From contig NZ_CP045096.1 in assembly GCF_009184865.1 (NCBI RefSeq), forward strand, positions 8,246,001-8,310,000: a DNA stretch of 64,000 nt, read 5' to 3'. This document shows positions 1 to 64,000 of this stretch, piece by piece. A program made the translations under genes and the position numbers. The notes under the pieces are model-generated. The model saw only the letters and a list, made by a program, of their open reading frames with translations, did not search any database and was not told the origin of the DNA. This DNA comes from Streptomyces phaeolivaceus. Lineage in GTDB: Bacteria > Actinomycetota > Actinomycetes > Streptomycetales > Streptomycetaceae. How positions within the stretch are numbered: the stretch's first letter is position 1; each line of letters opens with the position of its first letter.

Positions 1-203
1 CCGTCCGGGCGGAGCTGCCCGACCTGCTCGGACAGCGTCCACCCGTTCTTCTTCTCCAGCGGCGCGACGAGTCCGTTCAGGTAGTCCAGCGCCCGCTCGC
101 GGGGCTCCGACCTGCCGAAACGGTGGGCGAACCGGGCATGGAGCCCGGCCACCCCCTCGGACCACGACTCGACCTGCTCAACCGTCAGCGCATCAGCACA
201 CAG
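1..203 (-). CDS. IS701-family transposase, N-terminal fragment cut by window edge
   Basis: Reading the minus strand from about position 203 leftwards gives an N-terminal peptide with the elements SEPRERALDYLNG and PLEKKNGWTL. This arrangement (Arg-rich, then LxGL, then ERKNGW-like) is characteristic of the start of IS701-type DDE transposases. The rest of the gene lies outside the window. The start is uncertain: the only nearby ATG (205-207) is out of frame, and the in-frame reading is blocked by TGA at 204-206. The gene therefore either starts at a non-ATG codon (CTG near 201, or GTG at 150-152) or has lost two bases in a short TG run and is broken. No terminal repeat could be recognised. 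Confidence 0.7.
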   Translation of the reverse strand, partial: MCADALTVEQVESWSEGVAGLHARFAHRFGRSEPRERALDYLNGLVAPLEKKNGWTLSEQVGQLRPD

Positions 204-314
204 TCATACCAACGAGACCGCCGACCATCCGTCACGCCAGATGCGGTTGCAGTATTAGACGGAGGGGCGCCGTGGGGGTGCTGTGCTTCGCCGGGTGCGG
301 GTGCGTCGTGGCCG

Positions 315-352
315 GTCGCGCAGTTCCCCGCGCCCCTTGAGGGCGCGGCCCC
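315..352. repeat. Streptomyces GC-rich intergenic palindrome (copy 1)
   Basis: This is a GC-rich hairpin with arms CCGCGCCC and GGGCGCGG, preceded by GCGCAGTT. It belongs to a family seen at least five more times in this window (3744, 37285, 38706, 41813, 58111). It lies about 85 bases upstream of murC and about 110 bases upstream of the transposase fragment, so it may act as a terminator or be a REP-like repeat. Confidence 0.75.
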
Positions 353-435
353 GGGCCGGTGGCTGTAGGGGACCCGTACGGCAGGCAATAGGCTGGGGGC
401 GTCCAACGGCTTCGTACGTCACCTGGAGAACACGC

Positions 436-1821
436 ATGGCACCCGGACTGCCTTCCGCCATGGATCGGCCGCACTTCATCGGGATCGGTGGGGCCGGGAT
501 GTCGGGGATCGCGAAGATTCTCGCGCAGCGGGGTGCCAAGGTCGCCGGGAGCGATGCCAAGGAGTCGGAGACGGCCGAGGCGTTGCGGGCGCTGGGGGCC
601 ACGGTGCACATCGGGCACGCGGCGGAGCATCTCGCGGACGACGCGACCTGTGTGGTCGTGTCCTCGGCGATCCGCGCCGACAACCCAGAGCTGGCCCGCG
701 CCGCCGAGCTGGGGATTCCCGTCGTGCACCGGTCGGACGCGCTCGCCCGGCTGATGGACGGGCTGCGGCCCATCGCGGTGGCCGGTACACACGGCAAGAC
801 CACGACGACGTCGATGCTGGCCGTGTCGCTGGGCGCGCTGGGGCTGGAGCCGTCGTACGCGATCGGCGGCGACCTCGACGTACCCGGCTCGAACGCGCTG
901 CACGGCGACGGGGAGATCTTCGTCGCCGAGGCGGACGAGAGCGACCGCAGCTTCCACAAGTACGCGCCCGAGGTGGCGATCGTCCTCAACGTGGAACTCG
1001 ACCACCACGCCAACTACGCCTCCATGGACGAGATCTACGACTCCTTCGAGACGTTCGCCGGGAAGATCGTGCCCGGCGGCACGCTGGTGATCTCGGCCGA
1101 CCACGAGGGCGCACGCGAGCTGACCTCCCGGCTGTCCGGGGTGCGCGTGGTGACGTACGGCGAGCGCGAGGACGCCGAGGTGCGGGTGCTGTCGGTCGTA
1201 CCGCAGGGGCTCAAGAGCGAGGTCACCGTGGTGCTGGACGGGCAGGAACTCGTCTTCACCGTCTCCGTGCCCGGTCGGCACTACGCGCACAACGCCGTCG
1301 CCGCGCTCGCGGCCGGTGTCGCGCTCGGGGTGCCGGCGGCCGAGCTGGCGCCCGCGCTGGCGGCGTACACCGGCGTGAAGCGGCGCCTCCAGCTCAAGGG
1401 CGAGGCGCGGGGCGTACAGGTGATCGACTCCTACGCGCACCACCCGACCGAGATGACCGCCGACCTGGAGGCCATGCGGGCCGCCGCCGGGGACGCGCGG
1501 ATCCTGGTCGTCTTCCAGCCGCACCTGTTCTCCCGCACCCAGGAGCTGGGCACCGAGATGGGGCAGTCCCTGGCCCTCGCGGACGCCTCCGTCGTCCTCG
1601 ACATCTACCCGGCCCGCGAGGACCCGATCCCGGGGGTGACGAGCGAGCTGATCATCGACGCGGCGCGCACCGCGGGCGCCGACGTCACCGCCCTGCGCGA
1701 CAAGGCCGAGGTGCCCGCCGCGATCGCGGGAATGGCGAAGCCCGGTGATCTCGTTCTCACCATGGGCGCGGGTGATGTGACGGACCTGGGCCCGCAGATC
1801 CTGGACCGTCTTTCCCGCTGA
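436..1821 (+). CDS. murC: UDP-N-acetylmuramate--L-alanine ligase
   Basis: This cytoplasmic Mur ligase adds L-Ala to UDP-MurNAc using ATP, the first step of the peptidoglycan stem peptide. The 461-residue length matches the family. The N-terminal UDP-binding loop (HFIGIGGAGMSGIAKIL) lies near residues 14-30. The ATP-binding P-loop GTHGKTTT starts at about residue 117. A central region has the DESDRSF and NVELDHH elements, and the C-terminal domain has DSYAHHPTE and FQPHLFSR. The ATG at 436 was chosen because a GGAG sits just upstream and the core begins a few residues later. An in-frame upstream extension to 283 runs through the repeat and is not credible. msrB follows 24 bases downstream, so the two genes probably share a transcript. 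Confidence 0.97.
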   Translation: MAPGLPSAMDRPHFIGIGGAGMSGIAKILAQRGAKVAGSDAKESETAEALRALGATVHIGHAAEHLADDATCVVVSSAIRADNPELARAAELGIPVVHRSDALARLMDGLRPIAVAGTHGKTTTTSMLAVSLGALGLEPSYAIGGDLDVPGSNALHGDGEIFVAEADESDRSFHKYAPEVAIVLNVELDHHANYASMDEIYDSFETFAGKIVPGGTLVISADHEGARELTSRLSGVRVVTYGEREDAEVRVLSVVPQGLKSEVTVVLDGQELVFTVSVPGRHYAHNAVAALAAGVALGVPAAELAPALAAYTGVKRRLQLKGEARGVQVIDSYAHHPTEMTADLEAMRAAAGDARILVVFQPHLFSRTQELGTEMGQSLALADASVVLDIYPAREDPIPGVTSELIIDAARTAGADVTALRDKAEVPAAIAGMAKPGDLVLTMGAGDVTDLGPQILDRLSR

Positions 1822-1845
1822 GTTGAGTTTGAGGGGCTGAGGCTC

Positions 1846-2271
1846 ATGTCGTACGACGTCGAGAAGCCGGACGAGCAGTGGCGCGCGGAGCTGACACCGG
1901 CCGAGTACGCCGTGCTGCGGCAGGCCGGTACGGAACCCGCGTTCGTCGGTGAGTACACCGACACCAGGACCAAGGGCGTCTACTCCTGTCGCGCCTGCGG
2001 TGCCGAACTCTTCACCTCCGCCACGAAGTTCGAGTCGCACTGCGGCTGGCCGTCCTTCTACGACCCGAAGGACAGCGACGCGGTGGAGCTGCTCTCCGAC
2101 CGGTCGCACGGCATGGTGCGCACCGAGGTGCGGTGCGCCCGCTGCGGCTCGCACCTCGGGCACGTCTTCGAGGGCGAGGGGTACGCCACCCCGACCGACC
2201 AGCGGTACTGCATCAACAGCATCTCGCTGACGCTGACCGCCGACGAGGGCGACCGGGGCGACCGGGGCTGA
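1846..2271 (+). CDS. msrB: Peptide-methionine (R)-S-oxide reductase
   Basis: This enzyme reduces methionine-R-sulfoxide in proteins and so repairs oxidative damage in the cytoplasm. At 141 residues it is a complete, single-domain MsrB. Two CxxC pairs (Cys48/Cys51 and Cys97/Cys100) form the structural zinc site. HCGWPSFYDP (65-74) and RCARCGSHLGHVF (96-108) are family signatures, and RYCINS places the catalytic Cys at 122. The ATG follows a GAGG-type ribosome site. The gene lies 24 bases after murC and is probably cotranscribed with it. Confidence 0.96.
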   Translation: MSYDVEKPDEQWRAELTPAEYAVLRQAGTEPAFVGEYTDTRTKGVYSCRACGAELFTSATKFESHCGWPSFYDPKDSDAVELLSDRSHGMVRTEVRCARCGSHLGHVFEGEGYATPTDQRYCINSISLTLTADEGDRGDRG

Positions 2272-2423
2272 GATTTGGGAGGGGCGGGCGAGTTGTGAGG
2301 TGGTTGTGAGGTGGATCCCTTCACCGGTGGTCGCCCGTACGCCCGTTGCCGGGTTGACTGCGTGACTACTGTGTGAAGGGTGTTGACGCGAGAGGTTTCT
2401 CGGACAGAGCCCGGGGGCCTGAC

Positions 2424-3665
2424 GTGAACGGACTGGTCTACTTTCTGGCGGCTGCCGTCCTGTGGACCGGGTCCGCCGTCCAACTGCCCGGTCTGTGGCG
2501 CGACTGGCGGGATCCGCTGAAACGCGCGCTCTGCACGGTGATCTTCCTCGCCGGTGTCTGCTTCGCCCTCGGCGCCCCGCCCACCGTCGGCTTCATCAAC
2601 CGGATCGTGGGCGTGCCCAACGCCGCCGCCTGCGTCATCTACGGGGTGGTGAACGCCTTCTCCGCCGCGTCGCTCGTCCTGATCGTCCACTGGCGCGGTG
2701 CGGACGACCCCGCCCGGCTGCTACGGGTCAGCCGCCGCTGGCTGCTCGCCTACGCCGTGATCGTCGTGGCGCAGACCGTGCTCTTCGCCCTCGGGGACGC
2801 GCCCGTCGAGCGGCTGGCGGATTTCGACACCTACTACGCGGACACCCCGTTCATCCGCGAGATGATCGTCCTCTATCTCGTGGCCCATATGGTGGCGGCC
2901 TTCACCACCACCGTCCTGTGTTGCCGCTGGACCTTCCAGATCAGCGGCTGGACGCGGCGGGCGCTGGCCGTGCTCGCCGTGGGATGGCTGTGCACCAGCG
3001 CGTACGGCGTGCTCAAGATGGCCGCCGTCGCCGGCCGCTGGAGCGGGCACCACTGGGATCCGCTGAGCACCCGGCTGGCCCCGATGCTGGTCACCGCGGG
3101 CGCGGCCCTCACCGCCGTCGGCTATGTGCTGCCGCTGTTCGGACCGCGCATCGACAGTCTGCTCGCCTTCCTGCGGCTCGGGCCGCTCTTCCGGCTCGTC
3201 GGCTCCCGGAACAACGGCCGGAAACGCCGTGACGTCCTGCTGACCTGGCGCTCCCTCGGTGACGTCGAGCTTCGGCTGACCCATCGGACGACGGCCATCC
3301 GCGACGGCCTCAGGGATGTCTCCGTGCACTTCGACGAGGCCGTGCGGGAGAGGGCCTACCGGCAGGCCCTCTCCCTCGGCTCCAGCGTCGGCGAGGCCGA
3401 GGCGATCGGGGACGCGGCGATGGTGGCCGTCGCGGCGTTGTCCGGCACGCGGGAGCGTGTCGGGGGGGCCGATCAGGGGGTGCTGGACAGTGCCGCGCTG
3501 GACGCGATCGTGGGGTTCGGTGGGGGCGGGGACGGGGGTGGGGGGTCTGTGGTGCCGGCGGATCAGGGGCAGAGTCTGGACACGGCGCAGCCGTCGTTGA
3601 TCCGGATGTCCCGGGCGGTGCGGGCGGGGGTGGTGGAGCGGGCCGTGCGGGCGGCGAGTCGCTAG
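2424..3665 (+). CDS. MAB_1171c-like multi-pass membrane protein
   Basis: This 413-residue protein has about six to seven hydrophobic segments in its first 260 residues, for example LVYFLAAAVLWTGSAVQLPG at the N-terminus. A soluble C-terminal half of about 150 residues follows, with a DUF6545-type look and a Gly-rich stretch near residue 375. The organisation resembles the MAB_1171c putative transporter family, which in Streptomyces is often paired with an FAD monooxygenase, as here on the opposite strand. Substrate and direction are unknown. GTG 2424 was chosen because it has a G-rich ribosome site 8 bases upstream and starts at the first membrane segment. A GTG at 2373 would add 17 unlikely residues. 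Confidence 0.7.
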   Translation: MNGLVYFLAAAVLWTGSAVQLPGLWRDWRDPLKRALCTVIFLAGVCFALGAPPTVGFINRIVGVPNAAACVIYGVVNAFSAASLVLIVHWRGADDPARLLRVSRRWLLAYAVIVVAQTVLFALGDAPVERLADFDTYYADTPFIREMIVLYLVAHMVAAFTTTVLCCRWTFQISGWTRRALAVLAVGWLCTSAYGVLKMAAVAGRWSGHHWDPLSTRLAPMLVTAGAALTAVGYVLPLFGPRIDSLLAFLRLGPLFRLVGSRNNGRKRRDVLLTWRSLGDVELRLTHRTTAIRDGLRDVSVHFDEAVRERAYRQALSLGSSVGEAEAIGDAAMVAVAALSGTRERVGGADQGVLDSAALDAIVGFGGGGDGGGGSVVPADQGQSLDTAQPSLIRMSRAVRAGVVERAVRAASR

Positions 3666-3743
3666 GGCTTGGGTTCGTCGTTGGGTTCGTTGTGGGGTTC
3701 GTTTTCGGGTGCGGGTTTCGGTGGGGGTTCTCGCACAGTTCCC

Positions 3744-3763
3744 CGCGCCCCTATCGGGGCGCG
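3744..3763. terminator. Perfect palindrome carrying the stop codon of the FAD monooxygenase (repeat copy 2)
   Basis: The arms CGCGCCCC (3744-3751) and GGGGCGCG (3756-3763) flank a 4-base loop. The minus-strand TAG stop of the FAD gene (3751-3753) falls at the loop. The hairpin lies between two converging genes and would work as a bidirectional terminator. It is one copy of the GC-rich repeat family found across the window. Confidence 0.75.
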
Positions 3764-5196
3764 CTGTTGCCGAGGTCTCTCAGGATGGTCCGTTCCCTCG
3801 GTGTCAGCGGGGGGCCCGACAGGGGTGGGAGGACCGGGCCCAGGGCCGTGCGGAGGAGCAGGGTGGGGTGGAGGAGGCGGAGGGCGTCCGTCTGGAGGGT
3901 GGTCACCTCGCACATGGCCGCCGAGACGCGGTACGAACCGGTCGCCACGCGGGACATCCGGCCGATGTAGGCGGAGAGCAGCCGGTCGGCGAGCGTCGGC
4001 GACCTGCCCCGGACACCGGGGAACCACTGGTCCTGGCCGACGGACATGGTCCACGCCGCGTTCGCCACCTTCGCCGCGGCCCGCTGCGCCCGCCGCGCCA
4101 GGCCGGGCGCGCCGAGGCCGGTGCGCTCCAGCTCCCGGCCCAGCTCGCGCGCGCCGAGCGCGGCCACCGACATGCCCTGTCCGTAGACCGGGTTGTACGT
4201 GGCCACGGCGTCCCCGAGCACCACCAGACCCTCGGGCCAGCGCGCGGACTTCTCGAAGTAGCGGCGCTCGTTACGGGTACTGCGGCTGAGCAGCACGTCC
4301 GTCAGCGGCTCGGCACCGGCGATCAGACGGCCGACCAGAGGGTGGCGCAGACCTCGGGCGAAGGGGACGAAGTCGTCGGGGGCGGCGGTGGGTTCGCCGC
4401 CCCGGGTGCCGCTGAGACTCACCAGCCAGCGACCGCCCTCGATCGGGAGGACGAGCCCCGCCCGGCCGGGCCTGCCGCCCGCCGGGTCCGCCGTGACATG
4501 CGCCGGCGGGAAGTCCTCCGCGCCCTCGGGGGTGCGGTAGACACGGGTCGCGTAGACCACTCCGGCGTCGACCACGTCCTTGCGGATACCGGTGATGCCG
4601 AGGTCCGCGAGCCAGTGCTCGACACGGGTGCCGCGACCGGTCGCGTCCACGACGAGATCCGCGCGCAGGTCCGCACCGGCGCCGGTCCCCGCGTCGGCCC
4701 CGCTCCCGTGCTCCTTCTCCGTGACGCGGACGCCGGTGACGCGGTCGGCGGTGCCCAGGAGGCCGAGGGCCGAGGCGTGGCGGATCTCGACGCGGGGGGT
4801 GCCGACGAGGACGGCGTCGCGGACGGCCCAGTCCACCAGGTCGCGGCTGGCGATGAGCAGCGGATGGGTGTCGTGGTGGCGTGAGCGCCGGTACCAGCCC
4901 TGCGGGCCCAGGGTCACCAGACCGGAGGTGAGACCGCGTTCCCGGGCGCCCGCCGCCAGCAGGCGCTTGCGCACGCCGCTGCCGGGCACCAGCTCCTCGA
5001 TCGCGGCACGGCCGCTGGGCAGGAGGATATGGGCGTGGCGGCCCTGCGGGAGGCCCTTGCGCGGTCCGGGTTCGCCCGGCAGCTCGTCGCGTTCCAGCAC
5101 GATCACCTCGTCCACCTCGTCGGTGGACCGGGCCAGGGCCGCGGCGGCGAGCATGCCGGCCATGCTCGCGCCGATGACGACCGCGGTACGCGGCAT
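3751..5196 (-). CDS. FAD-dependent monooxygenase (squalene-epoxidase / UbiH-like fold)
   Basis: This is a 481-residue flavoprotein. The N-terminal Rossmann motif is VVIGASMAGMLAA (7-19), followed by an acidic residue in VLERD that should bind the FAD ribose. The mid-region VVDATGRGTR is the second signature. The C-terminal GDAVATYNPVYGQGMS is the typical third motif of group A flavin monooxygenases. The expected role is oxidation of a small hydrophobic substrate with NAD(P)H and O2; the substrate is unknown. It converges with the membrane protein ending at 3665. Its last codons (SAPR, stop) are written in the repeat palindrome at 3744-3763, so the C-terminus may have been fixed by repeat insertion. 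Confidence 0.85.
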   Translation of the reverse strand: MPRTAVVIGASMAGMLAAAALARSTDEVDEVIVLERDELPGEPGPRKGLPQGRHAHILLPSGRAAIEELVPGSGVRKRLLAAGARERGLTSGLVTLGPQGWYRRSRHHDTHPLLIASRDLVDWAVRDAVLVGTPRVEIRHASALGLLGTADRVTGVRVTEKEHGSGADAGTGAGADLRADLVVDATGRGTRVEHWLADLGITGIRKDVVDAGVVYATRVYRTPEGAEDFPPAHVTADPAGGRPGRAGLVLPIEGGRWLVSLSGTRGGEPTAAPDDFVPFARGLRHPLVGRLIAGAEPLTDVLLSRSTRNERRYFEKSARWPEGLVVLGDAVATYNPVYGQGMSVAALGARELGRELERTGLGAPGLARRAQRAAAKVANAAWTMSVGQDQWFPGVRGRSPTLADRLLSAYIGRMSRVATGSYRVSAAMCEVTTLQTDALRLLHPTLLLRTALGPVLPPLSGPPLTPRERTILRDLGNSAPR

Positions 5197-5457
5197 GGCT
5201 CCCCCTGCGCTCGATGGAAGCCTTCACCGTACATTCGCCCGTCCGATCGCCCTAGAGGATCAGGGCAACCGGGGTGCGTGGGAAGGCAGTTGACGGAGTG
5301 TCGGGTGTCGCGTCCGGTCACCGGCGCGGGGTGTCGGGGTGTCCGGTGCGTGTCGTATTCGGCGCGACTGCTTTCGGATTTCGGGAATTTGACGAAACGG
5401 GTTGCTGCCGGATCGGGTCTCGCGGGACATTTCCGGGTGGCGCGGGGAGGCCTGTCC
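5197..5457. promoter_or_regulatory. Divergent promoter region between FAD monooxygenase and CHAT gene
   Basis: These 261 bases separate two divergent starts and must hold both promoters. The part near 5360-5400 is locally less GC-rich and contains TTGACG (5389-5394), a possible -35, but no convincing -10 at the right spacing. A strong ribosome site GGGGAGG at 5444-5450 lies 7 bases before GTG 5458 and fixes the CHAT start. Confidence 0.45.
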
Positions 5458-8400
5458 GTGGGCGACGGTGTGGAGCGGTACGTTCCGTGGGACGTCGGGG
5501 TGTTGACCGACCTGCTGATGTTCGAGCGGCGGGGGGTCGATCCGGGGGCGTATCGCGTGGCGGGGGCGGTGGGATCGGTGGGATCGGCGGGGGCGGCGGG
5601 TCCGGGGGTTCGTGCTCGGGGTGACGCTCACGGTCACGGTCACGCTCACGGTCACGGTCACGGTCACGGTGACAGTGATGGTGACCGTGATGGTGACGGT
5701 GGCGTCCTGGACCTCTGTCTCGTCGCGGCTGCGGCGCTTGCCGCCGGGGAGCCCAAGCGGGCCTCGGCGGTGTTGGAGGAGGGTGCCTCCTCCCGGGCGG
5801 ATGGTCGGGCGCGGCTCGTGGGCGCCGGGCTCGTACGGGCGCTGCGGGCCGCCGCCGTGGCCATGGACGCAGAGTGGCAGCCCGGCACCTCGACCGTGCC
5901 GTTCCGGTCGGAGACCGCCGCCGCGCCGCTCGCGACGGGTGGCGGCACCCGGGCCGCCGCAGAGTCCGTCGCCGACCGGCGGCTGCGGCTCGCCGCGCAT
6001 CTCGCCGGGCGGCACTGGCCCGTTCTTCTCTCCGCCCGGATGACCATCGGCCATGGCGTCGAGGCGACGGCCGCGCAGGAGAGGGCCGTCCGGCACGGGG
6101 TCGACGCGCACTGGACCGAGCGGGACCGTGCGGAGGCCGTACGGGAGCCGTTGAAGTGGTTCGACGCGCTGTACGGGGAGTATGGGGAGTACGGGGCGTG
6201 TGGTGTGTATGGGGTGCTCGGGGGTGCGGACGCTCTCGCGTGCGACGCCCTCGCCCAGCATCTGCTGCTCGCCGCCGATCTTCGGGTGCGGGCGGGGGAC
6301 CGGGCGGGTGCCGGGCCGTCGGCCCGGGAGGGGGTGAGGTGCGCGTCGGGGAGTCCGGCGTCGGCCGGGTTCGCCGCGCTGCTCGTGGGGGACTGGCGGC
6401 TGGGGCGGCCCGGTGCGGCGGAGCAGTGCGGCGTGGAGCCGCCCGGGGCGCGGGCGTTGTCGCGGGCGGCGGCGCGGTATCGGCGGGCCGAGGCCGCCTA
6501 TCGGGACGCGGGTTCCGAGCGGGGGCGGGCGGCCGTGCTGCTGCGGCTCGCCCATGTCGAACGGCTCGGGGGGCGGCCGGAGGCGTGCGAGCGGTTCCTC
6601 GCCCGCGCCGAGGAGTCGGCGCTCGCGGCGGGTGACGGGGCGTGCACCGCGCTCATCCGTGTCCACCGGGAGATCGACGCGATCGCCGTCGGCGCGCGGT
6701 CCGGGGCGGGCGTCGCCGAGGCGGTCGCGCACTGGGCGCGTACGGACGGCAGCACCTCCTGGCTACGGGGGCTGCGCCAACTCGTCCTGGAACGAGCGGA
6801 GTTCTGGAGCGCACGGGGTGACACGGTCAGGGCCGGGCGGGCGGCGGGGCTGGCTCGGGGGTTGGGCGGGGAGGGCGGGGGCGCCGGGGTGGAGGCGGGG
6901 CTGTATCGGCGGGCGCGGCATCGGCTGGTCGGGGTGGTGCTGGCCGGGACGGAGCAGCAGGAGCACGTGGCCGCCGTCGGGGCGTGTGTCGGGCGGGGGG
7001 AGGCGCCGGGTCTGGCGGACTGTCTGGGTGTCATCGCGGCGGCCCAGGCCTTCCACCGGCAGGCCGTGGCGCTGCGCGATCCCGAACTGATGCGCGCCTC
7101 GGGGGAGTCGATCGAGGTCGCGATCGAGGTCGGGACGCGGTATCTGCCCGGTGGCGATCAGGTGGACACGGTCCTCGCCCTGCTGCGGTCGGACCTGGTC
7201 TCCGGCCGGGTCCACGAGTCGTACCTCCGCTCCCGCCGTGCCCGTACCGCCGGGCTGGTGGCGGAGGCGGACCGTCTCGCGCGGCGGGCCCTGCGGGAGG
7301 CCGAGGGCGTCCCGGACGAGCTGTTCCGGCTGGTCGTGGGGTGCTCCGCACGGGTCGATCTCGGCGAACGGGCCGCCGCCGTGGCCGCGGCGGAGGCGGC
7401 CGAGCCGAGCCTCACCGCGCTCGCCGCGGCGGCGCTCTGGCTGCGCCTGGGCGAGCCCGAGCGGGCGGCCCGGTATCTGCCGCGCATCGGCGTCGACGGT
7501 CCCGGCCCGGAACATCCCTGGGAACTCCCCGCGATCCGGGCCGACCTCGCGCTCGCCCGGCACGCCCACGACGAGGCCGCCGCGCATGCCCGGGAGGGGA
7601 TCCGCGCGTTCGAGGAACATCGGCGCCGCCTCGCCCGCGACGCCCTGCGGGCCTCCTCCGCCGACGATCCGGTCGTCGCCGGGCTCCACCACGCCGCCGT
7701 GGTCTCCCTGCTGTCCTCCGGACGCCCCGACGCCGTCGCCGCCGCCTTCGACCAGGCCGAACGCGCTCGCGCCGGTTTCCTCGACACCGTCCACGCCCTC
7801 GACACGGCGCCCTCCGGCTCGCCCGCCCGCACGGCGGTACGCGACTGGCTGGCCGCCGAGGTCCACTGGTCGGCGGAGTTCGAGGAGAGGGCGGCGACGC
7901 TGCGGGCGGCCGGGCAGGCCGGGGGTGAGCGGGGCCGCGCCGGGCAGGACCGCGTCGGTGAGATGGATGGGAAGCGGTGGCTCGGTGAGGTCGAGAGGGG
8001 ACTTGGCGTGGCCGAGGAGAAGGTGCGGCGGCTCGCTCCGGCCGCGTTGGGGGCCTCGTACGCCGGGGAGTTACCGGACGCGGCGGCCGTGGCCGGGGCC
8101 CTGCCCGGCGGCACGCTTCTGCTGACCTATCACGTCTTCGACGACGTCCTGATCGGCTGGGCCATGACCCGCGACGGCCTCACCCACGAGCGGCAGACCC
8201 GGCGGCCGCACACCACCGTGGCCGCCGTCCGCCGCTTCCACGCCTGGTGCGCGCGGCCGGACGCCCCCGGCCCCGGCGGCGACGACGAGGGCGAGGCCGC
8301 CGGGCGGGAGCTGGCCGAGCTGCTGCTGCGGCCGTTCGCCGGGGCGCTCGACGGCCACCGGCGAGTGATCGTCGTGCCCCCGGCGGCCTTCGCGCTGCTG

Positions 8401-9258
8401 CCGTTCCACGCCCTGCCCTGGGAGGGCGACGTCCTCGGCGATACCCACGACGTGTCCTACCTCCCGGCGGTCTCCCTCCTCACCCGCCGTCACGGCCGAC
8501 CTCCGGACCGCCCCTGGACCGAGGTGGACGCGCTGCTGGTCGGTGCCCCCGCGAGCGATCCCCGCCACGGGCTGCGGGAGTTGCCGGGCACCGCCGCCGA
8601 AGTCGTCGAGGGCGCACGGCTGTTGCCCCGTGGCCGGGCGCTCACGGGGCCCGCCGCGACCCGTGACGCGGTGCTGGCGGCGGCACACGGCTGCGAGGTG
8701 CTGCATTTCGCGACCCACGGCATGGTCGACGAACTCGCCCCCCACCGCAGCCGGTTGCCCCTCGCCGGTGACGATGTCCTGGGCCTCGCCGACCTGTTGG
8801 GCGTGGCGCACGAGCCGAGACTGCTGGTGCTGTCCGGCTGCGACACCGGCCGGGGCACGGCCACCGCCGGCGGCGACGTCCTGGGGCTGACCCGGGCCGC
8901 CCTGATCACCGGGGCCCGGCACGCCGTGGTCTCGCTCTGGCCGGTCGACGACACCACCGGCTGTCTCGTCCTCGCCCGCACCTACGCGTGGCTGGCCGAG
9001 GAACCCGCCGTCCACCCGGGCACCGCACTGGCCCGAGCGCGGCGCGAGGTGCGCGATCTGTCCGGGGCCGAGCGGTACGAGGAGTTCCGCGCACTCGCCC
9101 GCCGGGCCGGAGTCCACCCCGGCCCGGCCGACCGCGGCCCCGCCCCGGCCGCGCCCCGGCCGCGGTCCCGCGACAGCGCACCCCTGGGCACCGGCCGGGT
9201 CACGGCACACCCCCGGCACCCGTACCACTGGGCGCCCTTCATCCACGTAGGCACATGA
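5458..9258 (+). CDS. CHAT-domain cysteine protease with large helical-repeat body
   Basis: This 1266-residue protein has a C-terminal CHAT (caspase HetF associated with TPR) protease domain at about residues 870-1220. The predicted catalytic dyad is His1087 in FATHG and Cys1128 in LSGCDTG. Both are present, so the protease should be active. Residues 100-800 are Ala/Arg/Leu-rich helical repeats of TPR character, suited to sensing or binding partners. Residues 53-80 form a Gly-His then Gly-Asp tract from a DNA microsatellite. GTG 5458 has an excellent ribosome site (GGGGAGG, 7-base gap). Codon 872 (8071-8073) is TTA, so translation should depend on the bldA tRNA. The caspase gene follows 19 bases later. 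Family knowledge links such proteins to regulated proteolysis and conflict systems; the target is unknown. Confidence 0.9.
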   Translation: MGDGVERYVPWDVGVLTDLLMFERRGVDPGAYRVAGAVGSVGSAGAAGPGVRARGDAHGHGHAHGHGHGHGDSDGDRDGDGGVLDLCLVAAAALAAGEPKRASAVLEEGASSRADGRARLVGAGLVRALRAAAVAMDAEWQPGTSTVPFRSETAAAPLATGGGTRAAAESVADRRLRLAAHLAGRHWPVLLSARMTIGHGVEATAAQERAVRHGVDAHWTERDRAEAVREPLKWFDALYGEYGEYGACGVYGVLGGADALACDALAQHLLLAADLRVRAGDRAGAGPSAREGVRCASGSPASAGFAALLVGDWRLGRPGAAEQCGVEPPGARALSRAAARYRRAEAAYRDAGSERGRAAVLLRLAHVERLGGRPEACERFLARAEESALAAGDGACTALIRVHREIDAIAVGARSGAGVAEAVAHWARTDGSTSWLRGLRQLVLERAEFWSARGDTVRAGRAAGLARGLGGEGGGAGVEAGLYRRARHRLVGVVLAGTEQQEHVAAVGACVGRGEAPGLADCLGVIAAAQAFHRQAVALRDPELMRASGESIEVAIEVGTRYLPGGDQVDTVLALLRSDLVSGRVHESYLRSRRARTAGLVAEADRLARRALREAEGVPDELFRLVVGCSARVDLGERAAAVAAAEAAEPSLTALAAAALWLRLGEPERAARYLPRIGVDGPGPEHPWELPAIRADLALARHAHDEAAAHAREGIRAFEEHRRRLARDALRASSADDPVVAGLHHAAVVSLLSSGRPDAVAAAFDQAERARAGFLDTVHALDTAPSGSPARTAVRDWLAAEVHWSAEFEERAATLRAAGQAGGERGRAGQDRVGEMDGKRWLGEVERGLGVAEEKVRRLAPAALGASYAGELPDAAAVAGALPGGTLLLTYHVFDDVLIGWAMTRDGLTHERQTRRPHTTVAAVRRFHAWCARPDAPGPGGDDEGEAAGRELAELLLRPFAGALDGHRRVIVVPPAAFALLPFHALPWEGDVLGDTHDVSYLPAVSLLTRRHGRPPDRPWTEVDALLVGAPASDPRHGLRELPGTAAEVVEGARLLPRGRALTGPAATRDAVLAAAHGCEVLHFATHGMVDELAPHRSRLPLAGDDVLGLADLLGVAHEPRLLVLSGCDTGRGTATAGGDVLGLTRAALITGARHAVVSLWPVDDTTGCLVLARTYAWLAEEPAVHPGTALARARREVRDLSGAERYEEFRALARRAGVHPGPADRGPAPAAPRPRSRDSAPLGTGRVTAHPRHPYHWAPFIHVGT
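5618..5700 (+). repeat. 6-bp coding microsatellite (GGTCAC / GGTGAC units)
   Basis: About thirteen hexamers of the type (G)GTCAC, some changed to GGTGAC or GGTGAT, run in frame through the CHAT gene. They encode a His-Gly block followed by an Asp-Gly block. Such hexamer runs change copy number by slippage without shifting the frame, so tract length may vary between strains. The His-rich part could bind Zn or Ni ions. Confidence 0.9.
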
Positions 9259-9277
9259 GACACACCGGAGGTGGGCG

Positions 9278-11236
9278 ATGACGCGGCGAGCGGTACTGAT
9301 CGGTGCCGAGACCTACGGTCTGACCGGGGTGCACACCGATGTCGGGGTGATGGGCGAACTCCTCGCCGGGCACGGCTTCACCGACATCCGGGTCCACACC
9401 GGGGACCGGGCCGACTACGCGGGCATCAAGGGGGCGTTGCGCGGGCTGCGCGCGGATACCGCCCCCGGTGACGCGCTCGTCGTCTACTACTCCGGCCACG
9501 GGGCGCTCCTGGGAGACCTGCAGTGCCTCGTGCCCGTCGACATGGCGGACGGTACGGCCACGGACTTCCGCGGCTATCTGGCCGAGGAACTCACCGCCGC
9601 CGTCCGCGTCCTCACCGAGAGGACGGCCAATGTCACCGTCGTCCTCGACGCCTGCCACTCCACCGGGGCGGTGCGGGAGGCCGCGTACCGGGCGGGGCGG
9701 TCGGCGCTGCGGTCGGTGGAGGTGGCCCTCGAACGGAGCGTGTGGGACGCGGGGTTCGCCCGGCTGCGGGCCCTGTCCGGCTCCCGCGACCCGCTGGTCC
9801 CCGGCGTCGTACGGCTGACCGCGTGTCAGCAGCACGGTTCGGCGTACGAGGCCGAGTTGCGCCCGGGGGCGGGCAGGCAGGGCGTGTTCACCGCCGCGCT
9901 CGCCGAGGCGCTCGGCACGCGGTGGGGGCGGGAGCTGCCGTGGTCGGTCCTGATCGCCCGGATCCGTGACCTGGTCAAGCAGCGGCAGGTACGGCAGTGG
10001 CCCGACGCGGGCGGCCCGGCCGGACGGCTCCCCTTCTCCCTGGAGGAGCCGCCCACCCCGGAACGGCTGCCGCTGCTACGGCGCGACGGACGGTTCGTCG
10101 TGCCGGGCGGTTCCGTGTTCGGGCTGGGCCGAGGGGACACGGTGTCCCTGCGGTTCCCCGTCGACACGACCCCCGGCGCCCCGCCCGGCGGCCGTTCACG
10201 GAAAACCGCCGTACCGGAGGCGGTCACACCGGAGTCGGCCGAATCGGAGGTGGCCGTGTCGGCGGTCGTGGTGGAGGCGGGGGCGGGGGACGCGGTTCTC
10301 CGGGCCGTGCCGGGCCCCGGGGGTCCCTCCGAGGACGACCTGCGTACGGCGGAGCCACCGCCCGGTGCGTACGCGATCCCGGTCGAGGTCCATGACCGCC
10401 GTCATGTGTTCCTCGACGCCGAAGGGCCCTTCACCGACGCCCTGCGCGAGGAGTTGGCGGGCTGCCCGCGCCTCGCCGAGACGCCGCACGTCCAGGACGC
10501 CTTCGCGACCGTACGCGTACGGAACGGGCGCGCCGAGGTACTGGACCGCGACGGGCATCCCTTTCGGGAGCCGTGCGGCGAACCGACGCGGCTGGCCTCG
10601 CTGTTGGAGGAGCTGGCGCGGGGGGAGCGGGTGCGGCGGCTCACCGATCCAGTGGGAGCGGGCCTGCTCGGCGCCCCCGTGGAGGTCCGGTTCGAGAGCG
10701 AGGACCCGGTCGGCGGTGACGTCTGGCGGCCGTTGCGGCGGGAGGGGGTGCGGCTGTACGACGGCGACCGCTACCGGGTGGTCGTGGCCAACCGCTCCGG
10801 TGTGCCGCTGTACTTCTGGGTGATCGGCGTGGGGCTCAGCGGGCGCGTCACCCTGGTGACCGCCGACCAGCCCAGCGGTCTCCGGGTGGAGCCGGAGGGC
10901 GCGGCACATCGCGCCACCCGAGTCACCCCGCCGGTCGAGATCTACTGGCCGGGCGATGTGCCCCGGCGGGGGCCACGGCCGGAGACCCTGCACGCCCTCG
11001 TCGGCGACCGGCCGATGGACCTCGGCGGGCTGGCCTCCCCCGAGGCCCGCGAGCGCACCGCGCGCGCCGGCGCCGACCCCGCCCTGGACGCGCTGCTCCG
11101 CGAGGTCTGGGACGGCGTACGCGACCAACGGCCCCTCGGGAACGAGGAGTTCCACCACCGGGTGTGGACCGTGCACGCCGACGCGTACCCGGACCGGAAC
11201 GCCGTCGCCCACCTCGACGAGGAGGCCGGTGCGTGA
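9278..11236 (+). CDS. Caspase-like (peptidase C14) protein with C-terminal DUF4384-like domain
   Basis: This is a 652-residue protein. The N-terminal domain (1-250) is a caspase fold. RRAVLIGAETY opens the first strand, His74 lies in VVYYSGHGA, and Cys126 lies in LDACHSTGA; both catalytic residues are intact. The middle (about 260-370) is proline-rich and looks like a linker. Residues about 450-560 contain DRYRVVVANRSGVPLYFWV, resembling the DUF4384 beta domain often fused to bacterial caspases. ATG 9278 has GGAGG 5 bases upstream and is 19 bases from the CHAT stop, so the two proteases are cotranscribed. It may cleave a specific partner on a signal, perhaps after activation by the CHAT protein; this is inference. 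Confidence 0.9.
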   Translation: MTRRAVLIGAETYGLTGVHTDVGVMGELLAGHGFTDIRVHTGDRADYAGIKGALRGLRADTAPGDALVVYYSGHGALLGDLQCLVPVDMADGTATDFRGYLAEELTAAVRVLTERTANVTVVLDACHSTGAVREAAYRAGRSALRSVEVALERSVWDAGFARLRALSGSRDPLVPGVVRLTACQQHGSAYEAELRPGAGRQGVFTAALAEALGTRWGRELPWSVLIARIRDLVKQRQVRQWPDAGGPAGRLPFSLEEPPTPERLPLLRRDGRFVVPGGSVFGLGRGDTVSLRFPVDTTPGAPPGGRSRKTAVPEAVTPESAESEVAVSAVVVEAGAGDAVLRAVPGPGGPSEDDLRTAEPPPGAYAIPVEVHDRRHVFLDAEGPFTDALREELAGCPRLAETPHVQDAFATVRVRNGRAEVLDRDGHPFREPCGEPTRLASLLEELARGERVRRLTDPVGAGLLGAPVEVRFESEDPVGGDVWRPLRREGVRLYDGDRYRVVVANRSGVPLYFWVIGVGLSGRVTLVTADQPSGLRVEPEGAAHRATRVTPPVEIYWPGDVPRRGPRPETLHALVGDRPMDLGGLASPEARERTARAGADPALDALLREVWDGVRDQRPLGNEEFHHRVWTVHADAYPDRNAVAHLDEEAGA

Positions 11237-11551
11237 AGGCCATTGCGTGCGCCCCGGTGCGGTGCGTGCATACACGCGGGACCCGGCGGCGTCCGTCCGG
11301 CCGGGTCCCGTGTGTCCCCCCGCGTGTCACAGCATGCGCGCGGTGCGGGGTCCGCTTCCCCGCAGCAGTGCGGAATTCGGCGGTTCGGGTTCGCCACGGG
11401 TTCCCGCCCCGATCTCCCACCCGCCCCGGTCTCCCATCCGACCCCCTCCCTCAACTGGCTTGAACGGAAAGGGTATTTAGGCGTCGATCGGTGGATATCA
11501 TGCTGGGCAGCGCGGACGTACGGGAAGTCATGGAGGCGAGGCGCGGACGTC
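11237..11551. other. Intergenic region before the Crp-like gene
   Basis: These 315 bases hold a strong hairpin (11272-11315), then about 230 bases without a recognisable gene. The last 90 bases are less GC-rich and contain TTGAAC at about 11460 and TATCAT near 11497. These are poor promoter boxes with wrong spacing. A promoter for the Crp/cyclase pair is likely here but cannot be placed. Confidence 0.5.
11272..11315 (+). terminator. Hairpin terminator after the CHAT-caspase transcript
   Basis: The arms CGGGACCCGGC (11277-11287) and GCCGGGTCCCG (11300-11310) pair perfectly around a 12-base loop. The stem extends outward through ACACG/TGTGT with one G-U pair. It begins about 35 bases after the caspase stop and separates the protease pair from the Crp-like gene. 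Confidence 0.75.
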
Positions 11552-12250
11552 ATGGACGGGTGGCCGCACGGCACGTTCCTCGCCGAGTTGTCCGGGGCCC
11601 CGGAGGCCGGCGCGGCACTGCTCTCGCTGGGGACCCCACGCTCGTACGAGGCGGGCGAGATCCTGCTCTCCGAGGGGCGGCGGGAGACCTTCGTGCTGTT
11701 GCTGCTGACCGGGGTCACCAAGGTCACCGCGCTCACGGAACAGGGCGACACCGCGCTGCTCGCCGTACGGATCGGCGGGGATCTGGTGGGGGAGTTCGCG
11801 GCCTTCGACAACCGGCCCAGATCGGCCACGGTCACCGCCGCCGGTACGGTCACCGCCCGGCGGGTCGGCCAGCGGGAGTTCCTCGGTCTCCTGGACCGGC
11901 ATCCGGCCACCGCCCTCGGGGTGAGCCGCATGCTCGTACGCAAGAACCGATGGTCGGTACGGCGGCGGGGCGACTTCAGCGGCTGCCCGGTGGGCACCCG
12001 GGTCGCCCGCGTCCTCGTCGACCTGGTCGAGGACTACGGCCGGCCGAGCCGTGACGGACTGCTGATCGGCCCCCGGCTCACCCAGGCCGAACTCGCCGGA
12101 CTGGTCGGCGCCAAGGCCCGCCGCGTCCATCACGTCCTCGGTGAACTCTCCGACCTGGGCCTGATCCAGGTCGGCTACAGCAGGGTGACCGTCCTGTCGG
12201 AGGCCGGGCTTCGCCACGCGGCACGGCTGGCGCGGGCGGACGGGCGGTAG
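11552..12250 (+). CDS. Crp/Fnr-family transcription regulator with cyclic-nucleotide-binding domain
   Basis: This 232-residue regulator has an N-terminal cNMP-binding beta-roll (about 15-130, with YEAGEILLSEG and GGDLVGEFAAFDNRPRSATV) and a C-terminal winged helix (about 160-225, with LTQAELAGLVGAKARRVHHV as the helix-turn-helix). The position of the usual phosphate-binding cassette (GE-x6-RSAT) is well kept, so it may really bind a cyclic nucleotide. The ATG has GGAGGCGAGG upstream. The next gene, 30 bases on, has nucleotide-cyclase signatures, which suggests a signal maker and signal reader in one operon. Targets may include the CHAT/caspase genes just upstream. Confidence 0.88.
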   Translation: MDGWPHGTFLAELSGAPEAGAALLSLGTPRSYEAGEILLSEGRRETFVLLLLTGVTKVTALTEQGDTALLAVRIGGDLVGEFAAFDNRPRSATVTAAGTVTARRVGQREFLGLLDRHPATALGVSRMLVRKNRWSVRRRGDFSGCPVGTRVARVLVDLVEDYGRPSRDGLLIGPRLTQAELAGLVGAKARRVHHVLGELSDLGLIQVGYSRVTVLSEAGLRHAARLARADGR

Positions 12251-12280
12251 GAGAGCAGCGGCCCGGCAAGGGCAGGGGGC

Positions 12281-13621
12281 ATGGCAGGGCAGGGGTGGTG
12301 TTGGGGGACAAGGGCGCGGAGGACGAGGGTGTGGGGGGGCAAGAGTGTGGGGGGCGATGTGGACGGTGACGTGGACGACGACGTACTGGCGACCTCGGAT
12401 CTGCTCGCCCTCGACGGTTCGGTCCCCAAGGGGCCGGGCGGCGAGCGGCCTCCGCCCGACCGGCTCGGCGGGGTCTCGCTGGGCCGTCCGCTCGGCTACG
12501 CCCTGCCCGTGCAGGCCGACGGCGGTACGGCGACGCCCACGCACCGCCCCCATCGGGACGTTCTCCTGTGCTTCCCGTTCGACCTGGAGGAACTGCCGTA
12601 CGGTCGCGCCTACCAGCAGGTCACCCTCACCGTCCGCTTCGACGACGGCCCGTACGTCCTCGCCCTCCATCCGGCACCGGGTACGACGGCCGGGGACGGG
12701 GCGGAGGTCGCCGCGTACGGGATGGGGCAGGACCGGCTCCGCTGGACCTTCCGGGCGCCGGGCCGGACCGGTGGGCTGCGGCCCGACGGGCGCTGGGCAC
12801 AGGCCGTCGTACGGCTGCCCGGTGACACGGTGGAGGTGTCGGGCCGGCTGAGTCTGGAGACGGTGACCGTGCAGCCCGTGCTCGGCGGGGCGTTCCGTCG
12901 CCGGGTGGCGACGACCCCCTTCGACACACCGTTCCGGCTCCGTACGGACGAGACCTGGCTCGCCGCGACACCGCCCGCGTACGACGCCGCCCTTCCCGGC
13001 GCCTGGGCGCTGGCCGGGCTCGGCGGTGAGGAGCATGAACTGCCGCCCGGGGTGCGGCGGTTGTGTCTCGCCGTCGACATCGAGAAGTACAGCGCGCGGG
13101 ACAACGCGGACATGGTGCGGTTGCAGCGGGTGCTGCTGCGGACGCTGCGGGGGGCGTGTGCGCGGGCCGGGGTCGGGTGGGAGCGCTGTGGGCGGCAGGC
13201 GCAGGGCGACGGCTATCTGCTGGTGCTGGAACCGGGGATCGACGAGTCCAGGGTGGTGCCCGCGCTGCTGGACGGGCTGGCCGCCGGTCTCGCCGCGGGC
13301 AACGCCCTCGCGCCGGTCCGGATGCGGGCCAGTCTGCACCAGGGCATCGTCCACGAGGCGGACAGCGGTTACGCGGGCTCCGCCGTCGTGGCGCTCTTCC
13401 GGGTGCTCGACTCGCCGCCCGTCCGCAGGACCCTCGCCGACGCGCCGGAGGTCCACCTGGTGGCCGCGTTCTCCGACCCGCTCTACCAGGATCTGGTGGT
13501 GGCCAGCGGTTACGCGGGCCTGTCGGCCGAGGGCTTCCGGCGCGCGGAGGTGCGGATCGAGGCGAAGAACTTCTCCTCCGTCGCCTGGATCCGCACGGTG
13601 GCGGTGCCGCCGGGACGGTAG
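12281..13621 (+). CDS. Protein with C-terminal class III nucleotide-cyclase-like domain
   Basis: This is a 446-residue protein, or 420 if it starts at GTG 12359, which also has a G-rich site. The N-terminal 230 residues form an unassigned beta-rich region with FPFDLEELPYG. From about residue 255 the sequence resembles class III adenylate/guanylate cyclases. LAVDIEKYS contains Asp266, matching the first metal Asp of the DIxGF motif. RQAQGDGYLLVL contains Asp310, matching the second. RASLHQGIVHEADSGYAGSAVVAL corresponds to the later GxHxG...G-AVN region. Both metal Asp residues are kept, so catalysis is possible. It lies directly after a Crp-type regulator. It could instead be an inactive cyclase-fold adaptor. 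Confidence 0.7.
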   Translation: MAGQGWCWGTRARRTRVWGGKSVGGDVDGDVDDDVLATSDLLALDGSVPKGPGGERPPPDRLGGVSLGRPLGYALPVQADGGTATPTHRPHRDVLLCFPFDLEELPYGRAYQQVTLTVRFDDGPYVLALHPAPGTTAGDGAEVAAYGMGQDRLRWTFRAPGRTGGLRPDGRWAQAVVRLPGDTVEVSGRLSLETVTVQPVLGGAFRRRVATTPFDTPFRLRTDETWLAATPPAYDAALPGAWALAGLGGEEHELPPGVRRLCLAVDIEKYSARDNADMVRLQRVLLRTLRGACARAGVGWERCGRQAQGDGYLLVLEPGIDESRVVPALLDGLAAGLAAGNALAPVRMRASLHQGIVHEADSGYAGSAVVALFRVLDSPPVRRTLADAPEVHLVAAFSDPLYQDLVVASGYAGLSAEGFRRAEVRIEAKNFSSVAWIRTVAVPPGR

Positions 13622-13682
13622 GGGCGGGGGTGACGGTGGCGGTAGGTGCGGTGGGCGTCCGTGTCCGTGGTGCTCGTGCCGT

Positions 13683-14144
13683 TCACAGGCGGCATTCCTG
13701 GTGGCACCAGGTGAAGAGGGCGCGGGACTCGTCGAGCCACTGGTCGGCCATGACGCGGAACGCGGTCCGGGTCACCTGGCAGGCCAGCGGCAGGGTGCGG
13801 AAGCCCATCAGGTACGGGGGCTGTTCGCCCGCGAGGTTGCAGATGGACAGGGTCGGGGCGAGCTGTTCGATGTTCCAGGCGGTCGCGGCGGCTGCGGCTC
13901 GGGCCAGTTGGTCGTTCTCCAGATAGCGGTCGTCGGTGACCATGATCAGCAGCATCTCGGTGCTCGTCGTGGTGAAACCGAGCTGGATCCGCCGCTCGGC
14001 CTCCGGATGCTCGAACTCCAGGCCCACCGAGGAGGCGTCCGCCTCGAACGGGCGGTGCTGGCGGGTCACCCAGTCGTTCACCAACCGCCGCCAGTGGACG
14101 GCCAGTTCGACGGGCTGTTCCATGGACGGGTCAGTGTCTGACAT
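13683..14144 (-). CDS. Small YbjN-like / secretion-chaperone-like protein
   Basis: This 153-residue soluble protein is rich in aromatic and acidic residues, with a two-layer alpha/beta pattern (for example RRIQLGFTTTSTEMLLIMVT, then helices ending in WCHQECRL). I do not recognise a firm family. The pattern resembles YbjN or type III secretion chaperone folds. It is the last gene of the seven-gene minus-strand operon, and its start overlaps the end of the Hsp70 gene by 14 bases, so the two products are translationally coupled. A cofactor or substrate-adaptor role for the short Hsp70 is a reasonable guess. Confidence 0.6.
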   Translation of the reverse strand: MSDTDPSMEQPVELAVHWRRLVNDWVTRQHRPFEADASSVGLEFEHPEAERRIQLGFTTTSTEMLLIMVTDDRYLENDQLARAAAAATAWNIEQLAPTLSICNLAGEQPPYLMGFRTLPLACQVTRTAFRVMADQWLDESRALFTWCHQECRL

Positions 14145-15354
14145 GGCTCATGGCCTCCCTCACCATCTCGCCGGTCAGCCCGGCGTCCAGCAGCGCGCGG
14201 ACCTTGGTCGGCAGGGGTGGGGGTTCCCTCTGGACCTCGAAGCCCTGCCAGGCCAGCCAGGCCGCGCCGGTCGCCACCGCGAGCTCCGGCTCGGAGACGG
14301 TGAGGACCGTACGGCCCGAGCGTTCGGACAGCAGCTCGCCGACCATGGGCAGCCGGGAGCTGCCGCCCACGGGGACGATCAGATCGAGGTCGCCCCACTC
14401 CAACCCGTAGGCGCGCAGCACCCGTTCGCACTCCTCGACCGTCTCCCACAGCAGTGGCCGTATCGCCTCCCGCAGATCGGCCTGGGTCAGGGTGACCTCG
14501 GCCGGCGGGTCCAGCATGGTCAGCAGATCGGAGTGCTCCTGGGAGACGGAGAGCTGCTGCTTGAACGTGACACAGGCCTCGGAGAGCAGGATCGCCCGGC
14601 GCAGCGCCGTCGCGTCGTCGTGGTGCGCGGAGGTCTGCCGGAGCCGGTCCACGCCGTCGGGGCAGCGGTCCCGCAGGAGGCCCAGTACGACCTGGTCGAT
14701 GGCGAGCCCGCCGACATGGGACAGACCGCCGGGGGCGCCGAGGACCGAGTAGCTCTCCTTGGTCCCCTGGGCCACCGCGAGGTCGAAGGTGCCACCGCCG
14801 AGGTCGTAGACGAGCACCGTGCGGTCACGGTCCATGCCGTGGTCGTGCAGGGCGTAGACCATGGCCGCGACCGGTTCCGTCTCCAGCCTGACGATCTCCG
14901 GCGGCAGCCCCGCGGCCTCGGCGGCGGTCAGCATCAGCTCGCGCCGGTACTCCTCCCAGGTCGCCGGGACGGTGATCACCACGCGTGCGGGGGCGGCGTT
15001 GACGGCGGTTCGCGCCCGGTCGACCAGGAAGCCCAGCACTTCGGCGGTCAACTGCTCGGTGGTGAGCAGGCGTTCGCCCAGCTGATGCCGGTCCGGTTCG
15101 CCGAACTCCTGCTTGAACTCCGCCCGGAACCGCCCCGGACGCTGTAGCCGAGAGTTCTGTGCCGCCTGGCCCACCACCATCGAGCCGTCCGGTTGCAGGC
15201 ACACCGCGCTGCGCACCGAGGTGGCCCCGAACGGGCTCACCGGGTCGCGCACCGGCAGGGGCGGGTGGTCCGGCCGCAGGACCACCAGCGCGGACGTCCA
15301 GGTGCCGAAGTCGATGCCGTAGACCGGGCCCGTCGGGTTCCCGCCGCCGCTCAT
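14131..15354 (-). CDS. Hsp70-family ATPase lacking a substrate-binding domain
   Basis: This 407-residue protein carries the complete actin-like ATPase signatures of Hsp70: phosphate-1 loop YGIDFGTWTSALVV near residue 13, phosphate-2 loop VYDLGGGTFDLAV near 180, and adenosine motif VPVGGSSRLPMV near 335. It ends about 50 residues after the ATPase domain, so the peptide-binding domain of DnaK (about 230 residues) is absent. It overlaps the dynamin gene before it by 4 bases (ATGA) and the small gene after it by 14. A GrpE-like gene lies three genes upstream in the same operon. It probably acts as an ATP-driven switch for the operon's own products rather than as a general chaperone. Confidence 0.9.
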   Translation of the reverse strand: MSGGGNPTGPVYGIDFGTWTSALVVLRPDHPPLPVRDPVSPFGATSVRSAVCLQPDGSMVVGQAAQNSRLQRPGRFRAEFKQEFGEPDRHQLGERLLTTEQLTAEVLGFLVDRARTAVNAAPARVVITVPATWEEYRRELMLTAAEAAGLPPEIVRLETEPVAAMVYALHDHGMDRDRTVLVYDLGGGTFDLAVAQGTKESYSVLGAPGGLSHVGGLAIDQVVLGLLRDRCPDGVDRLRQTSAHHDDATALRRAILLSEACVTFKQQLSVSQEHSDLLTMLDPPAEVTLTQADLREAIRPLLWETVEECERVLRAYGLEWGDLDLIVPVGGSSRLPMVGELLSERSGRTVLTVSEPELAVATGAAWLAWQGFEVQREPPPLPTKVRALLDAGLTGEMVREAMSHVRH

Positions 15355-17561
15355 GGGGTGTCGAACTGGTCGGGGTCGAAGGAGGAGCCGAGGCCGGGGG
15401 AGTCGGCGCTGAACGGGGGTGTGTCCGGCGGGGGTTGGATGTCCGGGGGGGTGAGGTCGACGGTCGTCTCCTCGGCCGGTGCGGCGTCGACGGGTGTGGC
15501 GTCCTTGGCCGGGGCCGGGGCCGGGGCCGGGTCGAAGGCCGGGTCCGGGGCCGTGGTCGTGAAGGCCGTGCCGGCCTGGGTGAAGGCCGCGCCCACGGCG
15601 ACCTCCGCGGCCAGGCCGGCCGCCACGTCCTTCGCGGCCGACCCGCGCGGCCGTGCCGGGCCGGGTGCGGTGGGTGCCGAGGGCCGCGGTGGGGGTGGTG
15701 TCGTCACGCGGTCCACCCGGCCCCGCAGCCGGTCCAGTTCGTTCTGCAACTGCTGGTAGGTCTGCTGTCGGGCCTGCAACTCGCCCCGGCGCTTGGCGAG
15801 TTCGGCCTTGGTGCGGCCCGTGGCGGCCTGAAGCCTGCGGCCGGACTCGGCGAGGGACTCCTGCTGGGCGGAGAGCTGGGCGTTGAGGTCGGCGATGAGC
15901 GCCTGGGCGACGTCCCCGTGGGCCTGGTTGAAGGACTCGGTGGCGCGGCGGCGGCTCTCGGCGATCTCCTGGGTGATCAACTGCTGCATCCGGGCGTCCC
16001 GTTCGCGCTCGGCACGTTCACGGAGGTCCCTGCGGTGGTTGCGCACGCCGTGGACGAAGCCCATCGTGCCCAGGCCCACCACGGCCGCGGCGCCGCCGAT
16101 GAGGAAGGGGTCCATCATCATGACGACCCCGCCCGCGCCCGCGCCCGCCATCCCGGTGGACCAACTGGCCCGCAGCTGATCGAAGAACCGGGCCGGACGC
16201 ACGTTCAGCGGCACGGAGGGAACCGAGATGGCGGGCTTGAAGGGCGGTTCGGGCACCTCCGGCGAGGTGAGGTCGAGGCTGGTGCGCCGGGCGAAGTCCT
16301 CCATGACGGCCACGGCGACGGCGGCCAGCTGTTCATGGGCCGTGGTCAGTGCCTTGAGCATGTCGGCGGCGACCCGGCCGACCAGCTCGTCGTCGCCCGG
16401 GTCGGTGCCCGCGTTCACCTGCTCCTGATAGACGCGCAGCGCCGAGGTGAACCCGGTCTGGAGCCCTGTACGCGCCTCGCGGGTGTCGTGCTCGAAGCAC
16501 TGCCGCAGCTCCGTACGCCACTCGGCGCCGCCGGTGGCCAGCGCCTTCAGCCGGGTGGTGGTCTCTCCCACCTCGCGGCGGATCCGGTCCAGGGACTCGT
16601 CCGACTCCAGGGCCGCGAGTTCGTTGACCACGGGCGAACCGGCGGTCGCCACGGCGTCGCCGAGCGCGTCCAGGGCCCGGCGCAGCTGGACGGCGCCGCT
16701 GGTCGTGGCGAGCCCCTCCCACAGGGCGTGGTCCAGCTGCGGGAAGCCGGAGTCGGCCAGCAGCCGGCCGTCCGTGCGGTCCCTGAGCCACTTGTGCTTG
16801 CGGAAGGAGGAGACGGGGACGACGACCAGCTGTTCGGCGGGGCGGCCGGTGCGGGCGGCGATCTTCTCGCGGGCCCCGGCGACCACGGGCGCGGGATCGG
16901 CGACCTTGTCGGTCTTGGTGACGACGGTGATGACCACCTCGCACTTCTCCAACGCCTCGCTGAGGAAGTCGAGTTCGTAGGTGGCGAGGGGCTCGATGGC
17001 GTCGCAGACGAAGACCAGGCCGTCGGCGCGGTCCAGGAACGTCCGGGTGGCGGCGATGTGCGCGGAGTCGCTGCTGCCGACGCCCGGTGTGTCGATGACG
17101 GTGAGACCGGACTTCAGCTGGGGCACGGGGGCCTGGATCTCGACGAGTTGGACCTGCTTGTGGTTGCGCGGGTTGCCCTGCTCGGTGACGTACTCCGGTA
17201 ACCGGTCGATGCCGACCGTCACTTGGCGTGCCGTGGTGCCGCCTCCGGTCTGCGGGGCTCCGAGGTGCACCACGGCCTGTTCGCGCGGGCCCCAGGAGAG
17301 GGTGCACACCACACAGGTCGCCACGTCGACGTCCACGGGGAACAGTCCTGGCCGTTCCACCAGGGCGTTGAGCAGGAAGGACTTGCCCCGCTTGAACTCA
17401 CCGCAGACCACGATCCGGCAGGTGCCCCGCTCCAGGCGAGTCCTGGAGCGGTCCAGCAACTCCCGCTGACGGGGCCCCAGTTCCTCGGCAAGCGCTGCGG
17501 TGAGCCGGGGGTGGGCGGCCAGTACGTCCGCGCGCAGTCGGCTGAAGACGTTGTCCGGCAT
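15351..17561 (-). CDS. Dynamin-like GTPase A with membrane segment and coiled coil
   Basis: This is a 736-residue bacterial dynamin-like protein. The GTPase domain (about 45-300) has P-loop GEFKRGKSFLLNAL (54-67), switch region ATCVV (81-85), DTPGVGS and TKTD. The middle is helical. A hydrophobic patch near residues 460-500 (FLIGGAAAVVGLGTMGFV) should be the membrane paddle or transmembrane segment. It is followed by charged coiled coil (ESRRRATESFNQA, then RRGELQARQQTYQQL) and a Pro/Ala-rich tail. Codon 121 (17199-17201) is TTA, a bldA-type codon. A second dynamin gene starts the same operon, as is usual for paired bacterial dynamins. The likely role is membrane remodelling or guarding. Confidence 0.9.
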   Translation of the reverse strand: MPDNVFSRLRADVLAAHPRLTAALAEELGPRQRELLDRSRTRLERGTCRIVVCGEFKRGKSFLLNALVERPGLFPVDVDVATCVVCTLSWGPREQAVVHLGAPQTGGGTTARQVTVGIDRLPEYVTEQGNPRNHKQVQLVEIQAPVPQLKSGLTVIDTPGVGSSDSAHIAATRTFLDRADGLVFVCDAIEPLATYELDFLSEALEKCEVVITVVTKTDKVADPAPVVAGAREKIAARTGRPAEQLVVVPVSSFRKHKWLRDRTDGRLLADSGFPQLDHALWEGLATTSGAVQLRRALDALGDAVATAGSPVVNELAALESDESLDRIRREVGETTTRLKALATGGAEWRTELRQCFEHDTREARTGLQTGFTSALRVYQEQVNAGTDPGDDELVGRVAADMLKALTTAHEQLAAVAVAVMEDFARRTSLDLTSPEVPEPPFKPAISVPSVPLNVRPARFFDQLRASWSTGMAGAGAGGVVMMMDPFLIGGAAAVVGLGTMGFVHGVRNHRRDLRERAERERDARMQQLITQEIAESRRRATESFNQAHGDVAQALIADLNAQLSAQQESLAESGRRLQAATGRTKAELAKRRGELQARQQTYQQLQNELDRLRGRVDRVTTPPPPRPSAPTAPGPARPRGSAAKDVAAGLAAEVAVGAAFTQAGTAFTTTAPDPAFDPAPAPAPAKDATPVDAAPAEETTVDLTPPDIQPPPDTPPFSADSPGLGSSFDPDQFDTP

Positions 17562-17567
17562 GGTGGT

Positions 17568-18167
17568 TCACCTTTCGTCGGGCCGGTGTGGGTCGGGCAG
17601 ATAGCGGCCCAGGAACTTGGGGGCGAGCCGGCGGTAGTGGGGGACGAGCGCGGGTTCCAGCAGCCGGGTCAGCAGGCCGCCGAACTCGCCGGGCCGGGCG
17701 CCGCCGCCGGGCTGCCGCCCGTGCGCCAGCTCGTCGAGCAACTCGTCGTAGAGCGTGAGGAGTCGGGTGCGCAGGTCGCGGTAGGCGTTGGTGGTCAGCC
17801 CCGCCACGGCCGGGTGGGGGAACCGGCCGACCGGCCGGGACCACTCCGCGCGGGAGCGGTGCGGCTCCTTGAACCGCAGGTCCGTGTACTCGACCAGCCG
17901 CCGGGTCGACCAGTCCACCGTCGCCGTGGCGAACGGCGGGAACAGATCGGCGCCCCCGGCCGGGTCGGGCCGCATGACGAACAGGGGCAGCCGTACGTAG
18001 ACCCGGGGCGTCCCGTCCTGCACCACCGGCACGGGCAGCGGCCAGCCGATCCCCGCCTCCATGGGCACGAGTTGCCGGATCACCGGCGAACGACGCACCT
18101 CCCGGCACAGCGCCTCCGAGCGCGGGCCTTCCGCCGGACTCCCCGCCGGGTCACCGGATGTCGTCAT
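17568..18167 (-). CDS. Unknown soluble protein of the dynamin/Hsp70 operon
   Basis: This is a 199-residue protein that I do not recognise. It has a beta-rich first half (WPLPVPVVQDGTPRVYVRLP) and a helical second half (YRDLRTRLLTLYDELLDELA), with no signal peptide and no membrane segment. ATG 18165-18167 was chosen because it overlaps the end of the GrpE-like gene by 17 bases, matching the tight spacing of the operon. The dynamin A gene starts only 6 bases after its stop. A conserved position between GrpE and dynamin suggests an adaptor linking the two. Confidence 0.65.
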   Translation of the reverse strand: MTTSGDPAGSPAEGPRSEALCREVRRSPVIRQLVPMEAGIGWPLPVPVVQDGTPRVYVRLPLFVMRPDPAGGADLFPPFATATVDWSTRRLVEYTDLRFKEPHRSRAEWSRPVGRFPHPAVAGLTTNAYRDLRTRLLTLYDELLDELAHGRQPGGGARPGEFGGLLTRLLEPALVPHYRRLAPKFLGRYLPDPHRPDER

Positions 18168-18888
18168 GGGACGCCTCCCGGGAGGAACCGTGGAACGAGC
18201 CGGGTGGTGAGTCGGGGGACGCGCTGTGGGACGGGTCATGGGTGGGGTCGCCTTCCTCGCCGGGCTGCGGGACGTCGGGGGTCTCGCCGTCGGGTTCGGG
18301 TACGCCGTGGGGCGGGCAGGGGGGTGTGTCGTCGGGTTCGACGGCGGTGTGCGTGACGTCGGGGGTGCCGTGGCCCGGTTTCGTCGGTGGTACGTAGGCG
18401 ATGACCTCCTGGTGGCGGAGTACGGTCCCGCCCCAGAGGTAGCCGGGGCGTACCGTCTCCGCGATGGTGCCGGAGCGCAGGCCCGACGGGTCGGTGCGGG
18501 TGGCGACCACGTTGTGCCGGGTGGGGTCTGCCCGGCCGGAGTCCTCGACCGCTGTGACACCGGCCGCGACCAGTGCGGCCAGCACGCTGCGGCGCACCCA
18601 GTCCAGCACCGGGTCGTGCGTCCGGGCGTCGGCCGTCCCCGGGGGCGTCGGCGGCAGTTCGGCGATCCGGTCCAGCAGCCGGATGAGCGGGGCCGCGACC
18701 TCCGGCACCGGGGCGGTGGGCACGGCCGCGGCGGGCCGCGGCGCTGCCGGGGGCTCGTACCGGGCCCGTAACTCCCGTTCGATACGGGCCCGTTCGGCCA
18801 GGAGCCAGTCGGCGCATCGGGTGGCGAGGTCGGTCAGGTCCTCGGGCGGGTCGTCCGCCCGCTCGACGTTCGGCGCAGCCATGGTCAT
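18151..18888 (-). CDS. GrpE-like nucleotide exchange factor with acidic tail
   Basis: This is a 245-residue protein. Residues about 20-60 are helical. Residues 115-175 match the GrpE C-terminal beta domain: VTAVEDSGRADPTRHNVVA, then LRSGTIAETVRPGYLWGGTV and LRHQEVIAYVP, parallel to the GTV...GY..GDRVLRPA.V.V pattern of GrpE. The last 60 residues are acidic and proline-rich and look disordered. It should drive ADP release from the short Hsp70 of the same operon. Codon 40 (18769-18771) is TTA, so this gene, like dynamin A, should need the bldA tRNA. It overlaps the preceding peptidase gene by 4 bases. Confidence 0.8.
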   Translation of the reverse strand: MTMAAPNVERADDPPEDLTDLATRCADWLLAERARIERELRARYEPPAAPRPAAAVPTAPVPEVAAPLIRLLDRIAELPPTPPGTADARTHDPVLDWVRRSVLAALVAAGVTAVEDSGRADPTRHNVVATRTDPSGLRSGTIAETVRPGYLWGGTVLRHQEVIAYVPPTKPGHGTPDVTHTAVEPDDTPPCPPHGVPEPDGETPDVPQPGEEGDPTHDPSHSASPDSPPGSFHGSSREASHDDIR

Positions 18889-19700
18889 ATCTCCCGTGAG
18901 GTGCCCGCGGCGACGAGGAAGTTGCCGGAGTCCTGCCAGGCGCCCATGAACTCGTCCAGCGGCACCTCCAGGCCCTGGCCGTCGGGGTGCCCGGAATCGT
19001 TGAGGATCACCGTCGGGTGCGCGGGGTCGCTGTTGTCGATGCCGGTGACCCAGACGGCGTGGTTGGCGTCCTGCCCCGCGATGCCCGGCGCGTCACCGAG
19101 GAGGTCGTCGTCCGGGTCGTGTCCCGGTGCCCAGATCTCCTGCGCGTCCAGGGTGACGATCGCGGCACCGCCGTCCGCGATCACGCCCTCCAACTGCTCC
19201 AGGGACGCGCCCTCCACCTGCCGCACCGGCACACCGTGCAGTCCCAGCAGGCTCCCCACGTGCTCGGGCAGGGTGCCGGTCCCGTCGTACCACTCCCTGC
19301 TCATCGCCTCCTCGGTGAGCTGCTCCTCGCTGACGCGCTCCCCGGTCAGATACTCCAGGACCATGCCCTGGGCACTGATCGCGCAGGCCATCTGCCCCTC
19401 CTGTTGCTGCCAGAGGTCCATGGCCTCGCCGGGGTTGCCGAGGACGGCGGCGGGATCGCTCCGCGCGGGGTCGAAGTTCGGCAGGTCCGGGACGCCGTCG
19501 TCGGTGGCCGGCGCCCCGTCCGGGGCGAGGTCCGGAGCCGGGTCCGGGTCAAGGGCCGGATCGCTCTGCGGGTCGGCGTACGGGTCCGGTGGTACGGCGT
19601 ACGGGTCCGTCAGGTCGGCGTACGGGTCCGTCAGGTCGGCGTACGGGTCCGTCAGATCCGCGTCCGGGTCGGCACCCGGGTCGTACGGGTCCCAGCTCAT
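18885..19700 (-). CDS. C39/papain-like cysteine peptidase with N-terminal Asp-Pro-Tyr repeats
   Basis: This is a 271-residue protein. Residues 15-40 are near-perfect repeats of DPYADLT, followed by an acidic, proline-rich stretch to about 90. The fold then resembles C39-type peptidases: Gln103 and Cys106 in EGQMACAISAQ, His214 in DANHAVWVTGID, and Asn234/Asp235 in ILNDSG. All catalytic positions are present. There is no signal peptide, so it should act in the cytoplasm. Neighbouring genes overlap by 4 bases on both sides. It may mature or cleave a partner such as a dynamin; that is inference. It could instead be a non-proteolytic papain-fold toxin-like enzyme. Confidence 0.8.
   Translation of the reverse strand: MSWDPYDPGADPDADLTDPYADLTDPYADLTDPYAVPPDPYADPQSDPALDPDPAPDLAPDGAPATDDGVPDLPNFDPARSDPAAVLGNPGEAMDLWQQQEGQMACAISAQGMVLEYLTGERVSEEQLTEEAMSREWYDGTGTLPEHVGSLLGLHGVPVRQVEGASLEQLEGVIADGGAAIVTLDAQEIWAPGHDPDDDLLGDAPGIAGQDANHAVWVTGIDNSDPAHPTVILNDSGHPDGQGLEVPLDEFMGAWQDSGNFLVAAGTSREI
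19599..19661 (-). repeat. 21-bp tandem repeat in the peptidase N-terminus
   Basis: Three consecutive 21-base units (19599, 19620, 19641, the last with changes) encode the heptad DPYADLT. A diverged partial copy lies just before them. The frame is kept, so unit number can change without breaking the gene. Confidence 0.9.
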
Positions 19701-21478
19701 GGGGCACTCCTCTCACCGTCGAGCCCGATCGGGTCGTTGCCGTCGTCGTCGCCGCCGTCACGGCCGCCGTCGCCGTCGTCCCTGTCGCCGTACAGCAGGA
19801 CGCGCGCCCGGTCGACGAGGTCGGCGACGCGTTCGTACGACCGCAGCACCACCCGTGCGACCGTCAGCGTGGGGCGGTCGAGCAGTGGGTCCCCGGCGCG
19901 GGCGGCCCAGTGGGCGGCGCGGGCGCGGGCGGTGCTCAGCAGGACGTCGACCGGGGTGTCCGGCGGCAGGCCGAGCCGGGCCGCGCAGCCGGGGCCCCGC
20001 TCTCCGGTGACCGCGAGGAGCTGGGCCTCCTCCGGGGCGGTCAGGTTCAGCCGGCCGCGGTAGTGGGCGCCCAGCGCGGCCAGTTCGGACGGGCCGGGGT
20101 CGCTGATCCGGGCGCTCTCCAGCAGCCCGGCGACCCGGTCCGCCACCCGTGGGGGCCGCCGCCCGGCGCGCTGTGCCGTGGCGCGCAGCCGGGCCACCTC
20201 GTCGGCGATCTCGCGCTGCCCGTGGTCCAGTTTGATCAGGGCGGACCGGTTGCCGAAGTGCCGCAGCACCAGGCCCCGCAGCTCGGTCACCCCGCTGTGT
20301 TCCAGCAGCCGCCGGCGCACCTCCGCCTCGGCCAGCCCCTCCCGGAGGTAGCCACAGGCCAGGAACACGCCCCACGCCCCCAGCCGGCCCACCAGCGAGG
20401 CCCTCACCTCCGCCGGAACGGGCAGGTCCGGATGGTCGCGGACACAGAACAGATGGACGTCCTCCATCCGTTCGGCCAGCAGCCTGGGCTCCACCTCCGC
20501 GAGGTCGGCGAGCGGTCCGAAACCGTCGCCCGGCAGGCACTGGGCGCCCACCCCGAGCAGCCCGGCGACGGGCACGATCGTGCGGAACACCCGCCGGACC
20601 AGGGGCCGTTCACCGTAGGACTCGGCGATACGACGGGCCGTCGCCATGGGGTCGTAGGTGAGATAGCCGGCCGGTTCCAGCGGCATGCCGTCCCGGCCGG
20701 TCTCGCCCACGGGCGGCCAGTACTGGTCGCTGCGGGAGAGCACCCCGAACGCCTTCAGCGGGCTGACCACCTCTCCGTACGAGCCCGCGAAGGAATCCAC
20801 CGCCTGCTGGTCGGCCCGGCCCAGGCCGCGGCTGAACACGAAGACGACCGCGTCCGCCCGGTCCATCTCGGCGGCGCTCTCCGCGTGCACGGAACGGGCG
20901 TCCTGGCCCAGCTCGGCGAGCACCCGGGCCGCCTCCGTCCGCTCGGCGGGATCGTCGATGCCCAGGAAGGCGAGGGTGTTCTCGGCGTCGGTGCCGTGCA
21001 CACTGCCCAGGCCCGGGGTGTCCACCACCCGGAAGCGGCGCAGCAGCGGGCTCGGTCTGCCCACCTCCACCTTCCGCACCGCACGCAGCAGGCCCAGCCC
21101 GTCGCGGGAGCGCACGGTCAGCCGGGACAGCGCGTCCGGAGGCCACTCCTCGGGCGTCCGGCCGTCCTTGAAGTGGACGGTCAGCCGCGGGTGCGCGGAG
21201 TGGTGGAACTCGCAGACGTTGAAGGTGAGTTCCAACTGCCCGGTGTCCGAGACCTCTTCGCCGAGCAGCGCGTTCACCAGGGTCGACTTGCCGCGCTTGA
21301 TCTGGCCCGCGACGGCGACCCGCATCGGCTGCCCCATACGGGCGCGCGCGGCGTTCACCACGGCGTGCAGGCGCTCCGCGAGCGGGTCGGCCGGGTCGAT
21401 CTCACGGGCGATCCTGGCGAAGACCTGGTCGTGCGGTGCGGTGGCCGAGAAGTCCGGTGGGCTCGGCATCCCGGTCAC
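19697..21478 (-). CDS. Dynamin-like GTPase B
   Basis: This is a 593-residue dynamin-like protein and the first gene of the minus-strand operon. G1 is AGQIKRGKSTLVNALLGEE near residues 56-74, G3 is VDTPGLGS near 150, and G4 appears as SRSDQ in place of TKxD. The rest is long helices (RGLVLRHFGNRSALIKLDHG, then repeated Leu/Arg heptads), with no strong membrane segment and a short acidic, Gly-rich tail. Paired with the longer dynamin A it probably forms hetero-oligomers, as two-component bacterial dynamins do. Its stop overlaps the peptidase start by 4 bases. It differs from the DynA-DynB division pair by its Hsp70/GrpE/peptidase neighbours. Confidence 0.88.
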   Translation of the reverse strand: MTGMPSPPDFSATAPHDQVFARIAREIDPADPLAERLHAVVNAARARMGQPMRVAVAGQIKRGKSTLVNALLGEEVSDTGQLELTFNVCEFHHSAHPRLTVHFKDGRTPEEWPPDALSRLTVRSRDGLGLLRAVRKVEVGRPSPLLRRFRVVDTPGLGSVHGTDAENTLAFLGIDDPAERTEAARVLAELGQDARSVHAESAAEMDRADAVVFVFSRGLGRADQQAVDSFAGSYGEVVSPLKAFGVLSRSDQYWPPVGETGRDGMPLEPAGYLTYDPMATARRIAESYGERPLVRRVFRTIVPVAGLLGVGAQCLPGDGFGPLADLAEVEPRLLAERMEDVHLFCVRDHPDLPVPAEVRASLVGRLGAWGVFLACGYLREGLAEAEVRRRLLEHSGVTELRGLVLRHFGNRSALIKLDHGQREIADEVARLRATAQRAGRRPPRVADRVAGLLESARISDPGPSELAALGAHYRGRLNLTAPEEAQLLAVTGERGPGCAARLGLPPDTPVDVLLSTARARAAHWAARAGDPLLDRPTLTVARVVLRSYERVADLVDRARVLLYGDRDDGDGGRDGGDDDGNDPIGLDGERSAP

Positions 21479-21809
21479 CCCGCCGGGTCCGTGGGGTCTG
21501 TTCGCCCGGAAATGAACAGAGTTGACCCCGTGCCTGATGATGGCATGCGTTCCCCCGATGCCGGTCTCGGGACCGGTCCCCCCGCTCCCCGTGCCGACGG
21601 CAACAGAGTGGCAGCGCGTCGGGCATCAGGCGAGGGTTTTGGCGGGAACTACCCTTTTCCTGGGGCGCACGGCGTATTCATGGGGGCGTGCGCTGGTATG
21701 CGATGTGCGCCGGGGTGCAGAGGCAAGGCGCCCCCCGCCCGGTGGTGCCGGACGGGGCCTCGCCTCTGCCAGGCCGACCCGGACGGGCCGGGCTGATCTG
21801 ATCTGATCG
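21479..21809. promoter_or_regulatory. Upstream region of the dynamin/Hsp70 operon
   Basis: These 331 bases should contain the operon promoter, reading leftwards. The segment 21500-21560 is relatively AT-rich (GGAAATGAACAGAGTTGACC) but shows no clear pair of promoter boxes. A hairpin at 21717-21769 ends the neighbouring hydrolase transcript, which argues that the operon starts inside this gap. Confidence 0.45.
21717..21769 (-). terminator. Hairpin terminator after the alpha/beta hydrolase
   Basis: The outer arms GCAGAGGC (21717-21724) and GCCTCTGC (21762-21769) pair perfectly. Inside them, a C-rich arm (GCGCCCCCCGCCCGG) faces CCGGACGGGGCC with minor bulges. It sits 40 bases beyond the stop of the hydrolase gene ending at 21810. 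Confidence 0.7.
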
Positions 21810-22526
21810 TCAGCCTGTCGCTCGTACCGCGTCGCGGATCACCGACGCGACCTCCTCGGGGCGGGAGACCGCCACGGCGTGGGAGGCGCCCTCGATCTCG
21901 ATGACGGTGGCGCCCGCGCGCTTGGCGCCGAAGCGCTGGACGTCGGGGTTGATGGCCTCGTCGGCGTCGGCGACGACGGCCCAGGAGGGCTTGTCCTGCC
22001 AGGCGGCGGTCGCGGCCGGTTCGGTGAACACCGAGGCGGACAGCGGGCGTTGGGAGACCGCGAGAATCCTGGTCACCTCGGCCGGGACGTCGGCGGCGAA
22101 GATGTCGGGGAACGCGTCCTGCTTGATGGTGACCTCGACGCCGGGTTCGGCGCCGTCGACGGGGTACGTCCACTCGTCGAGGTTGGCGACCAGCGGTGCG
22201 AGCGGGAAGCGACCCTGCAACTCGCCCAGGCTCTCGCCCTGTTCGGGGACGTACGCGGCCACGTAGACCAGTCCGACGACGTTCTCGGCGGCGCCGGCCA
22301 CCGTGATGATCGCGCCGCCGTAGGAGTGGCCGACGAGGACGACCGGGCCGTCGATCTGGGCCGCCGCCGAGGCGATGTACGCGGCGTCGGAGGCCAGGCC
22401 GCGCAGCGGGTTCGGCAGCGCGCGGACGGGGATGTCGTGGCCGCGCAGCTCCTCGACGACGCCGGCCCAGCTGGACGCGTCGGCGAAGGCGCCGTGCACG
22501 AGCAGGACGGTGGGGGTGGGGGACAT
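21810..22526 (-). CDS. Alpha/beta hydrolase (salicylate-esterase-like)
   Basis: This 238-residue cytoplasmic hydrolase has oxyanion element LLVHGAFADASSW (8-20), nucleophile elbow VGHSYGG with Ser near 68, acid Asp probably in DADEAINPD near 190, and His in GASHAVAV near 214. The small size, HGAF start and late NPDVQRFGAKRAGA resemble plant-type esterases such as methyl-salicylate esterases and their bacterial counterparts. Substrate unknown. It is followed by its own terminator and preceded, 41 bases away, by another hydrolase gene on the same strand. Confidence 0.88.
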   Translation of the reverse strand: MSPTPTVLLVHGAFADASSWAGVVEELRGHDIPVRALPNPLRGLASDAAYIASAAAQIDGPVVLVGHSYGGAIITVAGAAENVVGLVYVAAYVPEQGESLGELQGRFPLAPLVANLDEWTYPVDGAEPGVEVTIKQDAFPDIFAADVPAEVTRILAVSQRPLSASVFTEPAATAAWQDKPSWAVVADADEAINPDVQRFGAKRAGATVIEIEGASHAVAVSRPEEVASVIRDAVRATG

Positions 22527-22567
22527 GGGGGTGCTCCTGGTGGTGGGTGGGGTCGGAGGTCGGAGGG

Positions 22568-23611
22568 TCAGTCGGTGTGGAGGGCCCGGCGCAGGGTGTT
22601 CGTGGCCAGGGTGATCGCGGCCTCGGCGGCGTGCGTCCCCCGCAGGGCGTTGAGCATGACGAAGTCGTGGATGATGCCCTGGAAACGCACGGCGGTCACC
22701 GGTACGCCCGCCTCGCGCAGCTTGTTCGCGTATGCCTCGCCCTCGTCCCGCAGCACGTCGGCCTCACCCGTGATGACGAGGGCCGGGGGCAGGTCCTTGA
22801 GCTGCTCGACGCTCGCCCGCAGCGGGGACGCGGTGATCTGGGCGCGCTCGGCCTCGTCGGTCGTGTACTGGTCCCAGAACCACCGCATGCCGTCGCGGCG
22901 CAGGAAGTACCCGGTGGCGAACTGCTCGTACGAGCCGGTGTCGAAGTTCGCGTCGGTCACCGGGTAGAACAGCACCTGCTGGACCAGCGGGACGTCACCG
23001 CGCTGCTTGGCCATCAGGGTCAGCGCGGCGGTCATGTTGCCGCCGACCGAGTCACCGGCGACGGCCAGCCGGGCCCCGTCCAGCTCCTTCGACGCGCCCT
23101 GCTCGACGACCCACTTCGCGACCGCGTAGTTCTGCTCGATGGCGACCGGGTAACGGGCCTCGGGGGAGAGGTCGTACTCGGGGAAGACCACGGCGGCGTG
23201 CGCGCCGACCGCCAGCTCGCGCACCAGCCGGTCATGGGTGTGCGCGTTGCCGAACACCCAGCCCGCGCCATGGATGTAGAGCACGACCGGCAGGACGCCC
23301 TCGGCGCCGGCGGGCCGCACGATCCGGGCCCGGACGCTGCCCGTCGGGCCGCCCGGGACGGTGATCCACTCCTCGTCGACGTCCGGCTTCCCGGTCTCGC
23401 CGGACTGCACCTCGTCGACCGCCTTCCGGCCCTCGGCGGGCGGCAGTTCGAAGAGGAAGGGCGGGTTGGCGGTGGCCTCGGCGAAGGCGGTCGCCGCCGG
23501 CTCCAGGACCGGACGGGTCGGCTCGGAGGTGTCGGAGGTGTCGGAGGTGTCGGAGGTGTCGGAGGTGTCGGAGGTGTCGGAGGTGTCGGAGGTGTCGAAG
23601 GTGTCGGACAT
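22568..23611 (-). CDS. Alpha/beta hydrolase of the hormone-sensitive-lipase (acetyl esterase) type
   Basis: This is a 347-residue esterase. YIHGAGWVFGN is the HGG-type oxyanion motif, AVAGDSVGGNM carries the nucleophile Ser, GEADVLRDEG the acid, and GIIHDFV the His. These define the HSL (family IV) esterases. The N-terminus is unusual: residues 3-32 are repeats of Asp-Thr-Ser made by a 9-bp DNA repeat, and are probably disordered. The start was set by GGGAGA upstream of ATG 23609-23611. It runs 41 bases ahead of the smaller hydrolase and diverges from the isochorismatase-like gene. Confidence 0.88.
   Translation of the reverse strand: MSDTFDTSDTSDTSDTSDTSDTSDTSDTSEPTRPVLEPAATAFAEATANPPFLFELPPAEGRKAVDEVQSGETGKPDVDEEWITVPGGPTGSVRARIVRPAGAEGVLPVVLYIHGAGWVFGNAHTHDRLVRELAVGAHAAVVFPEYDLSPEARYPVAIEQNYAVAKWVVEQGASKELDGARLAVAGDSVGGNMTAALTLMAKQRGDVPLVQQVLFYPVTDANFDTGSYEQFATGYFLRRDGMRWFWDQYTTDEAERAQITASPLRASVEQLKDLPPALVITGEADVLRDEGEAYANKLREAGVPVTAVRFQGIIHDFVMLNALRGTHAAEAAITLATNTLRRALHTD
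23521..23600 (-). repeat. 9-bp coding tandem repeat in the esterase N-terminus
   Basis: About eight copies of GGAGGTGTC (plus strand) run without interruption and encode the Asp-Thr-Ser repeats. The units are nearly identical, which suggests recent slippage. There are no spacers, so this is not a CRISPR. Confidence 0.92.
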
Positions 23612-23625
23612 GTGGTTCTCCCGAT

Positions 23626-23663
23626 GTGATGCGTGCGGTACTTCGTGATGCGTGCGGTACTTC
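23626..23663. repeat. Perfect 19-bp tandem duplication in the esterase leader
   Basis: GTGATGCGTGCGGTACTTC occurs at 23626-23644 and again at 23645-23663 with no spacer. It lies just upstream of the ribosome site of the minus-strand esterase, in the divergent region shared with the isochorismatase-like gene. It could duplicate a regulator site or change the leader length. Confidence 0.9.
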
Positions 23664-23892
23664 CGTACTTCGCCCAGCACGCTAGAACCGGGGGACCCCG
23701 GGGAATTGCCCGTCAGCGCACCGGCTCCGGTCCGGGAGCGCACGGCATCCGGAACGCCGGTCCCCAGTGCGCTGTGAGCGCGAACGCGGTGCGCCTCCGG
23801 AACAGGGGCCGGCGTCCGCCCCGCCTAGCTTCGAAGACGATCGCGAAAGCAACGGCGAACGCGCGAAAGCGCTCCGAGGAGAGGCATCCCCG

Positions 23893-24555
23893 ATGGTCGG
23901 CATCGACGACGTCACCGCAACCCCCGGCCCCGACCTGCTCACCCCCGACAACTGCGCGGTCCTGTTCGTGGACCACCAGCCGCAGATGTTCTTCGGCACC
24001 GGCAGTGGCGACCGCACCGCGATCATCAACGCGACCGTGGGCCTGGCCAAGGCCGCCAAGGTCTTCGACGTGCCGGTGGTCCTCGGCACGGTGGCCGCCG
24101 AGTCCTTCTCCGGCCCGCTGCTGCCGCAGCTCGCGGACGTCTTCCCCGGCCGGAAGACCGTCGACCGTACGACCATGAACGCCTGGGAGGACGTCGCCTT
24201 CGTCGAGGCGGTGAAGGCCACCGGCCGCGAGAAGCTGGTGATCGCGGGGCTGTGGACCGAGGTCTGTGTCGTCCTGCCCGCCCTGTCCGCGCTCGCCCAG
24301 GGCTACGAGGTGTACGTCGTCACCGACGCGTCCGGCGGGGTCAGCCCGCAGGCCCACGAGCACGCCGTGCAGCGGATGATCCAGGCCGGTGCCGTACCGG
24401 TGACCTGGGTGCAGGTGCTCCTGGAGTTCCAGCGCGACTGGGCCCGCACGGAGACGTACGGACCCACCACCGAGGTCGTCAAGGAGCACGGCGGGGCCTA
24501 CGGCCTCGGCATCGTCCACGCGCAGGCCGTCATCGGCGAGCACGCGGCGGGCTGA
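23893..24555 (+). CDS. Isochorismatase-family cysteine hydrolase (YcaC-like)
   Basis: This 220-residue hydrolase of the isochorismatase-like fold has Asp in AVLFVDHQPQMF (about 27), Lys in FPGRKTVDR (about 88) and Cys in LWTEVCVVLPA (about 122), which form the expected catalytic triad. The overall pattern is closest to YcaC-like hydrolases of unknown substrate. ATG 23893 follows a GAGGAGAGG site. It overlaps the 3' end of the convergent AraC regulator by 26 bases, so the two transcripts interfere and may be regulated together. The neighbouring esterases hint at a catabolic or detoxification role. Confidence 0.88.
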   Translation: MVGIDDVTATPGPDLLTPDNCAVLFVDHQPQMFFGTGSGDRTAIINATVGLAKAAKVFDVPVVLGTVAAESFSGPLLPQLADVFPGRKTVDRTTMNAWEDVAFVEAVKATGREKLVIAGLWTEVCVVLPALSALAQGYEVYVVTDASGGVSPQAHEHAVQRMIQAGAVPVTWVQVLLEFQRDWARTETYGPTTEVVKEHGGAYGLGIVHAQAVIGEHAAG

Positions 24556-25507
24556 GGCGCGGCGGGCGGGACGCCAGGGGCGCCGCCGCGTCCCGCCACT
24601 CGCTCGGTGACATGCCGTACGCCGCCCGGAACACCCGGCTGAAGTGGGTCGCGCTCAGAAAGCCCCAGCGGCCGGCGACCGAGGCGATGGTGCGGCGGTT
24701 ACGGATGCCGAGCACGAGGTCGCGGCGGCACTCCTCCAGGCGGCGCCGCTGGATCCAGCGGCCCACGGTCGTGCCCTCGTCCTGGAAGAGCTTGTGCAGA
24801 TAGCGCACCGAGATGTGGTGGGCGCCCGCGATCACCTCGGGCGACAGATCCGCGTCGGCCAGATGCTCGTCGATGAACCGCAGCACCCGGGCCACCAGCG
24901 GCGACCGGCCGCTCGGCGCGCCCGGCCCGCCGGGTGTGCCGGGTGTGCCGGGTGTGCTCGGGATGGCCGGTGGGTCCGTCATGGTCCGTCCCGACTGCTC
25001 GGTGGCGAGGGTGGCCAGCAGGTTCACGGCGTTCCTGGCGAGCAGTTCGCCGACCAGGGGCTCGGCCGAGACCGCCGTGTCGGCCAGCTCGGACAGGAAC
25101 GGCGACAGCAGCGTCCCCAGCCGGGACGACCGGGCGACCGGGGTCGCGACGACGCGCCGCAACTCCCCGTCCGCGAGGCCCAGTTCCTCGCGCGGGACGA
25201 GAAGGACCTTCAGCCGGGCGTGCGTGGGGAAGTCCAGGCGCGGCGGGTGGTCGGCGTCGTAGAAACAGATGTCTCCGGGCCGGAGGGAGACATCCGGTGT
25301 CCGCGCGGCGGGCGGGATGCCGGTGCCGCGCACGCCCACCAGCAGATACGCGCCGCTCGCCCGCGCGGTCAGCCGGTACGCGCCCGCCCCGGGCCGGCCG
25401 TCCCCGGGCAGCTCCGCGGTCGTCCCGTCGAGGCCGGGACCCAGGTCGAGCACGGAGATGCGGAGGTCGGCCGCCGCTCCGATCGCGCTGGTGTCGGACC
25501 TGCTCAT
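24530..25507 (-). CDS. AraC-family transcription regulator
   Basis: This is a 325-residue regulator. The N-terminal cupin-like sensor region (1-170) includes RPGDICFYDADHPPRLDF. A linker near 180-195 carries TPGTPGTPGGPG repeats. The C-terminal 100 residues form two helix-turn-helix units (DLSPEVIAGAHHISVRYLHK, and TIASVAGRWGFLSATHFSRV followed by YGMSPSEWR), the standard AraC signature. ATG 25507 follows GAGGAAG. The gene probably controls the convergent isochorismatase-like hydrolase and perhaps the nearby esterases. Confidence 0.9.
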   Translation of the reverse strand: MSRSDTSAIGAAADLRISVLDLGPGLDGTTAELPGDGRPGAGAYRLTARASGAYLLVGVRGTGIPPAARTPDVSLRPGDICFYDADHPPRLDFPTHARLKVLLVPREELGLADGELRRVVATPVARSSRLGTLLSPFLSELADTAVSAEPLVGELLARNAVNLLATLATEQSGRTMTDPPAIPSTPGTPGTPGGPGAPSGRSPLVARVLRFIDEHLADADLSPEVIAGAHHISVRYLHKLFQDEGTTVGRWIQRRRLEECRRDLVLGIRNRRTIASVAGRWGFLSATHFSRVFRAAYGMSPSEWRDAAAPLASRPPRLSPPRARR

Positions 25508-25620
25508 CTGTCGCTTCCTCCACGGCTGTTCGAGCCCACCCGTCTGTCACTGCCCTCGGAGCGTAGGAAGGGAGATGTGAAAAAAGTGTGACGGTGGAGT
25601 GCCGGTGGAGGTCCGTAGGT

Positions 25621-25650
25621 GGGGTGCGTGGGGTGCGTGGGGTGCGTGGG
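25621..25650. repeat. 9-bp tandem repeat GGGGTGCGT, three copies
   Basis: Three exact units (25621, 25630, 25639) lie in the 150-base gap between the end of the first SARP gene and the start of the AraC gene. No function is visible. Confidence 0.8.
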
Positions 25651-25658
25651 GGATGCGG

Positions 25659-27635
25659 TTATGGGGTGTCCGGGGAGTCGTAGCGCTCGGCCAGTTCGGT
25701 GGCGAAGGCGCGCAGCAGGGTGTGCTGGGTGTAGCGGCCGGGGGCGTGTTCGACGACGAGGTGGGCGTCGGCGAGGTCGTCGAGCAGCAGCCGGGCGCGT
25801 CGGGGCGGGAGGCCGAGCAGGGTCGCGGCCGTGTCCGGGGTCAGGTCCGGGCCGGGGTGTGACGACAACAGCCGGAACAGGCGCGCGGGTTCGGGCGGCA
25901 GTCGGCGGTAGGAGCGGGCGAAGGCGGTACGCGGGTCGGTCGGGATATCGGCGGGGATGTGGGCCGGGGCGCCGACAGGGGCGGTCGGTGTTCCGCCGGT
26001 GGGGGTGAAGGCGTCGAGGCTGGTCCGGGTGTGCCGGAGTTCCGCCGCGACGGCTGCGAGCGGCAGGGTCGGGTGGGTGGCGGCGCGGGCGGCGACGAGG
26101 GTCAGGGCCAGCGGCAGGCGACCGCACCGGGTGACGATCTCCTCGGCCGCCCCGGGCTCGGCGGCGGGTAGGGCGGGGCCGGTGTGCGCCGCGAGCATCC
26201 TGCTCGCGTCCGCCGCCGACGGCAGGTCCAGGCGCAGCGGACGGGTGCCCGAAGCGATCAGGCCGGACAGCCCCCGGCGACTGGTGACCAGCGTCAGACA
26301 GCCGGGCGACGCGGGCAGCAGCGGCCGTACCTGCTCGGTGTCGGCCGCGTCGTCCAGCACGAGCAGCAGCCGTCGGCCGGTCACCACGCTGCGGTACAGC
26401 CCGGCGAGGGAGTCCGTCCGGCCCGGCATACGCGCGGACGGCACCCCGAGCGCGACGAGCAGCCCCCGCAACGCCTCCGCCGGCTCCAGCGGCGCCCGGA
26501 CGGGGTCGAACCCCCGCAGCCGGACGTGCAGTTGGCCGTCCGGGAACCGGTCCGCGACCCGATGCGCCCAGTGCACCGCCAGCGCGGTCTTCCCTACGCC
26601 GGGCATTCCGCAGATCAGCACGGAGGCGGGGGGCTGTGCGGGAGTGTGCGGGGGCGCGTCGGCGGGGACGGCCGCCGAGTCCGTGGTCTGAGCGAGGAGA
26701 CCGATCTCGGACCGCCTGCCGATGAACACGGGGAGATCGGGAGGGAGTTGGCGGGAATCGCCGCGGTCGGCAGTGCGGTCGGCAGTGCGGGTGGCGGCGC
26801 GGGTGGCAGCGCGGTCGACCGCATCGGGCCGGGCCGGGCTGGTGGTGGGGCTCGGATGCGGCGGCGGGCCGGGTGGGGCCCATTCCTGGCGGAGTACCCG
26901 CGCGTGGGCCGTGGTCAGTTCCGGGCCGGGCTTCACCGCCAACTCCTCGGCCAGCAGCCGTCGTACGCGCTCATAGGCGGTCAGGGCCTCCGCCTGGAGG
27001 CCGGACGACGCGAGGGCCATGATGTGCGCGGCGTGCAACGACTCGTCCAGGGGCGCGAGTTCGAGGGACCGGCGCAGCCGGGGCAGCAGCTGCTCGGAGT
27101 CGCCGCTGAGGAGTGCCGCGTCGGCGGCCATCCGGGTCGTGCGGATCAACTCCCTTTCCACCGAGGCGAACACGGCGTGCACCCGTGCCGCCGCGGGGAT
27201 GCCCATGGCCACCGGGCCGCGCCACTCGCCCAGCGCGTCCAGGAAGTGCGCCGACGCGGCCTCGGACCGCCCCGTGGCCGCCGCCCGCATCCCCCGCTTC
27301 GTCAGCGCGCGGAACCGCAGCAGATCGACCTCGTCCTCGTCCGCCTCCAGCAGACAGCCCCCGGCGCGGCGCGGCAGCCGTCGTCCCGGCGCCCGGGGCG
27401 GCAGCCCGGGTTCGAGCAGCCGCCGCAGCGAACCGGCGTAACGACGCACCACGTTCCGGGCGCTGGCCGGTGCCCGCTCGGGCCACAGTACGTCGACGAT
27501 CTCACCCCACGGCACGGGTCGGCCGGCCCGCACCACCAACAGCCCCAGCAGCGCGCGCTGTTGCGGGAACCCGAGATCCAGCTCCTCCCCGTCGTCCCGG
27601 CACACCCGCAGCGGCCCCAGCACCTCGAACCGCAT
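25659..27635 (-). CDS. SARP/AfsR-type regulator without TPR domain
   Basis: This is a 658-residue protein. Residues 1-95 form an OmpR-type winged helix (MRFEVLGPLRV, then PQQRALLGLLVVRAGRPV). Residues 95-250 are the bacterial activator (BTAD) domain ending in TAYERVRRLLAEELAVKPGP. Residues 300-560 are an NB-ARC ATPase with P-loop GMPGVGKTALAVHWAHR and LLLVLDDA as Walker B. The end is a winged-helix lid (DLADAHLVVEHAPGRY). It stops where longer relatives begin their TPR array. Such proteins activate secondary-metabolite or developmental genes. ATG 27635 follows GAGGGG. It lies downstream of a longer paralogue and probably arose by duplication. Confidence 0.9.
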   Translation of the reverse strand: MRFEVLGPLRVCRDDGEELDLGFPQQRALLGLLVVRAGRPVPWGEIVDVLWPERAPASARNVVRRYAGSLRRLLEPGLPPRAPGRRLPRRAGGCLLEADEDEVDLLRFRALTKRGMRAAATGRSEAASAHFLDALGEWRGPVAMGIPAAARVHAVFASVERELIRTTRMAADAALLSGDSEQLLPRLRRSLELAPLDESLHAAHIMALASSGLQAEALTAYERVRRLLAEELAVKPGPELTTAHARVLRQEWAPPGPPPHPSPTTSPARPDAVDRAATRAATRTADRTADRGDSRQLPPDLPVFIGRRSEIGLLAQTTDSAAVPADAPPHTPAQPPASVLICGMPGVGKTALAVHWAHRVADRFPDGQLHVRLRGFDPVRAPLEPAEALRGLLVALGVPSARMPGRTDSLAGLYRSVVTGRRLLLVLDDAADTEQVRPLLPASPGCLTLVTSRRGLSGLIASGTRPLRLDLPSAADASRMLAAHTGPALPAAEPGAAEEIVTRCGRLPLALTLVAARAATHPTLPLAAVAAELRHTRTSLDAFTPTGGTPTAPVGAPAHIPADIPTDPRTAFARSYRRLPPEPARLFRLLSSHPGPDLTPDTAATLLGLPPRRARLLLDDLADAHLVVEHAPGRYTQHTLLRAFATELAERYDSPDTP

Positions 27636-27664
27636 CAAGTCCCCTCGGCGGACGGCCTGACGGC

Positions 27665-27786
27665 ACTCACCCGGGTCACCCGCATCGCCCGCATCGCCCG
27701 CGTCACCCGGGTCACCCGCATCGCCCGCATCGCCCGCGTCGCCCGCGTCACCCGGGTCACCCGCGTCGTCCGGGTCACCCGCGTCG
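27665..27786. repeat. 9-bp imperfect tandem repeats between the two SARP genes
   Basis: About thirteen units of the pattern CGCATCGCC / CGCGTCACC / CGGGTCACC fill the gap between the two SARP genes and touch the 3' end of the upstream one. On the minus strand they keep an open frame that would read Gly-Asp-Ala / Gly-Asp-Pro into the downstream SARP start. The array may once have been coding. It has no spacers. Confidence 0.85.
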
Positions 27787-30747
27787 CCCGCTCGCGTCGA
27801 GCTGGGCCCTGACCCGGTCGGCGTCGGGGTGGCCGAGGGTGATGAGGAGGGTGAGGGCCTGCTGCCGGACCTCGTGGGCGGTGTCGTGGTCGCCCATCGC
27901 CGTATGCGTGTCGCCGATGTGGACGAGGGTGCAGGCCTCCAGATACGGCACCCCCAGCTCCCGGTAGAGGGCGAGGGCGTGGCCGTAGCCGACGAGGGCG
28001 TTCGGATGGCGGCCGAGGTGGTGGTGGGCGTAGGCGAGGGTGTGCCAGGTGGCGGCCTCGCCGTAGCGGTCGCCGAGTTCCTGGAGCAGGGCCAGGGCCT
28101 CGTGGCAGTGCCGCAGGGCCTCCCGGTACTCGCCGAGCAGCGCGTGGTACCAGCCGACGGAGTTGAGGACACTGGCGTACGCGGAGCGCCGGCCGCCCGC
28201 CCGGAACAGTTCCATGGCCAGCCGGTTGTGGTGCAGGGCGCCGGGCAGATCCCCCTCCTGGTCGTGGGTCCAGCCGAGGCTGCGATGGGTGTCGGCCCGC
28301 CCGACGTCGTCCCCCAGCCCGGCGAAGAGCGACAGCGCGCGGTCGAGCCGGGGGCGGGCGGTGCCGTGCAGCCCGAGCCGGCTCTCGGCCCGTGCCAGCG
28401 CGCGCAGCCCCCTGGCCTCCCACCCGGGATCCCCCGTCCGCAGCGCCGCGTCGAGCGCGATCCGCTGGACCGTCGCCCAGTCGTGCCAGTGCCCCCGCCG
28501 GTCGAAGAACGGCTCCAGCGACCAGGCCAGCGCACCCGCCACCCGGTCCCGGCCGGACCGGGCCGCCGCCCCGACCACGGCGAGCAGCACCGGATACTCG
28601 GCGGTCAGCCAGGCGAGCGCCTCCTCATGACCGGCGAGCGGTTCGGCGCGGACCCCGGCCGGGGCGGGCTCCGGCGGCAACGGGTCCGCGTACGGGGCGA
28701 GGAGCGGCTCGGCGGTGTGCGCGGTGTGCGCGTAGTACGCGTACAGCCGCTCGACGGCCGCCTCGCGCTCGCTCTCCGGGCGCTGCTCCTCCAGGAGTTC
28801 GGCCGCGTGGGCGCGCAGCAGGTCGTGCAGGGCGTACCGGCCCGGGGCGGGCTCGCCCAGGAGATGGACGTCGGTCAGTTCGGCGAGGAGCCGCCGCGCC
28901 CGGCGCGCGGGCAGCCCGGTGAGCGCGGCCGTCGCCGCCACCGAGAAGTCCGGGCCGGGATGCAGCGCGAGCAGCGGGAAGAGACGGGCCGCCTCCGGCG
29001 ACACGGCACCCAGCGACCAGGAGAACACCGCGCCGACGTTCGCGGACGGGTCCGTGCGGCTGAACGCGTCCAGACTGCCGTGCGCCGCGCGCAGTTCCGC
29101 CGCGATCGCCGACAGCGGGAAACCGGGGTGCGCGGCGGCGCGCGCCGCGACACAGGCCAGCGCCAGCGGAAGCCCACCGCACAGCGCCGCGATCTCGGCC
29201 ACCGCCCGCGCCTGCCCGGTCAGCCGCCCGGTCCCCAGCCGGCGTTCGAGGAACGCCCGCGCCTGCCCGGCGTCCAGCGGACGCAACGCCAGCGTGTGCG
29301 CGCCGTGCGAGGAGACCAGGCCCGACAGCTGGTCGCGGCTGGTGACGATGGTGAGACAGCCGGGCGTGCCCGGCAGCAACGGCCGTACCTGCTCGGTGTC
29401 CCGCGCGTTGTCCAGCAGCACCAGGAACCGTCGCCCCGCCAACAGGCCGCGGTACAGCGCCGCCTGGGCGTCCACCCCGTGCGGGACCCGCTCCGGCGGT
29501 ACGCCCAGCGCGTCGAGGAAGACCCGCACCGCCTCCCCGGCCTCCATCACGGCACCCGACGGCGCGAACCCCCGCAGATTGACGTAGAGCTGCCCGTCCG
29601 GGTACCGGTCCGCGACCCGGTGCGCCCAGTGCACGGCGAGCGTCGTCTTGCCGATCCCGGCCATCCCGCCGATGGCACTGATCACCACGGTGCCGAGGGG
29701 GCCCACGCCGGGGCCGCCGCGATCGTCCAGGAGCGCCAGCACCTGCTCCAGCTCGGCACGACGCCCGGTGAACGTCGGCAGATCGTGCGGGAGTTGGGCG
29801 GGTACGGCGGTCGGCGCCTGAGCCTGTGCTCCCGCCCGCGGACCAGGCGTACCGACGGCCGCAGCAGCCACCACCTCCTCCGCTTCGGCCCCGGAGGACA
29901 CGGGCTCCGGCGAACCGGCGCCGTGGGAAGGGGAGTTGTGGGTGTCGGTGTCTCGCGACCCCGCATCCCGCCGGAGGCCCTCGCCGAGGACAGCCCGGTG
30001 GGCGTCCCGGAGCTCCGGTCCCGGATCGATGCCCAGTTCCTCGGCGAGCCGCTCGCGGGCGGCCCGGTAGGCGCCCAGCGCCTCGGCCTCGTGTCCGGTG
30101 GCGGCCAGTACGCGCACGAGCCGGGCCAGCAGGGGTTCGTCCAACGGGTCGTCGGCCACCGCTTCCTGGAGCGGGGACAGCACGGCGGCGGGGATGCCGG
30201 CCCGCAGCGCCGCGTCGGCCGCCTCCCGTACCGCCGCCGCCCGCTCCCGGTCGACCGGCGGGAACCCGGCGCGCTCCCGCACCTCCTCGGGCAGGCCCGC
30301 CCCGACCGGTCCCCGCCACAGCCCCAGCGCCTCGGTGAGCAGCTCCACGACCCGGGCCGCCGATCGGCCCGTGTCGCCGCCGACCCGTCGCGCCTCGTCC
30401 CGCAGCCGACGGAACCGCAGCAGATCCAGGGAGTCGGCGTCGACCAGGAGCCGGTACCCGCCCGCGTTCCGTATCAGCCACCGGCCGGTGGCGCGGTTGG
30501 GCAGACCGGGCTCCAACATCCGCCGCAGCGAGCCCACATGACGCCGGATCACATTCACGGCACTGTCCGGCGGCAGCGGCCCCCACAGCACGTCGACGAT
30601 CTCGCTGACCGCCACCGGCTGCCCGGCCCGCACCAGCAACAGCGCCAGCAGCGCCCGCTCCTGCGGACGTCCCCACGCCGGCTCCACCCCCGTCCGCTCC
30701 ACCCGGACCGACCCCAGAACCGCGAACCGCACCGGCTCCAGCGCCAA
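27775..30747 (-). CDS. SARP/AfsR-type regulator with NB-ARC and TPR domains
   Basis: This 990-residue protein has full AfsR-like architecture: winged helix (about 5-100), BTAD (100-255, ending ALGAYRAARERLAEELGIDP), NB-ARC ATPase with P-loop GMAGIGKTTLAVHWAHR near 370 and LLDNARDTEQVRPLL, and a C-terminal TPR array (about 750-985, with GDLPGALHHNRLAMELFRAG and LGEYREALRHCHEALALLQE). The TTG start at 30747 is supported by an AGGAGGG site 5 bases upstream. A GTG five codons later would remove only a short tail. It is a likely ATP-controlled activator of specialised metabolism. It shares domain order and close sequence with the next SARP. Confidence 0.9.
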   Translation of the reverse strand: MALEPVRFAVLGSVRVERTGVEPAWGRPQERALLALLLVRAGQPVAVSEIVDVLWGPLPPDSAVNVIRRHVGSLRRMLEPGLPNRATGRWLIRNAGGYRLLVDADSLDLLRFRRLRDEARRVGGDTGRSAARVVELLTEALGLWRGPVGAGLPEEVRERAGFPPVDRERAAAVREAADAALRAGIPAAVLSPLQEAVADDPLDEPLLARLVRVLAATGHEAEALGAYRAARERLAEELGIDPGPELRDAHRAVLGEGLRRDAGSRDTDTHNSPSHGAGSPEPVSSGAEAEEVVAAAAVGTPGPRAGAQAQAPTAVPAQLPHDLPTFTGRRAELEQVLALLDDRGGPGVGPLGTVVISAIGGMAGIGKTTLAVHWAHRVADRYPDGQLYVNLRGFAPSGAVMEAGEAVRVFLDALGVPPERVPHGVDAQAALYRGLLAGRRFLVLLDNARDTEQVRPLLPGTPGCLTIVTSRDQLSGLVSSHGAHTLALRPLDAGQARAFLERRLGTGRLTGQARAVAEIAALCGGLPLALACVAARAAAHPGFPLSAIAAELRAAHGSLDAFSRTDPSANVGAVFSWSLGAVSPEAARLFPLLALHPGPDFSVAATAALTGLPARRARRLLAELTDVHLLGEPAPGRYALHDLLRAHAAELLEEQRPESEREAAVERLYAYYAHTAHTAEPLLAPYADPLPPEPAPAGVRAEPLAGHEEALAWLTAEYPVLLAVVGAAARSGRDRVAGALAWSLEPFFDRRGHWHDWATVQRIALDAALRTGDPGWEARGLRALARAESRLGLHGTARPRLDRALSLFAGLGDDVGRADTHRSLGWTHDQEGDLPGALHHNRLAMELFRAGGRRSAYASVLNSVGWYHALLGEYREALRHCHEALALLQELGDRYGEAATWHTLAYAHHHLGRHPNALVGYGHALALYRELGVPYLEACTLVHIGDTHTAMGDHDTAHEVRQQALTLLITLGHPDADRVRAQLDASGRRG

Positions 30748-30762
30748 TTGGCCCTCCTGATA

Positions 30763-30786
30763 TCTCGTATCTTTACGTTATCGAGA
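30763..30786. promoter_or_regulatory. AT-rich inverted repeat upstream of the long SARP gene
   Basis: TCTCGTAT (30763-30770) and ATCGAGA (30780-30786) form an imperfect inverted repeat with a TTTACGTT centre, in an unusually AT-rich 40-base island directly before the ribosome site of the minus-strand SARP gene. It is a plausible promoter plus operator. Confidence 0.45.
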
Positions 30787-30833
30787 CTGTAGTCGCGTCT
30801 CGGCATTCCGGGTATTTCGGCCCGGAAGGTCCG

Positions 30834-31505
30834 TCACATCACCAAAGCGTGAGGGCTTCGGCTTGAGTACGGTCTCTCGCTTCTGTGTGCCGCCGGCGCG
30901 GCAGGGTTGCGCCACCTGCCCGCCCCGCCTCCGCCTTGTGGCGGGGGCGGGTGGCGCGGGTCTTCCGGTCGGCTCCACGAGGCTTCGACACCGCCGGGGC
31001 GGTGTCCTGGTCTCCGGCCACTCCGGTACCAGTCGTGCAGGCTGCCGCGAGGGCGGCGAGGTTGCGGCCGTTCGTGGAGGGCCGCCGCGGCGGTGTCGGA
31101 CGCCACCACGTCCAGCACCGGGTGCGGAACGCGGTGCCGGGCCTCGGAGACAGCCTGTGCCATGAGTGTGGCTCCGGGCCCCAGGCCGCGGGCCCACGGG
31201 GCGACGAAGAGGCGGTTGATCACGGCCGTCTCGTCCACGCCCACCCCCGCGCGGGCGCTCCACAGCGCGGGTGCGGCGTCGTCGGCGCCGCTGGGGGACA
31301 GACCGATGTGGCCGGCGATCCGGCCGTCCACCTCCACCACCCAGGCGGCGAGGAGCGAGGGCGGTGACAGCCGTGCGTCTGGCCGGTCGGGCCAGTTCAC
31401 CGGGTAGCCGTCGCGTTCATGGACCTCCGCGAGGACGCGGACGCAGCCCCCGAGATCGCGGTCGGTCCGAGACCGGACCTCGCCTGTCGTACGTCCGCCG
31501 GACAC
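30834..31505 (-). CDS. GNAT acetyltransferase with atypical C-terminus
   Basis: This is a 223-residue protein. The first 130 residues fit a GNAT acetyl-CoA-dependent acetyltransferase: EVRSRTDRDLGGCVRVLAE, AAWVVEVDGRIAGHIGLS, and the acetyl-CoA loop LFVAPWARGLGPGATLMAQA. After AAAALHER, where relatives continue with LGWRR and a last strand, this protein switches to a basic, proline-rich tail of about 85 residues, which suggests a frameshift or decay of the 3' end. GTG 31505 was chosen because AGGAG lies 8 bases upstream. An ATG at 31556 has no ribosome site. It diverges from the MFS gene. Confidence 0.7.
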   Translation of the reverse strand: MSGGRTTGEVRSRTDRDLGGCVRVLAEVHERDGYPVNWPDRPDARLSPPSLLAAWVVEVDGRIAGHIGLSPSGADDAAPALWSARAGVGVDETAVINRLFVAPWARGLGPGATLMAQAVSEARHRVPHPVLDVVASDTAAAALHERPQPRRPRGSLHDWYRSGRRPGHRPGGVEASWSRPEDPRHPPPPQGGGGAGRWRNPAAPAAHRSERPYSSRSPHALVM

Positions 31506-31638
31506 GCTCTCGCTCCTGCCGCTCGTCACGGCCGCATCGAAGCACACGGCGGGCATCGGCCGCGTGGCATTTCCGTCCCGGTCCCGGTGCCGCGCCGCTC
31601 TCGTACGGCGTCCGCTGCCGGGATCTTGACGGCGGTGA

Positions 31639-31652
31639 TGTTACCGGTAACA
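31639..31652. promoter_or_regulatory. Perfect 14-bp palindrome, candidate LacI-family operator
   Basis: TGTTACCGGTAACA is perfectly symmetric with a central CG, as is typical for LacI-family operators. It lies 38 bases upstream of the GTG of the MFS gene that opens the galactoside operon. The LacI gene ends the same gene run (37555-38634), so autogenous control is likely. Confidence 0.7.
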
Positions 31653-31689
31653 CTGCGAGAGCCCCAGCCATGGAGAGGCGGAGTCCCGC

Positions 31690-32904
31690 GTGCCCGACAC
31701 ACCGACCGCGCAAGAGGTGAAGCACGTCCGACCGGCCCCGCGACCACGGGTGTTCAGCCCCGCCGCCGTGGTCGCCTCCTGCGTCGGCTTCATCCTGATC
31801 GGCGCGCTCCAGGCGCTCTACGGCCCCGCCATCCCGGCCTTCCGCGACGAGTACGACCTCTCGCCGTCGGCCGCCGGGCTCGGCCTGAGCGCCCACTTCA
31901 TCGGCGGTGTCGTCGGCGTACTGCTCTTCGACCGGCTGTTCGGGCGGATCGGCAACCGGCGGCTCCTCGGCACCTCGTATCTGCTGATGGCCGTCGGCGC
32001 GGCGGGCTTCGCGCTCGCCCCGAACTGGCCCGCCGGTCTCGCCGCCGCACTGCTCGCCGGGTTCGGCTTCGGCGGTATCGACTACGGCCTCAACCAGCTC
32101 TGCGCCGTCGGTTTCGGCCACCGCTCCACCGCCATGCTGAACATCCTCAACGCCCACTTCGGCATCGGCGCGATCCTCGGCCCCGCCCTGATCGCCGCCT
32201 TCGGCGCCGAGCACTACCCGGCGCTCTTCCTGGCCTTCGCCGCCGCCAACCTGCCGCTGCTGCTCTGTCTGCGGGGCGTACGCGACCGGGTGCCGCGGCC
32301 CGGCACCGAGACGGCCGAGAGCCGGCCCGGCGGCTCGGTGCTGGGCCGCAGCCTGGGCTCGGTGCTCGGCGTGTTCGTCGCCCTCTACGTCCTGCACGTC
32401 GGCATCGAGGCAGGTGTCGGCGGCTGGGAACCCACCCACCTGGAGACGGTCGGCTACGGCGCCGGAGCCGCCGCGACCGCCACCTCCGTGTACTGGCTGA
32501 TGATGACGGTCGGCCGCTTCCTGGTCGCCCCCCTCGCCCTGCGCCACTCACCGCAGACGATCATCACCGTGTCCTGCGCGGGCATGACCGTCTGCCTGCT
32601 GCTGGCCTCGGTGCCCTGGCTCGCCCCGTACGCCTACGCCGGAGTCGGCCTGTTCATCGCGCCGATCTTCCCCACCGGTCTGCCCTGGCTGAACGCCGCC
32701 GCGCCCCGGGCCCGCCGCGCCGGAGCCCTTGTGATCGCCGCCTCCCTGGTCGGGGGAGTGGTGGCGGGCCCGGCGCTCGGCAGGGCCATCGAGTGGTCCG
32801 GCGTCCGCGCGGTCCCGCTGCTGCTCTGCGCGGTCTCGGCCATCTGCCTCCTGGCCACCCTCTGGCTGATCCGCGCCACCCGCCCCGGCTCGACGCCCCC
32901 CTAG
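31690..32904 (+). CDS. MFS transporter, probably sugar permease
   Basis: This 404-residue protein has about twelve hydrophobic segments (first FSPAAVVASCVGFILIGALQ; last LLLCAVSAICLLATLWLI). The MFS loop-2 type motif appears as FDRLFGRIGNRRLL (residues 78-91). It is a major-facilitator permease in the cytoplasmic membrane. Placed directly before two beta-galactosidases and a LacI regulator, it probably imports a galactoside or galacto-oligosaccharide. The GTG start has GGAG 7 bases upstream. The 14-bp palindrome upstream should repress it. Confidence 0.88.
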   Translation: MPDTPTAQEVKHVRPAPRPRVFSPAAVVASCVGFILIGALQALYGPAIPAFRDEYDLSPSAAGLGLSAHFIGGVVGVLLFDRLFGRIGNRRLLGTSYLLMAVGAAGFALAPNWPAGLAAALLAGFGFGGIDYGLNQLCAVGFGHRSTAMLNILNAHFGIGAILGPALIAAFGAEHYPALFLAFAAANLPLLLCLRGVRDRVPRPGTETAESRPGGSVLGRSLGSVLGVFVALYVLHVGIEAGVGGWEPTHLETVGYGAGAAATATSVYWLMMTVGRFLVAPLALRHSPQTIITVSCAGMTVCLLLASVPWLAPYAYAGVGLFIAPIFPTGLPWLNAAAPRARRAGALVIAASLVGGVVAGPALGRAIEWSGVRAVPLLLCAVSAICLLATLWLIRATRPGSTPP

Positions 32905-32958
32905 GTCGTGTCGTCACCCTCCCGCCCGCCCCGCACCCCCCACCGAAGGGAAACAGCC

Positions 32959-34740
32959 TTGCGCACGCCCGCTCTCACCACGTCGTCCGACGGTTTCCTG
33001 CTCCACGGCGAGCCGTTCCGGATCATCTCCGGAGCGATGCACTACTTCCGCATCCACCCCGACCTGTGGGCCGACCGGCTGCGCAAGGCCCGGCTGATGG
33101 GCCTCAACACCGTGGAGACGTACGTCCCCTGGAACCTCCATCAGCCCGACCCCGACAGCCCGCTCGTCCTCGACGGACTGCTCGACCTGCCCCGCTACCT
33201 CAGCCTCGCCCGCGCCGAGGGCCTGCACGTCCTGCTGCGCCCCGGCCCGTACATCTGCGCCGAGTGGGACGGCGGCGGTCTGCCCTCCTGGCTCACCTCG
33301 GACCCCGACATCCGGCTGCGCTCCAGCGACCCCCGCTTCACGAACGCCCTCGACCGCTATCTCGACATCCTGCTGCCCCCGCTGCTGCCGTACATGGCGG
33401 CGAACGACGGCCCGGTCATCGCCGTCCAGGTCGAGAACGAGTACGGGGCGTACGGCGACGACACCGCGTATCTCAAGCACGTCCACCAGGCGCTGCGGTC
33501 ACGCGGCATCGAGGAACTGCTCCTCACCTGCGACCAGGCGGGCTCCGCCCATCACCTGGCCGCCGGGAGCCTGCCCGGTGTCCTGTCCACCGCCACCTTC
33601 GGCGGAAGGATCGAGGAGTCCCTCGCGGCCCTTCGGGCGCACCAGCCCGAAGGGCCCCTGATGTGCTCGGAGTTCTGGATCGGCTGGTTCGACCACTGGG
33701 GCGAGGAGCACCACGTCCGGGACGCCGAGAGCGCCGCCGCCGACCTCGACAGACTGCTGGCCGCCGGTGCCTCCGTCAACATCTACATGTTCCACGGCGG
33801 CACCAACTTCGGCTTCACCAACGGCGCCAACCACGACCAGTGCTACGCCCCGATCGTCACCTCCTACGACTACGACGCCGCCCTCGGCGAGTCCGGCGAC
33901 CCCGGCCCCAAGTACCACGCGTTCCGTGAAGTGATCGCCCGTCACGCGCCGGTACCGGAGGAGCCGGTCCCGGCCGTCTCGCCCAAACTCGGCGGAATCA
34001 CCGTGGAGTTGGACCGCAGGGCACCTCTGCTGCCGTACGCCACATCCCTCGACTCCTCCGTGGGGCGGTCCGAACACCCGCTCACCATGGAGGAGTTCGG
34101 GCAGCGCTCCGGCTACGCCCTCTACCGTACGACCCTCCCCGAGGCGGGCGACGGACTGCTCCACTTCGAGGGCGGCGTCGGCGACCGCGCCCAGGTCTTC
34201 GTGGACGGCGCCCCCGTCGGCGTACTGGAACGCGAACGCCACGACGAGACCCTGCCGTTGCGCGTCCCGCACCCCGGCGCCACGCTGGACGTGCTCGTGG
34301 AGAACATGGGCGGCGTCAACTACGGCCCCCGCATCGGCGCCGCCAAGGGCCTCCTCGGCCCGGTCACCTTCAACGGCACCGCGCTGCTCGGCTGGGACAC
34401 CCACCGCCTCCCGCTGGCCGACCTGTCCACGGTCCCCTTCGCCCCGGCCGGCACCGAGGCCGCCCCGGTCACCGTCCCCGCCTTCCACCGGGGCACCTTC
34501 GCGATCGAGACCCCCGCCGACACCTTCCTCGCGCTGCCCGGCTGGACCAAGGGCCAGGCCTGGATCAACGGCTTCCACCTCGGCCGCTACTGGAACCGGG
34601 GCCCACAGCGCACCCTCTACGTCCCCGCCCCCGTCCTGCGCCCCGGCGCCAACGACCTGGTCCTGCTGGAACTCAACGCCACGACCAGCGCCCGCGCGCG
34701 GCTCACGGACACGCCCGACCTGGGCCCGGTGAAGCCCTGA
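32959..34740 (+). CDS. GH35 beta-galactosidase
   Basis: This is a 593-residue glycoside hydrolase of family 35. The (beta/alpha)8 domain opens with FRIISGAMHYFRIHP. QVENEYGAYG holds the acid/base Glu161 and MCSEFWIGWFDHWG the nucleophile Glu238, followed by MFHGGTNFGF. The C-terminal 250 residues are beta-sandwich (jelly roll) domains ending WINGFHLGRYWNRGPQ. It has no signal peptide, so it hydrolyses imported galactosides in the cytoplasm. TTG 32959 is preceded by GAAGGGAA and starts close to the domain; earlier starts lack a ribosome site. It overlaps the next gene by one base (TGATG). Confidence 0.95.
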   Translation: MRTPALTTSSDGFLLHGEPFRIISGAMHYFRIHPDLWADRLRKARLMGLNTVETYVPWNLHQPDPDSPLVLDGLLDLPRYLSLARAEGLHVLLRPGPYICAEWDGGGLPSWLTSDPDIRLRSSDPRFTNALDRYLDILLPPLLPYMAANDGPVIAVQVENEYGAYGDDTAYLKHVHQALRSRGIEELLLTCDQAGSAHHLAAGSLPGVLSTATFGGRIEESLAALRAHQPEGPLMCSEFWIGWFDHWGEEHHVRDAESAAADLDRLLAAGASVNIYMFHGGTNFGFTNGANHDQCYAPIVTSYDYDAALGESGDPGPKYHAFREVIARHAPVPEEPVPAVSPKLGGITVELDRRAPLLPYATSLDSSVGRSEHPLTMEEFGQRSGYALYRTTLPEAGDGLLHFEGGVGDRAQVFVDGAPVGVLERERHDETLPLRVPHPGATLDVLVENMGGVNYGPRIGAAKGLLGPVTFNGTALLGWDTHRLPLADLSTVPFAPAGTEAAPVTVPAFHRGTFAIETPADTFLALPGWTKGQAWINGFHLGRYWNRGPQRTLYVPAPVLRPGANDLVLLELNATTSARARLTDTPDLGPVKP

Positions 34741-37232
34741 TGACACCGCCGCAGCCGCAGCCGCACCGGCTGCGGCTCCCGGCCGGGCGGGTGCCGCCCC
34801 TGCGCGGCCACCTCCCCTTCGCCGACGCGCCGGACGTGCCCGACCCCATCGAGGTCACCAGCCGCTGGCTGACACGGGGCGGCCGTCCGTGGTTCCCCGT
34901 CTCCGGCGAGTTCCACTACAGCCGCTACCCGGCCGGGGAGTGGGAGGAGGAACTGCTGAAGATGAAGGCGGGCGGGGTGACGGCCGTCGCCTCGTACGTC
35001 ATCTGGATCCACCACGAGGAGACCGAGGGCCGGATCCGCTTCGACGGCGACCGCGATCTGCGCCGCTTCGCCGAACTCTGCGCCCGCCACGGCCTGGACC
35101 TCGTCCCCCGCATCGGCCCCTGGGTGCACGCCGAGGTCCGCAACGGCGGCCTGCCCGACTGGGTCCTGACCCGCACGGACGCGCCCCGCACCGACGACCC
35201 GGCCTACCTCGCCGTCGTACGGCCCTGGTTCACGGCGATCGGCGAGCAACTGCGCGGATTGGGCCGGTCGAACGGCGGCCCCGTCGTCGCGATCCAGATC
35301 GAGAACGAGCTGTACGACCAGCCGGGACACCTCCTGACCTTGAAGCGGACGGCCCAGGAGGCGGGTCTGTCGGCGCCCCTGTGGACGTCGACCGCCTGGG
35401 GCGGCGTGCGCCTGCCGCCGGACGAACTCCTCCCCCTGTACGGCGGCTACACCGAGACCTTCTGGACCGAGGCGGACGGCGGCTGGTCCGACACCTGCCG
35501 CAAGCACTTCTTCTTCACCGACCAGCGCGACGACGAGGGCATCGGAGCGGACCTCCGCCCGACCACCGTGCGCGGCGGCGACCTCTCCGCCTCGGCGGCC
35601 CGATTCCCGTGGGCCACCTGCGAGTTGGGCGGCGGCATGGCGGTGGCCTACCACCGCCGGCCGCGTGTCGAGGCCGCCGACATCGGCGCCCTCGGCCTCA
35701 CCAAGATCGGCTGCGGCTCGGTCTGGCAGGGCTACTACATGTTCCACGGAGGCACCAACCCGCCGGGCGACCGCACCCCCCTCCAGGAGTCCCACACCAC
35801 CGGCTACCCCAACGACCTCCCCGTCCTCACCTACGACTTCCAGGCGCCCCTCGGCGAGTACGGCCAGTACCGCCCCTCCTACGACGAACTCCGCCTCCAG
35901 CACCTGCTGTTGGCCGACTTCGGTCGGCTGATCGCGCCGATGGACTCGGTGCTCCCCGAGCGACGGCCGACGGGGCAGCACGACCGGGAGACGCTGAGAT
36001 GGGCGGTGCGGGGAGACGGCCGCTCGGGCTTCCTCTTCGTCAACAACCATCAGCCGCACGAGCCGTTGCCCGAGCGCCCGGGGACGTCGTTCGAGGTGGA
36101 GTTCCCGGACACGGACGGTTCGGGCGGCTCGGATGGTTCGCGCGGTTCGGGCGGCTCGGGTGGCGGAGTGCTGTCGTTGCCGAGTTCACCCGTCACGATT
36201 CCCCAAGGGGCTTACTTCTGCTGGCCGTTGAGGCTGGAGGTCGCCGGGCTGCGGCTCGACTGGGCCACCGCGCAACCCGTCTGCACGGTCGACGACGGCC
36301 GGGGCCGAACCGTGCTGGTCCTGGCCGCCGTCGACGGCATCGACCCCGAACTCGCCCTGGACGTAAGGACGGTGACCACCCTCTCGGTTCCCTCGGGCGA
36401 GGTCGCCACCGTCGGTGACCGCATCCTGGTGACCGGGCTGCGGCCGGGTACCGACGCGCTGGTCGAGGTGGACGCCGCCGACGGCGGCCGGGTCGGTCTG
36501 CTCGTCCTGGACGCGGCGACGGCCCGTACCGCCTACCGGGGCCGGGCCTGGGGCGCCGAGCGGCTGGTGCTCGCCGAGGCCGGGGGCGGGGTGGTCTTCG
36601 ACGGGTACGCGGACGAGGTGCGGGTGCATGGGCCGAGCCCGGAACCGTCCCTCGCCGTGCTGCCCGCGCCGGAGCGGGCTCCGGTGGTGGCCGGGGCGAC
36701 GGTGAAGGAGGCGGCGGACGGGGTGTTCGTCCGCTACACGGTGGTGTCGGGGGAGGACGGCCGAGGGTGTGCCCCCGGCGGGGTGCCGGTCACCCTCGTG
36801 CGGTGCGCGGGGGAGGCGCCGCCCGTCGGCACGGGGGTGCTGGGGCGGGCGAGTGCGCCGGGGGAGGAGTGGTTCGGTGCGGTGGCCGCCGAGTATGTCG
36901 TCGGGGTGCCGGAGGGAGTGCGGGCGGGGTCGCTGCTGCGGGTGCGGTGGAGGGGGGATGTGGCGCGGGCGTATGTGGGGGACCGGCTTGTGGCCGACCA
37001 GTTCTACTCGGGGGAGGGCGCAGGGGCGGGTACGGGCGGTGTCTGGGACATCGGGCTCGACCGGCTGCCGGTGGAGGCGTGGGGGCCCGAGGGGTTGCGG
37101 CTGCGAGTGCTCCCGCTGCGGGCCGGGGCGCCGGTCCATGTGCCGGGATGGCCGGGAGACTCCGAGATCCCGGCGGAGATCACCGAAGCGGCCCTGATCA
37201 CCCACCACACCCACCACCTCCGCCCCGGCTGA
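34740..37232 (+). CDS. GH35-like beta-galactosidase, long form with Gly-Ser linker
   Basis: This is an 830-residue protein. The GH35 barrel (about 45-400) has VSGEFHYSRYP, IQIENELYDQ with acid/base Glu190, and ATCELGGGMA with probable nucleophile Glu295, then MFHGGTNPPG. It differs clearly from the preceding enzyme: NEL instead of NEYG, and CELGGG instead of SEFW. It therefore belongs to another GH35 subgroup and may use a different galactoside. A Gly/Ser linker near residues 460-480 comes from short DNA repeats, followed by beta-sandwich domains. There is no signal peptide. It is translationally coupled to the preceding gene. Confidence 0.9.
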   Translation: MTPPQPQPHRLRLPAGRVPPLRGHLPFADAPDVPDPIEVTSRWLTRGGRPWFPVSGEFHYSRYPAGEWEEELLKMKAGGVTAVASYVIWIHHEETEGRIRFDGDRDLRRFAELCARHGLDLVPRIGPWVHAEVRNGGLPDWVLTRTDAPRTDDPAYLAVVRPWFTAIGEQLRGLGRSNGGPVVAIQIENELYDQPGHLLTLKRTAQEAGLSAPLWTSTAWGGVRLPPDELLPLYGGYTETFWTEADGGWSDTCRKHFFFTDQRDDEGIGADLRPTTVRGGDLSASAARFPWATCELGGGMAVAYHRRPRVEAADIGALGLTKIGCGSVWQGYYMFHGGTNPPGDRTPLQESHTTGYPNDLPVLTYDFQAPLGEYGQYRPSYDELRLQHLLLADFGRLIAPMDSVLPERRPTGQHDRETLRWAVRGDGRSGFLFVNNHQPHEPLPERPGTSFEVEFPDTDGSGGSDGSRGSGGSGGGVLSLPSSPVTIPQGAYFCWPLRLEVAGLRLDWATAQPVCTVDDGRGRTVLVLAAVDGIDPELALDVRTVTTLSVPSGEVATVGDRILVTGLRPGTDALVEVDAADGGRVGLLVLDAATARTAYRGRAWGAERLVLAEAGGGVVFDGYADEVRVHGPSPEPSLAVLPAPERAPVVAGATVKEAADGVFVRYTVVSGEDGRGCAPGGVPVTLVRCAGEAPPVGTGVLGRASAPGEEWFGAVAAEYVVGVPEGVRAGSLLRVRWRGDVARAYVGDRLVADQFYSGEGAGAGTGGVWDIGLDRLPVEAWGPEGLRLRVLPLRAGAPVHVPGWPGDSEIPAEITEAALITHHTHHLRPG

Positions 37233-37233
37233 A

Positions 37234-37444
37234 CGCCCCTTCGACCCCCTTGGCGGGGCGGGTGGGTGAGTGCGGGTTCGGTGGGCGCTTCTCGCGCAGT
37301 TCCCCGCGCCCCTCAAAGGGCCGAAAGCACGGGGCGCAGCCCCGGCTTTTCAGGGGCGCGGGGAACTGGGCGAGAAGCCCCACCGGACCCGCCCCCGACC
37401 GACAGACGCACCCCGCGCGGAGCGCGAAGGGGGTCGAAGGGGCG
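37234..37444. repeat. Nested double inverted repeat (long palindromic element, contains repeat copy 3)
   Basis: The outer arms CGCCCCTTCGACCCCCTT (37234-37251) and their perfect complement (37427-37444) enclose inner arms of about 26 bases (37288-37313 and 37352-37377, one mismatch) that contain the CAGTTCCCCGCGCCCC repeat. The element fills most of the gap between the second beta-galactosidase and the LacI gene. It could form a cruciform, act as a terminator, or be a MITE-like insertion. Confidence 0.85.
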
Positions 37445-37554
37445 CAGCCCCCGGGGAGGGGACGGGTAGGGGCGGCGGGGGCGAAACCGCCGGATCTATC
37501 CTGTGGCCCCGGACAGACCCCCGATCCGGCCCCCGTCGAAAGGGAACCAGCCGC

Positions 37555-38634
37555 ATGCCCCGAAGCACCACGAACGGCACCGCGGCCGACCCCCCCGACA
37601 CCACCCCCCGATCCCGCAGCCGCCGCAACTTCGCCGGCACCCGCCCGGTGATGGCCGACGTGGCCCACCTCGCCGGCGTCTCCAAGCAGACCGTCTCCCG
37701 TGTCCTCAACGACAACCCCGCGGTCCGCCCGGAGACCCGCCAGGCCGTGCGGGAGGCCATGCGCACCCTCGGCTACCGCCCCAGCCGCAGCGCCCGCTCC
37801 CTGGCCAGCGGCCGGACGAGGATGCTCGGAGTGATCTCCTTCGACGCGGCCCGCTACGGCCCCGCCGCCACCCTGACCGCGATCAACACGGCGGCCCAGG
37901 AGGCGGGCTACCTCGTCAGCTCCATCGCCCTGGACACGGCCGACCGGGACACCGTCGTCGCCGCGGTGGACCGGCTGTCGGCCGAGGGCGCGGACGGCGT
38001 CATCGCCATCGCCCCACAGCGCCCGGTCGCCACCGCACTCGCCCGAGCCCGCCCGGACACCCCGCTGGTCATGCTGGACAACGGCCTCGGCGACGGCACC
38101 CCCGTCGTCTCCTCGGACTTCACGGCGGGCGCCCGCCTGGCCACCGAACATCTGCTCGGCCTCGGTCACCGCACGGTCTGGCACATCGCGGGACCCACCG
38201 GCTGGACGTCCGCCGACCGCCGTGCCGCGAGCTGGCGGGAGACCCTGAAGCGGGCCGGCGCACGCGTCCACGCGCCGCTCGTCGGGGACTGGAGCGCCGA
38301 CTCCGGCTATGAACTCGGCCGGCGGCTCGCGGCCCGTCCGGACGTCACCGCCGTGTTCGCCTCCAACGACCAGATGGCCCTCGGCCTGCTGCGCGCGCTG
38401 CACGAGGCGGGGCGCCGGGTCCCGGACGACTTCAGCGTGGTCGGCTACGACGACATCCCGGAGGCGGCGCATCTGCTGCCGCCGCTGACGACGATCCGTA
38501 CGGACTTCTCGTTGATCGGCACGATGGCGCTGCGCTTGCTGGTGCGGCAGTTGGACGAGCCGGGGGATTCGGGGCGGGACTCGGTGATTCCTGTCGAGCT
38601 GATCGTTCGGGACAGTACGGGGGGCGCGGGGTAG
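37555..38634 (+). CDS. LacI-family transcription repressor
   Basis: This 359-residue repressor has a DNA-binding headpiece near residues 33-85 (MADVAHLAGVSKQTVSRVLN, then the hinge RSARSLASGRT) followed by the periplasmic-binding-protein-like sugar domain (LGVISFDAARYGPA to RTDFSLIGTMALRLL). A 30-residue Arg/Ser-rich extension precedes the headpiece. ATG 37555 follows AAAGGGA. It probably represses the MFS-GH35-GH35 operon through the palindrome at 31639 and is released by a galactose-type sugar. Confidence 0.92.
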   Translation: MPRSTTNGTAADPPDTTPRSRSRRNFAGTRPVMADVAHLAGVSKQTVSRVLNDNPAVRPETRQAVREAMRTLGYRPSRSARSLASGRTRMLGVISFDAARYGPAATLTAINTAAQEAGYLVSSIALDTADRDTVVAAVDRLSAEGADGVIAIAPQRPVATALARARPDTPLVMLDNGLGDGTPVVSSDFTAGARLATEHLLGLGHRTVWHIAGPTGWTSADRRAASWRETLKRAGARVHAPLVGDWSADSGYELGRRLAARPDVTAVFASNDQMALGLLRALHEAGRRVPDDFSVVGYDDIPEAAHLLPPLTTIRTDFSLIGTMALRLLVRQLDEPGDSGRDSVIPVELIVRDSTGGAG

Positions 38635-38705
38635 GTTCCGGGCGCCTACGGGGGTGCCTCTGGGGGTTTTCGGGCGACTGCGGGTTCGTGGTGGCCGGGC
38701 GCGCG

Positions 38706-38736
38706 GTTCCCCGCGCCCCTTCAGGGCGCGGGGAAC
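38706..38736. terminator. Bidirectional hairpin (repeat copy 4)
   Basis: The arms GTTCCCCGCGCCC (38706-38718) and GGGCGCGGGGAAC (38724-38736) pair perfectly around a 5-base loop. The hairpin lies between the convergent LacI and methyltransferase genes. Confidence 0.8.
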
Positions 38737-38749
38737 GTGCCGTCCTGCC

Positions 38750-39580
38750 TCAGGGCTTTCTTGCGATCGCCCCGTACATCGCGATGTCCTCGTCGCGGAT
38801 GCCCTCCTCGCCCGTGCCGTCCGGGAGCCACTTGTGGACCTGGACGATGCCGGGCTCGACGAGGTCGAGGCCGTCGAAGAACTCGTGGGCCTCGTCGATG
38901 GTGCGCAGCCGCATCGGCATGTCGCGGGCCGCGTACTCGCGGGCGACCCGGCCCACCTCCTCGGGGGCGAACTCGGCGGTGGCGATCGTCATCGCCAGAT
39001 AGCTGCCCGAGGGCAGCGGTTCGAGGAGCCGGCGGACGATGCCGACCGCGTCGTCCTCGTCCAGCACGAAGTGGACGATCGCGATCACGGTGAGCGCGAC
39101 CGGCTTGGACAGGTCGAGGGTGTCCCCGAACTCGGCGGAACCGAGGACGGTCTCGGGGTCCTGGAAGTCGGCCTCGATGTACGCGGTCTTGCCCTCGGGG
39201 GTGCTGGCCAGCAGCCCCTGGGACAGGGTGAGGACGATCGGGTCGTTGTCCACGTAGACGACCCGTGACTCGGGGGCCACCGACTGGGCTATCTCGTGGA
39301 GGTTGGGGGAGGTGGGGATGCCGGTTCCGATGTCGAGGAACTGGCGCATGCCCGCCTTCTCGGCGAGCCAGCGCACCGCGCGGTTCATCCAGTCGCGGTT
39401 GGCGCGCATATGGACCGGCAGGGCCGGCCACTCGTGCGCCATCGCGTCACCGGCCTCCTTGTCGGCCGGGTAGTAGTCCTTGCCGCCGAGGATGTAGTCG
39501 TAGATACGCGCGGAGTGCGCGTGCTCCGTGTCGATCCGGTCGGCCGGCCATCCGTTGTCGGGCAACGCCGTCCCTCCCAT
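38750..39580 (-). CDS. SAM-dependent methyltransferase of the DUF574 type
   Basis: This is a 276-residue protein. HSARIYDYILGGKDYYPADKE near the N-terminus is the hallmark of the DUF574 (Methyltransf_19) family of actinomycetes. FLDIGTGIPTSPN is the SAM-binding motif I, with YVDNDPIV as motif II. Substrate unknown; copies are abundant in Streptomyces. ATG 39580 was taken because the family motif starts about 20 residues later. A TTG at 39616 is possible but lacks a ribosome site. Confidence 0.9.
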   Translation of the reverse strand: MGGTALPDNGWPADRIDTEHAHSARIYDYILGGKDYYPADKEAGDAMAHEWPALPVHMRANRDWMNRAVRWLAEKAGMRQFLDIGTGIPTSPNLHEIAQSVAPESRVVYVDNDPIVLTLSQGLLASTPEGKTAYIEADFQDPETVLGSAEFGDTLDLSKPVALTVIAIVHFVLDEDDAVGIVRRLLEPLPSGSYLAMTIATAEFAPEEVGRVAREYAARDMPMRLRTIDEAHEFFDGLDLVEPGIVQVHKWLPDGTGEEGIRDEDIAMYGAIARKP

Positions 39581-39662
39581 CAGGTCGTGTCGTACAGACG
39601 AGGTGTCGGTTCTCAAACAAGTGGTGCGTCAACGAGGCGTGGCAGCAAGCGGGTTGAGCGGT

Positions 39663-39947
39663 TCAGAGCAGGAAGTCGGCGTCGCCCGCTTTCACACCGG
39701 TGAGGAAGCTGGTCATCTCTCGGGGGGTGAAGAGCAGTGCGGGCCCGTCGGGATCGGTCGACTGCCGTACGGCGACCCGGCCGTCGGCGAGCTTCTTGAC
39801 CTCCACGCAGGCACCGCCCGCGTCGTCGCTCCACGGCCGGTGCCAGTCCTGGACACCGAGATCGCGGGCCGGCATGCCGTTGCGGACGCCGCCTGTGTGG
39901 AGGCCGTTGCGTACTCCGTGGGGGTTGTGGGACATGTGGTGGTGCAC
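39663..39947 (-). CDS. DUF397 protein
   Basis: This 94-residue protein has the typical DUF397 core: DWHRPWSDDAGGACVEVKKL, then VAVRQSTDPDGPALLFTPRE and FLTGVKAGDADF. The GTG start at 39947 is supported by AGGAG 7 bases upstream and sits against the stop of the XRE gene (TGA 39949-39951), so the pair is coupled. Such small proteins act with XRE/DUF5753 regulators in Streptomyces development (whiJ-like systems), often as antagonists. Confidence 0.88.
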   Translation of the reverse strand: MHHHMSHNPHGVRNGLHTGGVRNGMPARDLGVQDWHRPWSDDAGGACVEVKKLADGRVAVRQSTDPDGPALLFTPREMTSFLTGVKAGDADFLL

Positions 39948-39948
39948 G

Positions 39949-40833
39949 TCAGAGCTCCTTGCGTAGCGCGCCGAGGAGGGCCTCGGTCTTGCGGGCGGGC
40001 GCCGACTGCGCGCCCAGCCGGTCCAGAGCCTCGCGGTACACGACGACGTCCTCCCTTTTGTCGAGGTAGACGGCGCCCACCAGACCGTTGAGATAGACGA
40101 TGTCCGGCAACTCGGGTGCTCTGAACCGGAAGAGATGGAACGCACCGGCCCGCATCGCCGGGTGCGGACCGTTGTGGAACGGCATGAGCTGGACCGTCAC
40201 ATGCGGCAGCCGGTTCAGCTCGATCAGATGGTCGATCTGGGCGCGCATCACGTCCGGTCCGCCGACCGGCCATCTGAGCACCGTCTCGTCCATCACCACC
40301 CACAGCCGCGGCGGTTGCTCGCGGGTGAGGAGTTCCTGGCGCCGCATCCGCAGCGCCACCCGCCGCTCGGTGTCCTCCGTCGCCGCGTGCGGGTTGCCGG
40401 CGCCGAGCAGGGCACGGGCGTACTCCTCGGTCTGGAGCAGGCCGTGCACGAACTGCGCCTCGTACGCGCGGATCTGGAGGGCCGCCTGCTCCAGGCTGAG
40501 GTAGGCGGCGAACCAGTCGGGCAGGACGTCGCGGTAGGTGTGCCACCAGCCGCGCTTGTTGGCCTCGCGGACCGACTTCAGGAAGGTCTCGATCTCCTGC
40601 TGGTCGGAGACGCCGTAGATCTGGAGCAGTTTCTCGACATCGGGGAGGCGGAGCCGGGCGACCTTGGCGGCCTCCAGGCGGCGGATCGTGGAATGGCTGA
40701 CTCCGATCGCCTCGCCCGCCTGCTCGAACGTCAGTCCGGCACGAGTGCGCAACTCCTCCAGCTGTCTGCCGAGGATCATGCGCAGCACGGAGGGGGCTCC
40801 GCCCCAGTCCGTTTCCGCGGTCACGCCCACCAC
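39949..40833 (-). CDS. XRE-family regulator with DUF5753 domain
   Basis: This is a 294-residue protein. The helix-turn-helix domain lies in residues 20-80 (GLTFEQAGEAIGVSHSTIRRLE). The DUF5753 C-terminal domain (105-285) has EAQFVHGLLQTEEYARALL, the paired R.ALRMRRQELLTR segment, and GAVYLDKREDVVVYREALDRL. It partners the DUF397 gene directly downstream. It resembles WhiJ-type developmental repressors. The start is a GTG at 40833 with a second GTG next to it. Confidence 0.92.
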   Translation of the reverse strand: MVGVTAETDWGGAPSVLRMILGRQLEELRTRAGLTFEQAGEAIGVSHSTIRRLEAAKVARLRLPDVEKLLQIYGVSDQQEIETFLKSVREANKRGWWHTYRDVLPDWFAAYLSLEQAALQIRAYEAQFVHGLLQTEEYARALLGAGNPHAATEDTERRVALRMRRQELLTREQPPRLWVVMDETVLRWPVGGPDVMRAQIDHLIELNRLPHVTVQLMPFHNGPHPAMRAGAFHLFRFRAPELPDIVYLNGLVGAVYLDKREDVVVYREALDRLGAQSAPARKTEALLGALRKEL

Positions 40834-41204
40834 CCCTCACGCCGGGCACCCGAGTCATGTCGAACTGGATTACGAGTCCTGAGCGTTTTCGTTCAAGGAT
40901 TGCGCGTTGTTGTGCGAGTCGCTTCGAGAGCGCAGTCTGACACGATCTTGGCTCGAACGGGGGCAGCATGCCTCGCACAAATTGCAAATTTCAACTTGCT
41001 GGTTGCGAGGTGTTGTTCGCGGATGCCACAGTGGTCATACCGTCACGGCTTCGGTGAACGCTGAAGCTGCGCGGCCAGGTTGGGGGAGATGTGGCCGCAA
41101 CTCAGCGCTGTTCCCCGCGAGTTGCCAGTGTTCGCGAGGGGCGGCGAGACGGCCGTGGCACCGGCACCGCTGCGGTGCGAAGGGCCGACGAAAGGCATAC
41201 GGCG
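40834..41204. promoter_or_regulatory. Divergent promoter region between the XRE regulator and the RsbW-like ATPase
   Basis: These 371 bases contain an AT-rich section (40885-41050) with many TTG/CAA-containing short motifs, for example GATTGCGCGTTGTTGTGCGA and CAAATTGCAAATTTCAACTT. These are likely promoter and regulator sites for the XRE gene. No gene is visible. Confidence 0.45.
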
Positions 41205-41768
41205 ATGGCTCCGCCCACCCTCCCCCAGTCCACGGACCGGTTAGCCCCGACCATGTACCCACCCCTTGGAGCAGAGGCGTACGAACCCCACAGAGCGGGT
41301 GTGTTCGGACTGCCCGCGGTGCCCGCCTCGGCGGGCGAGGCGCGCAGAACCGTGCGCGAGTTGCTCGGCGAGTGGGGGGTGCGTCCGGAGACCCGCGAGG
41401 ACGCCCTCCTGATCACGTCCGAGCTGGTCACCAACGCGTTGACGCACACGGACAGCGAGTGGATCGTGTGCCGGCTGCACCTCACCGGCCGACGGCTCCG
41501 GATCGAGGTCGAGGACCAGAACAGCCGTCGTACACAGCCTGCCCGGCGTCGTCCGGGCCCCGACGACCAGAACGGGCGAGGGCTCTTGCTGGTCGGCATG
41601 CTCAGCAGCGACTGGGGGGTGCGCGACACCCCACAACGGTCCGGTCGTGTCGTCTGGGCAGAACTGCCGTCGGAGGGCCGGGACACCGCCGATCCCGCCC
41701 CTCCGACGGCCCCGCGTGAGCGTCAGGGGCTACCGTTGACCGATTCGACCGACCCGTCCTGGACGTAG
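41205..41768 (+). CDS. RsbW-like ATP-binding (anti-sigma/serine kinase) protein
   Basis: This is a 187-residue protein with a HATPase fold of the SpoIIAB/RsbW group. SELVTNALTHTDSE is the N-box and DQNGRGLLLVGMLSSDWG the G-box region. Such proteins bind or phosphorylate anti-anti-sigma factors; in Streptomyces there are dozens. Codon 13 (41241-41243) is TTA if translation starts at ATG 41205, which would place it under bldA control. A later ATG four codons after the TTA would avoid it but has no better ribosome site. Confidence 0.85.
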   Translation: MAPPTLPQSTDRLAPTMYPPLGAEAYEPHRAGVFGLPAVPASAGEARRTVRELLGEWGVRPETREDALLITSELVTNALTHTDSEWIVCRLHLTGRRLRIEVEDQNSRRTQPARRRPGPDDQNGRGLLLVGMLSSDWGVRDTPQRSGRVVWAELPSEGRDTADPAPPTAPRERQGLPLTDSTDPSWT

Positions 41769-41812
41769 CGCCCAGTCCCGCCCGGCGGAGAGAGCCGCAC
41801 ATTGGGTACTGC

Positions 41813-41835
41813 CCCGCGCCCCTTCGGGGCGCGGG
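41813..41835. terminator. GC-rich hairpin (repeat copy 5)
   Basis: The arms CCCGCGCCCC (41813-41822) and GGGGCGCGGG (41826-41835) lie between the ATPase stop and the PfkB start. It should terminate the upstream transcript. Confidence 0.75.
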
Positions 41836-41860
41836 TGAGGCCGTCACCGCTGGAGGCACG

Positions 41861-42844
41861 TTGTCCACCGAGTCCGAGATCGACGTCCTCGTGCTCGGCG
41901 GGGCGGGGGTCGACACCATCGTGTACGTCCCCGAGCTGCCGCTTCCGTTCGCGGACAGTCATCTGGTGCCGGCCATCGAGACCCGGGCCGGGCAGACCGG
42001 TGACTTCCTGGCGGTGGCCGCGCACACGCTCGGTCTGCGGACCCATCACCTCGACCTGCTCGGCGACGACCACGAGGGCGACCTCGTCCGCGCCCTCCAC
42101 CGCGACCGGGGCGTCCCCTTCACCGAGGCGCCCCTGCCCGGCGGCACCCGGCGCGCGGTGAACCTGGTCGGCCCGGACGGGCGCCGCTGCTCGCTCTACG
42201 ACGGCAGCCGCAGCCAGGAGGTGGGCGAACTGCCACCGGACACGGTCCGCGCGCTGGCCGGCGTCAGCCGCCATGTGCACGTGTCCATCAGCCAACCCTG
42301 CGCCGCCTCCCTGCCGGTGCTGCGCGAGCTGGGGGTCACCGTCTCGACCGATCTGCACGACTGGGACGGCGTCAACCCGTACCACGAGCCCTTCGCGTAC
42401 GCCGCCGACCTGGTGTTCGTATCCGCCGCCGCGCTGGCGGACCCGGAGCGCGTCATGCGCCGGATCGCCGAGCGGGGCCGGGCCCGGACCGTCGTCGCCA
42501 CGGACGGGGCGCGGGGCGCGTACCACCTCGTCGACGGCGAACTGAGCCACATCCCGCCGGTGGCCCCGCCGTCGCCCGCCGTGGACTCCAACGGCGCCGG
42601 TGACGCCTTCGCGGCGGGCTATCTCCTCGGCCGGCTCACCGGCGAACCCCCGCACCGGTGCGGCCTGTTCGGCGCGATCGCGGGCGCGTACGCCTGCACG
42701 GTCCCCTCGACCCGCACCGACTCCATCGGCCGCACCGAACTGCTCGCCCGCGCCGAGGCGCTCGGCCGCGCCGAGGCGCTCGGCCGCGCCGAGGCGCTCG
42801 GCCGCGCCGAACCGCCCGCCAGGGCCCAGGAGTCGGCCCGCTGA
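41861..42844 (+). CDS. PfkB-family carbohydrate/nucleoside kinase
   Basis: This is a 327-residue ribokinase-like kinase. LVLGGAGVDTIVYVPELP opens the fold. RAGQTGDFLAVAAHTLGL contains the substrate-side loop. VDSNGAGDAFAAGYLLG holds the anion hole and catalytic base Asp248. The TTG start follows GGAGG by 5 bases. Substrate unknown. The C-terminus is extended by three copies of a hexapeptide (AEALGR) from an 18-bp DNA repeat. Confidence 0.9.
   Translation: MSTESEIDVLVLGGAGVDTIVYVPELPLPFADSHLVPAIETRAGQTGDFLAVAAHTLGLRTHHLDLLGDDHEGDLVRALHRDRGVPFTEAPLPGGTRRAVNLVGPDGRRCSLYDGSRSQEVGELPPDTVRALAGVSRHVHVSISQPCAASLPVLRELGVTVSTDLHDWDGVNPYHEPFAYAADLVFVSAAALADPERVMRRIAERGRARTVVATDGARGAYHLVDGELSHIPPVAPPSPAVDSNGAGDAFAAGYLLGRLTGEPPHRCGLFGAIAGAYACTVPSTRTDSIGRTELLARAEALGRAEALGRAEALGRAEPPARAQESAR
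42752..42805 (+). repeat. 18-bp tandem repeat at the kinase C-terminus
   Basis: Three exact 18-base units (42752, 42770, 42788) encode repeated AEALGR. The frame is preserved and the units lie outside the kinase core. Confidence 0.9.
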
Positions 42845-42856
42845 GCGCTCGGCCCT

Positions 42857-43007
42857 GGGGCGTGTTTCGGAAGTCCCTTCTGCTCCGCGACGCCCGGCAC
42901 GCCGAGAGCACGCTCCCCCGGTCTCGGCTTCGCTCGACCGGGAGGTACCCCCACGACGCCGCGGTGCCGCCCTTCGGGCGACGACGGGAATGTGACGACA
43001 GGCCCTA
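42857..43007. mobile_element. Decayed MITE-like element
   Basis: The left end GGGCGTGTTTCGGAAGTCCC has no matching right arm. The centre (CTCCCCC, then CGGGAGGTACCCCCA) is shared with the intact element at 61837-62090. The right end GACGACAGGCCCTA resembles the end of the MITE pair described here. The minus-strand TAG of the downstream GTPase gene (43005-43007) lies inside this end. It reads as a mosaic remnant. Confidence 0.55.
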
Positions 43008-43604
43008 GCCCGGCCGGAGCCCGGCCGCCACCAGCCGGGCCTCCATCCGGCGGCGGGCCGCGCCGAGCACCGCCAGCAGGAGTTCCTTGCTGGAGTGGCG
43101 CTGGCGTACGTCGCACAGCAGGACCGGGATGTCGGGCGACAGGTCGAGCGCGTTGCGGACCTGTTCGGCGTCCACGTCACGGTTGCCGTCGAAGCAGTTG
43201 ACGCCGACCGCGAACGGGATGTCACGGGACTCGAAGAAGTCGACCGCGGGGAAGCAGGCGTCGAGCTTGCGGGTGTCGGCGAGGACGACGGCCCCGAGCG
43301 CGCCGCTGCACAGGTCGTCCCACATGAACCAGAAGCGGTCCTGTCCCGGCGTACCGAAGAGGTAGAGCACCAGTTCGGAGGAGAAGGTGATGCGGCCGAA
43401 GTCCAGGGCGACGGTGGTCGAGACCTTCTTCTCGACGCCTCTGAGGTCGTCCACGCGTCTGCCGGCCGGGGTGATGTGCTCCTCGGTGGCCAGCGGGGTC
43501 ACCTCGCTCACCGAGCCCACCATGGTGGTCTTGCCGACACCGAAGCCCCCCGCTATGAGGATCTTCAGCGCGGTGGGTACGAGGGGCTCGGAGCTGATGG
43601 ACAC
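43005..43604 (-). CDS. cvnD: Conservon-type GTPase (CvnD), partial conservon
   Basis: This 199-residue small GTPase has P-loop GGFGVGKTTMVGSVSE (19-34), ALDFGRITF and LFGTPGQDRFWFMWDD for the switch/G3 region, and GVNCFDG for base recognition. These are the conserved features of CvnD proteins, which form membrane complexes with a kinase, a roadblock protein and a DUF742 protein. Here only the roadblock gene accompanies it, 47 bases upstream. Its stop lies in a repeat remnant. Confidence 0.88.
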   Translation of the reverse strand: MSISSEPLVPTALKILIAGGFGVGKTTMVGSVSEVTPLATEEHITPAGRRVDDLRGVEKKVSTTVALDFGRITFSSELVLYLFGTPGQDRFWFMWDDLCSGALGAVVLADTRKLDACFPAVDFFESRDIPFAVGVNCFDGNRDVDAEQVRNALDLSPDIPVLLCDVRQRHSSKELLLAVLGAARRRMEARLVAAGLRPG

Positions 43605-43651
43605 CGACCATCACCCTTTCGACGAGTTCCAGAACCGGCGGCCGTCGCGGC

Positions 43652-44080
43652 TCACGCGTCCTGCACGTAACCGGACGGGGTTTCCGAACGGGGCGCCGCG
43701 CTCAGGTACTTGCCGACCTGTTTGACCAGGGTGCCCATCTCGAAAGCCATCATTCCGACGTCCACCTCCTCCGAGGCGATCGCGGCGAGCCGCGCGCCCC
43801 GGCCCGCGGCGGTGACGAAGAGGAACGCCCGCTCCATCTGGATGACGGTCTGCTGGACCTCGCCGCCCTGGAAGTGGCGGGCCACACCCCGGGCCAGACT
43901 GTGCATGCCCGAGCCGACGGCGGACAGATGCTCCGCGTCGTCGAACCGGATGTCCTTCGACTTGCCGATGAGAAGGCCGTCCCCGGAGAGCACGATGGCG
44001 CAGTGGATCTCGGGTATGCGTTCCACGAGTCCGTCCAGCAGCCAGTCCAGTTGGGGACCGGGTCGTTCCTGCTCTGTCAT
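43652..44080 (-). CDS. cvnB: Roadblock/LC7 protein (CvnB), partial conservon
   Basis: This is a 142-residue single roadblock domain: LDWLLDGLVERIPEIHCAIVL, the VLSGDGLLIG strand, then VIQMERAFLFVTAAGRGARL. Such proteins regulate or scaffold small GTPases. ATG 44080 has GAGGAA about 10 bases upstream. A GTG at 44098 would overlap the preceding stop (GTGA) but has no ribosome site. It pairs with the GTPase gene just downstream. Confidence 0.85.
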   Translation of the reverse strand: MTEQERPGPQLDWLLDGLVERIPEIHCAIVLSGDGLLIGKSKDIRFDDAEHLSAVGSGMHSLARGVARHFQGGEVQQTVIQMERAFLFVTAAGRGARLAAIASEEVDVGMMAFEMGTLVKQVGKYLSAAPRSETPSGYVQDA

Positions 44081-44094
44081 GTCGTGCGTGTTCC

Positions 44095-44364
44095 TCACGG
44101 TTCGGTCGGCGCCGGGGGTGGCACCGGGTCGTCCGGTCCGGCGAGCCGGGCCCGCGTCGAGCCCCGCCGGATCGCCACCATGGCGCGGGCCAGGGTGTCC
44201 GGGCAGAGCGTGTCCTCCGCGTCGTCGTCCGCTCCCGGGGGCTCGGCCACGTCCTCGGGCGGCGCGGCCGGGGCGCTCCGGGGGCGCCGGGGCAGGCCCT
44301 GGGGGCCGCTCCGGGGGAGGGGTGCGGGGCCGCCGGTCTCGGTGCGGGGCGTGTCACCGCTCAT
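44095..44364 (-). CDS. Small proline-rich unknown protein preceding the partial conservon
   Basis: This is an 89-residue product, mostly Pro/Ala/Arg, with one ordered stretch TLARAMVAIRRGST. It has no recognisable domain. It is not a DUF742 protein although it occupies roughly that place in the gene order. The codon pattern is compatible with coding and its stop overlaps an alternative start of the roadblock gene. The start is uncertain (ATG 44364 has a weak ribosome site). Confidence 0.4.
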   Translation of the reverse strand: MSGDTPRTETGGPAPLPRSGPQGLPRRPRSAPAAPPEDVAEPPGADDDAEDTLCPDTLARAMVAIRRGSTRARLAGPDDPVPPPAPTEP

Positions 44365-45127
44365 CCGGGCCACCGAGTCGCATCGCGCGTGGGGCCGATG
44401 CGGGGGAGGGTGCCTGGCATCTGATTCCTCGTACGACAGTGAACATCCGTTGGCGGTGGGGACACGGTGAGCGTCCGGCGTCCCCTGTGCTCCGGCTCGA
44501 CACACCGTCGGCGAATGTCAGCGGGCCGACGGAACGCTATCAGGACCCGAGGCCCGCCGTCAGCACCCGCCCGATCCCAACTTGGCACCGCGCCACAGCA
44601 ATTGGCGGGGCTCCGGGGACGGTCCGCGCCGGTGGGGGACGATGTGACGGAGCGGAACATTACGGAGGGTCACGGAAAGCTGACTTGTCGACACGGCAGC
44701 CCCTCGGGAAGGGCACGGTCCGGCCACATCCGGCTCCCGGAGGTATGGCCGGAAATCTATGGCAGCCTGCTCAAACCTGCGCGCGGGGCGCGGCAGTTTG
44801 GTATTTGGCGGTGCACAGCGGGGAGGGAAGGGGGTTCGCGCCAGGGGTGCCTGGTGGTCCGGTCGGGCGCTGCCCGTTTCCGGGGCGAGGGAGTCGTACA
44901 AGTTCGACTCGGAAAGTATCAGAATGTGGATATCGTCATACTCGTATCCCACATTCACGCTCAAGTTTCAACCGCCTATGTTTCGGCCAAACCCCTTAAA
45001 CGATCTTGGCGTAAGAGGTTGATTTGTAGACCATGTTGAGCGTCGGTCAGACTCCCAACCAGAACACGACCGACGCACAGCCACCGCGTCTCCCCCGGGC
45101 GCGGGATAACGCCTAGAAGGGCTTGGC
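44365..45127. other. Long intergenic region upstream of the acyl-CoA dehydrogenase
   Basis: This is a 763-base gap. The first 500 bases are GC-rich with no credible gene on either strand. From about 44890 to 45060 the sequence becomes AT-rich for this genome (GGATATCGTCATACTCG, AAACCCCTTAAACGATC), typical of a regulated promoter zone for the gene at 45128. No clear promoter boxes, terminator or repeat were identified. Confidence 0.5.
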
Positions 45128-46375
45128 GTGGAACACGTCTTCACAACCCAGGATCATGAGGATCTGCGGCAGCGCGTACGCGAGTTCGCCGAGCGAGTGG
45201 TGCGGCCTCTGATACCCGAGATGGAGGCCTCCCGTACGGCTTTGGTGGGGCTCTCCCGGCTGATCGCCAGGCAGGGCTGGATCGGCGCCACGATCGACCC
45301 GGCCTACGGCGGCATGGGCGCGGGCCATCTGGCCAAGACCGTCATCATCGAGGAACTGTCCAGGGTGAGCGGCGCGATGGGGGCCATGGTGCAGGCCTCC
45401 CAACTCGGCGTCGCCAAGATCGTCCACTTCGGCGACGACAGCCAGAAGAACCAGTGGCTGCCGAGGATCGCCGCGGGAGAGGTGCTGCCGACGATCGCTG
45501 TCACCGAGCCGGGGTCGGGGGGCCACGTGGCCGGCATGGAGAGCAGCGCGGTACGGGACGGCGACGACTACATCCTCAACGGCCGCAAGGTCTTCGTCGG
45601 CAACAGCCATGTGGGCGATGTGCACGGTGTCGTGGTCCGCACCGGGCCCGGTTCCAAGGGCATGACGGCCTTCCTCGTCGAGTCCGACCGCCCCGGGTTC
45701 TCCCTCGCCGAACAGGTGCCCTCCATGGGCCTGCACGGCTTCAGCTTCGGCGAACTCATCTTCGACGACTGCCGGGTCCCGGCCGCCAACCGCCTCGGCG
45801 AGGAGGGCGAGGGGCTGGCCATCGCCTACTCCTCGTCGGTGCTCTACGGCCGCCTCAACCTCACCGCGGTGTCCCTGGGCATCCACCAGGCGGTGTTCGA
45901 GGAGACCGCCCGGTACTGCGGCGAGACCCAGCGCTACGGACGGCCGCTCGGGCATCTGCCCAACATCAAGATCGAGCTGGGCCGGATGCTGCAACGCCTC
46001 ACCCTCGCCCGGCAGAGCGCCTATCTCGCCGCCCATCTGCTGGACCAGGGGCGGCCCTGCGACGTCGAGCTGATGTCCGCGAAGCTCTTCAACGTCGAGT
46101 CGTCCATCGAGTCGGCCCAGGCGTCCGTCAAGATGCACGCGGCCTGCGGCCTGTTCACCGACCGCCCGGTCGAGCGCTATCTGCGCGACGCCTTCCACAT
46201 CTACGCCCCCGCCGGCACCTCGGACATCCAGGGCCTCAGGCTGGGCGAGTTCGCACTCGGCGAGAACAAGGGCCAGTGGTCCGAACGCCTCGCCGACCTG
46301 GTCCGCACCCCGCAGGTCGAGCAGCGGGAGCAGGAACCCGAGCCGGAGCCCATCCCGGTCGGGGAACTGGTCTAG
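45128..46375 (+). CDS. Acyl-CoA dehydrogenase-like flavoprotein without the usual catalytic Glu
   Basis: This is a 415-residue protein with the full acyl-CoA dehydrogenase fold: N-terminal helices (REFAERVVRPLIPEME), FAD/substrate loop IAVTEPGSGGHVAG near 128-141, beta domain NGRKVFVGNSHVGD, and FAD-binding ERYLRDAFHIYAPAGTSDIQ. In typical enzymes the last region reads YEGT, with Glu as the catalytic base. Here it reads YAPAGT, so the Glu is missing. It may use another base or catalyse a different oxidation, as in antibiotic-pathway homologues. The GTG start follows AGAAGGG. It stands alone between two conservons. Confidence 0.85.
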   Translation: MEHVFTTQDHEDLRQRVREFAERVVRPLIPEMEASRTALVGLSRLIARQGWIGATIDPAYGGMGAGHLAKTVIIEELSRVSGAMGAMVQASQLGVAKIVHFGDDSQKNQWLPRIAAGEVLPTIAVTEPGSGGHVAGMESSAVRDGDDYILNGRKVFVGNSHVGDVHGVVVRTGPGSKGMTAFLVESDRPGFSLAEQVPSMGLHGFSFGELIFDDCRVPAANRLGEEGEGLAIAYSSSVLYGRLNLTAVSLGIHQAVFEETARYCGETQRYGRPLGHLPNIKIELGRMLQRLTLARQSAYLAAHLLDQGRPCDVELMSAKLFNVESSIESAQASVKMHAACGLFTDRPVERYLRDAFHIYAPAGTSDIQGLRLGEFALGENKGQWSERLADLVRTPQVEQREQEPEPEPIPVGELV

Positions 46376-46393
46376 GCGCCGTCGGCGGAGCGT

Positions 46394-46419
46394 CGCCGGG
46401 GCTTGGAGGAGCCCCGGCG
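46394..46419. terminator. Bidirectional terminator hairpin
   Basis: The arms CGCCGGGGCT (46394-46403) and AGCCCCGGCG (46410-46419) are perfect, with a 6-base loop. The hairpin lies between the convergent acyl-CoA dehydrogenase and GAF genes. Confidence 0.8.
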
Positions 46420-46440
46420 GACCGGCGGCGCCCGGTCCGC

Positions 46441-47025
46441 TCAGCGGCCGGAGGCGATGGCGTGGATCTGGTCGGACATCTCCTGCGCCATGTGCTTGAT
46501 GATCTCCAGCCGCTGCCGCCCCCAGGTACGGGAGTCGGTGTCCACGACACAGATCGTGCCCAGATTGATCCCGGCCAGCGTGTCCACCAGCGGCGCGCCC
46601 ATGTAGGAGCGGATACCGATCTCGTCCACGACCGGGTTGCCCGCGAACCGCGGGTAGTCGCAGACGTCGTCGAGCACCAGCGCCGCGGTCCGCTTGACGG
46701 TGTGCGGGCAGAAGCCGTGGTCGAGCCGCATCTCCCGGCTCATCGAGGACTCGGCCAGCTGCCCCGTCGAGATGTTCACCGGCCCGGCGTCCGGGGTGTA
46801 GAGCCCGGCGAAGAACTGCCGCCTGTCGTCCACGAAGTTGACCATCGCGTACGGCGCGTCCAGCTCCAGCGCCAGCCGGCGCGCGAACGCGTCGAACTCG
46901 GGCCGGGGGATGTCGGCGAGCCCCAACTGAGCCAGCCTCGCGCCGCGTTGCGGGCCGACCGGATCCTCGGGGGTGAGGAGCAGACGGTCGAGCGGTGGCT
47001 CGTAGGAGGAATAGGGGCTGTTCAT
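46441..47025 (-). CDS. GAF-domain sensor protein of the conservon operon
   Basis: This 194-residue protein consists of one GAF domain (about 45-190): APYAMVNFVDDRRQFFAG, GFCPHTV, LVLDDVCDYPRFAGNPVV and MGAPLVDTLAGINLGTICVVD. GAF domains sense small molecules or redox state. It is the last gene of the five-gene conservon running from 50257 to 46441, 37 bases after the GTPase, and probably feeds a signal into that complex. Confidence 0.88.
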   Translation of the reverse strand: MNSPYSSYEPPLDRLLLTPEDPVGPQRGARLAQLGLADIPRPEFDAFARRLALELDAPYAMVNFVDDRRQFFAGLYTPDAGPVNISTGQLAESSMSREMRLDHGFCPHTVKRTAALVLDDVCDYPRFAGNPVVDEIGIRSYMGAPLVDTLAGINLGTICVVDTDSRTWGRQRLEIIKHMAQEMSDQIHAIASGR

Positions 47026-47062
47026 CGGAACTCCGTTCCAGTTCGGCCGGGTTGAGTAGGGA

Positions 47063-47665
47063 TCAACGGAGCACGGGCGGCTGGTGCGTCGCCACGCCGG
47101 GTGTCATGTCGAGCAGATGCCGCACGAGTTCGACGAGCACGCCCGTACCGGAGCTGCAGTGCCGGGCGTCGCAGAACACGATCGGCGCGTGGGACTTCAG
47201 GCCGATCGCGTCCCGTACCTCCTCGACGGAGTACTGGTACGCGCCGTCGAACTCGTTCACGCCCACCACGAACGGGATGCCGCGCACCTCGAAGAAGTCC
47301 ACCGCGGGGAAGCACGCGTCGAGCCGCCGGGTGTCGGCGAGCACCACCGCGCCCAGCGCCCCGTCGGACAACTCGTCCCACATGAACCAGAATCGTTCCT
47401 GCCCGGGGGTGCCGAACAGATACAGCACATGGTCCGAGCCGAGGGTGATCCGGCCGAAGTCCAGGGCCACGGTGGTGGTGGACTTCTCCTCGATCCCGGC
47501 GAGGCTGTCCGTACCGGCGCTGGCCGTGGTGATGACCTCCTCGGTACTCAGCGGCGCGATCTCGCTGACCGCTCCGACGAAGGTCGTCTTGCCCACCCCG
47601 AACCCTCCCGCCACCAGGATCTTCAGGGCGGTCGGGAAGGGGTCAGAGCCGTGCGCGTAGGCCAT
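47063..47665 (-). CDS. cvnD: Conservon GTPase
   Basis: This is a 200-residue CvnD-type GTPase: P-loop GGFGVGKTTFVGAVSE, ALDFGRITLG, LFGTPGQERFWFMWDE, and base motif GVNEFDG. It overlaps the DUF742 gene by 23 bases, so the two are coupled. It should cycle GTP at the membrane in a complex with the CvnA-B-C products of the same operon. It is closely similar to the partial-conservon GTPase at 43005, which suggests duplication. Confidence 0.92.
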   Translation of the reverse strand: MAYAHGSDPFPTALKILVAGGFGVGKTTFVGAVSEIAPLSTEEVITTASAGTDSLAGIEEKSTTTVALDFGRITLGSDHVLYLFGTPGQERFWFMWDELSDGALGAVVLADTRRLDACFPAVDFFEVRGIPFVVGVNEFDGAYQYSVEEVRDAIGLKSHAPIVFCDARHCSSGTGVLVELVRHLLDMTPGVATHQPPVLR

Positions 47666-48011
47666 CGAGCACCGCCTCCAAAACTTCTCGGTTGGCGGCG
47701 GAGGCCGCCTCCACGGCACGGGGCGCCCGTGCGGTGAGCGCCTCGTGCTGCACTAGGTCGGACAACAGGACTTTGGTGACGGCGATCGGGAGGTTCATCC
47801 GCGCGGACACCTCGACCACCGGCACCGGCCTGACACACAGGCCGAGCACCAGGTCGTGGTCCGGGCCGAGGTCGCCGATCGGCCGGACGCCGGTGGCCAT
47901 CACCAGGGTGAGCAGATCGAACGACGTCGAGGGCCGAGTGCGCCCGTTGCTGACGGTGAACGGCCGGACTAAGCGTCCGGCCTCCTCGTCCAGGAACAGC
48001 TCGTCCGTCAT
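47643..48011 (-). CDS. cvnC: DUF742 protein of the conservon
   Basis: This is a 122-residue protein with the DUF742 signature: RLVRPFTVSNGRTRPS, then a winged-helix-like part VVEVSARMNLPIAVTKVLLSDLV and the ending VLEAVLDGLRARL. DUF742 proteins occur only in conservons and are thought to mediate complex assembly or DNA/protein contact. ATG 48011 lies 7 bases beyond the stop of the roadblock gene. Confidence 0.92.
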   Translation of the reverse strand: MTDELFLDEEAGRLVRPFTVSNGRTRPSTSFDLLTLVMATGVRPIGDLGPDHDLVLGLCVRPVPVVEVSARMNLPIAVTKVLLSDLVQHEALTARAPRAVEAASAANREVLEAVLDGLRARL

Positions 48012-48018
48012 CGCGTCG

Positions 48019-48453
48019 TCACATCCCCGCGCTGGACGGCGCGTTGGGGCGGCGGGCCGGTGTGGCGAGGAACGGCTGCACGGCCCGGATGAGCATGCCC
48101 ATCTCGTAGCCGAGCGTCTCGGTGTGGGTCGTCGCGTCCGCGGTGACCGCCAGCACGGCGCCATGGCCCGCGGAGGCCACGATGAGGATGCCGTTGTGGA
48201 GTTCCACGATGACCTGGCGGACGGTGCCGCCGTTGCCCAGCACCCTGTCGTGGCCGAAGGACCGGCCCAGGGAGTTGAGCCCGGAGGATATCGCCGCCAG
48301 CCGGTCGGCGTCGTCGGCGCTCAGATCCACATGTGCCTTGCTCAAGCCGTCGGACGAGAGCAACAGGACCTGGCGGGTACCGGGTACGGTCTTCTTGAGG
48401 TTCTCCAGCAGCCAGTCGATGTTCTGTCCGGTGGGGTGGCTATCGCTCACCAT
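48019..48453 (-). CDS. cvnB: Roadblock/LC7 protein of the conservon
   Basis: This is a 144-residue roadblock domain: IDWLLENLKKTVPGTRQVLLLS, SSDGLSKAHVDLSADDADRLA, and VIVELHNGILIVASAGHGAVL. It overlaps the kinase gene by 14 bases. It should bridge the sensor kinase and GTPase. Confidence 0.92.
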   Translation of the reverse strand: MVSDSHPTGQNIDWLLENLKKTVPGTRQVLLLSSDGLSKAHVDLSADDADRLAAISSGLNSLGRSFGHDRVLGNGGTVRQVIVELHNGILIVASAGHGAVLAVTADATTHTETLGYEMGMLIRAVQPFLATPARRPNAPSSAGM

Positions 48454-50257
48454 GGTGGGGTTCTTCTCCTTGCGGTCGGTGCGTGGCCCAGCGCGGGTCG
48501 TCGACGGGGATCGCGTCGGAGGTCGCGCCGGCGAGACCGAAGCCTCGATTGATTCCGGCCAGGAGGCCGGGGCTGAAGTTCAGTTCCTGCTCATGGGCCT
48601 CGGGGCGCGGGGCGGGTGCCTGCCGCAGCTCGGGGGCCAGGTGTTCCATCGCGCGGCGCTTCGGCAGCGTGGGCCTGGCGGGCCCACCGGACCCACCCGA
48701 CCCGTGCGGGGCGGCCGTCGGACGCTCGTAGCCCGAGGGCCGGTACTCGGACCGTACGTCGGAGACGGGCCGCGCCCGCTCGTGCCGGGCGGCCGACGGG
48801 GGCGGCACCGGGGCGGCCGACCGCTGCGGCAGTCCCGCCGGGGAACCGGACGGCGGACCGGCGTGGGACGGGACGGACGGCCGGGGACCCGGGTGCGCGG
48901 GCGGCGACGGTACGGCGGCCGGGGGAGCCGCGTGGGACGGGCCCTGCCAGGAGGGCGCGGGGGCCTGCGCCTGCTGGGGCGGGGCCGGCCGTACCTGGAC
49001 CGGCGCCTGTACGGGGCCCTGCCCCTCCTCCTCGCCCAGCAGCCCCTGCGGGAGCACCAGGATCGCCTGGACACCGCCGTAGATGTTGCCCTGGAGCTGG
49101 ACCGCGATGCCGTGCCTGCGGGCCAGGGAGGAGACCACGAACAGACCGATCCGGCCGTCGGCGAGGAGCTTGGCGACGTCGATGCGGGCCGGGTCGGCGA
49201 GCAGGGTGTTGATCCGGGCCTGGTCCTCCTGGGGGATGCCCAGGCCGCGGTCCTCGACCTCGATGGCGATGCCGGCGGTCACCCGGCGGGAGCGCAGCAG
49301 GATCTGGGTGTCCGGGTGGGAGAACATGGTGGCGTTCTCGACCAGTTCGGCCAGCAGGTGGATGACGTCGGCGACCGCGTGGCCGCGCAGTGTGCCCTCG
49401 ATGGGCGGCACCAGCTTGACGCGGGAGTACTGCTCGACCTCGGCGATGGAGGACCGCAGCACCTCGGTCAGCGTCACGGGGTTGGTCCACTGGCGACGGG
49501 AGACCGCGCCGCCCAGCACCGCGAGGTTCTCGGCGTGCCGGCGTATTCGGGTGGCCAGGTGGTCGATGCCGAAGATGCGCCGGAGCAGGTCCGGGTCCTC
49601 GACCTGGTTCTCCAGATCGTCCAGTTCACGGATGGTGCGGTGGACGAGCGACTGCAGCCGGCGGGCCAGGTTGACGAAGACCTCGACCTTGTCGCTGTTG
49701 TCGTCCGAGGCGGACTGGAAGTAGCTCGCCGCCCAGACGAGCGCCTCCCGGGCCCGGTGCTGGGCCTCGGTGACGTCGTACTCCAGCTTCTGGTACGGGT
49801 CCTCGCCGCGCGACGCCTGGTACGCGAAGCCGCGGGAGAGCAGCTGCTCGCCGCGCTTGAGGCGGGTCAGGTCCTCGTCGAGCGCCCAGTTGCCGGTGGT
49901 GATGGCCTGCCGCAGCGACTCGGCGCGCTTCGCGTCGGACCTGGCGCGCTTCCTGGCCGCCGCCACGGCCACGGCCAGACAGCCGCAGCCGAGGACCGCG
50001 CCACCCGCCAGCACACCCCAGGTGGCGGCGTCGGCGGTGCCCTCCTGCAGCCGCAGGACGGTGCCCGTGACGGCGGTGGATATTCCGGCCATGACCGCGG
50101 CGGGCAGCACGGCGAGCCGCGTCAACCGGGGCTGGGGCGAGGACGAGTGCGCGGAATCCGATGCCCCGGTCTTTCCGTGCCGGTGACGGGACGGGGGAGT
50201 CGTCGTCTCCGGACGACCGTGTTCCGGGGTCGTCGCGAAGGGTGGGGGTTCAGGCAT
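48440..50257 (-). CDS. cvnA: Conservon sensor histidine kinase-like protein
   Basis: This is a 605-residue protein. Residues 45-100 include two hydrophobic segments (LAVLPAAVMAGISTAVTGTV and GVLAGGAVLGCGCLAVAVAA). A helical region with the likely phosphoacceptor part (ELDDLENQVEDPDLLRRIFG, then IDHLATRIRRHAENL) follows. The HATPase domain has LLAELVENATMFSHPD (N-box) and DRGLGIPQED. A proline-rich tail of about 180 residues ends the protein. It is the first gene of the conservon. No response regulator is nearby, as usual for these systems. Confidence 0.92.
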   Translation of the reverse strand: MPEPPPFATTPEHGRPETTTPPSRHRHGKTGASDSAHSSSPQPRLTRLAVLPAAVMAGISTAVTGTVLRLQEGTADAATWGVLAGGAVLGCGCLAVAVAAARKRARSDAKRAESLRQAITTGNWALDEDLTRLKRGEQLLSRGFAYQASRGEDPYQKLEYDVTEAQHRAREALVWAASYFQSASDDNSDKVEVFVNLARRLQSLVHRTIRELDDLENQVEDPDLLRRIFGIDHLATRIRRHAENLAVLGGAVSRRQWTNPVTLTEVLRSSIAEVEQYSRVKLVPPIEGTLRGHAVADVIHLLAELVENATMFSHPDTQILLRSRRVTAGIAIEVEDRGLGIPQEDQARINTLLADPARIDVAKLLADGRIGLFVVSSLARRHGIAVQLQGNIYGGVQAILVLPQGLLGEEEGQGPVQAPVQVRPAPPQQAQAPAPSWQGPSHAAPPAAVPSPPAHPGPRPSVPSHAGPPSGSPAGLPQRSAAPVPPPSAARHERARPVSDVRSEYRPSGYERPTAAPHGSGGSGGPARPTLPKRRAMEHLAPELRQAPAPRPEAHEQELNFSPGLLAGINRGFGLAGATSDAIPVDDPRWATHRPQGEEPHHGER

Positions 50258-50768
50258 CGGAGTCCTCTCGATCAGCCAGTACGCGACAGAGTAGCGAAGA
50301 ACGTCAACTATCTGACCAGCGGTCCTGGATGCTCAGGGGAGGTCTGTCACCTGAGGTGCCGTCAGCGGCGGCAAGGGTCCGCGACGCCTTTTTACCCTCT
50401 CTTCACGAGCCGTGCGGAAACAGTTCTTCACACCCCGGCCGCGGTGCCGCGCCATCTGTGAAAGAGGGAGCGCCGGGCGGCGGGTCACCTGCGGGTTCGG
50501 TCGCGCCGAGGGTCCGTTCCCGGTCGGGTGGTGTGTAAGGATCACGCCAATCCGTGGCGTTGTTGCCTCGTGTCAACTCCGGATGTGGCATGTGAAGTCG
50601 GGTGCGCGGTACGGCCGATCGCACATACCGTGCACGGCGTACTCCGGGAAAATTCACACCGGGGGTGCCCGAAAGTGCCCCGGGTCGACGGAGCGTCATG
50701 CTTTGACTAAGCTTTGGACTTCAACCGATGGGACGGGAGCGCCGATATGAGAGCCTGTTCGCCGGATG
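50258..50768. promoter_or_regulatory. Intergenic region upstream of the conservon
   Basis: This is a 511-base gap holding the promoter of the minus-strand conservon (50258 onwards) and the 3' side of the AraC gene. Stretches at 50280-50400 and 50640-50730 (CTTTGACTAAGCTTTGGACT) are AT-rich. No gene and no clear hairpin were found. Confidence 0.45.
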
Positions 50769-51725
50769 TCAGCGCGTGCTGTGCCGCATCTCCCGGGGGC
50801 TGACGCCGTAGCGTCGCCGGAAGGCCGTGCTGAGGGCGCTCGCGGAGGAGAAACCGGCGGAGTAGGCGAGATCCGTGATCGTCATGTGCTCGCACTCCGC
50901 GCACAGTAAGCGGTCCCGGACCAGCCGCAGCCGCTCCTCGCGGATCAGCTCACGGGGTGTCGTACCCGCCTGCTGCAGGGCCAGTTGGATCTGCCGCAGC
51001 GACCAGCCGAGGGCCCGCGCCACCGCCGTACCCGTGAGGTTCGGATCGGCCACGTGGTCGCGCACATAGCGGCGGACCATCGCCTCCACCTCCCCCAACT
51101 GCCCGGGGGCGTCCGGGCGGTCGTCGCCGGCGGTGAGCATGCACACCAGCTCCACGACCCGGTCGGAGACCGCGTTGAACTCCGGGTCGGTGAGGTGCTC
51201 CCGCTCCTCGTGCAGCCCGGTCAGCATCGAGCCGACGATCCGGCCGAGGCCCGCGGTGAGGTCCAGGCCGCTGGCCACCGGTGACCTGCTGTTGAGTCGG
51301 CCGTCCACCTCGCGGGCCGGGATGGTGAAGATGAACGCGTCGATGGCGTCGCTCTGCAGGCACTGGAAGGGCGAGGCGAAGGTGACCAGCGCGGCCGTGC
51401 CCGGGGTCAGCCGGGCCTCCCCGCCGTCCTGCCGCAGCACGATCTCCCCGCTCATCGGCAGCAGCAGCCGGTAGTCCTCGTCCGGGTCCTGGCGCACCTG
51501 ACGCATCGTGCGGGTGTACTCGATCTCGTCGGACCGGTACTTCACCAATTGATAGGTGTCGGTGCGCTGCCGGACGGTCGTGCCGCGGAAGTTCTCCGAC
51601 TGGGCGTACTTGAAGCCCATCCGGGACTGGTAGGAGCCGATCTGCTCGGTCCAGAAGTCGGCCCGCTCGCGCGGGGCCAGCTCCTCGGTGGTCAGCGCCT
51701 CGACGCTGTAACTTCCCGCGGGCAA
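50769..51725 (-). CDS. AraC-family regulator with in-frame TTA codon
   Basis: This 318-residue protein has an N-terminal AraC-binding-like cupin domain (GEIVLRQDGGEARLTPGTAA) and a C-terminal double helix-turn-helix (LTGTAVARALGWSLRQIQLA, then ITDLAYSAGFSSASALSTAF and YGVSPREMR). TTG 51723-51725 is the start because AGGAGGAG lies 5 bases upstream. Longer readings run through the intergenic repeat. Codon 273 (50907-50909) is TTA, inside the DNA-binding domain, so full-length product needs the bldA tRNA. It lies between two conservons and might control either. Confidence 0.9.
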   Translation of the reverse strand: MPAGSYSVEALTTEELAPRERADFWTEQIGSYQSRMGFKYAQSENFRGTTVRQRTDTYQLVKYRSDEIEYTRTMRQVRQDPDEDYRLLLPMSGEIVLRQDGGEARLTPGTAALVTFASPFQCLQSDAIDAFIFTIPAREVDGRLNSRSPVASGLDLTAGLGRIVGSMLTGLHEEREHLTDPEFNAVSDRVVELVCMLTAGDDRPDAPGQLGEVEAMVRRYVRDHVADPNLTGTAVARALGWSLRQIQLALQQAGTTPRELIREERLRLVRDRLLCAECEHMTITDLAYSAGFSSASALSTAFRRRYGVSPREMRHSTR

Positions 51726-52001
51726 CGCTGCTCCTCCTCTGTCCGGCCCCCGACGACGTCCTTGTGGTCTCTTACGGTCCCCGTCGGAGAAATCTTCAAC
51801 TTCAGCTTGATCAAAGATAGTTATCGCCCGGTCGAACCCGGAGGGCACCCTAGCGTGGCAAGCGGTTGCCCCGCCGCCGCGCCCACATGGCCGAATATGC
51901 CGGAGGAATCGCCCCGCTTGACTCACGCCCCTTGCGCCACTCATGCGCTCTGTGACAACTTCCCTGCGCGTCACGGAAAGTGCCCGAGCGGTCGCGCCGC
52001 T

Positions 52002-52097
52002 AGGGTCTGTCGTTCGGATCACGCCGTTTCCGGGCGGCAGTGCCTCATGACTGCCGGCAAGCCCCGCGGCCCGGGCGGGATCCGAACGACAGACCCT
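52002..52097. mobile_element. MITE-like element with perfect 19-bp terminal inverted repeats (short copy)
   Basis: AGGGTCTGTCGTTCGGATC at 52002-52020 is mirrored exactly at 52079-52097, giving a 96-base element with no coding capacity. It shares the repeat sequence, with one T/C difference, with the 254-base element at 61837. It lies in the 455-base gap between the AraC gene and the second complete conservon, 83 bases before the kinase start. The rest of the gap shows no gene. No target duplication is evident. Confidence 0.8.
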
Positions 52098-52180
52098 GGG
52101 CGTCGGGCGCTCCGTCAACTCCCTCGGGCGGGCCGGTCCGGTGGCGCACGGGGACTTGAGGACGTAAGGATTCGTACTTC

Positions 52181-53560
52181 ATGACCGAACCGATACCGCA
52201 GGCGGTGACCTGGGCGCTGGCAGTGGCGCTGTTCGCCGCCGCCGTACTGCTGCTGCGCCAGCACGGGATCACCCGGCGGCAGCGCGCGCGGAGCGCCGCG
52301 CTCGCCGACGACGTGCGGGCCCGGGAGGAGGAGCTGCGCCATCTGGTCACGGTCCGCCTGCCCGCTCTCGCCGACCACCCCGGCCAGAGCGTCCCCGGCG
52401 TCGGACCGCTCGACGCCCGGCTCGCCGAGACCGAGTTCGGCAAGGGCCTGGACGAGGTCCTGGCCCGCTTCACCGGCGCCGTCGAGCACGCGCAGACCCG
52501 CGCCGACCAGTCCGCCAAGGCCGCCCTCAAGGCGTCGATGCGCTCGATCCAGGCCCTGGCCAACGAGCAGCAGATGTCCATCTCCGAGATGCAGGACCGG
52601 CACGACGACCCCGACGTGCTGCGCGACCTCCTCGAAGTCGACCACACCAACGCCCAGTTCGGCCGCCGCGCCCAGGCCATCGCCGTACTCTGCGGCTCCT
52701 GGCCGGGACGGCAGCGCGCCACCTCCCCGATCGTCGAGGTCGTCCGCGGCGCCACCTCCCGCATCCGCGACTACCGGCGCATCCGCGTCCACGGCCAGGT
52801 CGACATCGCCGTGGAGAGCCGCGCGGTGGAGCCGGTCGTGCTCGCCGTCGCCGAACTGCTCGACAACGCCTCCCGCCACTCGCAGCCCAACACCACGGTC
52901 GAGGTCAACGTCCAGAACGTGCACAACGGTGTGTGCGTCGTCATCGACGACGCGGGCGTCGGCATGGACGCCCACGCCGTGCGGCGCGCCACCCAACTGC
53001 TCGGCGGACGCGGCGAGGTGGACGTCACCCGCCTCGACGACCCGCCCCAGTTCGGCTTCGCCGTCATCGGGATGCTCGCCCGGCGCTACGGGTTCACCGT
53101 CTCCGTGGACACCCGCTCGCCGTACGGCGGCGTCCGCGCCGTAGCGTTCCTGCCCTCAGCGCTGCTCACCCACCTGGAGCCCGCCGCACCGGAGCCACCC
53201 ATCGACCAGACACCCCTGACCCGGACCGCCCCCGTCCCCCGGCAGACCCGCGCCGAGACCACCCCCGGCACACCGCCCGAGGACACCACCGAGGGCGGAC
53301 TGCCCAAGCGCCGCCGACGCACCCCCAAACGGAACCTCGCCCCCGAGCCGGAGCCCCCGGCACCGGCCGAGGACGACACCGGCCGCTCGCCCGAGGAGAA
53401 CGCCCGCATCATGGGCGCCTTCGCCCGCGGCACCCGCTTCGGCCGGGCGGCGGGACGCATCCTCGACGAGGAGGAGTACGTCCGCGACGCCGCGCCCGAC
53501 TCCGCCGCCGACCCCGCGAGCCCCACCCCCCATGAGAACGAAGGGACCCCCCACGCATGA
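52181..53560 (+). CDS. cvnA: Conservon sensor kinase-like protein
   Basis: This is a 459-residue protein. One N-terminal membrane segment (AVTWALAVALFAAAVLLL, 7-24) is followed by helices and the dimerisation region DRHDDPDVLRDLLEVDH. The HATPase domain has VAELLDNASRHSQPN (N-box), VIDDAGVGMDAHAV (G1) and FGFAVIGMLARRYGFTVS. The last 130 residues are proline-rich and basic. It is shorter than the kinase at 48440 and of the type found in P450-containing conservons. It overlaps the roadblock gene by 4 bases (ATGA). Confidence 0.92.
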   Translation: MTEPIPQAVTWALAVALFAAAVLLLRQHGITRRQRARSAALADDVRAREEELRHLVTVRLPALADHPGQSVPGVGPLDARLAETEFGKGLDEVLARFTGAVEHAQTRADQSAKAALKASMRSIQALANEQQMSISEMQDRHDDPDVLRDLLEVDHTNAQFGRRAQAIAVLCGSWPGRQRATSPIVEVVRGATSRIRDYRRIRVHGQVDIAVESRAVEPVVLAVAELLDNASRHSQPNTTVEVNVQNVHNGVCVVIDDAGVGMDAHAVRRATQLLGGRGEVDVTRLDDPPQFGFAVIGMLARRYGFTVSVDTRSPYGGVRAVAFLPSALLTHLEPAAPEPPIDQTPLTRTAPVPRQTRAETTPGTPPEDTTEGGLPKRRRRTPKRNLAPEPEPPAPAEDDTGRSPEENARIMGAFARGTRFGRAAGRILDEEEYVRDAAPDSAADPASPTPHENEGTPHA

Positions 53561-53970
53561 TCGAGCCCATGACCAACGAGCTGGGCTGGATGCTCGACGA
53601 CGTGCTGAAGGTCCCCGAGGCCCGCCACGCCATCCTGCTCTCCGCCGACGGCATGCTCCGCGCCCACTCCGCCGACATCGACCGCGACGACGCCGAGCGC
53701 CTCGCGGCCGGCCTCTCGGGCCTGCAGTCGATCAGCCGCAGCACCTCCGAGTTCTGCGGCCCGGCGGACGGCCCGTGGCGGCAGACCCTGATCGAGTTCG
53801 GACACGGCTTCGTGTTCCTCGTCGCGGCCGGCGAGGGCGCCTACCTCGCGGTGTCCACCGGCGACGAGGTCGACATGGAGTCCGTGACCTACCGCATGCA
53901 CAAGCTCGTCGACCGGCTCGGCAAGGAGCTGTCCAGCCCGGCACGGCTGGACACGGGCAGCAGGGCATGA
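53557..53970 (+). CDS. cvnB: Roadblock/LC7 protein
   Basis: This is a 137-residue roadblock domain: LGWMLDDVLKVPEARHAILLSA, then DRDDAERLAAGLSGLQSISR and FGHGFVFLVAAGEGAYLAV. It overlaps both neighbours by 4 bases, so the whole conservon is translated as one coupled unit. Confidence 0.92.
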   Translation: MIEPMTNELGWMLDDVLKVPEARHAILLSADGMLRAHSADIDRDDAERLAAGLSGLQSISRSTSEFCGPADGPWRQTLIEFGHGFVFLVAAGEGAYLAVSTGDEVDMESVTYRMHKLVDRLGKELSSPARLDTGSRA

Positions 53971-54326
53971 CGCCCCGCCCCCGGCCGAAGGGGAGCCTGG
54001 TGCGGTCGTACGTCGTCACCGGCGGCCGCTCCCACCCGACCCGCAACACCCTGGACCTGGTCACCCTGCTGATCGCCACCACCGACCTGTCCCTGGCCGG
54101 GCTCACCCCGGAGAAGCGCCGTGTGATGGAGCTGTGCCGCCACGGCTCCCTCTCCCTCGCCGAGGTCGCCGGCCATCTCCGGCTGCCGGTCAGTGTGACC
54201 AAGGTGCTGATCGCCGACCTGATGGACAGCGGCCACATCGTCACCCGCGCACCGATACCGGCCGCCCGGCCGTCGGACGCCAGAATCCTCCAGGAGGTCC
54301 TTGATGGGCTCCGCGCCCGCCTCTGA
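53967..54326 (+). CDS. cvnC: DUF742 protein
   Basis: This 119-residue protein has the DUF742 signature LVRSYVVTGGRSHPTRNTLD and the winged-helix-like part SLAEVAGHLRLPVSVTKVLI, ending LQEVLDGLRARL. ATG 53967 overlaps the roadblock stop. The GTPase gene starts inside its 3' end (54304). Confidence 0.92.
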   Translation: MTPRPRPKGSLVRSYVVTGGRSHPTRNTLDLVTLLIATTDLSLAGLTPEKRRVMELCRHGSLSLAEVAGHLRLPVSVTKVLIADLMDSGHIVTRAPIPAARPSDARILQEVLDGLRARL

Positions 54327-54912
54327 CGACGTCTACCTGCGGCCGACGGTGAAGACGGCGGCCAAGCTGCTCGTCGTCGGTCACTTCGCGGTCGGCAAGA
54401 CCACATTCGTCGGCACGCTCTCCGAGATCCGGCCGCTGCGCACCGAGGAGGTCATGACCGAGGCCGGTGCCCTGGTCGACGACCTCGCCGGCACCCTGGA
54501 CAAGACGACCACCACGGTCGCCATGGACTTCGGCCGGCTCACCCTCGACGACTCGCTGGTGCTGTATCTGTTCGGCGCCCCCGGGCAGCAGCGCTTCACC
54601 AAGCTCTGGCAGGACATGACCCGCGGCGCCCTCGGCGCGCTGGTCCTCGCCGACACCCGGCGGCTCTCCCACTCCTTCGACGTGATGGGCGTCCTGGAGG
54701 AGCTGGGCCTGCCGTACGCCGTCGCCGTCAACGACTTCGACGGCGCCCCCGTGCACGATCTGGACGAGGTGCGCGAGGCCCTCGACCTGCTGGACGAGAC
54801 CCCGCTGGTGCGCTGCGACGCCCGCGATCCGGACTCCTCGACCCGGGCCCTGATCTCCCTCGTCGAGTATCTGCTGAGCCGCCAGGACGACACCGAACTG
54901 GAGCATGTGTGA
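54304..54912 (+). CDS. cvnD: Conservon GTPase
   Basis: This is a 202-residue CvnD-type GTPase: P-loop VVGHFAVGKTTFVGTLSE, AMDFGRLTLD, LFGAPGQQRFTKLWQDM, and base motif AVNDFDG. It has Gly-His-Phe-Ala in place of the Gly-Gly-Phe-Gly seen in the other two GTPases of the window, so it is a different subgroup. ATG 54304 has AGGAGG 6 bases upstream. The P450 gene overlaps its stop by 4 bases (GTGA). Confidence 0.92.
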   Translation: MGSAPASDDVYLRPTVKTAAKLLVVGHFAVGKTTFVGTLSEIRPLRTEEVMTEAGALVDDLAGTLDKTTTTVAMDFGRLTLDDSLVLYLFGAPGQQRFTKLWQDMTRGALGALVLADTRRLSHSFDVMGVLEELGLPYAVAVNDFDGAPVHDLDEVREALDLLDETPLVRCDARDPDSSTRALISLVEYLLSRQDDTELEHV

Positions 54913-56267
54913 CCCCCGCATCGCCGTCCGCCCCGCCCCCGGGCTGCCCGGCCCACCAGCCCATGTACGGACCGGAGTTCGCCGCCGACCCGGCCGCGTT
55001 CTACCGGCGGGCCCGGGCGACCGGCCCGACCACCCCCGTCGAGCTGGCGCCCGGCGTCCGGGCCACCCTCGTCACCTCGTACGAGGCCGCGCTGCACGTC
55101 CTGCGGAGCACGGAGACGTTCTCCAAGGACCCGCGCCGCTGGAACGACCTCAACGACGGCACGGTCCCCCCGGACAGCCCCGTCGTCCCGATGATGATGT
55201 ACCGGCCCAACGCCATCTTCTCCGACGGCGAGGAGCACGAGCGGCTGCGCGGCGCCATCACCGACAGCCTGGCCCGGGTCGAGCCCCACACCCTGCGCGG
55301 CTATGTCGAGCGCAGTGCGGACACCCTCATCGACCGGTTCGCGCCCACCGGCAAGGCGGACCTCCTCGGCGAGTACGCCCAGGTGCTGCCCCTGCTCGTC
55401 TTCAACCATCTCTTCGGCTGCCCGGCCGAACTGGGGCTGAGGCTGGTCGAGAGCATGTCCGACATCTTCGACGGGGTGGACGCCGAGCGGGCCAACGAAC
55501 TGCTCGGCGCCACCCTCTTCGAGCTGGTCACGCTCAAGCGCGGGCAGCCGGGCCCGGACGTGACGTCGTGGCTCACCCGGCATCCGGCGGAGCTCACCGA
55601 CGAGGAGATGATCCACACCCTCGTCGTGCTCATGGGCGCGGGCACCGAGCCGCAGCAGAACCTCATCGCCAACGCGCTGCGGCTGCTGCTGCACGACGAC
55701 CGTTTCGCGGGTGATCTGTCCGGTGGCAGCCTGCCCGTCGAGGACGCCCTCGACGAGGTGCTGTGGACCGACCCGCCGATGGCCAACTACGCCGTGCACT
55801 ACCCGAAACGGGACGTGATGTACGAGGGCGCGCTGCTGAGGGCCGGTGATCCGCTCGTCGTCTCCCTGGCCGCCGCCAACACCGACCCGGCCCTGGCGAA
55901 CGATCAGCGGGCGGGCAACCGGGCCCATCTGGCGTGGAGCGCGGGCCCGCACAACTGCCCCGCGCAGAGCGAGGCCCGGCTGATCGCCTCGGTGGCGGTG
56001 GAGAAGCTCCTCGACCGGCTCCCCGACGTCGAACTCGCCGTCCCCGTAGGGGCGTTGGAGTGGCGCCCGGGTCCCTTCCACCGGGCGCTCGCCGCGCTGC
56101 CGGTGACCTTCCCGCCGGCCCCGGTGGTGGGCGCGGGCGCCGAGGCGCCGGTGTCTGCCGCACGCCGTACGGAGGGCCCGTACGGCGGCGGCGACGCCCG
56201 GCCGGCGGAGCCCACCCGCCCGAGGAGCGGATGGGCCCGGCTGCTGTCCTGGTGGCGCGGCGAGTAG
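54909..56267 (+). CDS. Cytochrome P450 of the CYP157 type (no EXXR motif)
   Basis: This is a 452-residue P450, the fifth gene of the conservon. The heme loop is WSAGPHNCPAQ with axial Cys350. In the K helix, where nearly all P450s have EXXR, the sequence is DEVLWTDPP: Glu283 is present but Trp286 replaces Arg. Loss of EXXR is the published hallmark of the CYP157 family, which sits in Streptomyces conservons. The I-helix region reads VLMGAGTEPQQNLI instead of AGxxT. A Pro/Arg-rich tail ends in RLLSWWRGE, which may touch the membrane or the conservon complex. It may be a partner or sensor rather than an ordinary oxygenase. Confidence 0.88.
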   Translation: MTPASPSAPPPGCPAHQPMYGPEFAADPAAFYRRARATGPTTPVELAPGVRATLVTSYEAALHVLRSTETFSKDPRRWNDLNDGTVPPDSPVVPMMMYRPNAIFSDGEEHERLRGAITDSLARVEPHTLRGYVERSADTLIDRFAPTGKADLLGEYAQVLPLLVFNHLFGCPAELGLRLVESMSDIFDGVDAERANELLGATLFELVTLKRGQPGPDVTSWLTRHPAELTDEEMIHTLVVLMGAGTEPQQNLIANALRLLLHDDRFAGDLSGGSLPVEDALDEVLWTDPPMANYAVHYPKRDVMYEGALLRAGDPLVVSLAAANTDPALANDQRAGNRAHLAWSAGPHNCPAQSEARLIASVAVEKLLDRLPDVELAVPVGALEWRPGPFHRALAALPVTFPPAPVVGAGAEAPVSAARRTEGPYGGGDARPAEPTRPRSGWARLLSWWRGE

Positions 56268-56298
56268 CCGTCCCGGGGAGGCCCGATGGGGATGCCCG

Positions 56299-57546
56299 TC
56301 AGGCCTCGCGGACGGGGAGGCGGCGGTGGCCGTTGGAGATGAACGACTCCACGGTGCCCAAGCCTCCCTCCCCGGCGGCGAGTTCGAGCGACGGGAACCG
56401 CTCGAAGAGCGCCGGGAGCGCGATCCGGGCCTCCATCCGGCCGAGCGGGGCGCCCAGGCAGAAGTGGACGCCGTGCCCGAAGGCGAGGTGCTCCTTGTCG
56501 GCGCGGGTGACGTCGAAGACGTCGGCGTCCTTCCCGTGCCGCTCGGGGCTCCGCCCGGCGGCGGCGTACGCGGCGAGGATCGGCTCGCCCCGGCCGATCA
56601 CCACACCCTCCGGGCCGCCGAACTCGGCGAGGTCCAGGTCCGCCACGGCGTAGCGCAGCGGCAGGCTCGCCACCGGCGCCTCGGTCCGCAGCGTCTCCTC
56701 GATCACGTCGTCCCAGCCCGCGCGGCCCTCCCGGACATGGGCGAGCTGCTCGGGGTGGGTCAGCAGGGCGTGGATGGCCTGGTCGAGGAGGTTGACGGTG
56801 GTCTCGTGCCCGGCGCTGATCATCAGGACCAGGGTGTCGATCAGCTCCTGCTCGCTGAGCCGGGTGTCGTCCTCGTCGCGGGCGGAGATCAGCCCGGAGG
56901 TGAGGTCGTCGCCGGGTGACTCCCGCTTGGCGGCGACGAGTTCGGCCAGTACGCCCTGCAACCGCCCGTAGGCGGCGGTCATCTCACCGGGGTCGGCGGA
57001 GGTGTCGAAGATCTTGTCCACCAACTCCCGCAGTTCCAGGCCCCGTTCCTCGGGCAGCCCGAACAGGTCGGTGATCACCTGGATCGGCAGCGGATAGCAG
57101 AGCTCCTCCCGCAGATCGACCGCCTCGCCGCGCCGCAGGCCCTCCTCGACCCGGTCGAGCAGCCCCTCGGTGATCTCCTCGATGCGCGGCCGGAGGGCGT
57201 TGGTGCGGCGCGAGGTGAACGCCTTGGCGACCAGGGTGCGCAGCCGTTTGTGGTCACCGCCGTACGCGGTGAACATGTTCTGCACGGCGACCCAGGTGAA
57301 CAGCGGCCATTCCGGGGTGATCTCACCGGCGGCGAACCTGGGCCAGTGCTGTCGCGCGTCCTTCGACACCCGGGGGTCGGTGAGCAGTCTCTTGAGCAGA
57401 TCGGGGCTGCTGACGGCCCAGGCCTCGACGGTGGGCGGCCCCGGCAGCACGACCCGGGTCGCCGGACCCGTCTCGCGGATCCGGGCGGCCTCACCGTGGA
57501 TGTCATGGCCGGTCGCGTCAATCACCAAGGGGGTGGGGTTGCCCAT
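56299..57546 (-). CDS. Cytochrome P450 (CYP154-like)
   Basis: This is a 415-residue soluble class I P450 with normal motifs: I-helix LMISAGHETTVNLLDQA, K-helix EETLR, and heme loop FGHGVHFCLGAPLGR. ATG 57546 has AGGAGG 5-6 bases upstream. It converges on the CYP157-type gene, with 31 bases between stops. In Streptomyces, CYP157 and CYP154 genes are known neighbours in conservons; here the second P450 is on the opposite strand. Substrate unknown, perhaps a small aromatic or terpenoid compound. Confidence 0.9.
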   Translation of the reverse strand: MGNPTPLVIDATGHDIHGEAARIRETGPATRVVLPGPPTVEAWAVSSPDLLKRLLTDPRVSKDARQHWPRFAAGEITPEWPLFTWVAVQNMFTAYGGDHKRLRTLVAKAFTSRRTNALRPRIEEITEGLLDRVEEGLRRGEAVDLREELCYPLPIQVITDLFGLPEERGLELRELVDKIFDTSADPGEMTAAYGRLQGVLAELVAAKRESPGDDLTSGLISARDEDDTRLSEQELIDTLVLMISAGHETTVNLLDQAIHALLTHPEQLAHVREGRAGWDDVIEETLRTEAPVASLPLRYAVADLDLAEFGGPEGVVIGRGEPILAAYAAAGRSPERHGKDADVFDVTRADKEHLAFGHGVHFCLGAPLGRMEARIALPALFERFPSLELAAGEGGLGTVESFISNGHRRLPVREA

Positions 57547-57744
57547 CGGGCCCTCCTGCGTCGTAAAAGGTCCACCAACACAACGTGCGGGACCGGTCAC
57601 GCTACGACCCCGTAGCGTCGCCGGGCGAGATCGCGTGGTGGGTGCTGCGTACGACGGCAACTTCCGTGCGCGTACTCGCAAGTCGGGTCGAGGGCCCACT
57701 CCTAGGATCGGGCTCACCCCCCCCATGAAATGCCGGTGAGTGCC

Positions 57745-58128
57745 ATGACTGTCAGCAGGGCCCCGCGCTGGATGTGCTCCTACAGCCCCGAAGTTCGCAC
57801 CGTGCCGGCCGGGCGCTGGTGGAACGCGGTCCGGGTGCCGGTCGCTCTCGGTGCCCTCGCCTTGGAGTCCCTCGGGGACGAGACGGGCGCCGTCATCAAG
57901 GACGGCTACGGCGGCATCATGTACTGGTTGGTCCTCCCGGGCGACGCGTCCGAATGGCGGCTGCCCGACGTCCAGGTCCTCGGCCGCGGCAGCCATGTCG
58001 CCGTCCCGCCCCTGCGCCGTACGGCGGGCCCCGGCCTCTACTGGCGCGTCCCGCTCACCCACGACACCTACTGGACGAACACGACCCGCCTCCGCACGGC
58101 CCTGACGGCCGCGATCCCCGCGCCCTGA
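57745..58128 (+). CDS. Small conserved protein of unknown function
   Basis: This is a 127-residue product that I do not recognise. It has WMCSYSPEVRTVPAGRWWNA, a central YGGIMYWLVLPG and the end YWRVPLTHDTYWTN. There is no signal peptide and no membrane segment. ATG 57745 has GGTGAG 5 bases upstream; ATG 57730 is an alternative. The TGA stop lies in the loop of the palindrome at 58111-58145 and its last residues (AIPAP) are encoded by the palindrome arm. Confidence 0.65.
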   Translation: MTVSRAPRWMCSYSPEVRTVPAGRWWNAVRVPVALGALALESLGDETGAVIKDGYGGIMYWLVLPGDASEWRLPDVQVLGRGSHVAVPPLRRTAGPGLYWRVPLTHDTYWTNTTRLRTALTAAIPAP

Positions 58129-58145
58129 AGGGGCGCGGGGATCGC
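58111..58145. terminator. Perfect 15-bp palindrome carrying the stop codon of the small gene (repeat copy 6)
   Basis: The arms GCGATCCCCGCGCCC (58111-58125) and GGGCGCGGGGATCGC (58131-58145) flank the loop TGAAG. The TGA of the small gene is the first three loop bases. It lies between two converging genes. Confidence 0.85.
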
Positions 58146-58187
58146 GCGATCAACCACGAATCACCCGAGGCCGCCGAACAACCGCGA

Positions 58188-58589
58188 CTACCCGATCTCC
58201 GCAGCGTGCTTCTCCGCCCGCTTCGCGGAGCGTGACCGCTTGACCCGGGGCTCCTGGTCCGGCAGCCAGCCGAAGGCCAGCGTGCTGCCCACCGCCCCCA
58301 TCAGCAGGCCCACGATGAACCCGCCGATGTTGGACGTGAGCCAGGTGCCCAGCGAGAGCATGATCCCGAGGATGGAGTAGAACAGGCGCTGGCTGGGGTT
58401 GAAGAGGATCAGCAACCCGCACAGGACCATCAGCGAGGGCAGCAGATAGCCCGCCAGCCCCTGCATGCCGATCTTGAGGATGACCGGCAGCGGTGCCTTC
58501 ATGGTCAGCAGGATCTCCGTGCCGCCCAGCACCAGCAACAGACCACCGGCGAACGGCCGGTGCCCCCTCCACTCCCGGAAGTCGCCCAC
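58188..58589 (-). CDS. DUF6114 membrane protein
   Basis: This is a 133-residue protein with about four hydrophobic segments (FAGGLLLVLGGTEILL, YLLPSLMVLCGLLILFN, LFYSILGIMLSLGTWL, IGGFIVGLLMGAVGSTLAFG) and a basic C-terminal tail. It matches the actinomycete DUF6114 family. It is coupled to the DUF6230 gene: the GTG start shares one base with the preceding TAG. Function unknown; the two probably form a membrane complex. Confidence 0.85.
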   Translation of the reverse strand: MGDFREWRGHRPFAGGLLLVLGGTEILLTMKAPLPVILKIGMQGLAGYLLPSLMVLCGLLILFNPSQRLFYSILGIMLSLGTWLTSNIGGFIVGLLMGAVGSTLAFGWLPDQEPRVKRSRSAKRAEKHAAEIG

Positions 58590-59248
58590 TAGTCGCAGCC
58601 CTCGCTTGTGAAGCTCATGTGCAGGTCGGGGAGCTTGAAGACGGCCGCGGTGGCGGCGTAGTTGTGCTGGTACAGATCGGTGATGGTGACCGTGTCGGCC
58701 TGCTGGCCGTAGACACCGGGCATGCCCTTCTGGTCCACCTTGTCGAACGTGCTGGAGTCACGGCCGATCTCGATGTTGTTGAACGAGGCGTCGCCCGAGA
58801 TGTCGTCGGAGTCGATCGCCAGGTTCTTCACGCTCACCGGCGTGCCCTTGTCGCCGGCGCTGAGGACCAGCTGGATGCCGCCGAGGTCGACGCTCTGGCA
58901 GAGGTTCGTCAGCTTGCCGTTCTTCACGACCGAGGTGACGACCAGCACCTGACCACCGGTGTCGCCCTCGTTCGGGCTGTTCTCGATCATGTGGTCGAGC
59001 GAGCCGTACTGGGCGAAGCCCTCACCTTCGAGCTTGTCGGCGGTGACCACGAACGGCATGCCGGAGATGGCGAACTGGACGCCGAGAGCGCCCTGCGCGG
59101 TGAGGATCATCAGACCGGCGGCGACCGCCGTGGCCGGCACCGCCATCACGGCGGCGCGCTTCAGGCGGACCCGCCCGCGTCTTCCGGACGCCGCGGGACC
59201 CTCGGGTCTTTCGTTGGTGGACGCCGTGGCGTCCGAGGACGAGGCCAT
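58589..59248 (-). CDS. DUF6230 protein, membrane-tethered and exported
   Basis: This is a 219-residue protein. A basic N-terminus (RRGRVRLKRA) and one membrane segment (VMAVPATAVAAGLMILTAQG, near 34-54) precede an exported domain with FVVTADKLEGEGFAQYGS and a final CD. The pattern fits DUF6230, sometimes labelled cholesterol esterase although no lipase motif is present here. ATG 59248 has GGGAG upstream. It forms a two-gene operon with DUF6114. Confidence 0.85.
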   Translation of the reverse strand: MASSSDATASTNERPEGPAASGRRGRVRLKRAAVMAVPATAVAAGLMILTAQGALGVQFAISGMPFVVTADKLEGEGFAQYGSLDHMIENSPNEGDTGGQVLVVTSVVKNGKLTNLCQSVDLGGIQLVLSAGDKGTPVSVKNLAIDSDDISGDASFNNIEIGRDSSTFDKVDQKGMPGVYGQQADTVTITDLYQHNYAATAAVFKLPDLHMSFTSEGCD

Positions 59249-59367
59249 GTGTGCTCCCTGGACTTCCAAGTTATTGCAGATGAAGCTTCGACGGCCCGTT
59301 GTCCTGGCGCGGACAGCGGTCGCGGCGCACGCCTCGGCGCACCTCCCGTGGGTGCAAGGGCTTACTT

Positions 59368-59383
59368 GCTACGCCGCAGTAGC
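59368..59383. promoter_or_regulatory. Inverted repeat GCTAC-N6-GTAGC, candidate operator
   Basis: This perfect 5+5 inverted repeat lies 120 bases upstream of the DUF6230 start, on the promoter side. Its size suits a TetR-type dimer. Confidence 0.35.
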
Positions 59384-59462
59384 CATTCGCGAAGTTACCG
59401 GTGGTTACTTTCAAGGGTCAAGGCGCTTGTGGCAAAAGGATGTTGGTTGTGCGCCCTCTGTG

Positions 59463-59485
59463 AAAGGTGAACATCTCTCACCTTT
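59463..59485. promoter_or_regulatory. Inverted repeat AAAGGTGA-N7-TCACCTTT
   Basis: This is a perfect 8-bp inverted repeat with a 7-base spacer, followed by GGTTTT. It could be a dimeric regulator site or a weak terminator; its position between divergent genes favours a regulator site. Confidence 0.4.
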
Positions 59486-59569
59486 GGTTTTGTCGTCCGG
59501 AGCCGCTGATTTCGGCCATCCCGCGCAGGGGCTCCGATCATCAACTTCCCTACAACGCCTTGACGTTGA

Positions 59570-60646
<1,077 letters not shown>

Positions 60647-60668
60647 CCTCAACTCCCCGCAGAAAGCG

Positions 60669-60700
60669 GTCGGTTACCGGTCCGGCGGCCGGTAACCGAC
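60669..60700. terminator. Bidirectional terminator
   Basis: GTCGGTTACCGG (60669-60680) and CCGGTAACCGAC (60689-60700) are perfectly complementary, with an 8-base loop. It is placed between the convergent exported-protein and polysaccharide monooxygenase genes. Confidence 0.85.
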
Positions 60701-60729
60701 CTCGGGCAGTGAAGCGGCGGTCGACGCGA

Positions 60730-61764
60730 TCAACTGCCGTGACGGGAGCGGCGTCCCCGGCCGCGCAGGTACAGGGCGGCGCCCGCGGCGAGCACCAGCG
60801 CCGTGGCGCCGCCCGCCACCAGCGGTACGGAGACGCCGCTTTCGTCGGTCGTGGAGGCGACGGGGCTGCCGGGGTCGGCGGTCCGGGCGGCGTCGCCGGT
60901 GGAGTCCTCGGTGTCGGCCGGCGGTGCCTCCGTGGACGCCGTCGGCGTGGCGGACTCCGACTTCTCCGCGGCCGGCTTCCCGGCCGCGCTCTCCTCGTCC
61001 CCGGCGGGCGTCCTCGCCGAACTCCCCGTATCCGTCCCGGGATTGGCCCTCTTCGCCTTCGGGAACGCCACGTCCGAGCAGGAGTAGTACGTGTCGACCG
61101 TGCTCGTGTTCTGCCAGATCGTGTACAGCACATGGTGCCCGGCCCGGTCCGCCGGCAGCTTCGCCGAGAACTCGTAGGAACCGTTCCGCAGTGGCGGGTC
61201 GGTGATCGAGGCGAACGGCTTCTCGGGCAGATCGGACCACTTCAGCGGCTCGGTCGGGTCGTAACCCGGCTTCGTCAGGAACAGCTTGAAGGTACCGGTG
61301 TGCGGGATCGTCGACCGGTACGTCAGATCCAGCGTGCTGCCGGGGGAGAGGCGGGTCGAGGGCCAGTCGGCGCGGGCCAGGTCCAGCCCCTTGTAGGGCG
61401 CGAGCCCGCCGCTGCACAGCTGACCGTCCGGGACGACCTCCCGGTCCCGCCCGTTCACCCCGGCGATCCGCATGTTGTCCCACGCGGTGAAGGGCCCGCC
61501 GTTCGCGGCGATCGCCGCCCGGCACGCCGCCGACCCCTGACTCCCGCCCTCCGGCGAGCACGCCGACACCCGGCTCACCGGATCCGTCGGCGCACCGTGC
61601 GCCCAGGCCGGGCCGACGGCCCCGGCGGTGAGCAGCAGCGGGGCCACGACGGCCGCGGCGGCGGTCGTGACCCCGGCACGGCGGCCGGGGGTGCGACGGC
61701 GGCCGACGCGGCAGCCGTCGGTGCGGCGGGCGGACAAGCGGTACATCCGGTACGTCCGATCCAT
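60730..61764 (-). CDS. AA10 lytic polysaccharide monooxygenase, membrane-anchored
   Basis: This is a 344-residue protein. A long Arg-rich N-terminus (RRRTPGRRAGVTT, possibly Tat) and a hydrophobic segment end in GPAWA. Cleavage there exposes His56 as the mature N-terminus (HGAPTDPVSR). His56 with His155 (STIPHTGTFKLFL) forms the copper histidine brace, and YYSCSDVAF ends the AA10 domain. A Ser/Thr/Pro/Glu-rich linker (245-310) leads to a C-terminal membrane segment (VPLVAGGATALVLAAGAALY) with a basic end. It should cleave chitin or cellulose oxidatively while tethered to the cell surface. The start is uncertain because no good ribosome site is visible. Confidence 0.88.
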   Translation of the reverse strand: MDRTYRMYRLSARRTDGCRVGRRRTPGRRAGVTTAAAAVVAPLLLTAGAVGPAWAHGAPTDPVSRVSACSPEGGSQGSAACRAAIAANGGPFTAWDNMRIAGVNGRDREVVPDGQLCSGGLAPYKGLDLARADWPSTRLSPGSTLDLTYRSTIPHTGTFKLFLTKPGYDPTEPLKWSDLPEKPFASITDPPLRNGSYEFSAKLPADRAGHHVLYTIWQNTSTVDTYYSCSDVAFPKAKRANPGTDTGSSARTPAGDEESAAGKPAAEKSESATPTASTEAPPADTEDSTGDAARTADPGSPVASTTDESGVSVPLVAGGATALVLAAGAALYLRGRGRRSRHGS

Positions 61765-61836
61765 GGGGGGCGAGGCTTCACAGGGGTCCACCGTGTCGTA
61801 CGGGACCCATGGGCGCGGTGTTCAACGGCGTGGCCG

Positions 61837-62090
61837 AGGGCCTGTCGTTCGGATCACGCCTGGGGCGCGGGGCTTGGCACGCGCTCCCCCACTGCCTCAA
61901 GGGCGTGGGGGACCCCCAGCCGCGTTGTCGTCACTCGCCGACTCCCCCCACTCTCGACTTCGCGCGAGCGGGAGGTACCCCCATCGCGTCGACGCCCTCC
62001 TCCGCCTCGCAGCCGCACGCACCAAGCCCGCTCACCGGCGGTCACCAGGCACCGTGACCCGAAGCCGGCGCGATCCGAACGACAGGCCCT
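61837..62090. mobile_element. MITE-like element with perfect 19-bp terminal inverted repeats (long copy)
   Basis: AGGGCCTGTCGTTCGGATC (61837-61855) is exactly mirrored at 62072-62090. The 254-base interior has no gene, but has smaller inverted segments (GCGTGGGGGACCCCCAGCCG and GGGAGGTACCCCC). It lies 72 bases upstream of the monooxygenase start. The ends match the element at 52002 with one T/C change. Confidence 0.85.
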
Positions 62091-62405
62091 TGTTCGACCG
62101 GTCGGATCCGGCCACGCGCGGCGCGGCGGTGAATCCTCGGCAAACCCGGCGAAGCGGTGCATCCGGGCCCGACTGTCGGGCGGCATAGGGGAGTTCCCAG
62201 GGGGTCGAGGGTTTTCCCCGTATCCCCATGACCTGGGCCTTGCCTAGTGTCATCGCACAGCCGAACCACAGGTAACCCCTGGTGGAACGGCACGCGCCTG
62301 GCCGGCCTTCGCGCCAACCCTTTCTGGACCCCCCGCCGCTTCGATGAAGAAGCGTTTCACTGCCGCTCCTCCCCTGACATGAGCAGGCCACGAAAGGCGA
62401 AGCCC
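62091..62405. promoter_or_regulatory. Upstream region of the subtilase
   Basis: These 315 bases contain no gene. The part 62195-62290 (TTTTCCCCGTATCCCCATGA, then TTGCCTAGTGTCATC) is less GC-rich and probably contains the promoter. AAAGG at 62392-62396 lies upstream of TTG 62406 and decides the start. Confidence 0.45.
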
Positions 62406-64000
62406 TTGCGTACCTCCCCCTCTCGTACCGCCGGACGGAAGCTCATATCCGTCGCCGCGGTCTCCGTCGCCCTGGTGGCCGGCATGACCACCTCGGTCGC
62501 CGTCGCGCAGAGCCCGACCGCCAAGGCCGATGCCGCGCCGGCCGTCGCCGGTGCCACCGAGGCCGCGCCCGGCGCCGTCGCCGAGCGCCTGATCGTCGGC
62601 TACAAGTCCGGTGCCGCCGAGGCCACTTCGAACAAGGCCGCCGACGCGGACGCCGCCGCCAAGGGCAAGGAGGCCGGCGAGAGCCTCGACTTCCAGCGCC
62701 GCCTCGGCAGCGGAGCCGCCCTCGTCGACCTGGGCGAGGACGTCACCAAGACGGACGTCGCCGACGTCATCTCCGAGTACCAGGCCGACCCGCAGGTCGC
62801 CTATGTCGTCCCGGACCGCCTGAACAAGGCGCAGGCCACCCCGAACGACACCGAGTACACCAAGCAGTGGGACCTCTACGAGTCCACCGCCGGCATGAAC
62901 CTGCCGGGCGCCTGGGACAAGGTCACCGGCACCGGAGTGACGGTCGCCGTCATCGACACCGGTTACGTCGCCCACTCCGACCTCGCCGCGAACATCGTCG
63001 GCGGCTACGACTTCATCGTCGACACCGCCGTCTCCAACGACGGCAACGGCCGTGACAGCAACCCGGCCGACCCGGGCGACTCGACCGCCGCCAACGAGTG
63101 CGCCGCGGGCGACCCGGCCAGCACCTCCTCCTGGCACGGCACCCACGTGGCCGGCACCATCGCCGCCGTCACCAACAACAGCAAGGGTGTCGCCGGTATC
63201 GCCTACGGCGCCAAGGTCTCCCCGCTGCGGGTCCTCGGCAAGTGCGGCGGCTACGACTCCGACATCATCGACGCCATCACCTGGGCCTCCGGCGGCACCG
63301 TCTCCGGCGTGCCCGCCAACACCAATGTCGCCAAGGTCATCAACATGAGCCTCGGTGGCAGCGGCGCCTGCACCACCGCGACCCAGAGCGCGATCAACGC
63401 CGCCGTGAACCGCGGCACCACGGTCGTCGTCGCGGCGGGCAACAGCAACGCCAACGCGGCCAACTACTCGCCCGCCAGCTGCGCCAACGTGATCTCGGTC
63501 GCGGCCACCAACCGCGCCGGCTCCCGCTCGTACTACTCCAACTTCGGCTCGGTCGTCGACATCGCGGCGCCCGGCGGCGAGACCCGGACCGCGGAGTCCG
63601 GCGGCATCCTGTCCACGCTGAACAGCGGCACCGCCGGTCCGAGCAGCGAGTCGTACGACTACTACCAGGGCACCAGCATGGCCGCCCCGCACATCGCGGG
63701 CCTCGCCGCGCTGCTGAAGTCGGCGAGCTCCTCGCTGACCCCGGCCCAGATCGAGTCCGCGATCAAGACCAACTCGCGTGCTCTGCCGGGTACCTGCTCG
63801 GGCGGTTGCGGCGCCGGCCTCGCCGACGCGGCCAAGACGGTGCAGGCGGTGACCGGTGGCGGTTCCACGGGGGGCACCACCTTCACCAACACCACGGCCG
63901 TCTCCATCCCGGACAACGGCGCGGCGATCGAGTCCTCGATCGCCGTCACCGGCCGCACCGGCAACGCGCCCTCGACCCTCCAGGTCGGCGTGGACATCAC
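62406..64000 (+). CDS. Exported S8 family serine protease (subtilase), cut by window end
   Basis: This exported protease is open to the window edge (531 codons). It has a signal peptide (LISVAAVSVALVAGMTTSVA), an inhibitor-I9-like propeptide (about 60-145, VAERLIVGYKSGAAEATS), and the S8 catalytic domain: Asp184 in VAVIDTGYVAHSD, His244 in SWHGTHVAGT, and Ser424 in GTSMAAPH. A Gly-rich linker leads to the start of a P-type beta domain (FTNTTAVSIPDNGAAIESS), a proprotein-convertase P domain. TTG 62406 is preferred because AAAGG lies about 9 bases upstream. ATG 62379, in frame, lacks a ribosome site. Confidence 0.93.
   Translation, partial: MRTSPSRTAGRKLISVAAVSVALVAGMTTSVAVAQSPTAKADAAPAVAGATEAAPGAVAERLIVGYKSGAAEATSNKAADADAAAKGKEAGESLDFQRRLGSGAALVDLGEDVTKTDVADVISEYQADPQVAYVVPDRLNKAQATPNDTEYTKQWDLYESTAGMNLPGAWDKVTGTGVTVAVIDTGYVAHSDLAANIVGGYDFIVDTAVSNDGNGRDSNPADPGDSTAANECAAGDPASTSSWHGTHVAGTIAAVTNNSKGVAGIAYGAKVSPLRVLGKCGGYDSDIIDAITWASGGTVSGVPANTNVAKVINMSLGGSGACTTATQSAINAAVNRGTTVVVAAGNSNANAANYSPASCANVISVAATNRAGSRSYYSNFGSVVDIAAPGGETRTAESGGILSTLNSGTAGPSSESYDYYQGTSMAAPHIAGLAALLKSASSSLTPAQIESAIKTNSRALPGTCSGGCGAGLADAAKTVQAVTGGGSTGGTTFTNTTAVSIPDNGAAIESSIAVTGRTGNAPSTLQVGVDI

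Follow-up and report, generated by a model that had tools for sequence, protein, structure and literature searches.

Two dynamins of the IniA/IniC type, a C39-type cysteine peptidase, a small protein here termed small4 and the ATPase domain of an Hsp70 make up a cassette seen repeatedly in Streptomyces and again on one cyanobacterial plasmid, and this core is joined by exchangeable add-ons, namely GrpE, or a vWA-PP2C-kinase triad, or DO-GTPase-type proteins. With a probability of roughly one in two, the cassette is a membrane-surveillance device, probably one of conflict or immunity, in which an Hsp70-type switch would stand over the dynamin pair and the protease would act as regulator or trigger. 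Bacterial dynamins, Hsp70s without a peptide-binding domain and C39 proteases have been known apart and are here joined in one recurring cassette. This gives the loosely described association of Hsp70 with dynamins a specific set of genes along with a new, testable protein family, and it offers a concrete route into the activation of bacterial dynamins, a question that concerns IniA, LeoA and DynA.

The operon and its products

The window, the stretch of 64,000 nucleotides of Streptomyces phaeolivaceus DNA that was analysed, carries the seven genes on its minus strand (Table 1). The first-pass annotation had described a row of two dynamins, a cysteine peptidase, a GrpE, a short Hsp70 and two small proteins at 13683-21478, and this description is borne out, as all seven genes are present at these coordinates and the profile matches agree. 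Downward from dynamin 1, in the order of the table, the junctions measure -4, -4, -17, +6, -4 and -14 nt, corresponding to three 4-base overlaps, two longer overlaps and one 6-nt gap. The close linkage that had been claimed is therefore real (gaps of -17 to +6 nt), whereas the further claim of one translation unit is suggested by the spacing, scans for sigma-70 promoters and terminators having returned nothing above chance. The row is more than a chance arrangement, since six of its genes hold their order in five other Streptomyces genomes and since pN/pS, measured against the relative L085, lies at 0.25-0.47 in six genes and at 0.71 in GrpE, which is the least constrained gene of the operon.

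Table 1. Genes of the operon, listed from dynamin 1 downward, and convergent neighbours in the window.
Feature	Length (aa)	Coordinates	Strand	Assignment
Dynamin-like GTPase 1	593	19697..21478	-	Pfam Dynamin_N 1.5e-11
C39/papain-like cysteine peptidase	271	18885..19700	-	Pfam PF13529 (Peptidase_C39_2) 2.5e-8
GrpE-like protein	245	18151..18888	-	Pfam GrpE 5.9e-6, 26.5 bits vs cut-off 25.8
small4	199	17568..18167	-	family without Pfam entry
IniA-like dynamin 2	736	15351..17561	-	Pfam Dynamin_N 1.4e-18
Hsp70, nucleotide-binding domain only	407	14131..15354	-	Pfam HSP70 2.1e-39
YbjN/type-III-chaperone-fold protein (P0007)		13683..14144	-	fold comparison
Convergent neighbour, outside operon	446	12281..13621	+	no Pfam match
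Crp-type regulator, convergent neighbour		11243..12250	+	Pfam
Caspase-like peptidase, convergent neighbour		9278..11236	+	Pfam PF00656 7.3e-16
CHAT-domain protein, convergent neighbour		5029..9258	+	Pfam PF12770 1.7e-49

Dynamin 2 resembles IniA of M. smegmatis (PDB 6j72) over nearly its whole length (2.8e-26 over residues 34-607), carries the G1, G3 and G4 motifs and a hydrophobic stretch at 479-503, and ends in a C-terminal tail of the form FDPxx[FY]DxP. Dynamin 1 matches the same structure at 5.4e-14 over residues 27-169, and its P-loop (GQIKRGKS) and DTPG motif are present while its G4 is degenerate (SRSD). A search of the same genome with dynamin 2 (E <= 0.001) returned the two window dynamins only.

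The ATPase domain of the Hsp70 shows the phosphate and adenosine motifs on inspection by eye, and the protein aligns with DnaK of known structure (PDB) over residues 11-365. The best stretch of its HSP70 profile match stops at position 371 of 599, and the short protein thus lacks the peptide-binding domain and is therefore no ordinary folding chaperone. The GrpE-like protein lies just above the profile cut-off and matches in its C-terminal part only (profile positions 96-162 of 165). The profile and GrpE of PDB 4ani (1.6e-4) both indicate that the C-terminal domain contacting the DnaK ATPase domain is present, and the section of the Pfam profile covering the N-terminal coiled coil is unmatched. 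The peptidase begins with approximately 90 residues rich in Asp and Pro, and its candidate catalytic Cys, His and Asn/Asp, which we take to be the active residues, are conserved, the Cys and His across the aligned sequences of six Streptomyces rows, one Anabaena row and three Rhodococcus/Prescottella rows.

Neither small protein has a Pfam match. The start of small4 is most likely at 18167 rather than at the GTG of a longer frame; 60 homologues were found, 14 residues are invariant across 40 aligned rows, and its AlphaFold model reaches a pLDDT of 91.7. The product of the last gene has the fold of YbjN, DR1245 and class I type III chaperones, at an identity of only 9-14% to YbjN-type structures. 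Among the convergent neighbours, the C-terminal domain of the 446-aa protein reads like a nucleotide cyclase.

Distribution and exchangeable partners

small4 is present in 8 of 392 Streptomyces genomes and was not found in the other 384; in six of these eight (that of the window and five others), six operon genes stand in one row and in the same order. GrpE occurs in three of the six rows, and the other three (L088-L090) carry the vWA-PP2C-kinase triad and gave no GrpE match. Of the L088 triad, the PP2C is unambiguous, the kinase scores just below its cut-off, and the vWA protein was assigned through a 68% identical relative in L095. As GrpE is replaced in half of the rows and has no match in the Anabaena cluster, it cannot be an indispensable switch, and the earlier proposal of joint Hsp70/GrpE control is altered on this point. 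The expectation that the genes travel together holds for most of the core in the Streptomyces rows and on the Anabaena plasmid, but not in genome G637, where the cassette is split 3.5 Mb apart and dynamin 1, C39 and GrpE were not found in either 20-kb stretch. In L089 the frames of dynamin 1 and Hsp70 are broken. Apparently the same contigs, ten close and one distant, appear among the matches of dynamin 2 (best 120 of 316) and of small4 (60). Within the class, four genomes out of 246 gave the dynamin 1 lineage at E <= 1e-30, and this patchy distribution, like that of small4, fits an accessory device.

An Anabaena plasmid carries five of the seven genes as a single cluster, with identities of 36% for dynamin 1, 42% for C39, 41% for small4, 36% for Hsp70 and 28% for dynamin 2; small4 also occurs, by protein record, in Stanieria. 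The cluster adjoins CHAT and one DO-GTPase-type protein above the cut-off (57 bits vs 27), with a second below it (21 bits), and no GAP1 was detected among the nine cluster proteins scanned. In other actinobacteria, the dynamin pair and Hsp70 were found in all eight plasmid-collection loci examined and C39 in four of them, using profiles derived from the Streptomyces rows alone, and related sets occur on Rhodococcus-type plasmids. Among 14 dynamin-pair loci from genome contigs, C39 was found in none and Hsp70 in eight. When non-Streptomyces Hsp70s beside dynamin pairs were checked, 14 of 17 contained a hydrophobic 19-mer beyond residue 380; 14 of these 17 were scanned with Pfam, and 13 lack the peptide-binding domain, the whole HSP70 profile being matched only by L158, a canonical DnaK. 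The Hsp70 of L120 also looks like a canonical DnaK from its translation, and two others are fused, one to CD225 and one to WD40. Recurrence of the core across other actinobacteria and a cyanobacterium is suggestive of a mobile device for membrane guarding or immunity.

Possible function and competing explanations

In the surveillance reading, the two dynamins would associate, by analogy with bacterial dynamin pairs, as a heteropair on the inner membrane, on which the Hsp70 domain would act as an ATP-driven switch rather than as a folding chaperone. Most of the relatives examined seem to have this Hsp70 anchored in the membrane. For Streptomyces and Anabaena, the output domain that is missing may be supplied in trans, the YbjN-fold protein being a candidate peptide holder in Streptomyces. 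GrpE, or the kinase-phosphatase-vWA triad, would set or reset the switch, and damage or invasion would release it. The papain-like peptidase would make this step irreversible, perhaps with the disordered tail of dynamin 2 as its target, and the dynamins would tether, seal or block the membrane. A bolder version, less probable than this reading, is a mobile immune-type device shared across phyla: the Hsp70 ATPase switch, membrane-anchored in most lineages and split into trans-acting parts in Streptomyces and Anabaena, would hold the dynamin heteropair, a dedicated papain-like protease would fire it, and small4 would be a new core family. The membrane-guard role proposed by the first-pass annotation is plausible in view of the family to which the dynamins belong, the hydrophobic segments seen in related Hsp70s and the biology of IniA and DynA, given that lipid binding and scission activity have been described for IniA (PMC6715688) and that DynA has been described to delay phage lysis (PMC8844932).

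The exchange of GrpE for vWA-PP2C-kinase parallels two non-overlapping themes described for GTPase-centric systems (PMC7159879) and counts for a conflict-type device. Against it count the split in G637, the broken frames of L089, the absence of C39 from the genome-contig loci, the weak constraint on GrpE and the canonical DnaK of L158, as well as a PADLOC search in which the seven proteins showed, apart from Leo-type dynamin similarity, a single marginal match (PD-Lambda-1, 0.0098), and the lack of GAP1 and DO-GTPases among the window proteins scanned. A rival, less likely reading is an envelope-stress or drug-tolerance operon of the iniBAC type, in which cell-wall stress would be met by dynamins that mend or vesiculate the membrane, with Hsp70, GrpE and the YbjN-fold protein as quality-control helpers. 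The near whole-length similarity of dynamin 2 to IniA, the tandem pair resembling iniA-iniC and the DnaK-like proteins of L158 and L120 make this possible; however, it is rendered doubtful by the rarity of small4-bearing cassettes in Streptomyces, by a cross-phylum plasmid copy adjoining a DO-GTPase-type protein and CHAT, and by an Hsp70 that is unfit for ordinary chaperoning.

C39-type peptidases often process export leaders, and together with the type III chaperone fold of P0007 this would suit a membrane-vesicle or protein-export device, in which dynamins bud vesicles while the YbjN-fold protein and the peptidase handle an exported peptide. Such a device is unlikely, as Pfam revealed no transporter among the seven proteins and the C39 protein contains no 19-mer that passes the hydrophobicity threshold applied. 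A developmental machine for sporulation septation or programmed lysis, or one resembling DynA-DynB, is highly improbable: although DynA and DynB have been described as part of the Streptomyces sporulation division machinery (PMC6104087), 384 of the 392 Streptomyces genomes gave no small4-bearing cassette, and related sets reside on cyanobacterial and Rhodococcus-type plasmids. The developmental lysis or sporulation role suggested earlier finds no pointer in anything examined.

Comparison with known systems

The Leo dynamins are matched by dynamin 2 (LeoA 9.5e-15, LeoBC 1.3e-14) and by dynamin 1 (LeoA 3.7e-7) in PADLOC models given without cut-offs, and general dynamin similarity could explain these matches. 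The Leo system is not known to include an Hsp70 or a peptidase. With iniBAC, the operon has in common the tandem dynamins and the likeness to IniA, and in M. smegmatis a dnaK-like gene lies beside iniR (PMC5760070), which recalls the Hsp70 gene of this operon. In contrast to iniBAC, the operon has no recognised IniB (no operon protein matched one in Pfam or NCBIfam, which may lack an IniB model) and adds the C39, GrpE, small4 and YbjN-fold genes. The pairing of a dynamin with a DnaK-domain gene is likewise described for cyanobacterial dynamins of the 'chaperone' clade, where the latter lies downstream (PMC5827413). Unlike this operon, C39, small4 and GrpE are unmentioned in the portion of that description available, and the word C39 is absent from the main text.

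GTPase-centric conflict systems (Kaur et al. 2020, PMC7159879), as far as the available part of that work describes them, combine Hsp70 and GrpE with GTPases, and a subset has a second Hsp70 without a peptide-binding domain; another theme, non-overlapping with the former, comprises kinase, PP2C and vWA. The first theme is found in this operon and the second in its relatives L088-L090, not in the window. In contrast to the DO-GTPase/GAP1-N2 systems, the GTPases here are dynamins, and Pfam detected no GAP1, DO-GTPase or FNIII in the seven products of the operon or in 12 reading frames next to it, whereas the Anabaena relative has the DO-GTPase-type proteins described above. The main text of that article never uses the words dynamin, C39 or YbjN, and it uses papain once. 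The first-pass annotation could name no pathway for the operon, but parts of it are in print (PMC5827413, PMC5760070, PMC7159879). In conclusion, the cassette is akin to the GTPase-centric conflict systems in print and to dynamins linked with Hsp70, yet it lacks GAP1 and DO-GTPases in the window.

Layout and products of the operon

The gaps between the seven minus-strand genes, which run from 21478 to 13683 in the order dynamin 1, C39 peptidase, GrpE, small4 (a 199-aa protein), dynamin 2, Hsp70 and P0007, are -4, -4, -17, +6, -4 and -14 nt, and these overlaps and near-contacts are consistent with the first-pass annotation, which had read the operon as one translation unit. Pfam recognised two Dynamin_N domains, Peptidase_C39_2, GrpE and HSP70 in the products and gave no match for the two small proteins. 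Similarity to mycobacterial IniA covers residues 34-607 of dynamin 2 and is confined to the G domain in dynamin 1, in which the G4 motif is degenerate. The Hsp70 comprises the ATPase domain only, and the GrpE only the C-terminal part, which in known GrpE contacts the ATPase domain of Hsp70. The GrpE score is barely above the Pfam threshold (26.5 bits, cut-off 25.8), and the assignment is supported by a match to a solved GrpE structure and by the position beside Hsp70. P0007 has a YbjN/type III chaperone fold. The structure model of small4 is confident (pLDDT 91.7) and had no PDB match at E <= 0.001; its sole match at that threshold in a viral structure library was an uncharacterised phage protein of Siphoviridae sp. 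ctMAv2, a model-based likeness that may be a hint that small4 mimics or senses a phage component.

Relatives of the CHAT, caspase-like, Crp and cyclase-like genes converging on the operon all adjoin it in locus L085, and those of CHAT and caspase in locus L086; in L119, a locus of another family, Crp and cyclase-like relatives adjoin dynamin 1.

Coordinates of the operon, its surroundings and selected features of other loci
Feature	Record	Position	Strand
Window in the 10.2-Mb genome	G000, C2	8246001-8310000	+
Tandem CHAT, caspase-like, Crp and cyclase-like genes	window	5029-13621	+
P0007	window	13683-14144	-
small4	window	17568-18167	-
Upstream SARP-like regulator (BTAD, NB-ARC and TPR domains)	window	27775-30747	-
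Two genes inserted between dynamin 2 and Hsp70	L118	13894-15818	
Anabaena proteins of 479 and 412 aa with a common N-terminal domain without Pfam match	L151	14100-18913	
Hsp70 ATPase domain fused to CD225, Nonomuraea	L160	10654-12054	

The cassette in Streptomyces and its exchanged modules

The small4 family was found in 8 of 392 Streptomyces genomes, and P0007 relatives of at least 58% identity in 7 of the 392, all within those eight; of 246 genomes of the class, 4 had a relative of dynamin 1 at E <= 1e-30. The earlier view of a seven-gene unit stands in part: six genes form one row (in the order dynamin 1, C39, small4, dynamin 2, Hsp70, P0007) in six of the eight small4 genomes (G000, the genome studied here, G535, G567, G377, G626 and G371), whereas GrpE is present in three of these rows only (G000, G535 and G567) and G637 is split, with small4 and most of dynamin 2 at one site and Hsp70 and P0007 at another, 3.5 Mb away. 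Dynamin 1 and Hsp70 have broken frames in G626 (L089), and in G373 a small4 of 49% identity is followed by a dynamin-1-like gene at the contig end.

The other three rows carry a vWA-PP2C-kinase triad ahead of dynamin 1 on the same strand, in which PP2C is clear, the kinase-like protein falls just under the Pfam cut-off and vWA is assigned by way of a relative with 68% identity. Triad matches were absent from the window, L085, L087, L100 or L118, where upstream cover of dynamin 1 amounts to 1.8 kb in L085 and 2.7 kb in L087. Three more divergent sets have neither C39 nor small4: L100 (dynamin 1, GrpE, dynamin 2, Hsp70, P0007-like), L118 (dynamin 1, GrpE, dynamin 2, two inserted genes, Hsp70) and L119 (dynamin 1, dynamin 2, Hsp70 fused to WD40). 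Judged from their translations, the genes inserted in L118 resemble a resolvase of the IS607 type and TnpB. Across the six rows, L100 and L118, GrpE occurs without the triad in five loci and the triad without GrpE in three, an alternation that amounts to few independent events because the three triad loci are closely related (vWA 95% identical). The triad is also found without dynamins beside P0007 paralogues (about 42% identity) elsewhere in Streptomyces, own genome included (L091-L097). Besides the triad, a kinase and a variable protein accompany these paralogues, and in L095, the sole one of these loci examined with Pfam, the set adjoins PEP carboxykinase.

Dynamin pairs and Hsp70 in other bacteria

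A tblastn search of plasmid records with small4 returned one record, Anabaena sp. 90 pANA01 (L151), which encodes on one strand an Hsp70 of 409 aa that consists of the ATPase domain, four hypothetical proteins, a C39 peptidase, small4 and two dynamins, adjoined by HTH and CHAT genes. Identity to the window genes is 36% for Hsp70, 42% for C39, 41% for small4, 28% for dynamin 2 and 36% for dynamin 1. One hypothetical protein scores 57 bits with both DO-GTPase models, above the cut-off of 27, a second reaches just 21 bits with DO-GTPase2, and the other two have no Pfam match. The Hsp70, the clear DO-GTPase-type protein and both proteins without Pfam match end in -WF, as does an unannotated frame; such ends occur in 5 of 44 frames of at least 80 codons in this locus versus 2 of 8556 in other loci, which suggests a shared docking tail. 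In the Streptomyces cassette, a PNFDPA stretch ahead of the catalytic domain of C39 is conserved in all six aligned rows. Among 22 close Streptomyces rows of dynamin 2 (P0005, P0019-P0039), 20 have the C-terminal end FDPxx[FY]DxP; the exceptions are P0026, which is named partial, and P0020 (568 aa; identical to the window protein across 76% of it). Any functional connection among these motifs is speculative.

Eleven loci (L151-L161) were hand-picked from dynamin 2 matches in the plasmid collection (25 listed of 30 records) and examined with profiles built solely from Streptomyces rows. The dynamin pair and Hsp70 occur together in all eight actinobacterial loci (L152, L154-L160; two records chromosome-sized, four Rhodococcus), and C39 in four of them, in the adjoining region in L155 and L156 and at a distance of a few kb in L154 and L159. 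L151 holds all five core genes, and the alphaproteobacterial L153 and Lysinibacillus L161 dynamins only. Among 23 genome-contig loci, 14 have a clear dynamin pair, two a weak pair and seven a single dynamin; within the stretches examined, Hsp70 accompanies 8 of 14 clear pairs versus 0 of 7 single dynamins, and C39 accompanies 0 of 14 clear pairs. Several of these stretches are short or cut off by the edge of a contig, and the control for Hsp70 linkage is crude.

Outside Streptomyces, 14 of 17 Hsp70s examined beside dynamin pairs have a hydrophobic 19-mer past residue 380; the others are those of L119, with WD40 in its place, L151, which lacks one, and L158, a canonical DnaK. Pfam also identified the CD225 (IFITM-type) membrane domain in L160, beside a dynamin pair, a WD40-like repeat in the L064 Hsp70 and a weak BON match in that of L082. 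By this segment and these domains, most of the Hsp70s examined resemble ATPase switches bound to the membrane, with output domains exchanged. No hydrophobic segment was seen in the Streptomyces and Anabaena Hsp70s, in which partner genes may substitute for the lost domain.

Proposed mechanism and related systems

The first-pass annotation had envisaged a membrane guard or lysis machine under Hsp70/GrpE control. The two dynamins would act as a paired membrane machine, as excerpts of the literature describe for dynamins (PMC6104087, PMC6715688). Gene content and the exchange of modules lead us to infer that the Hsp70 ATPase domain would control the pair, that GrpE, or phosphorylation, could be the arm resetting this switch, and that the protease may be the trigger. 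The closest functional precedent seen, by analogy, is DynA of B. subtilis, which is reported to delay phage lysis (PMC8844932).

In the titles, abstract starts and passages of the open-licence papers listed, no description of a dynamin pair with a C39 peptidase and Hsp70 was found, and the available parts of PMC9950537, PMC10104851 and PMC8195603 added nothing on this gene set. Hsp70 beside dynamins has already been noted in cyanobacteria (PMC5827413, excerpt), and a dnaK-like gene adjoins iniR in M. smegmatis (PMC5760070, excerpt). Passages of Kaur et al. (PMC7159879) describe GTPase-centred conflict systems, with Hsp70 and GrpE in one of two non-overlapping themes and kinase, PP2C and vWA in the other. 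The Anabaena cluster is of note since, according to these passages, cyanobacteria lack such systems almost completely. The same alternatives occur in the present cassette, here around dynamins; as Pfam detects neither GAP1 nor DO-GTPase, both defining for those systems, in the window proteins scanned, the cassette is not classed as a member but may work like one of them.
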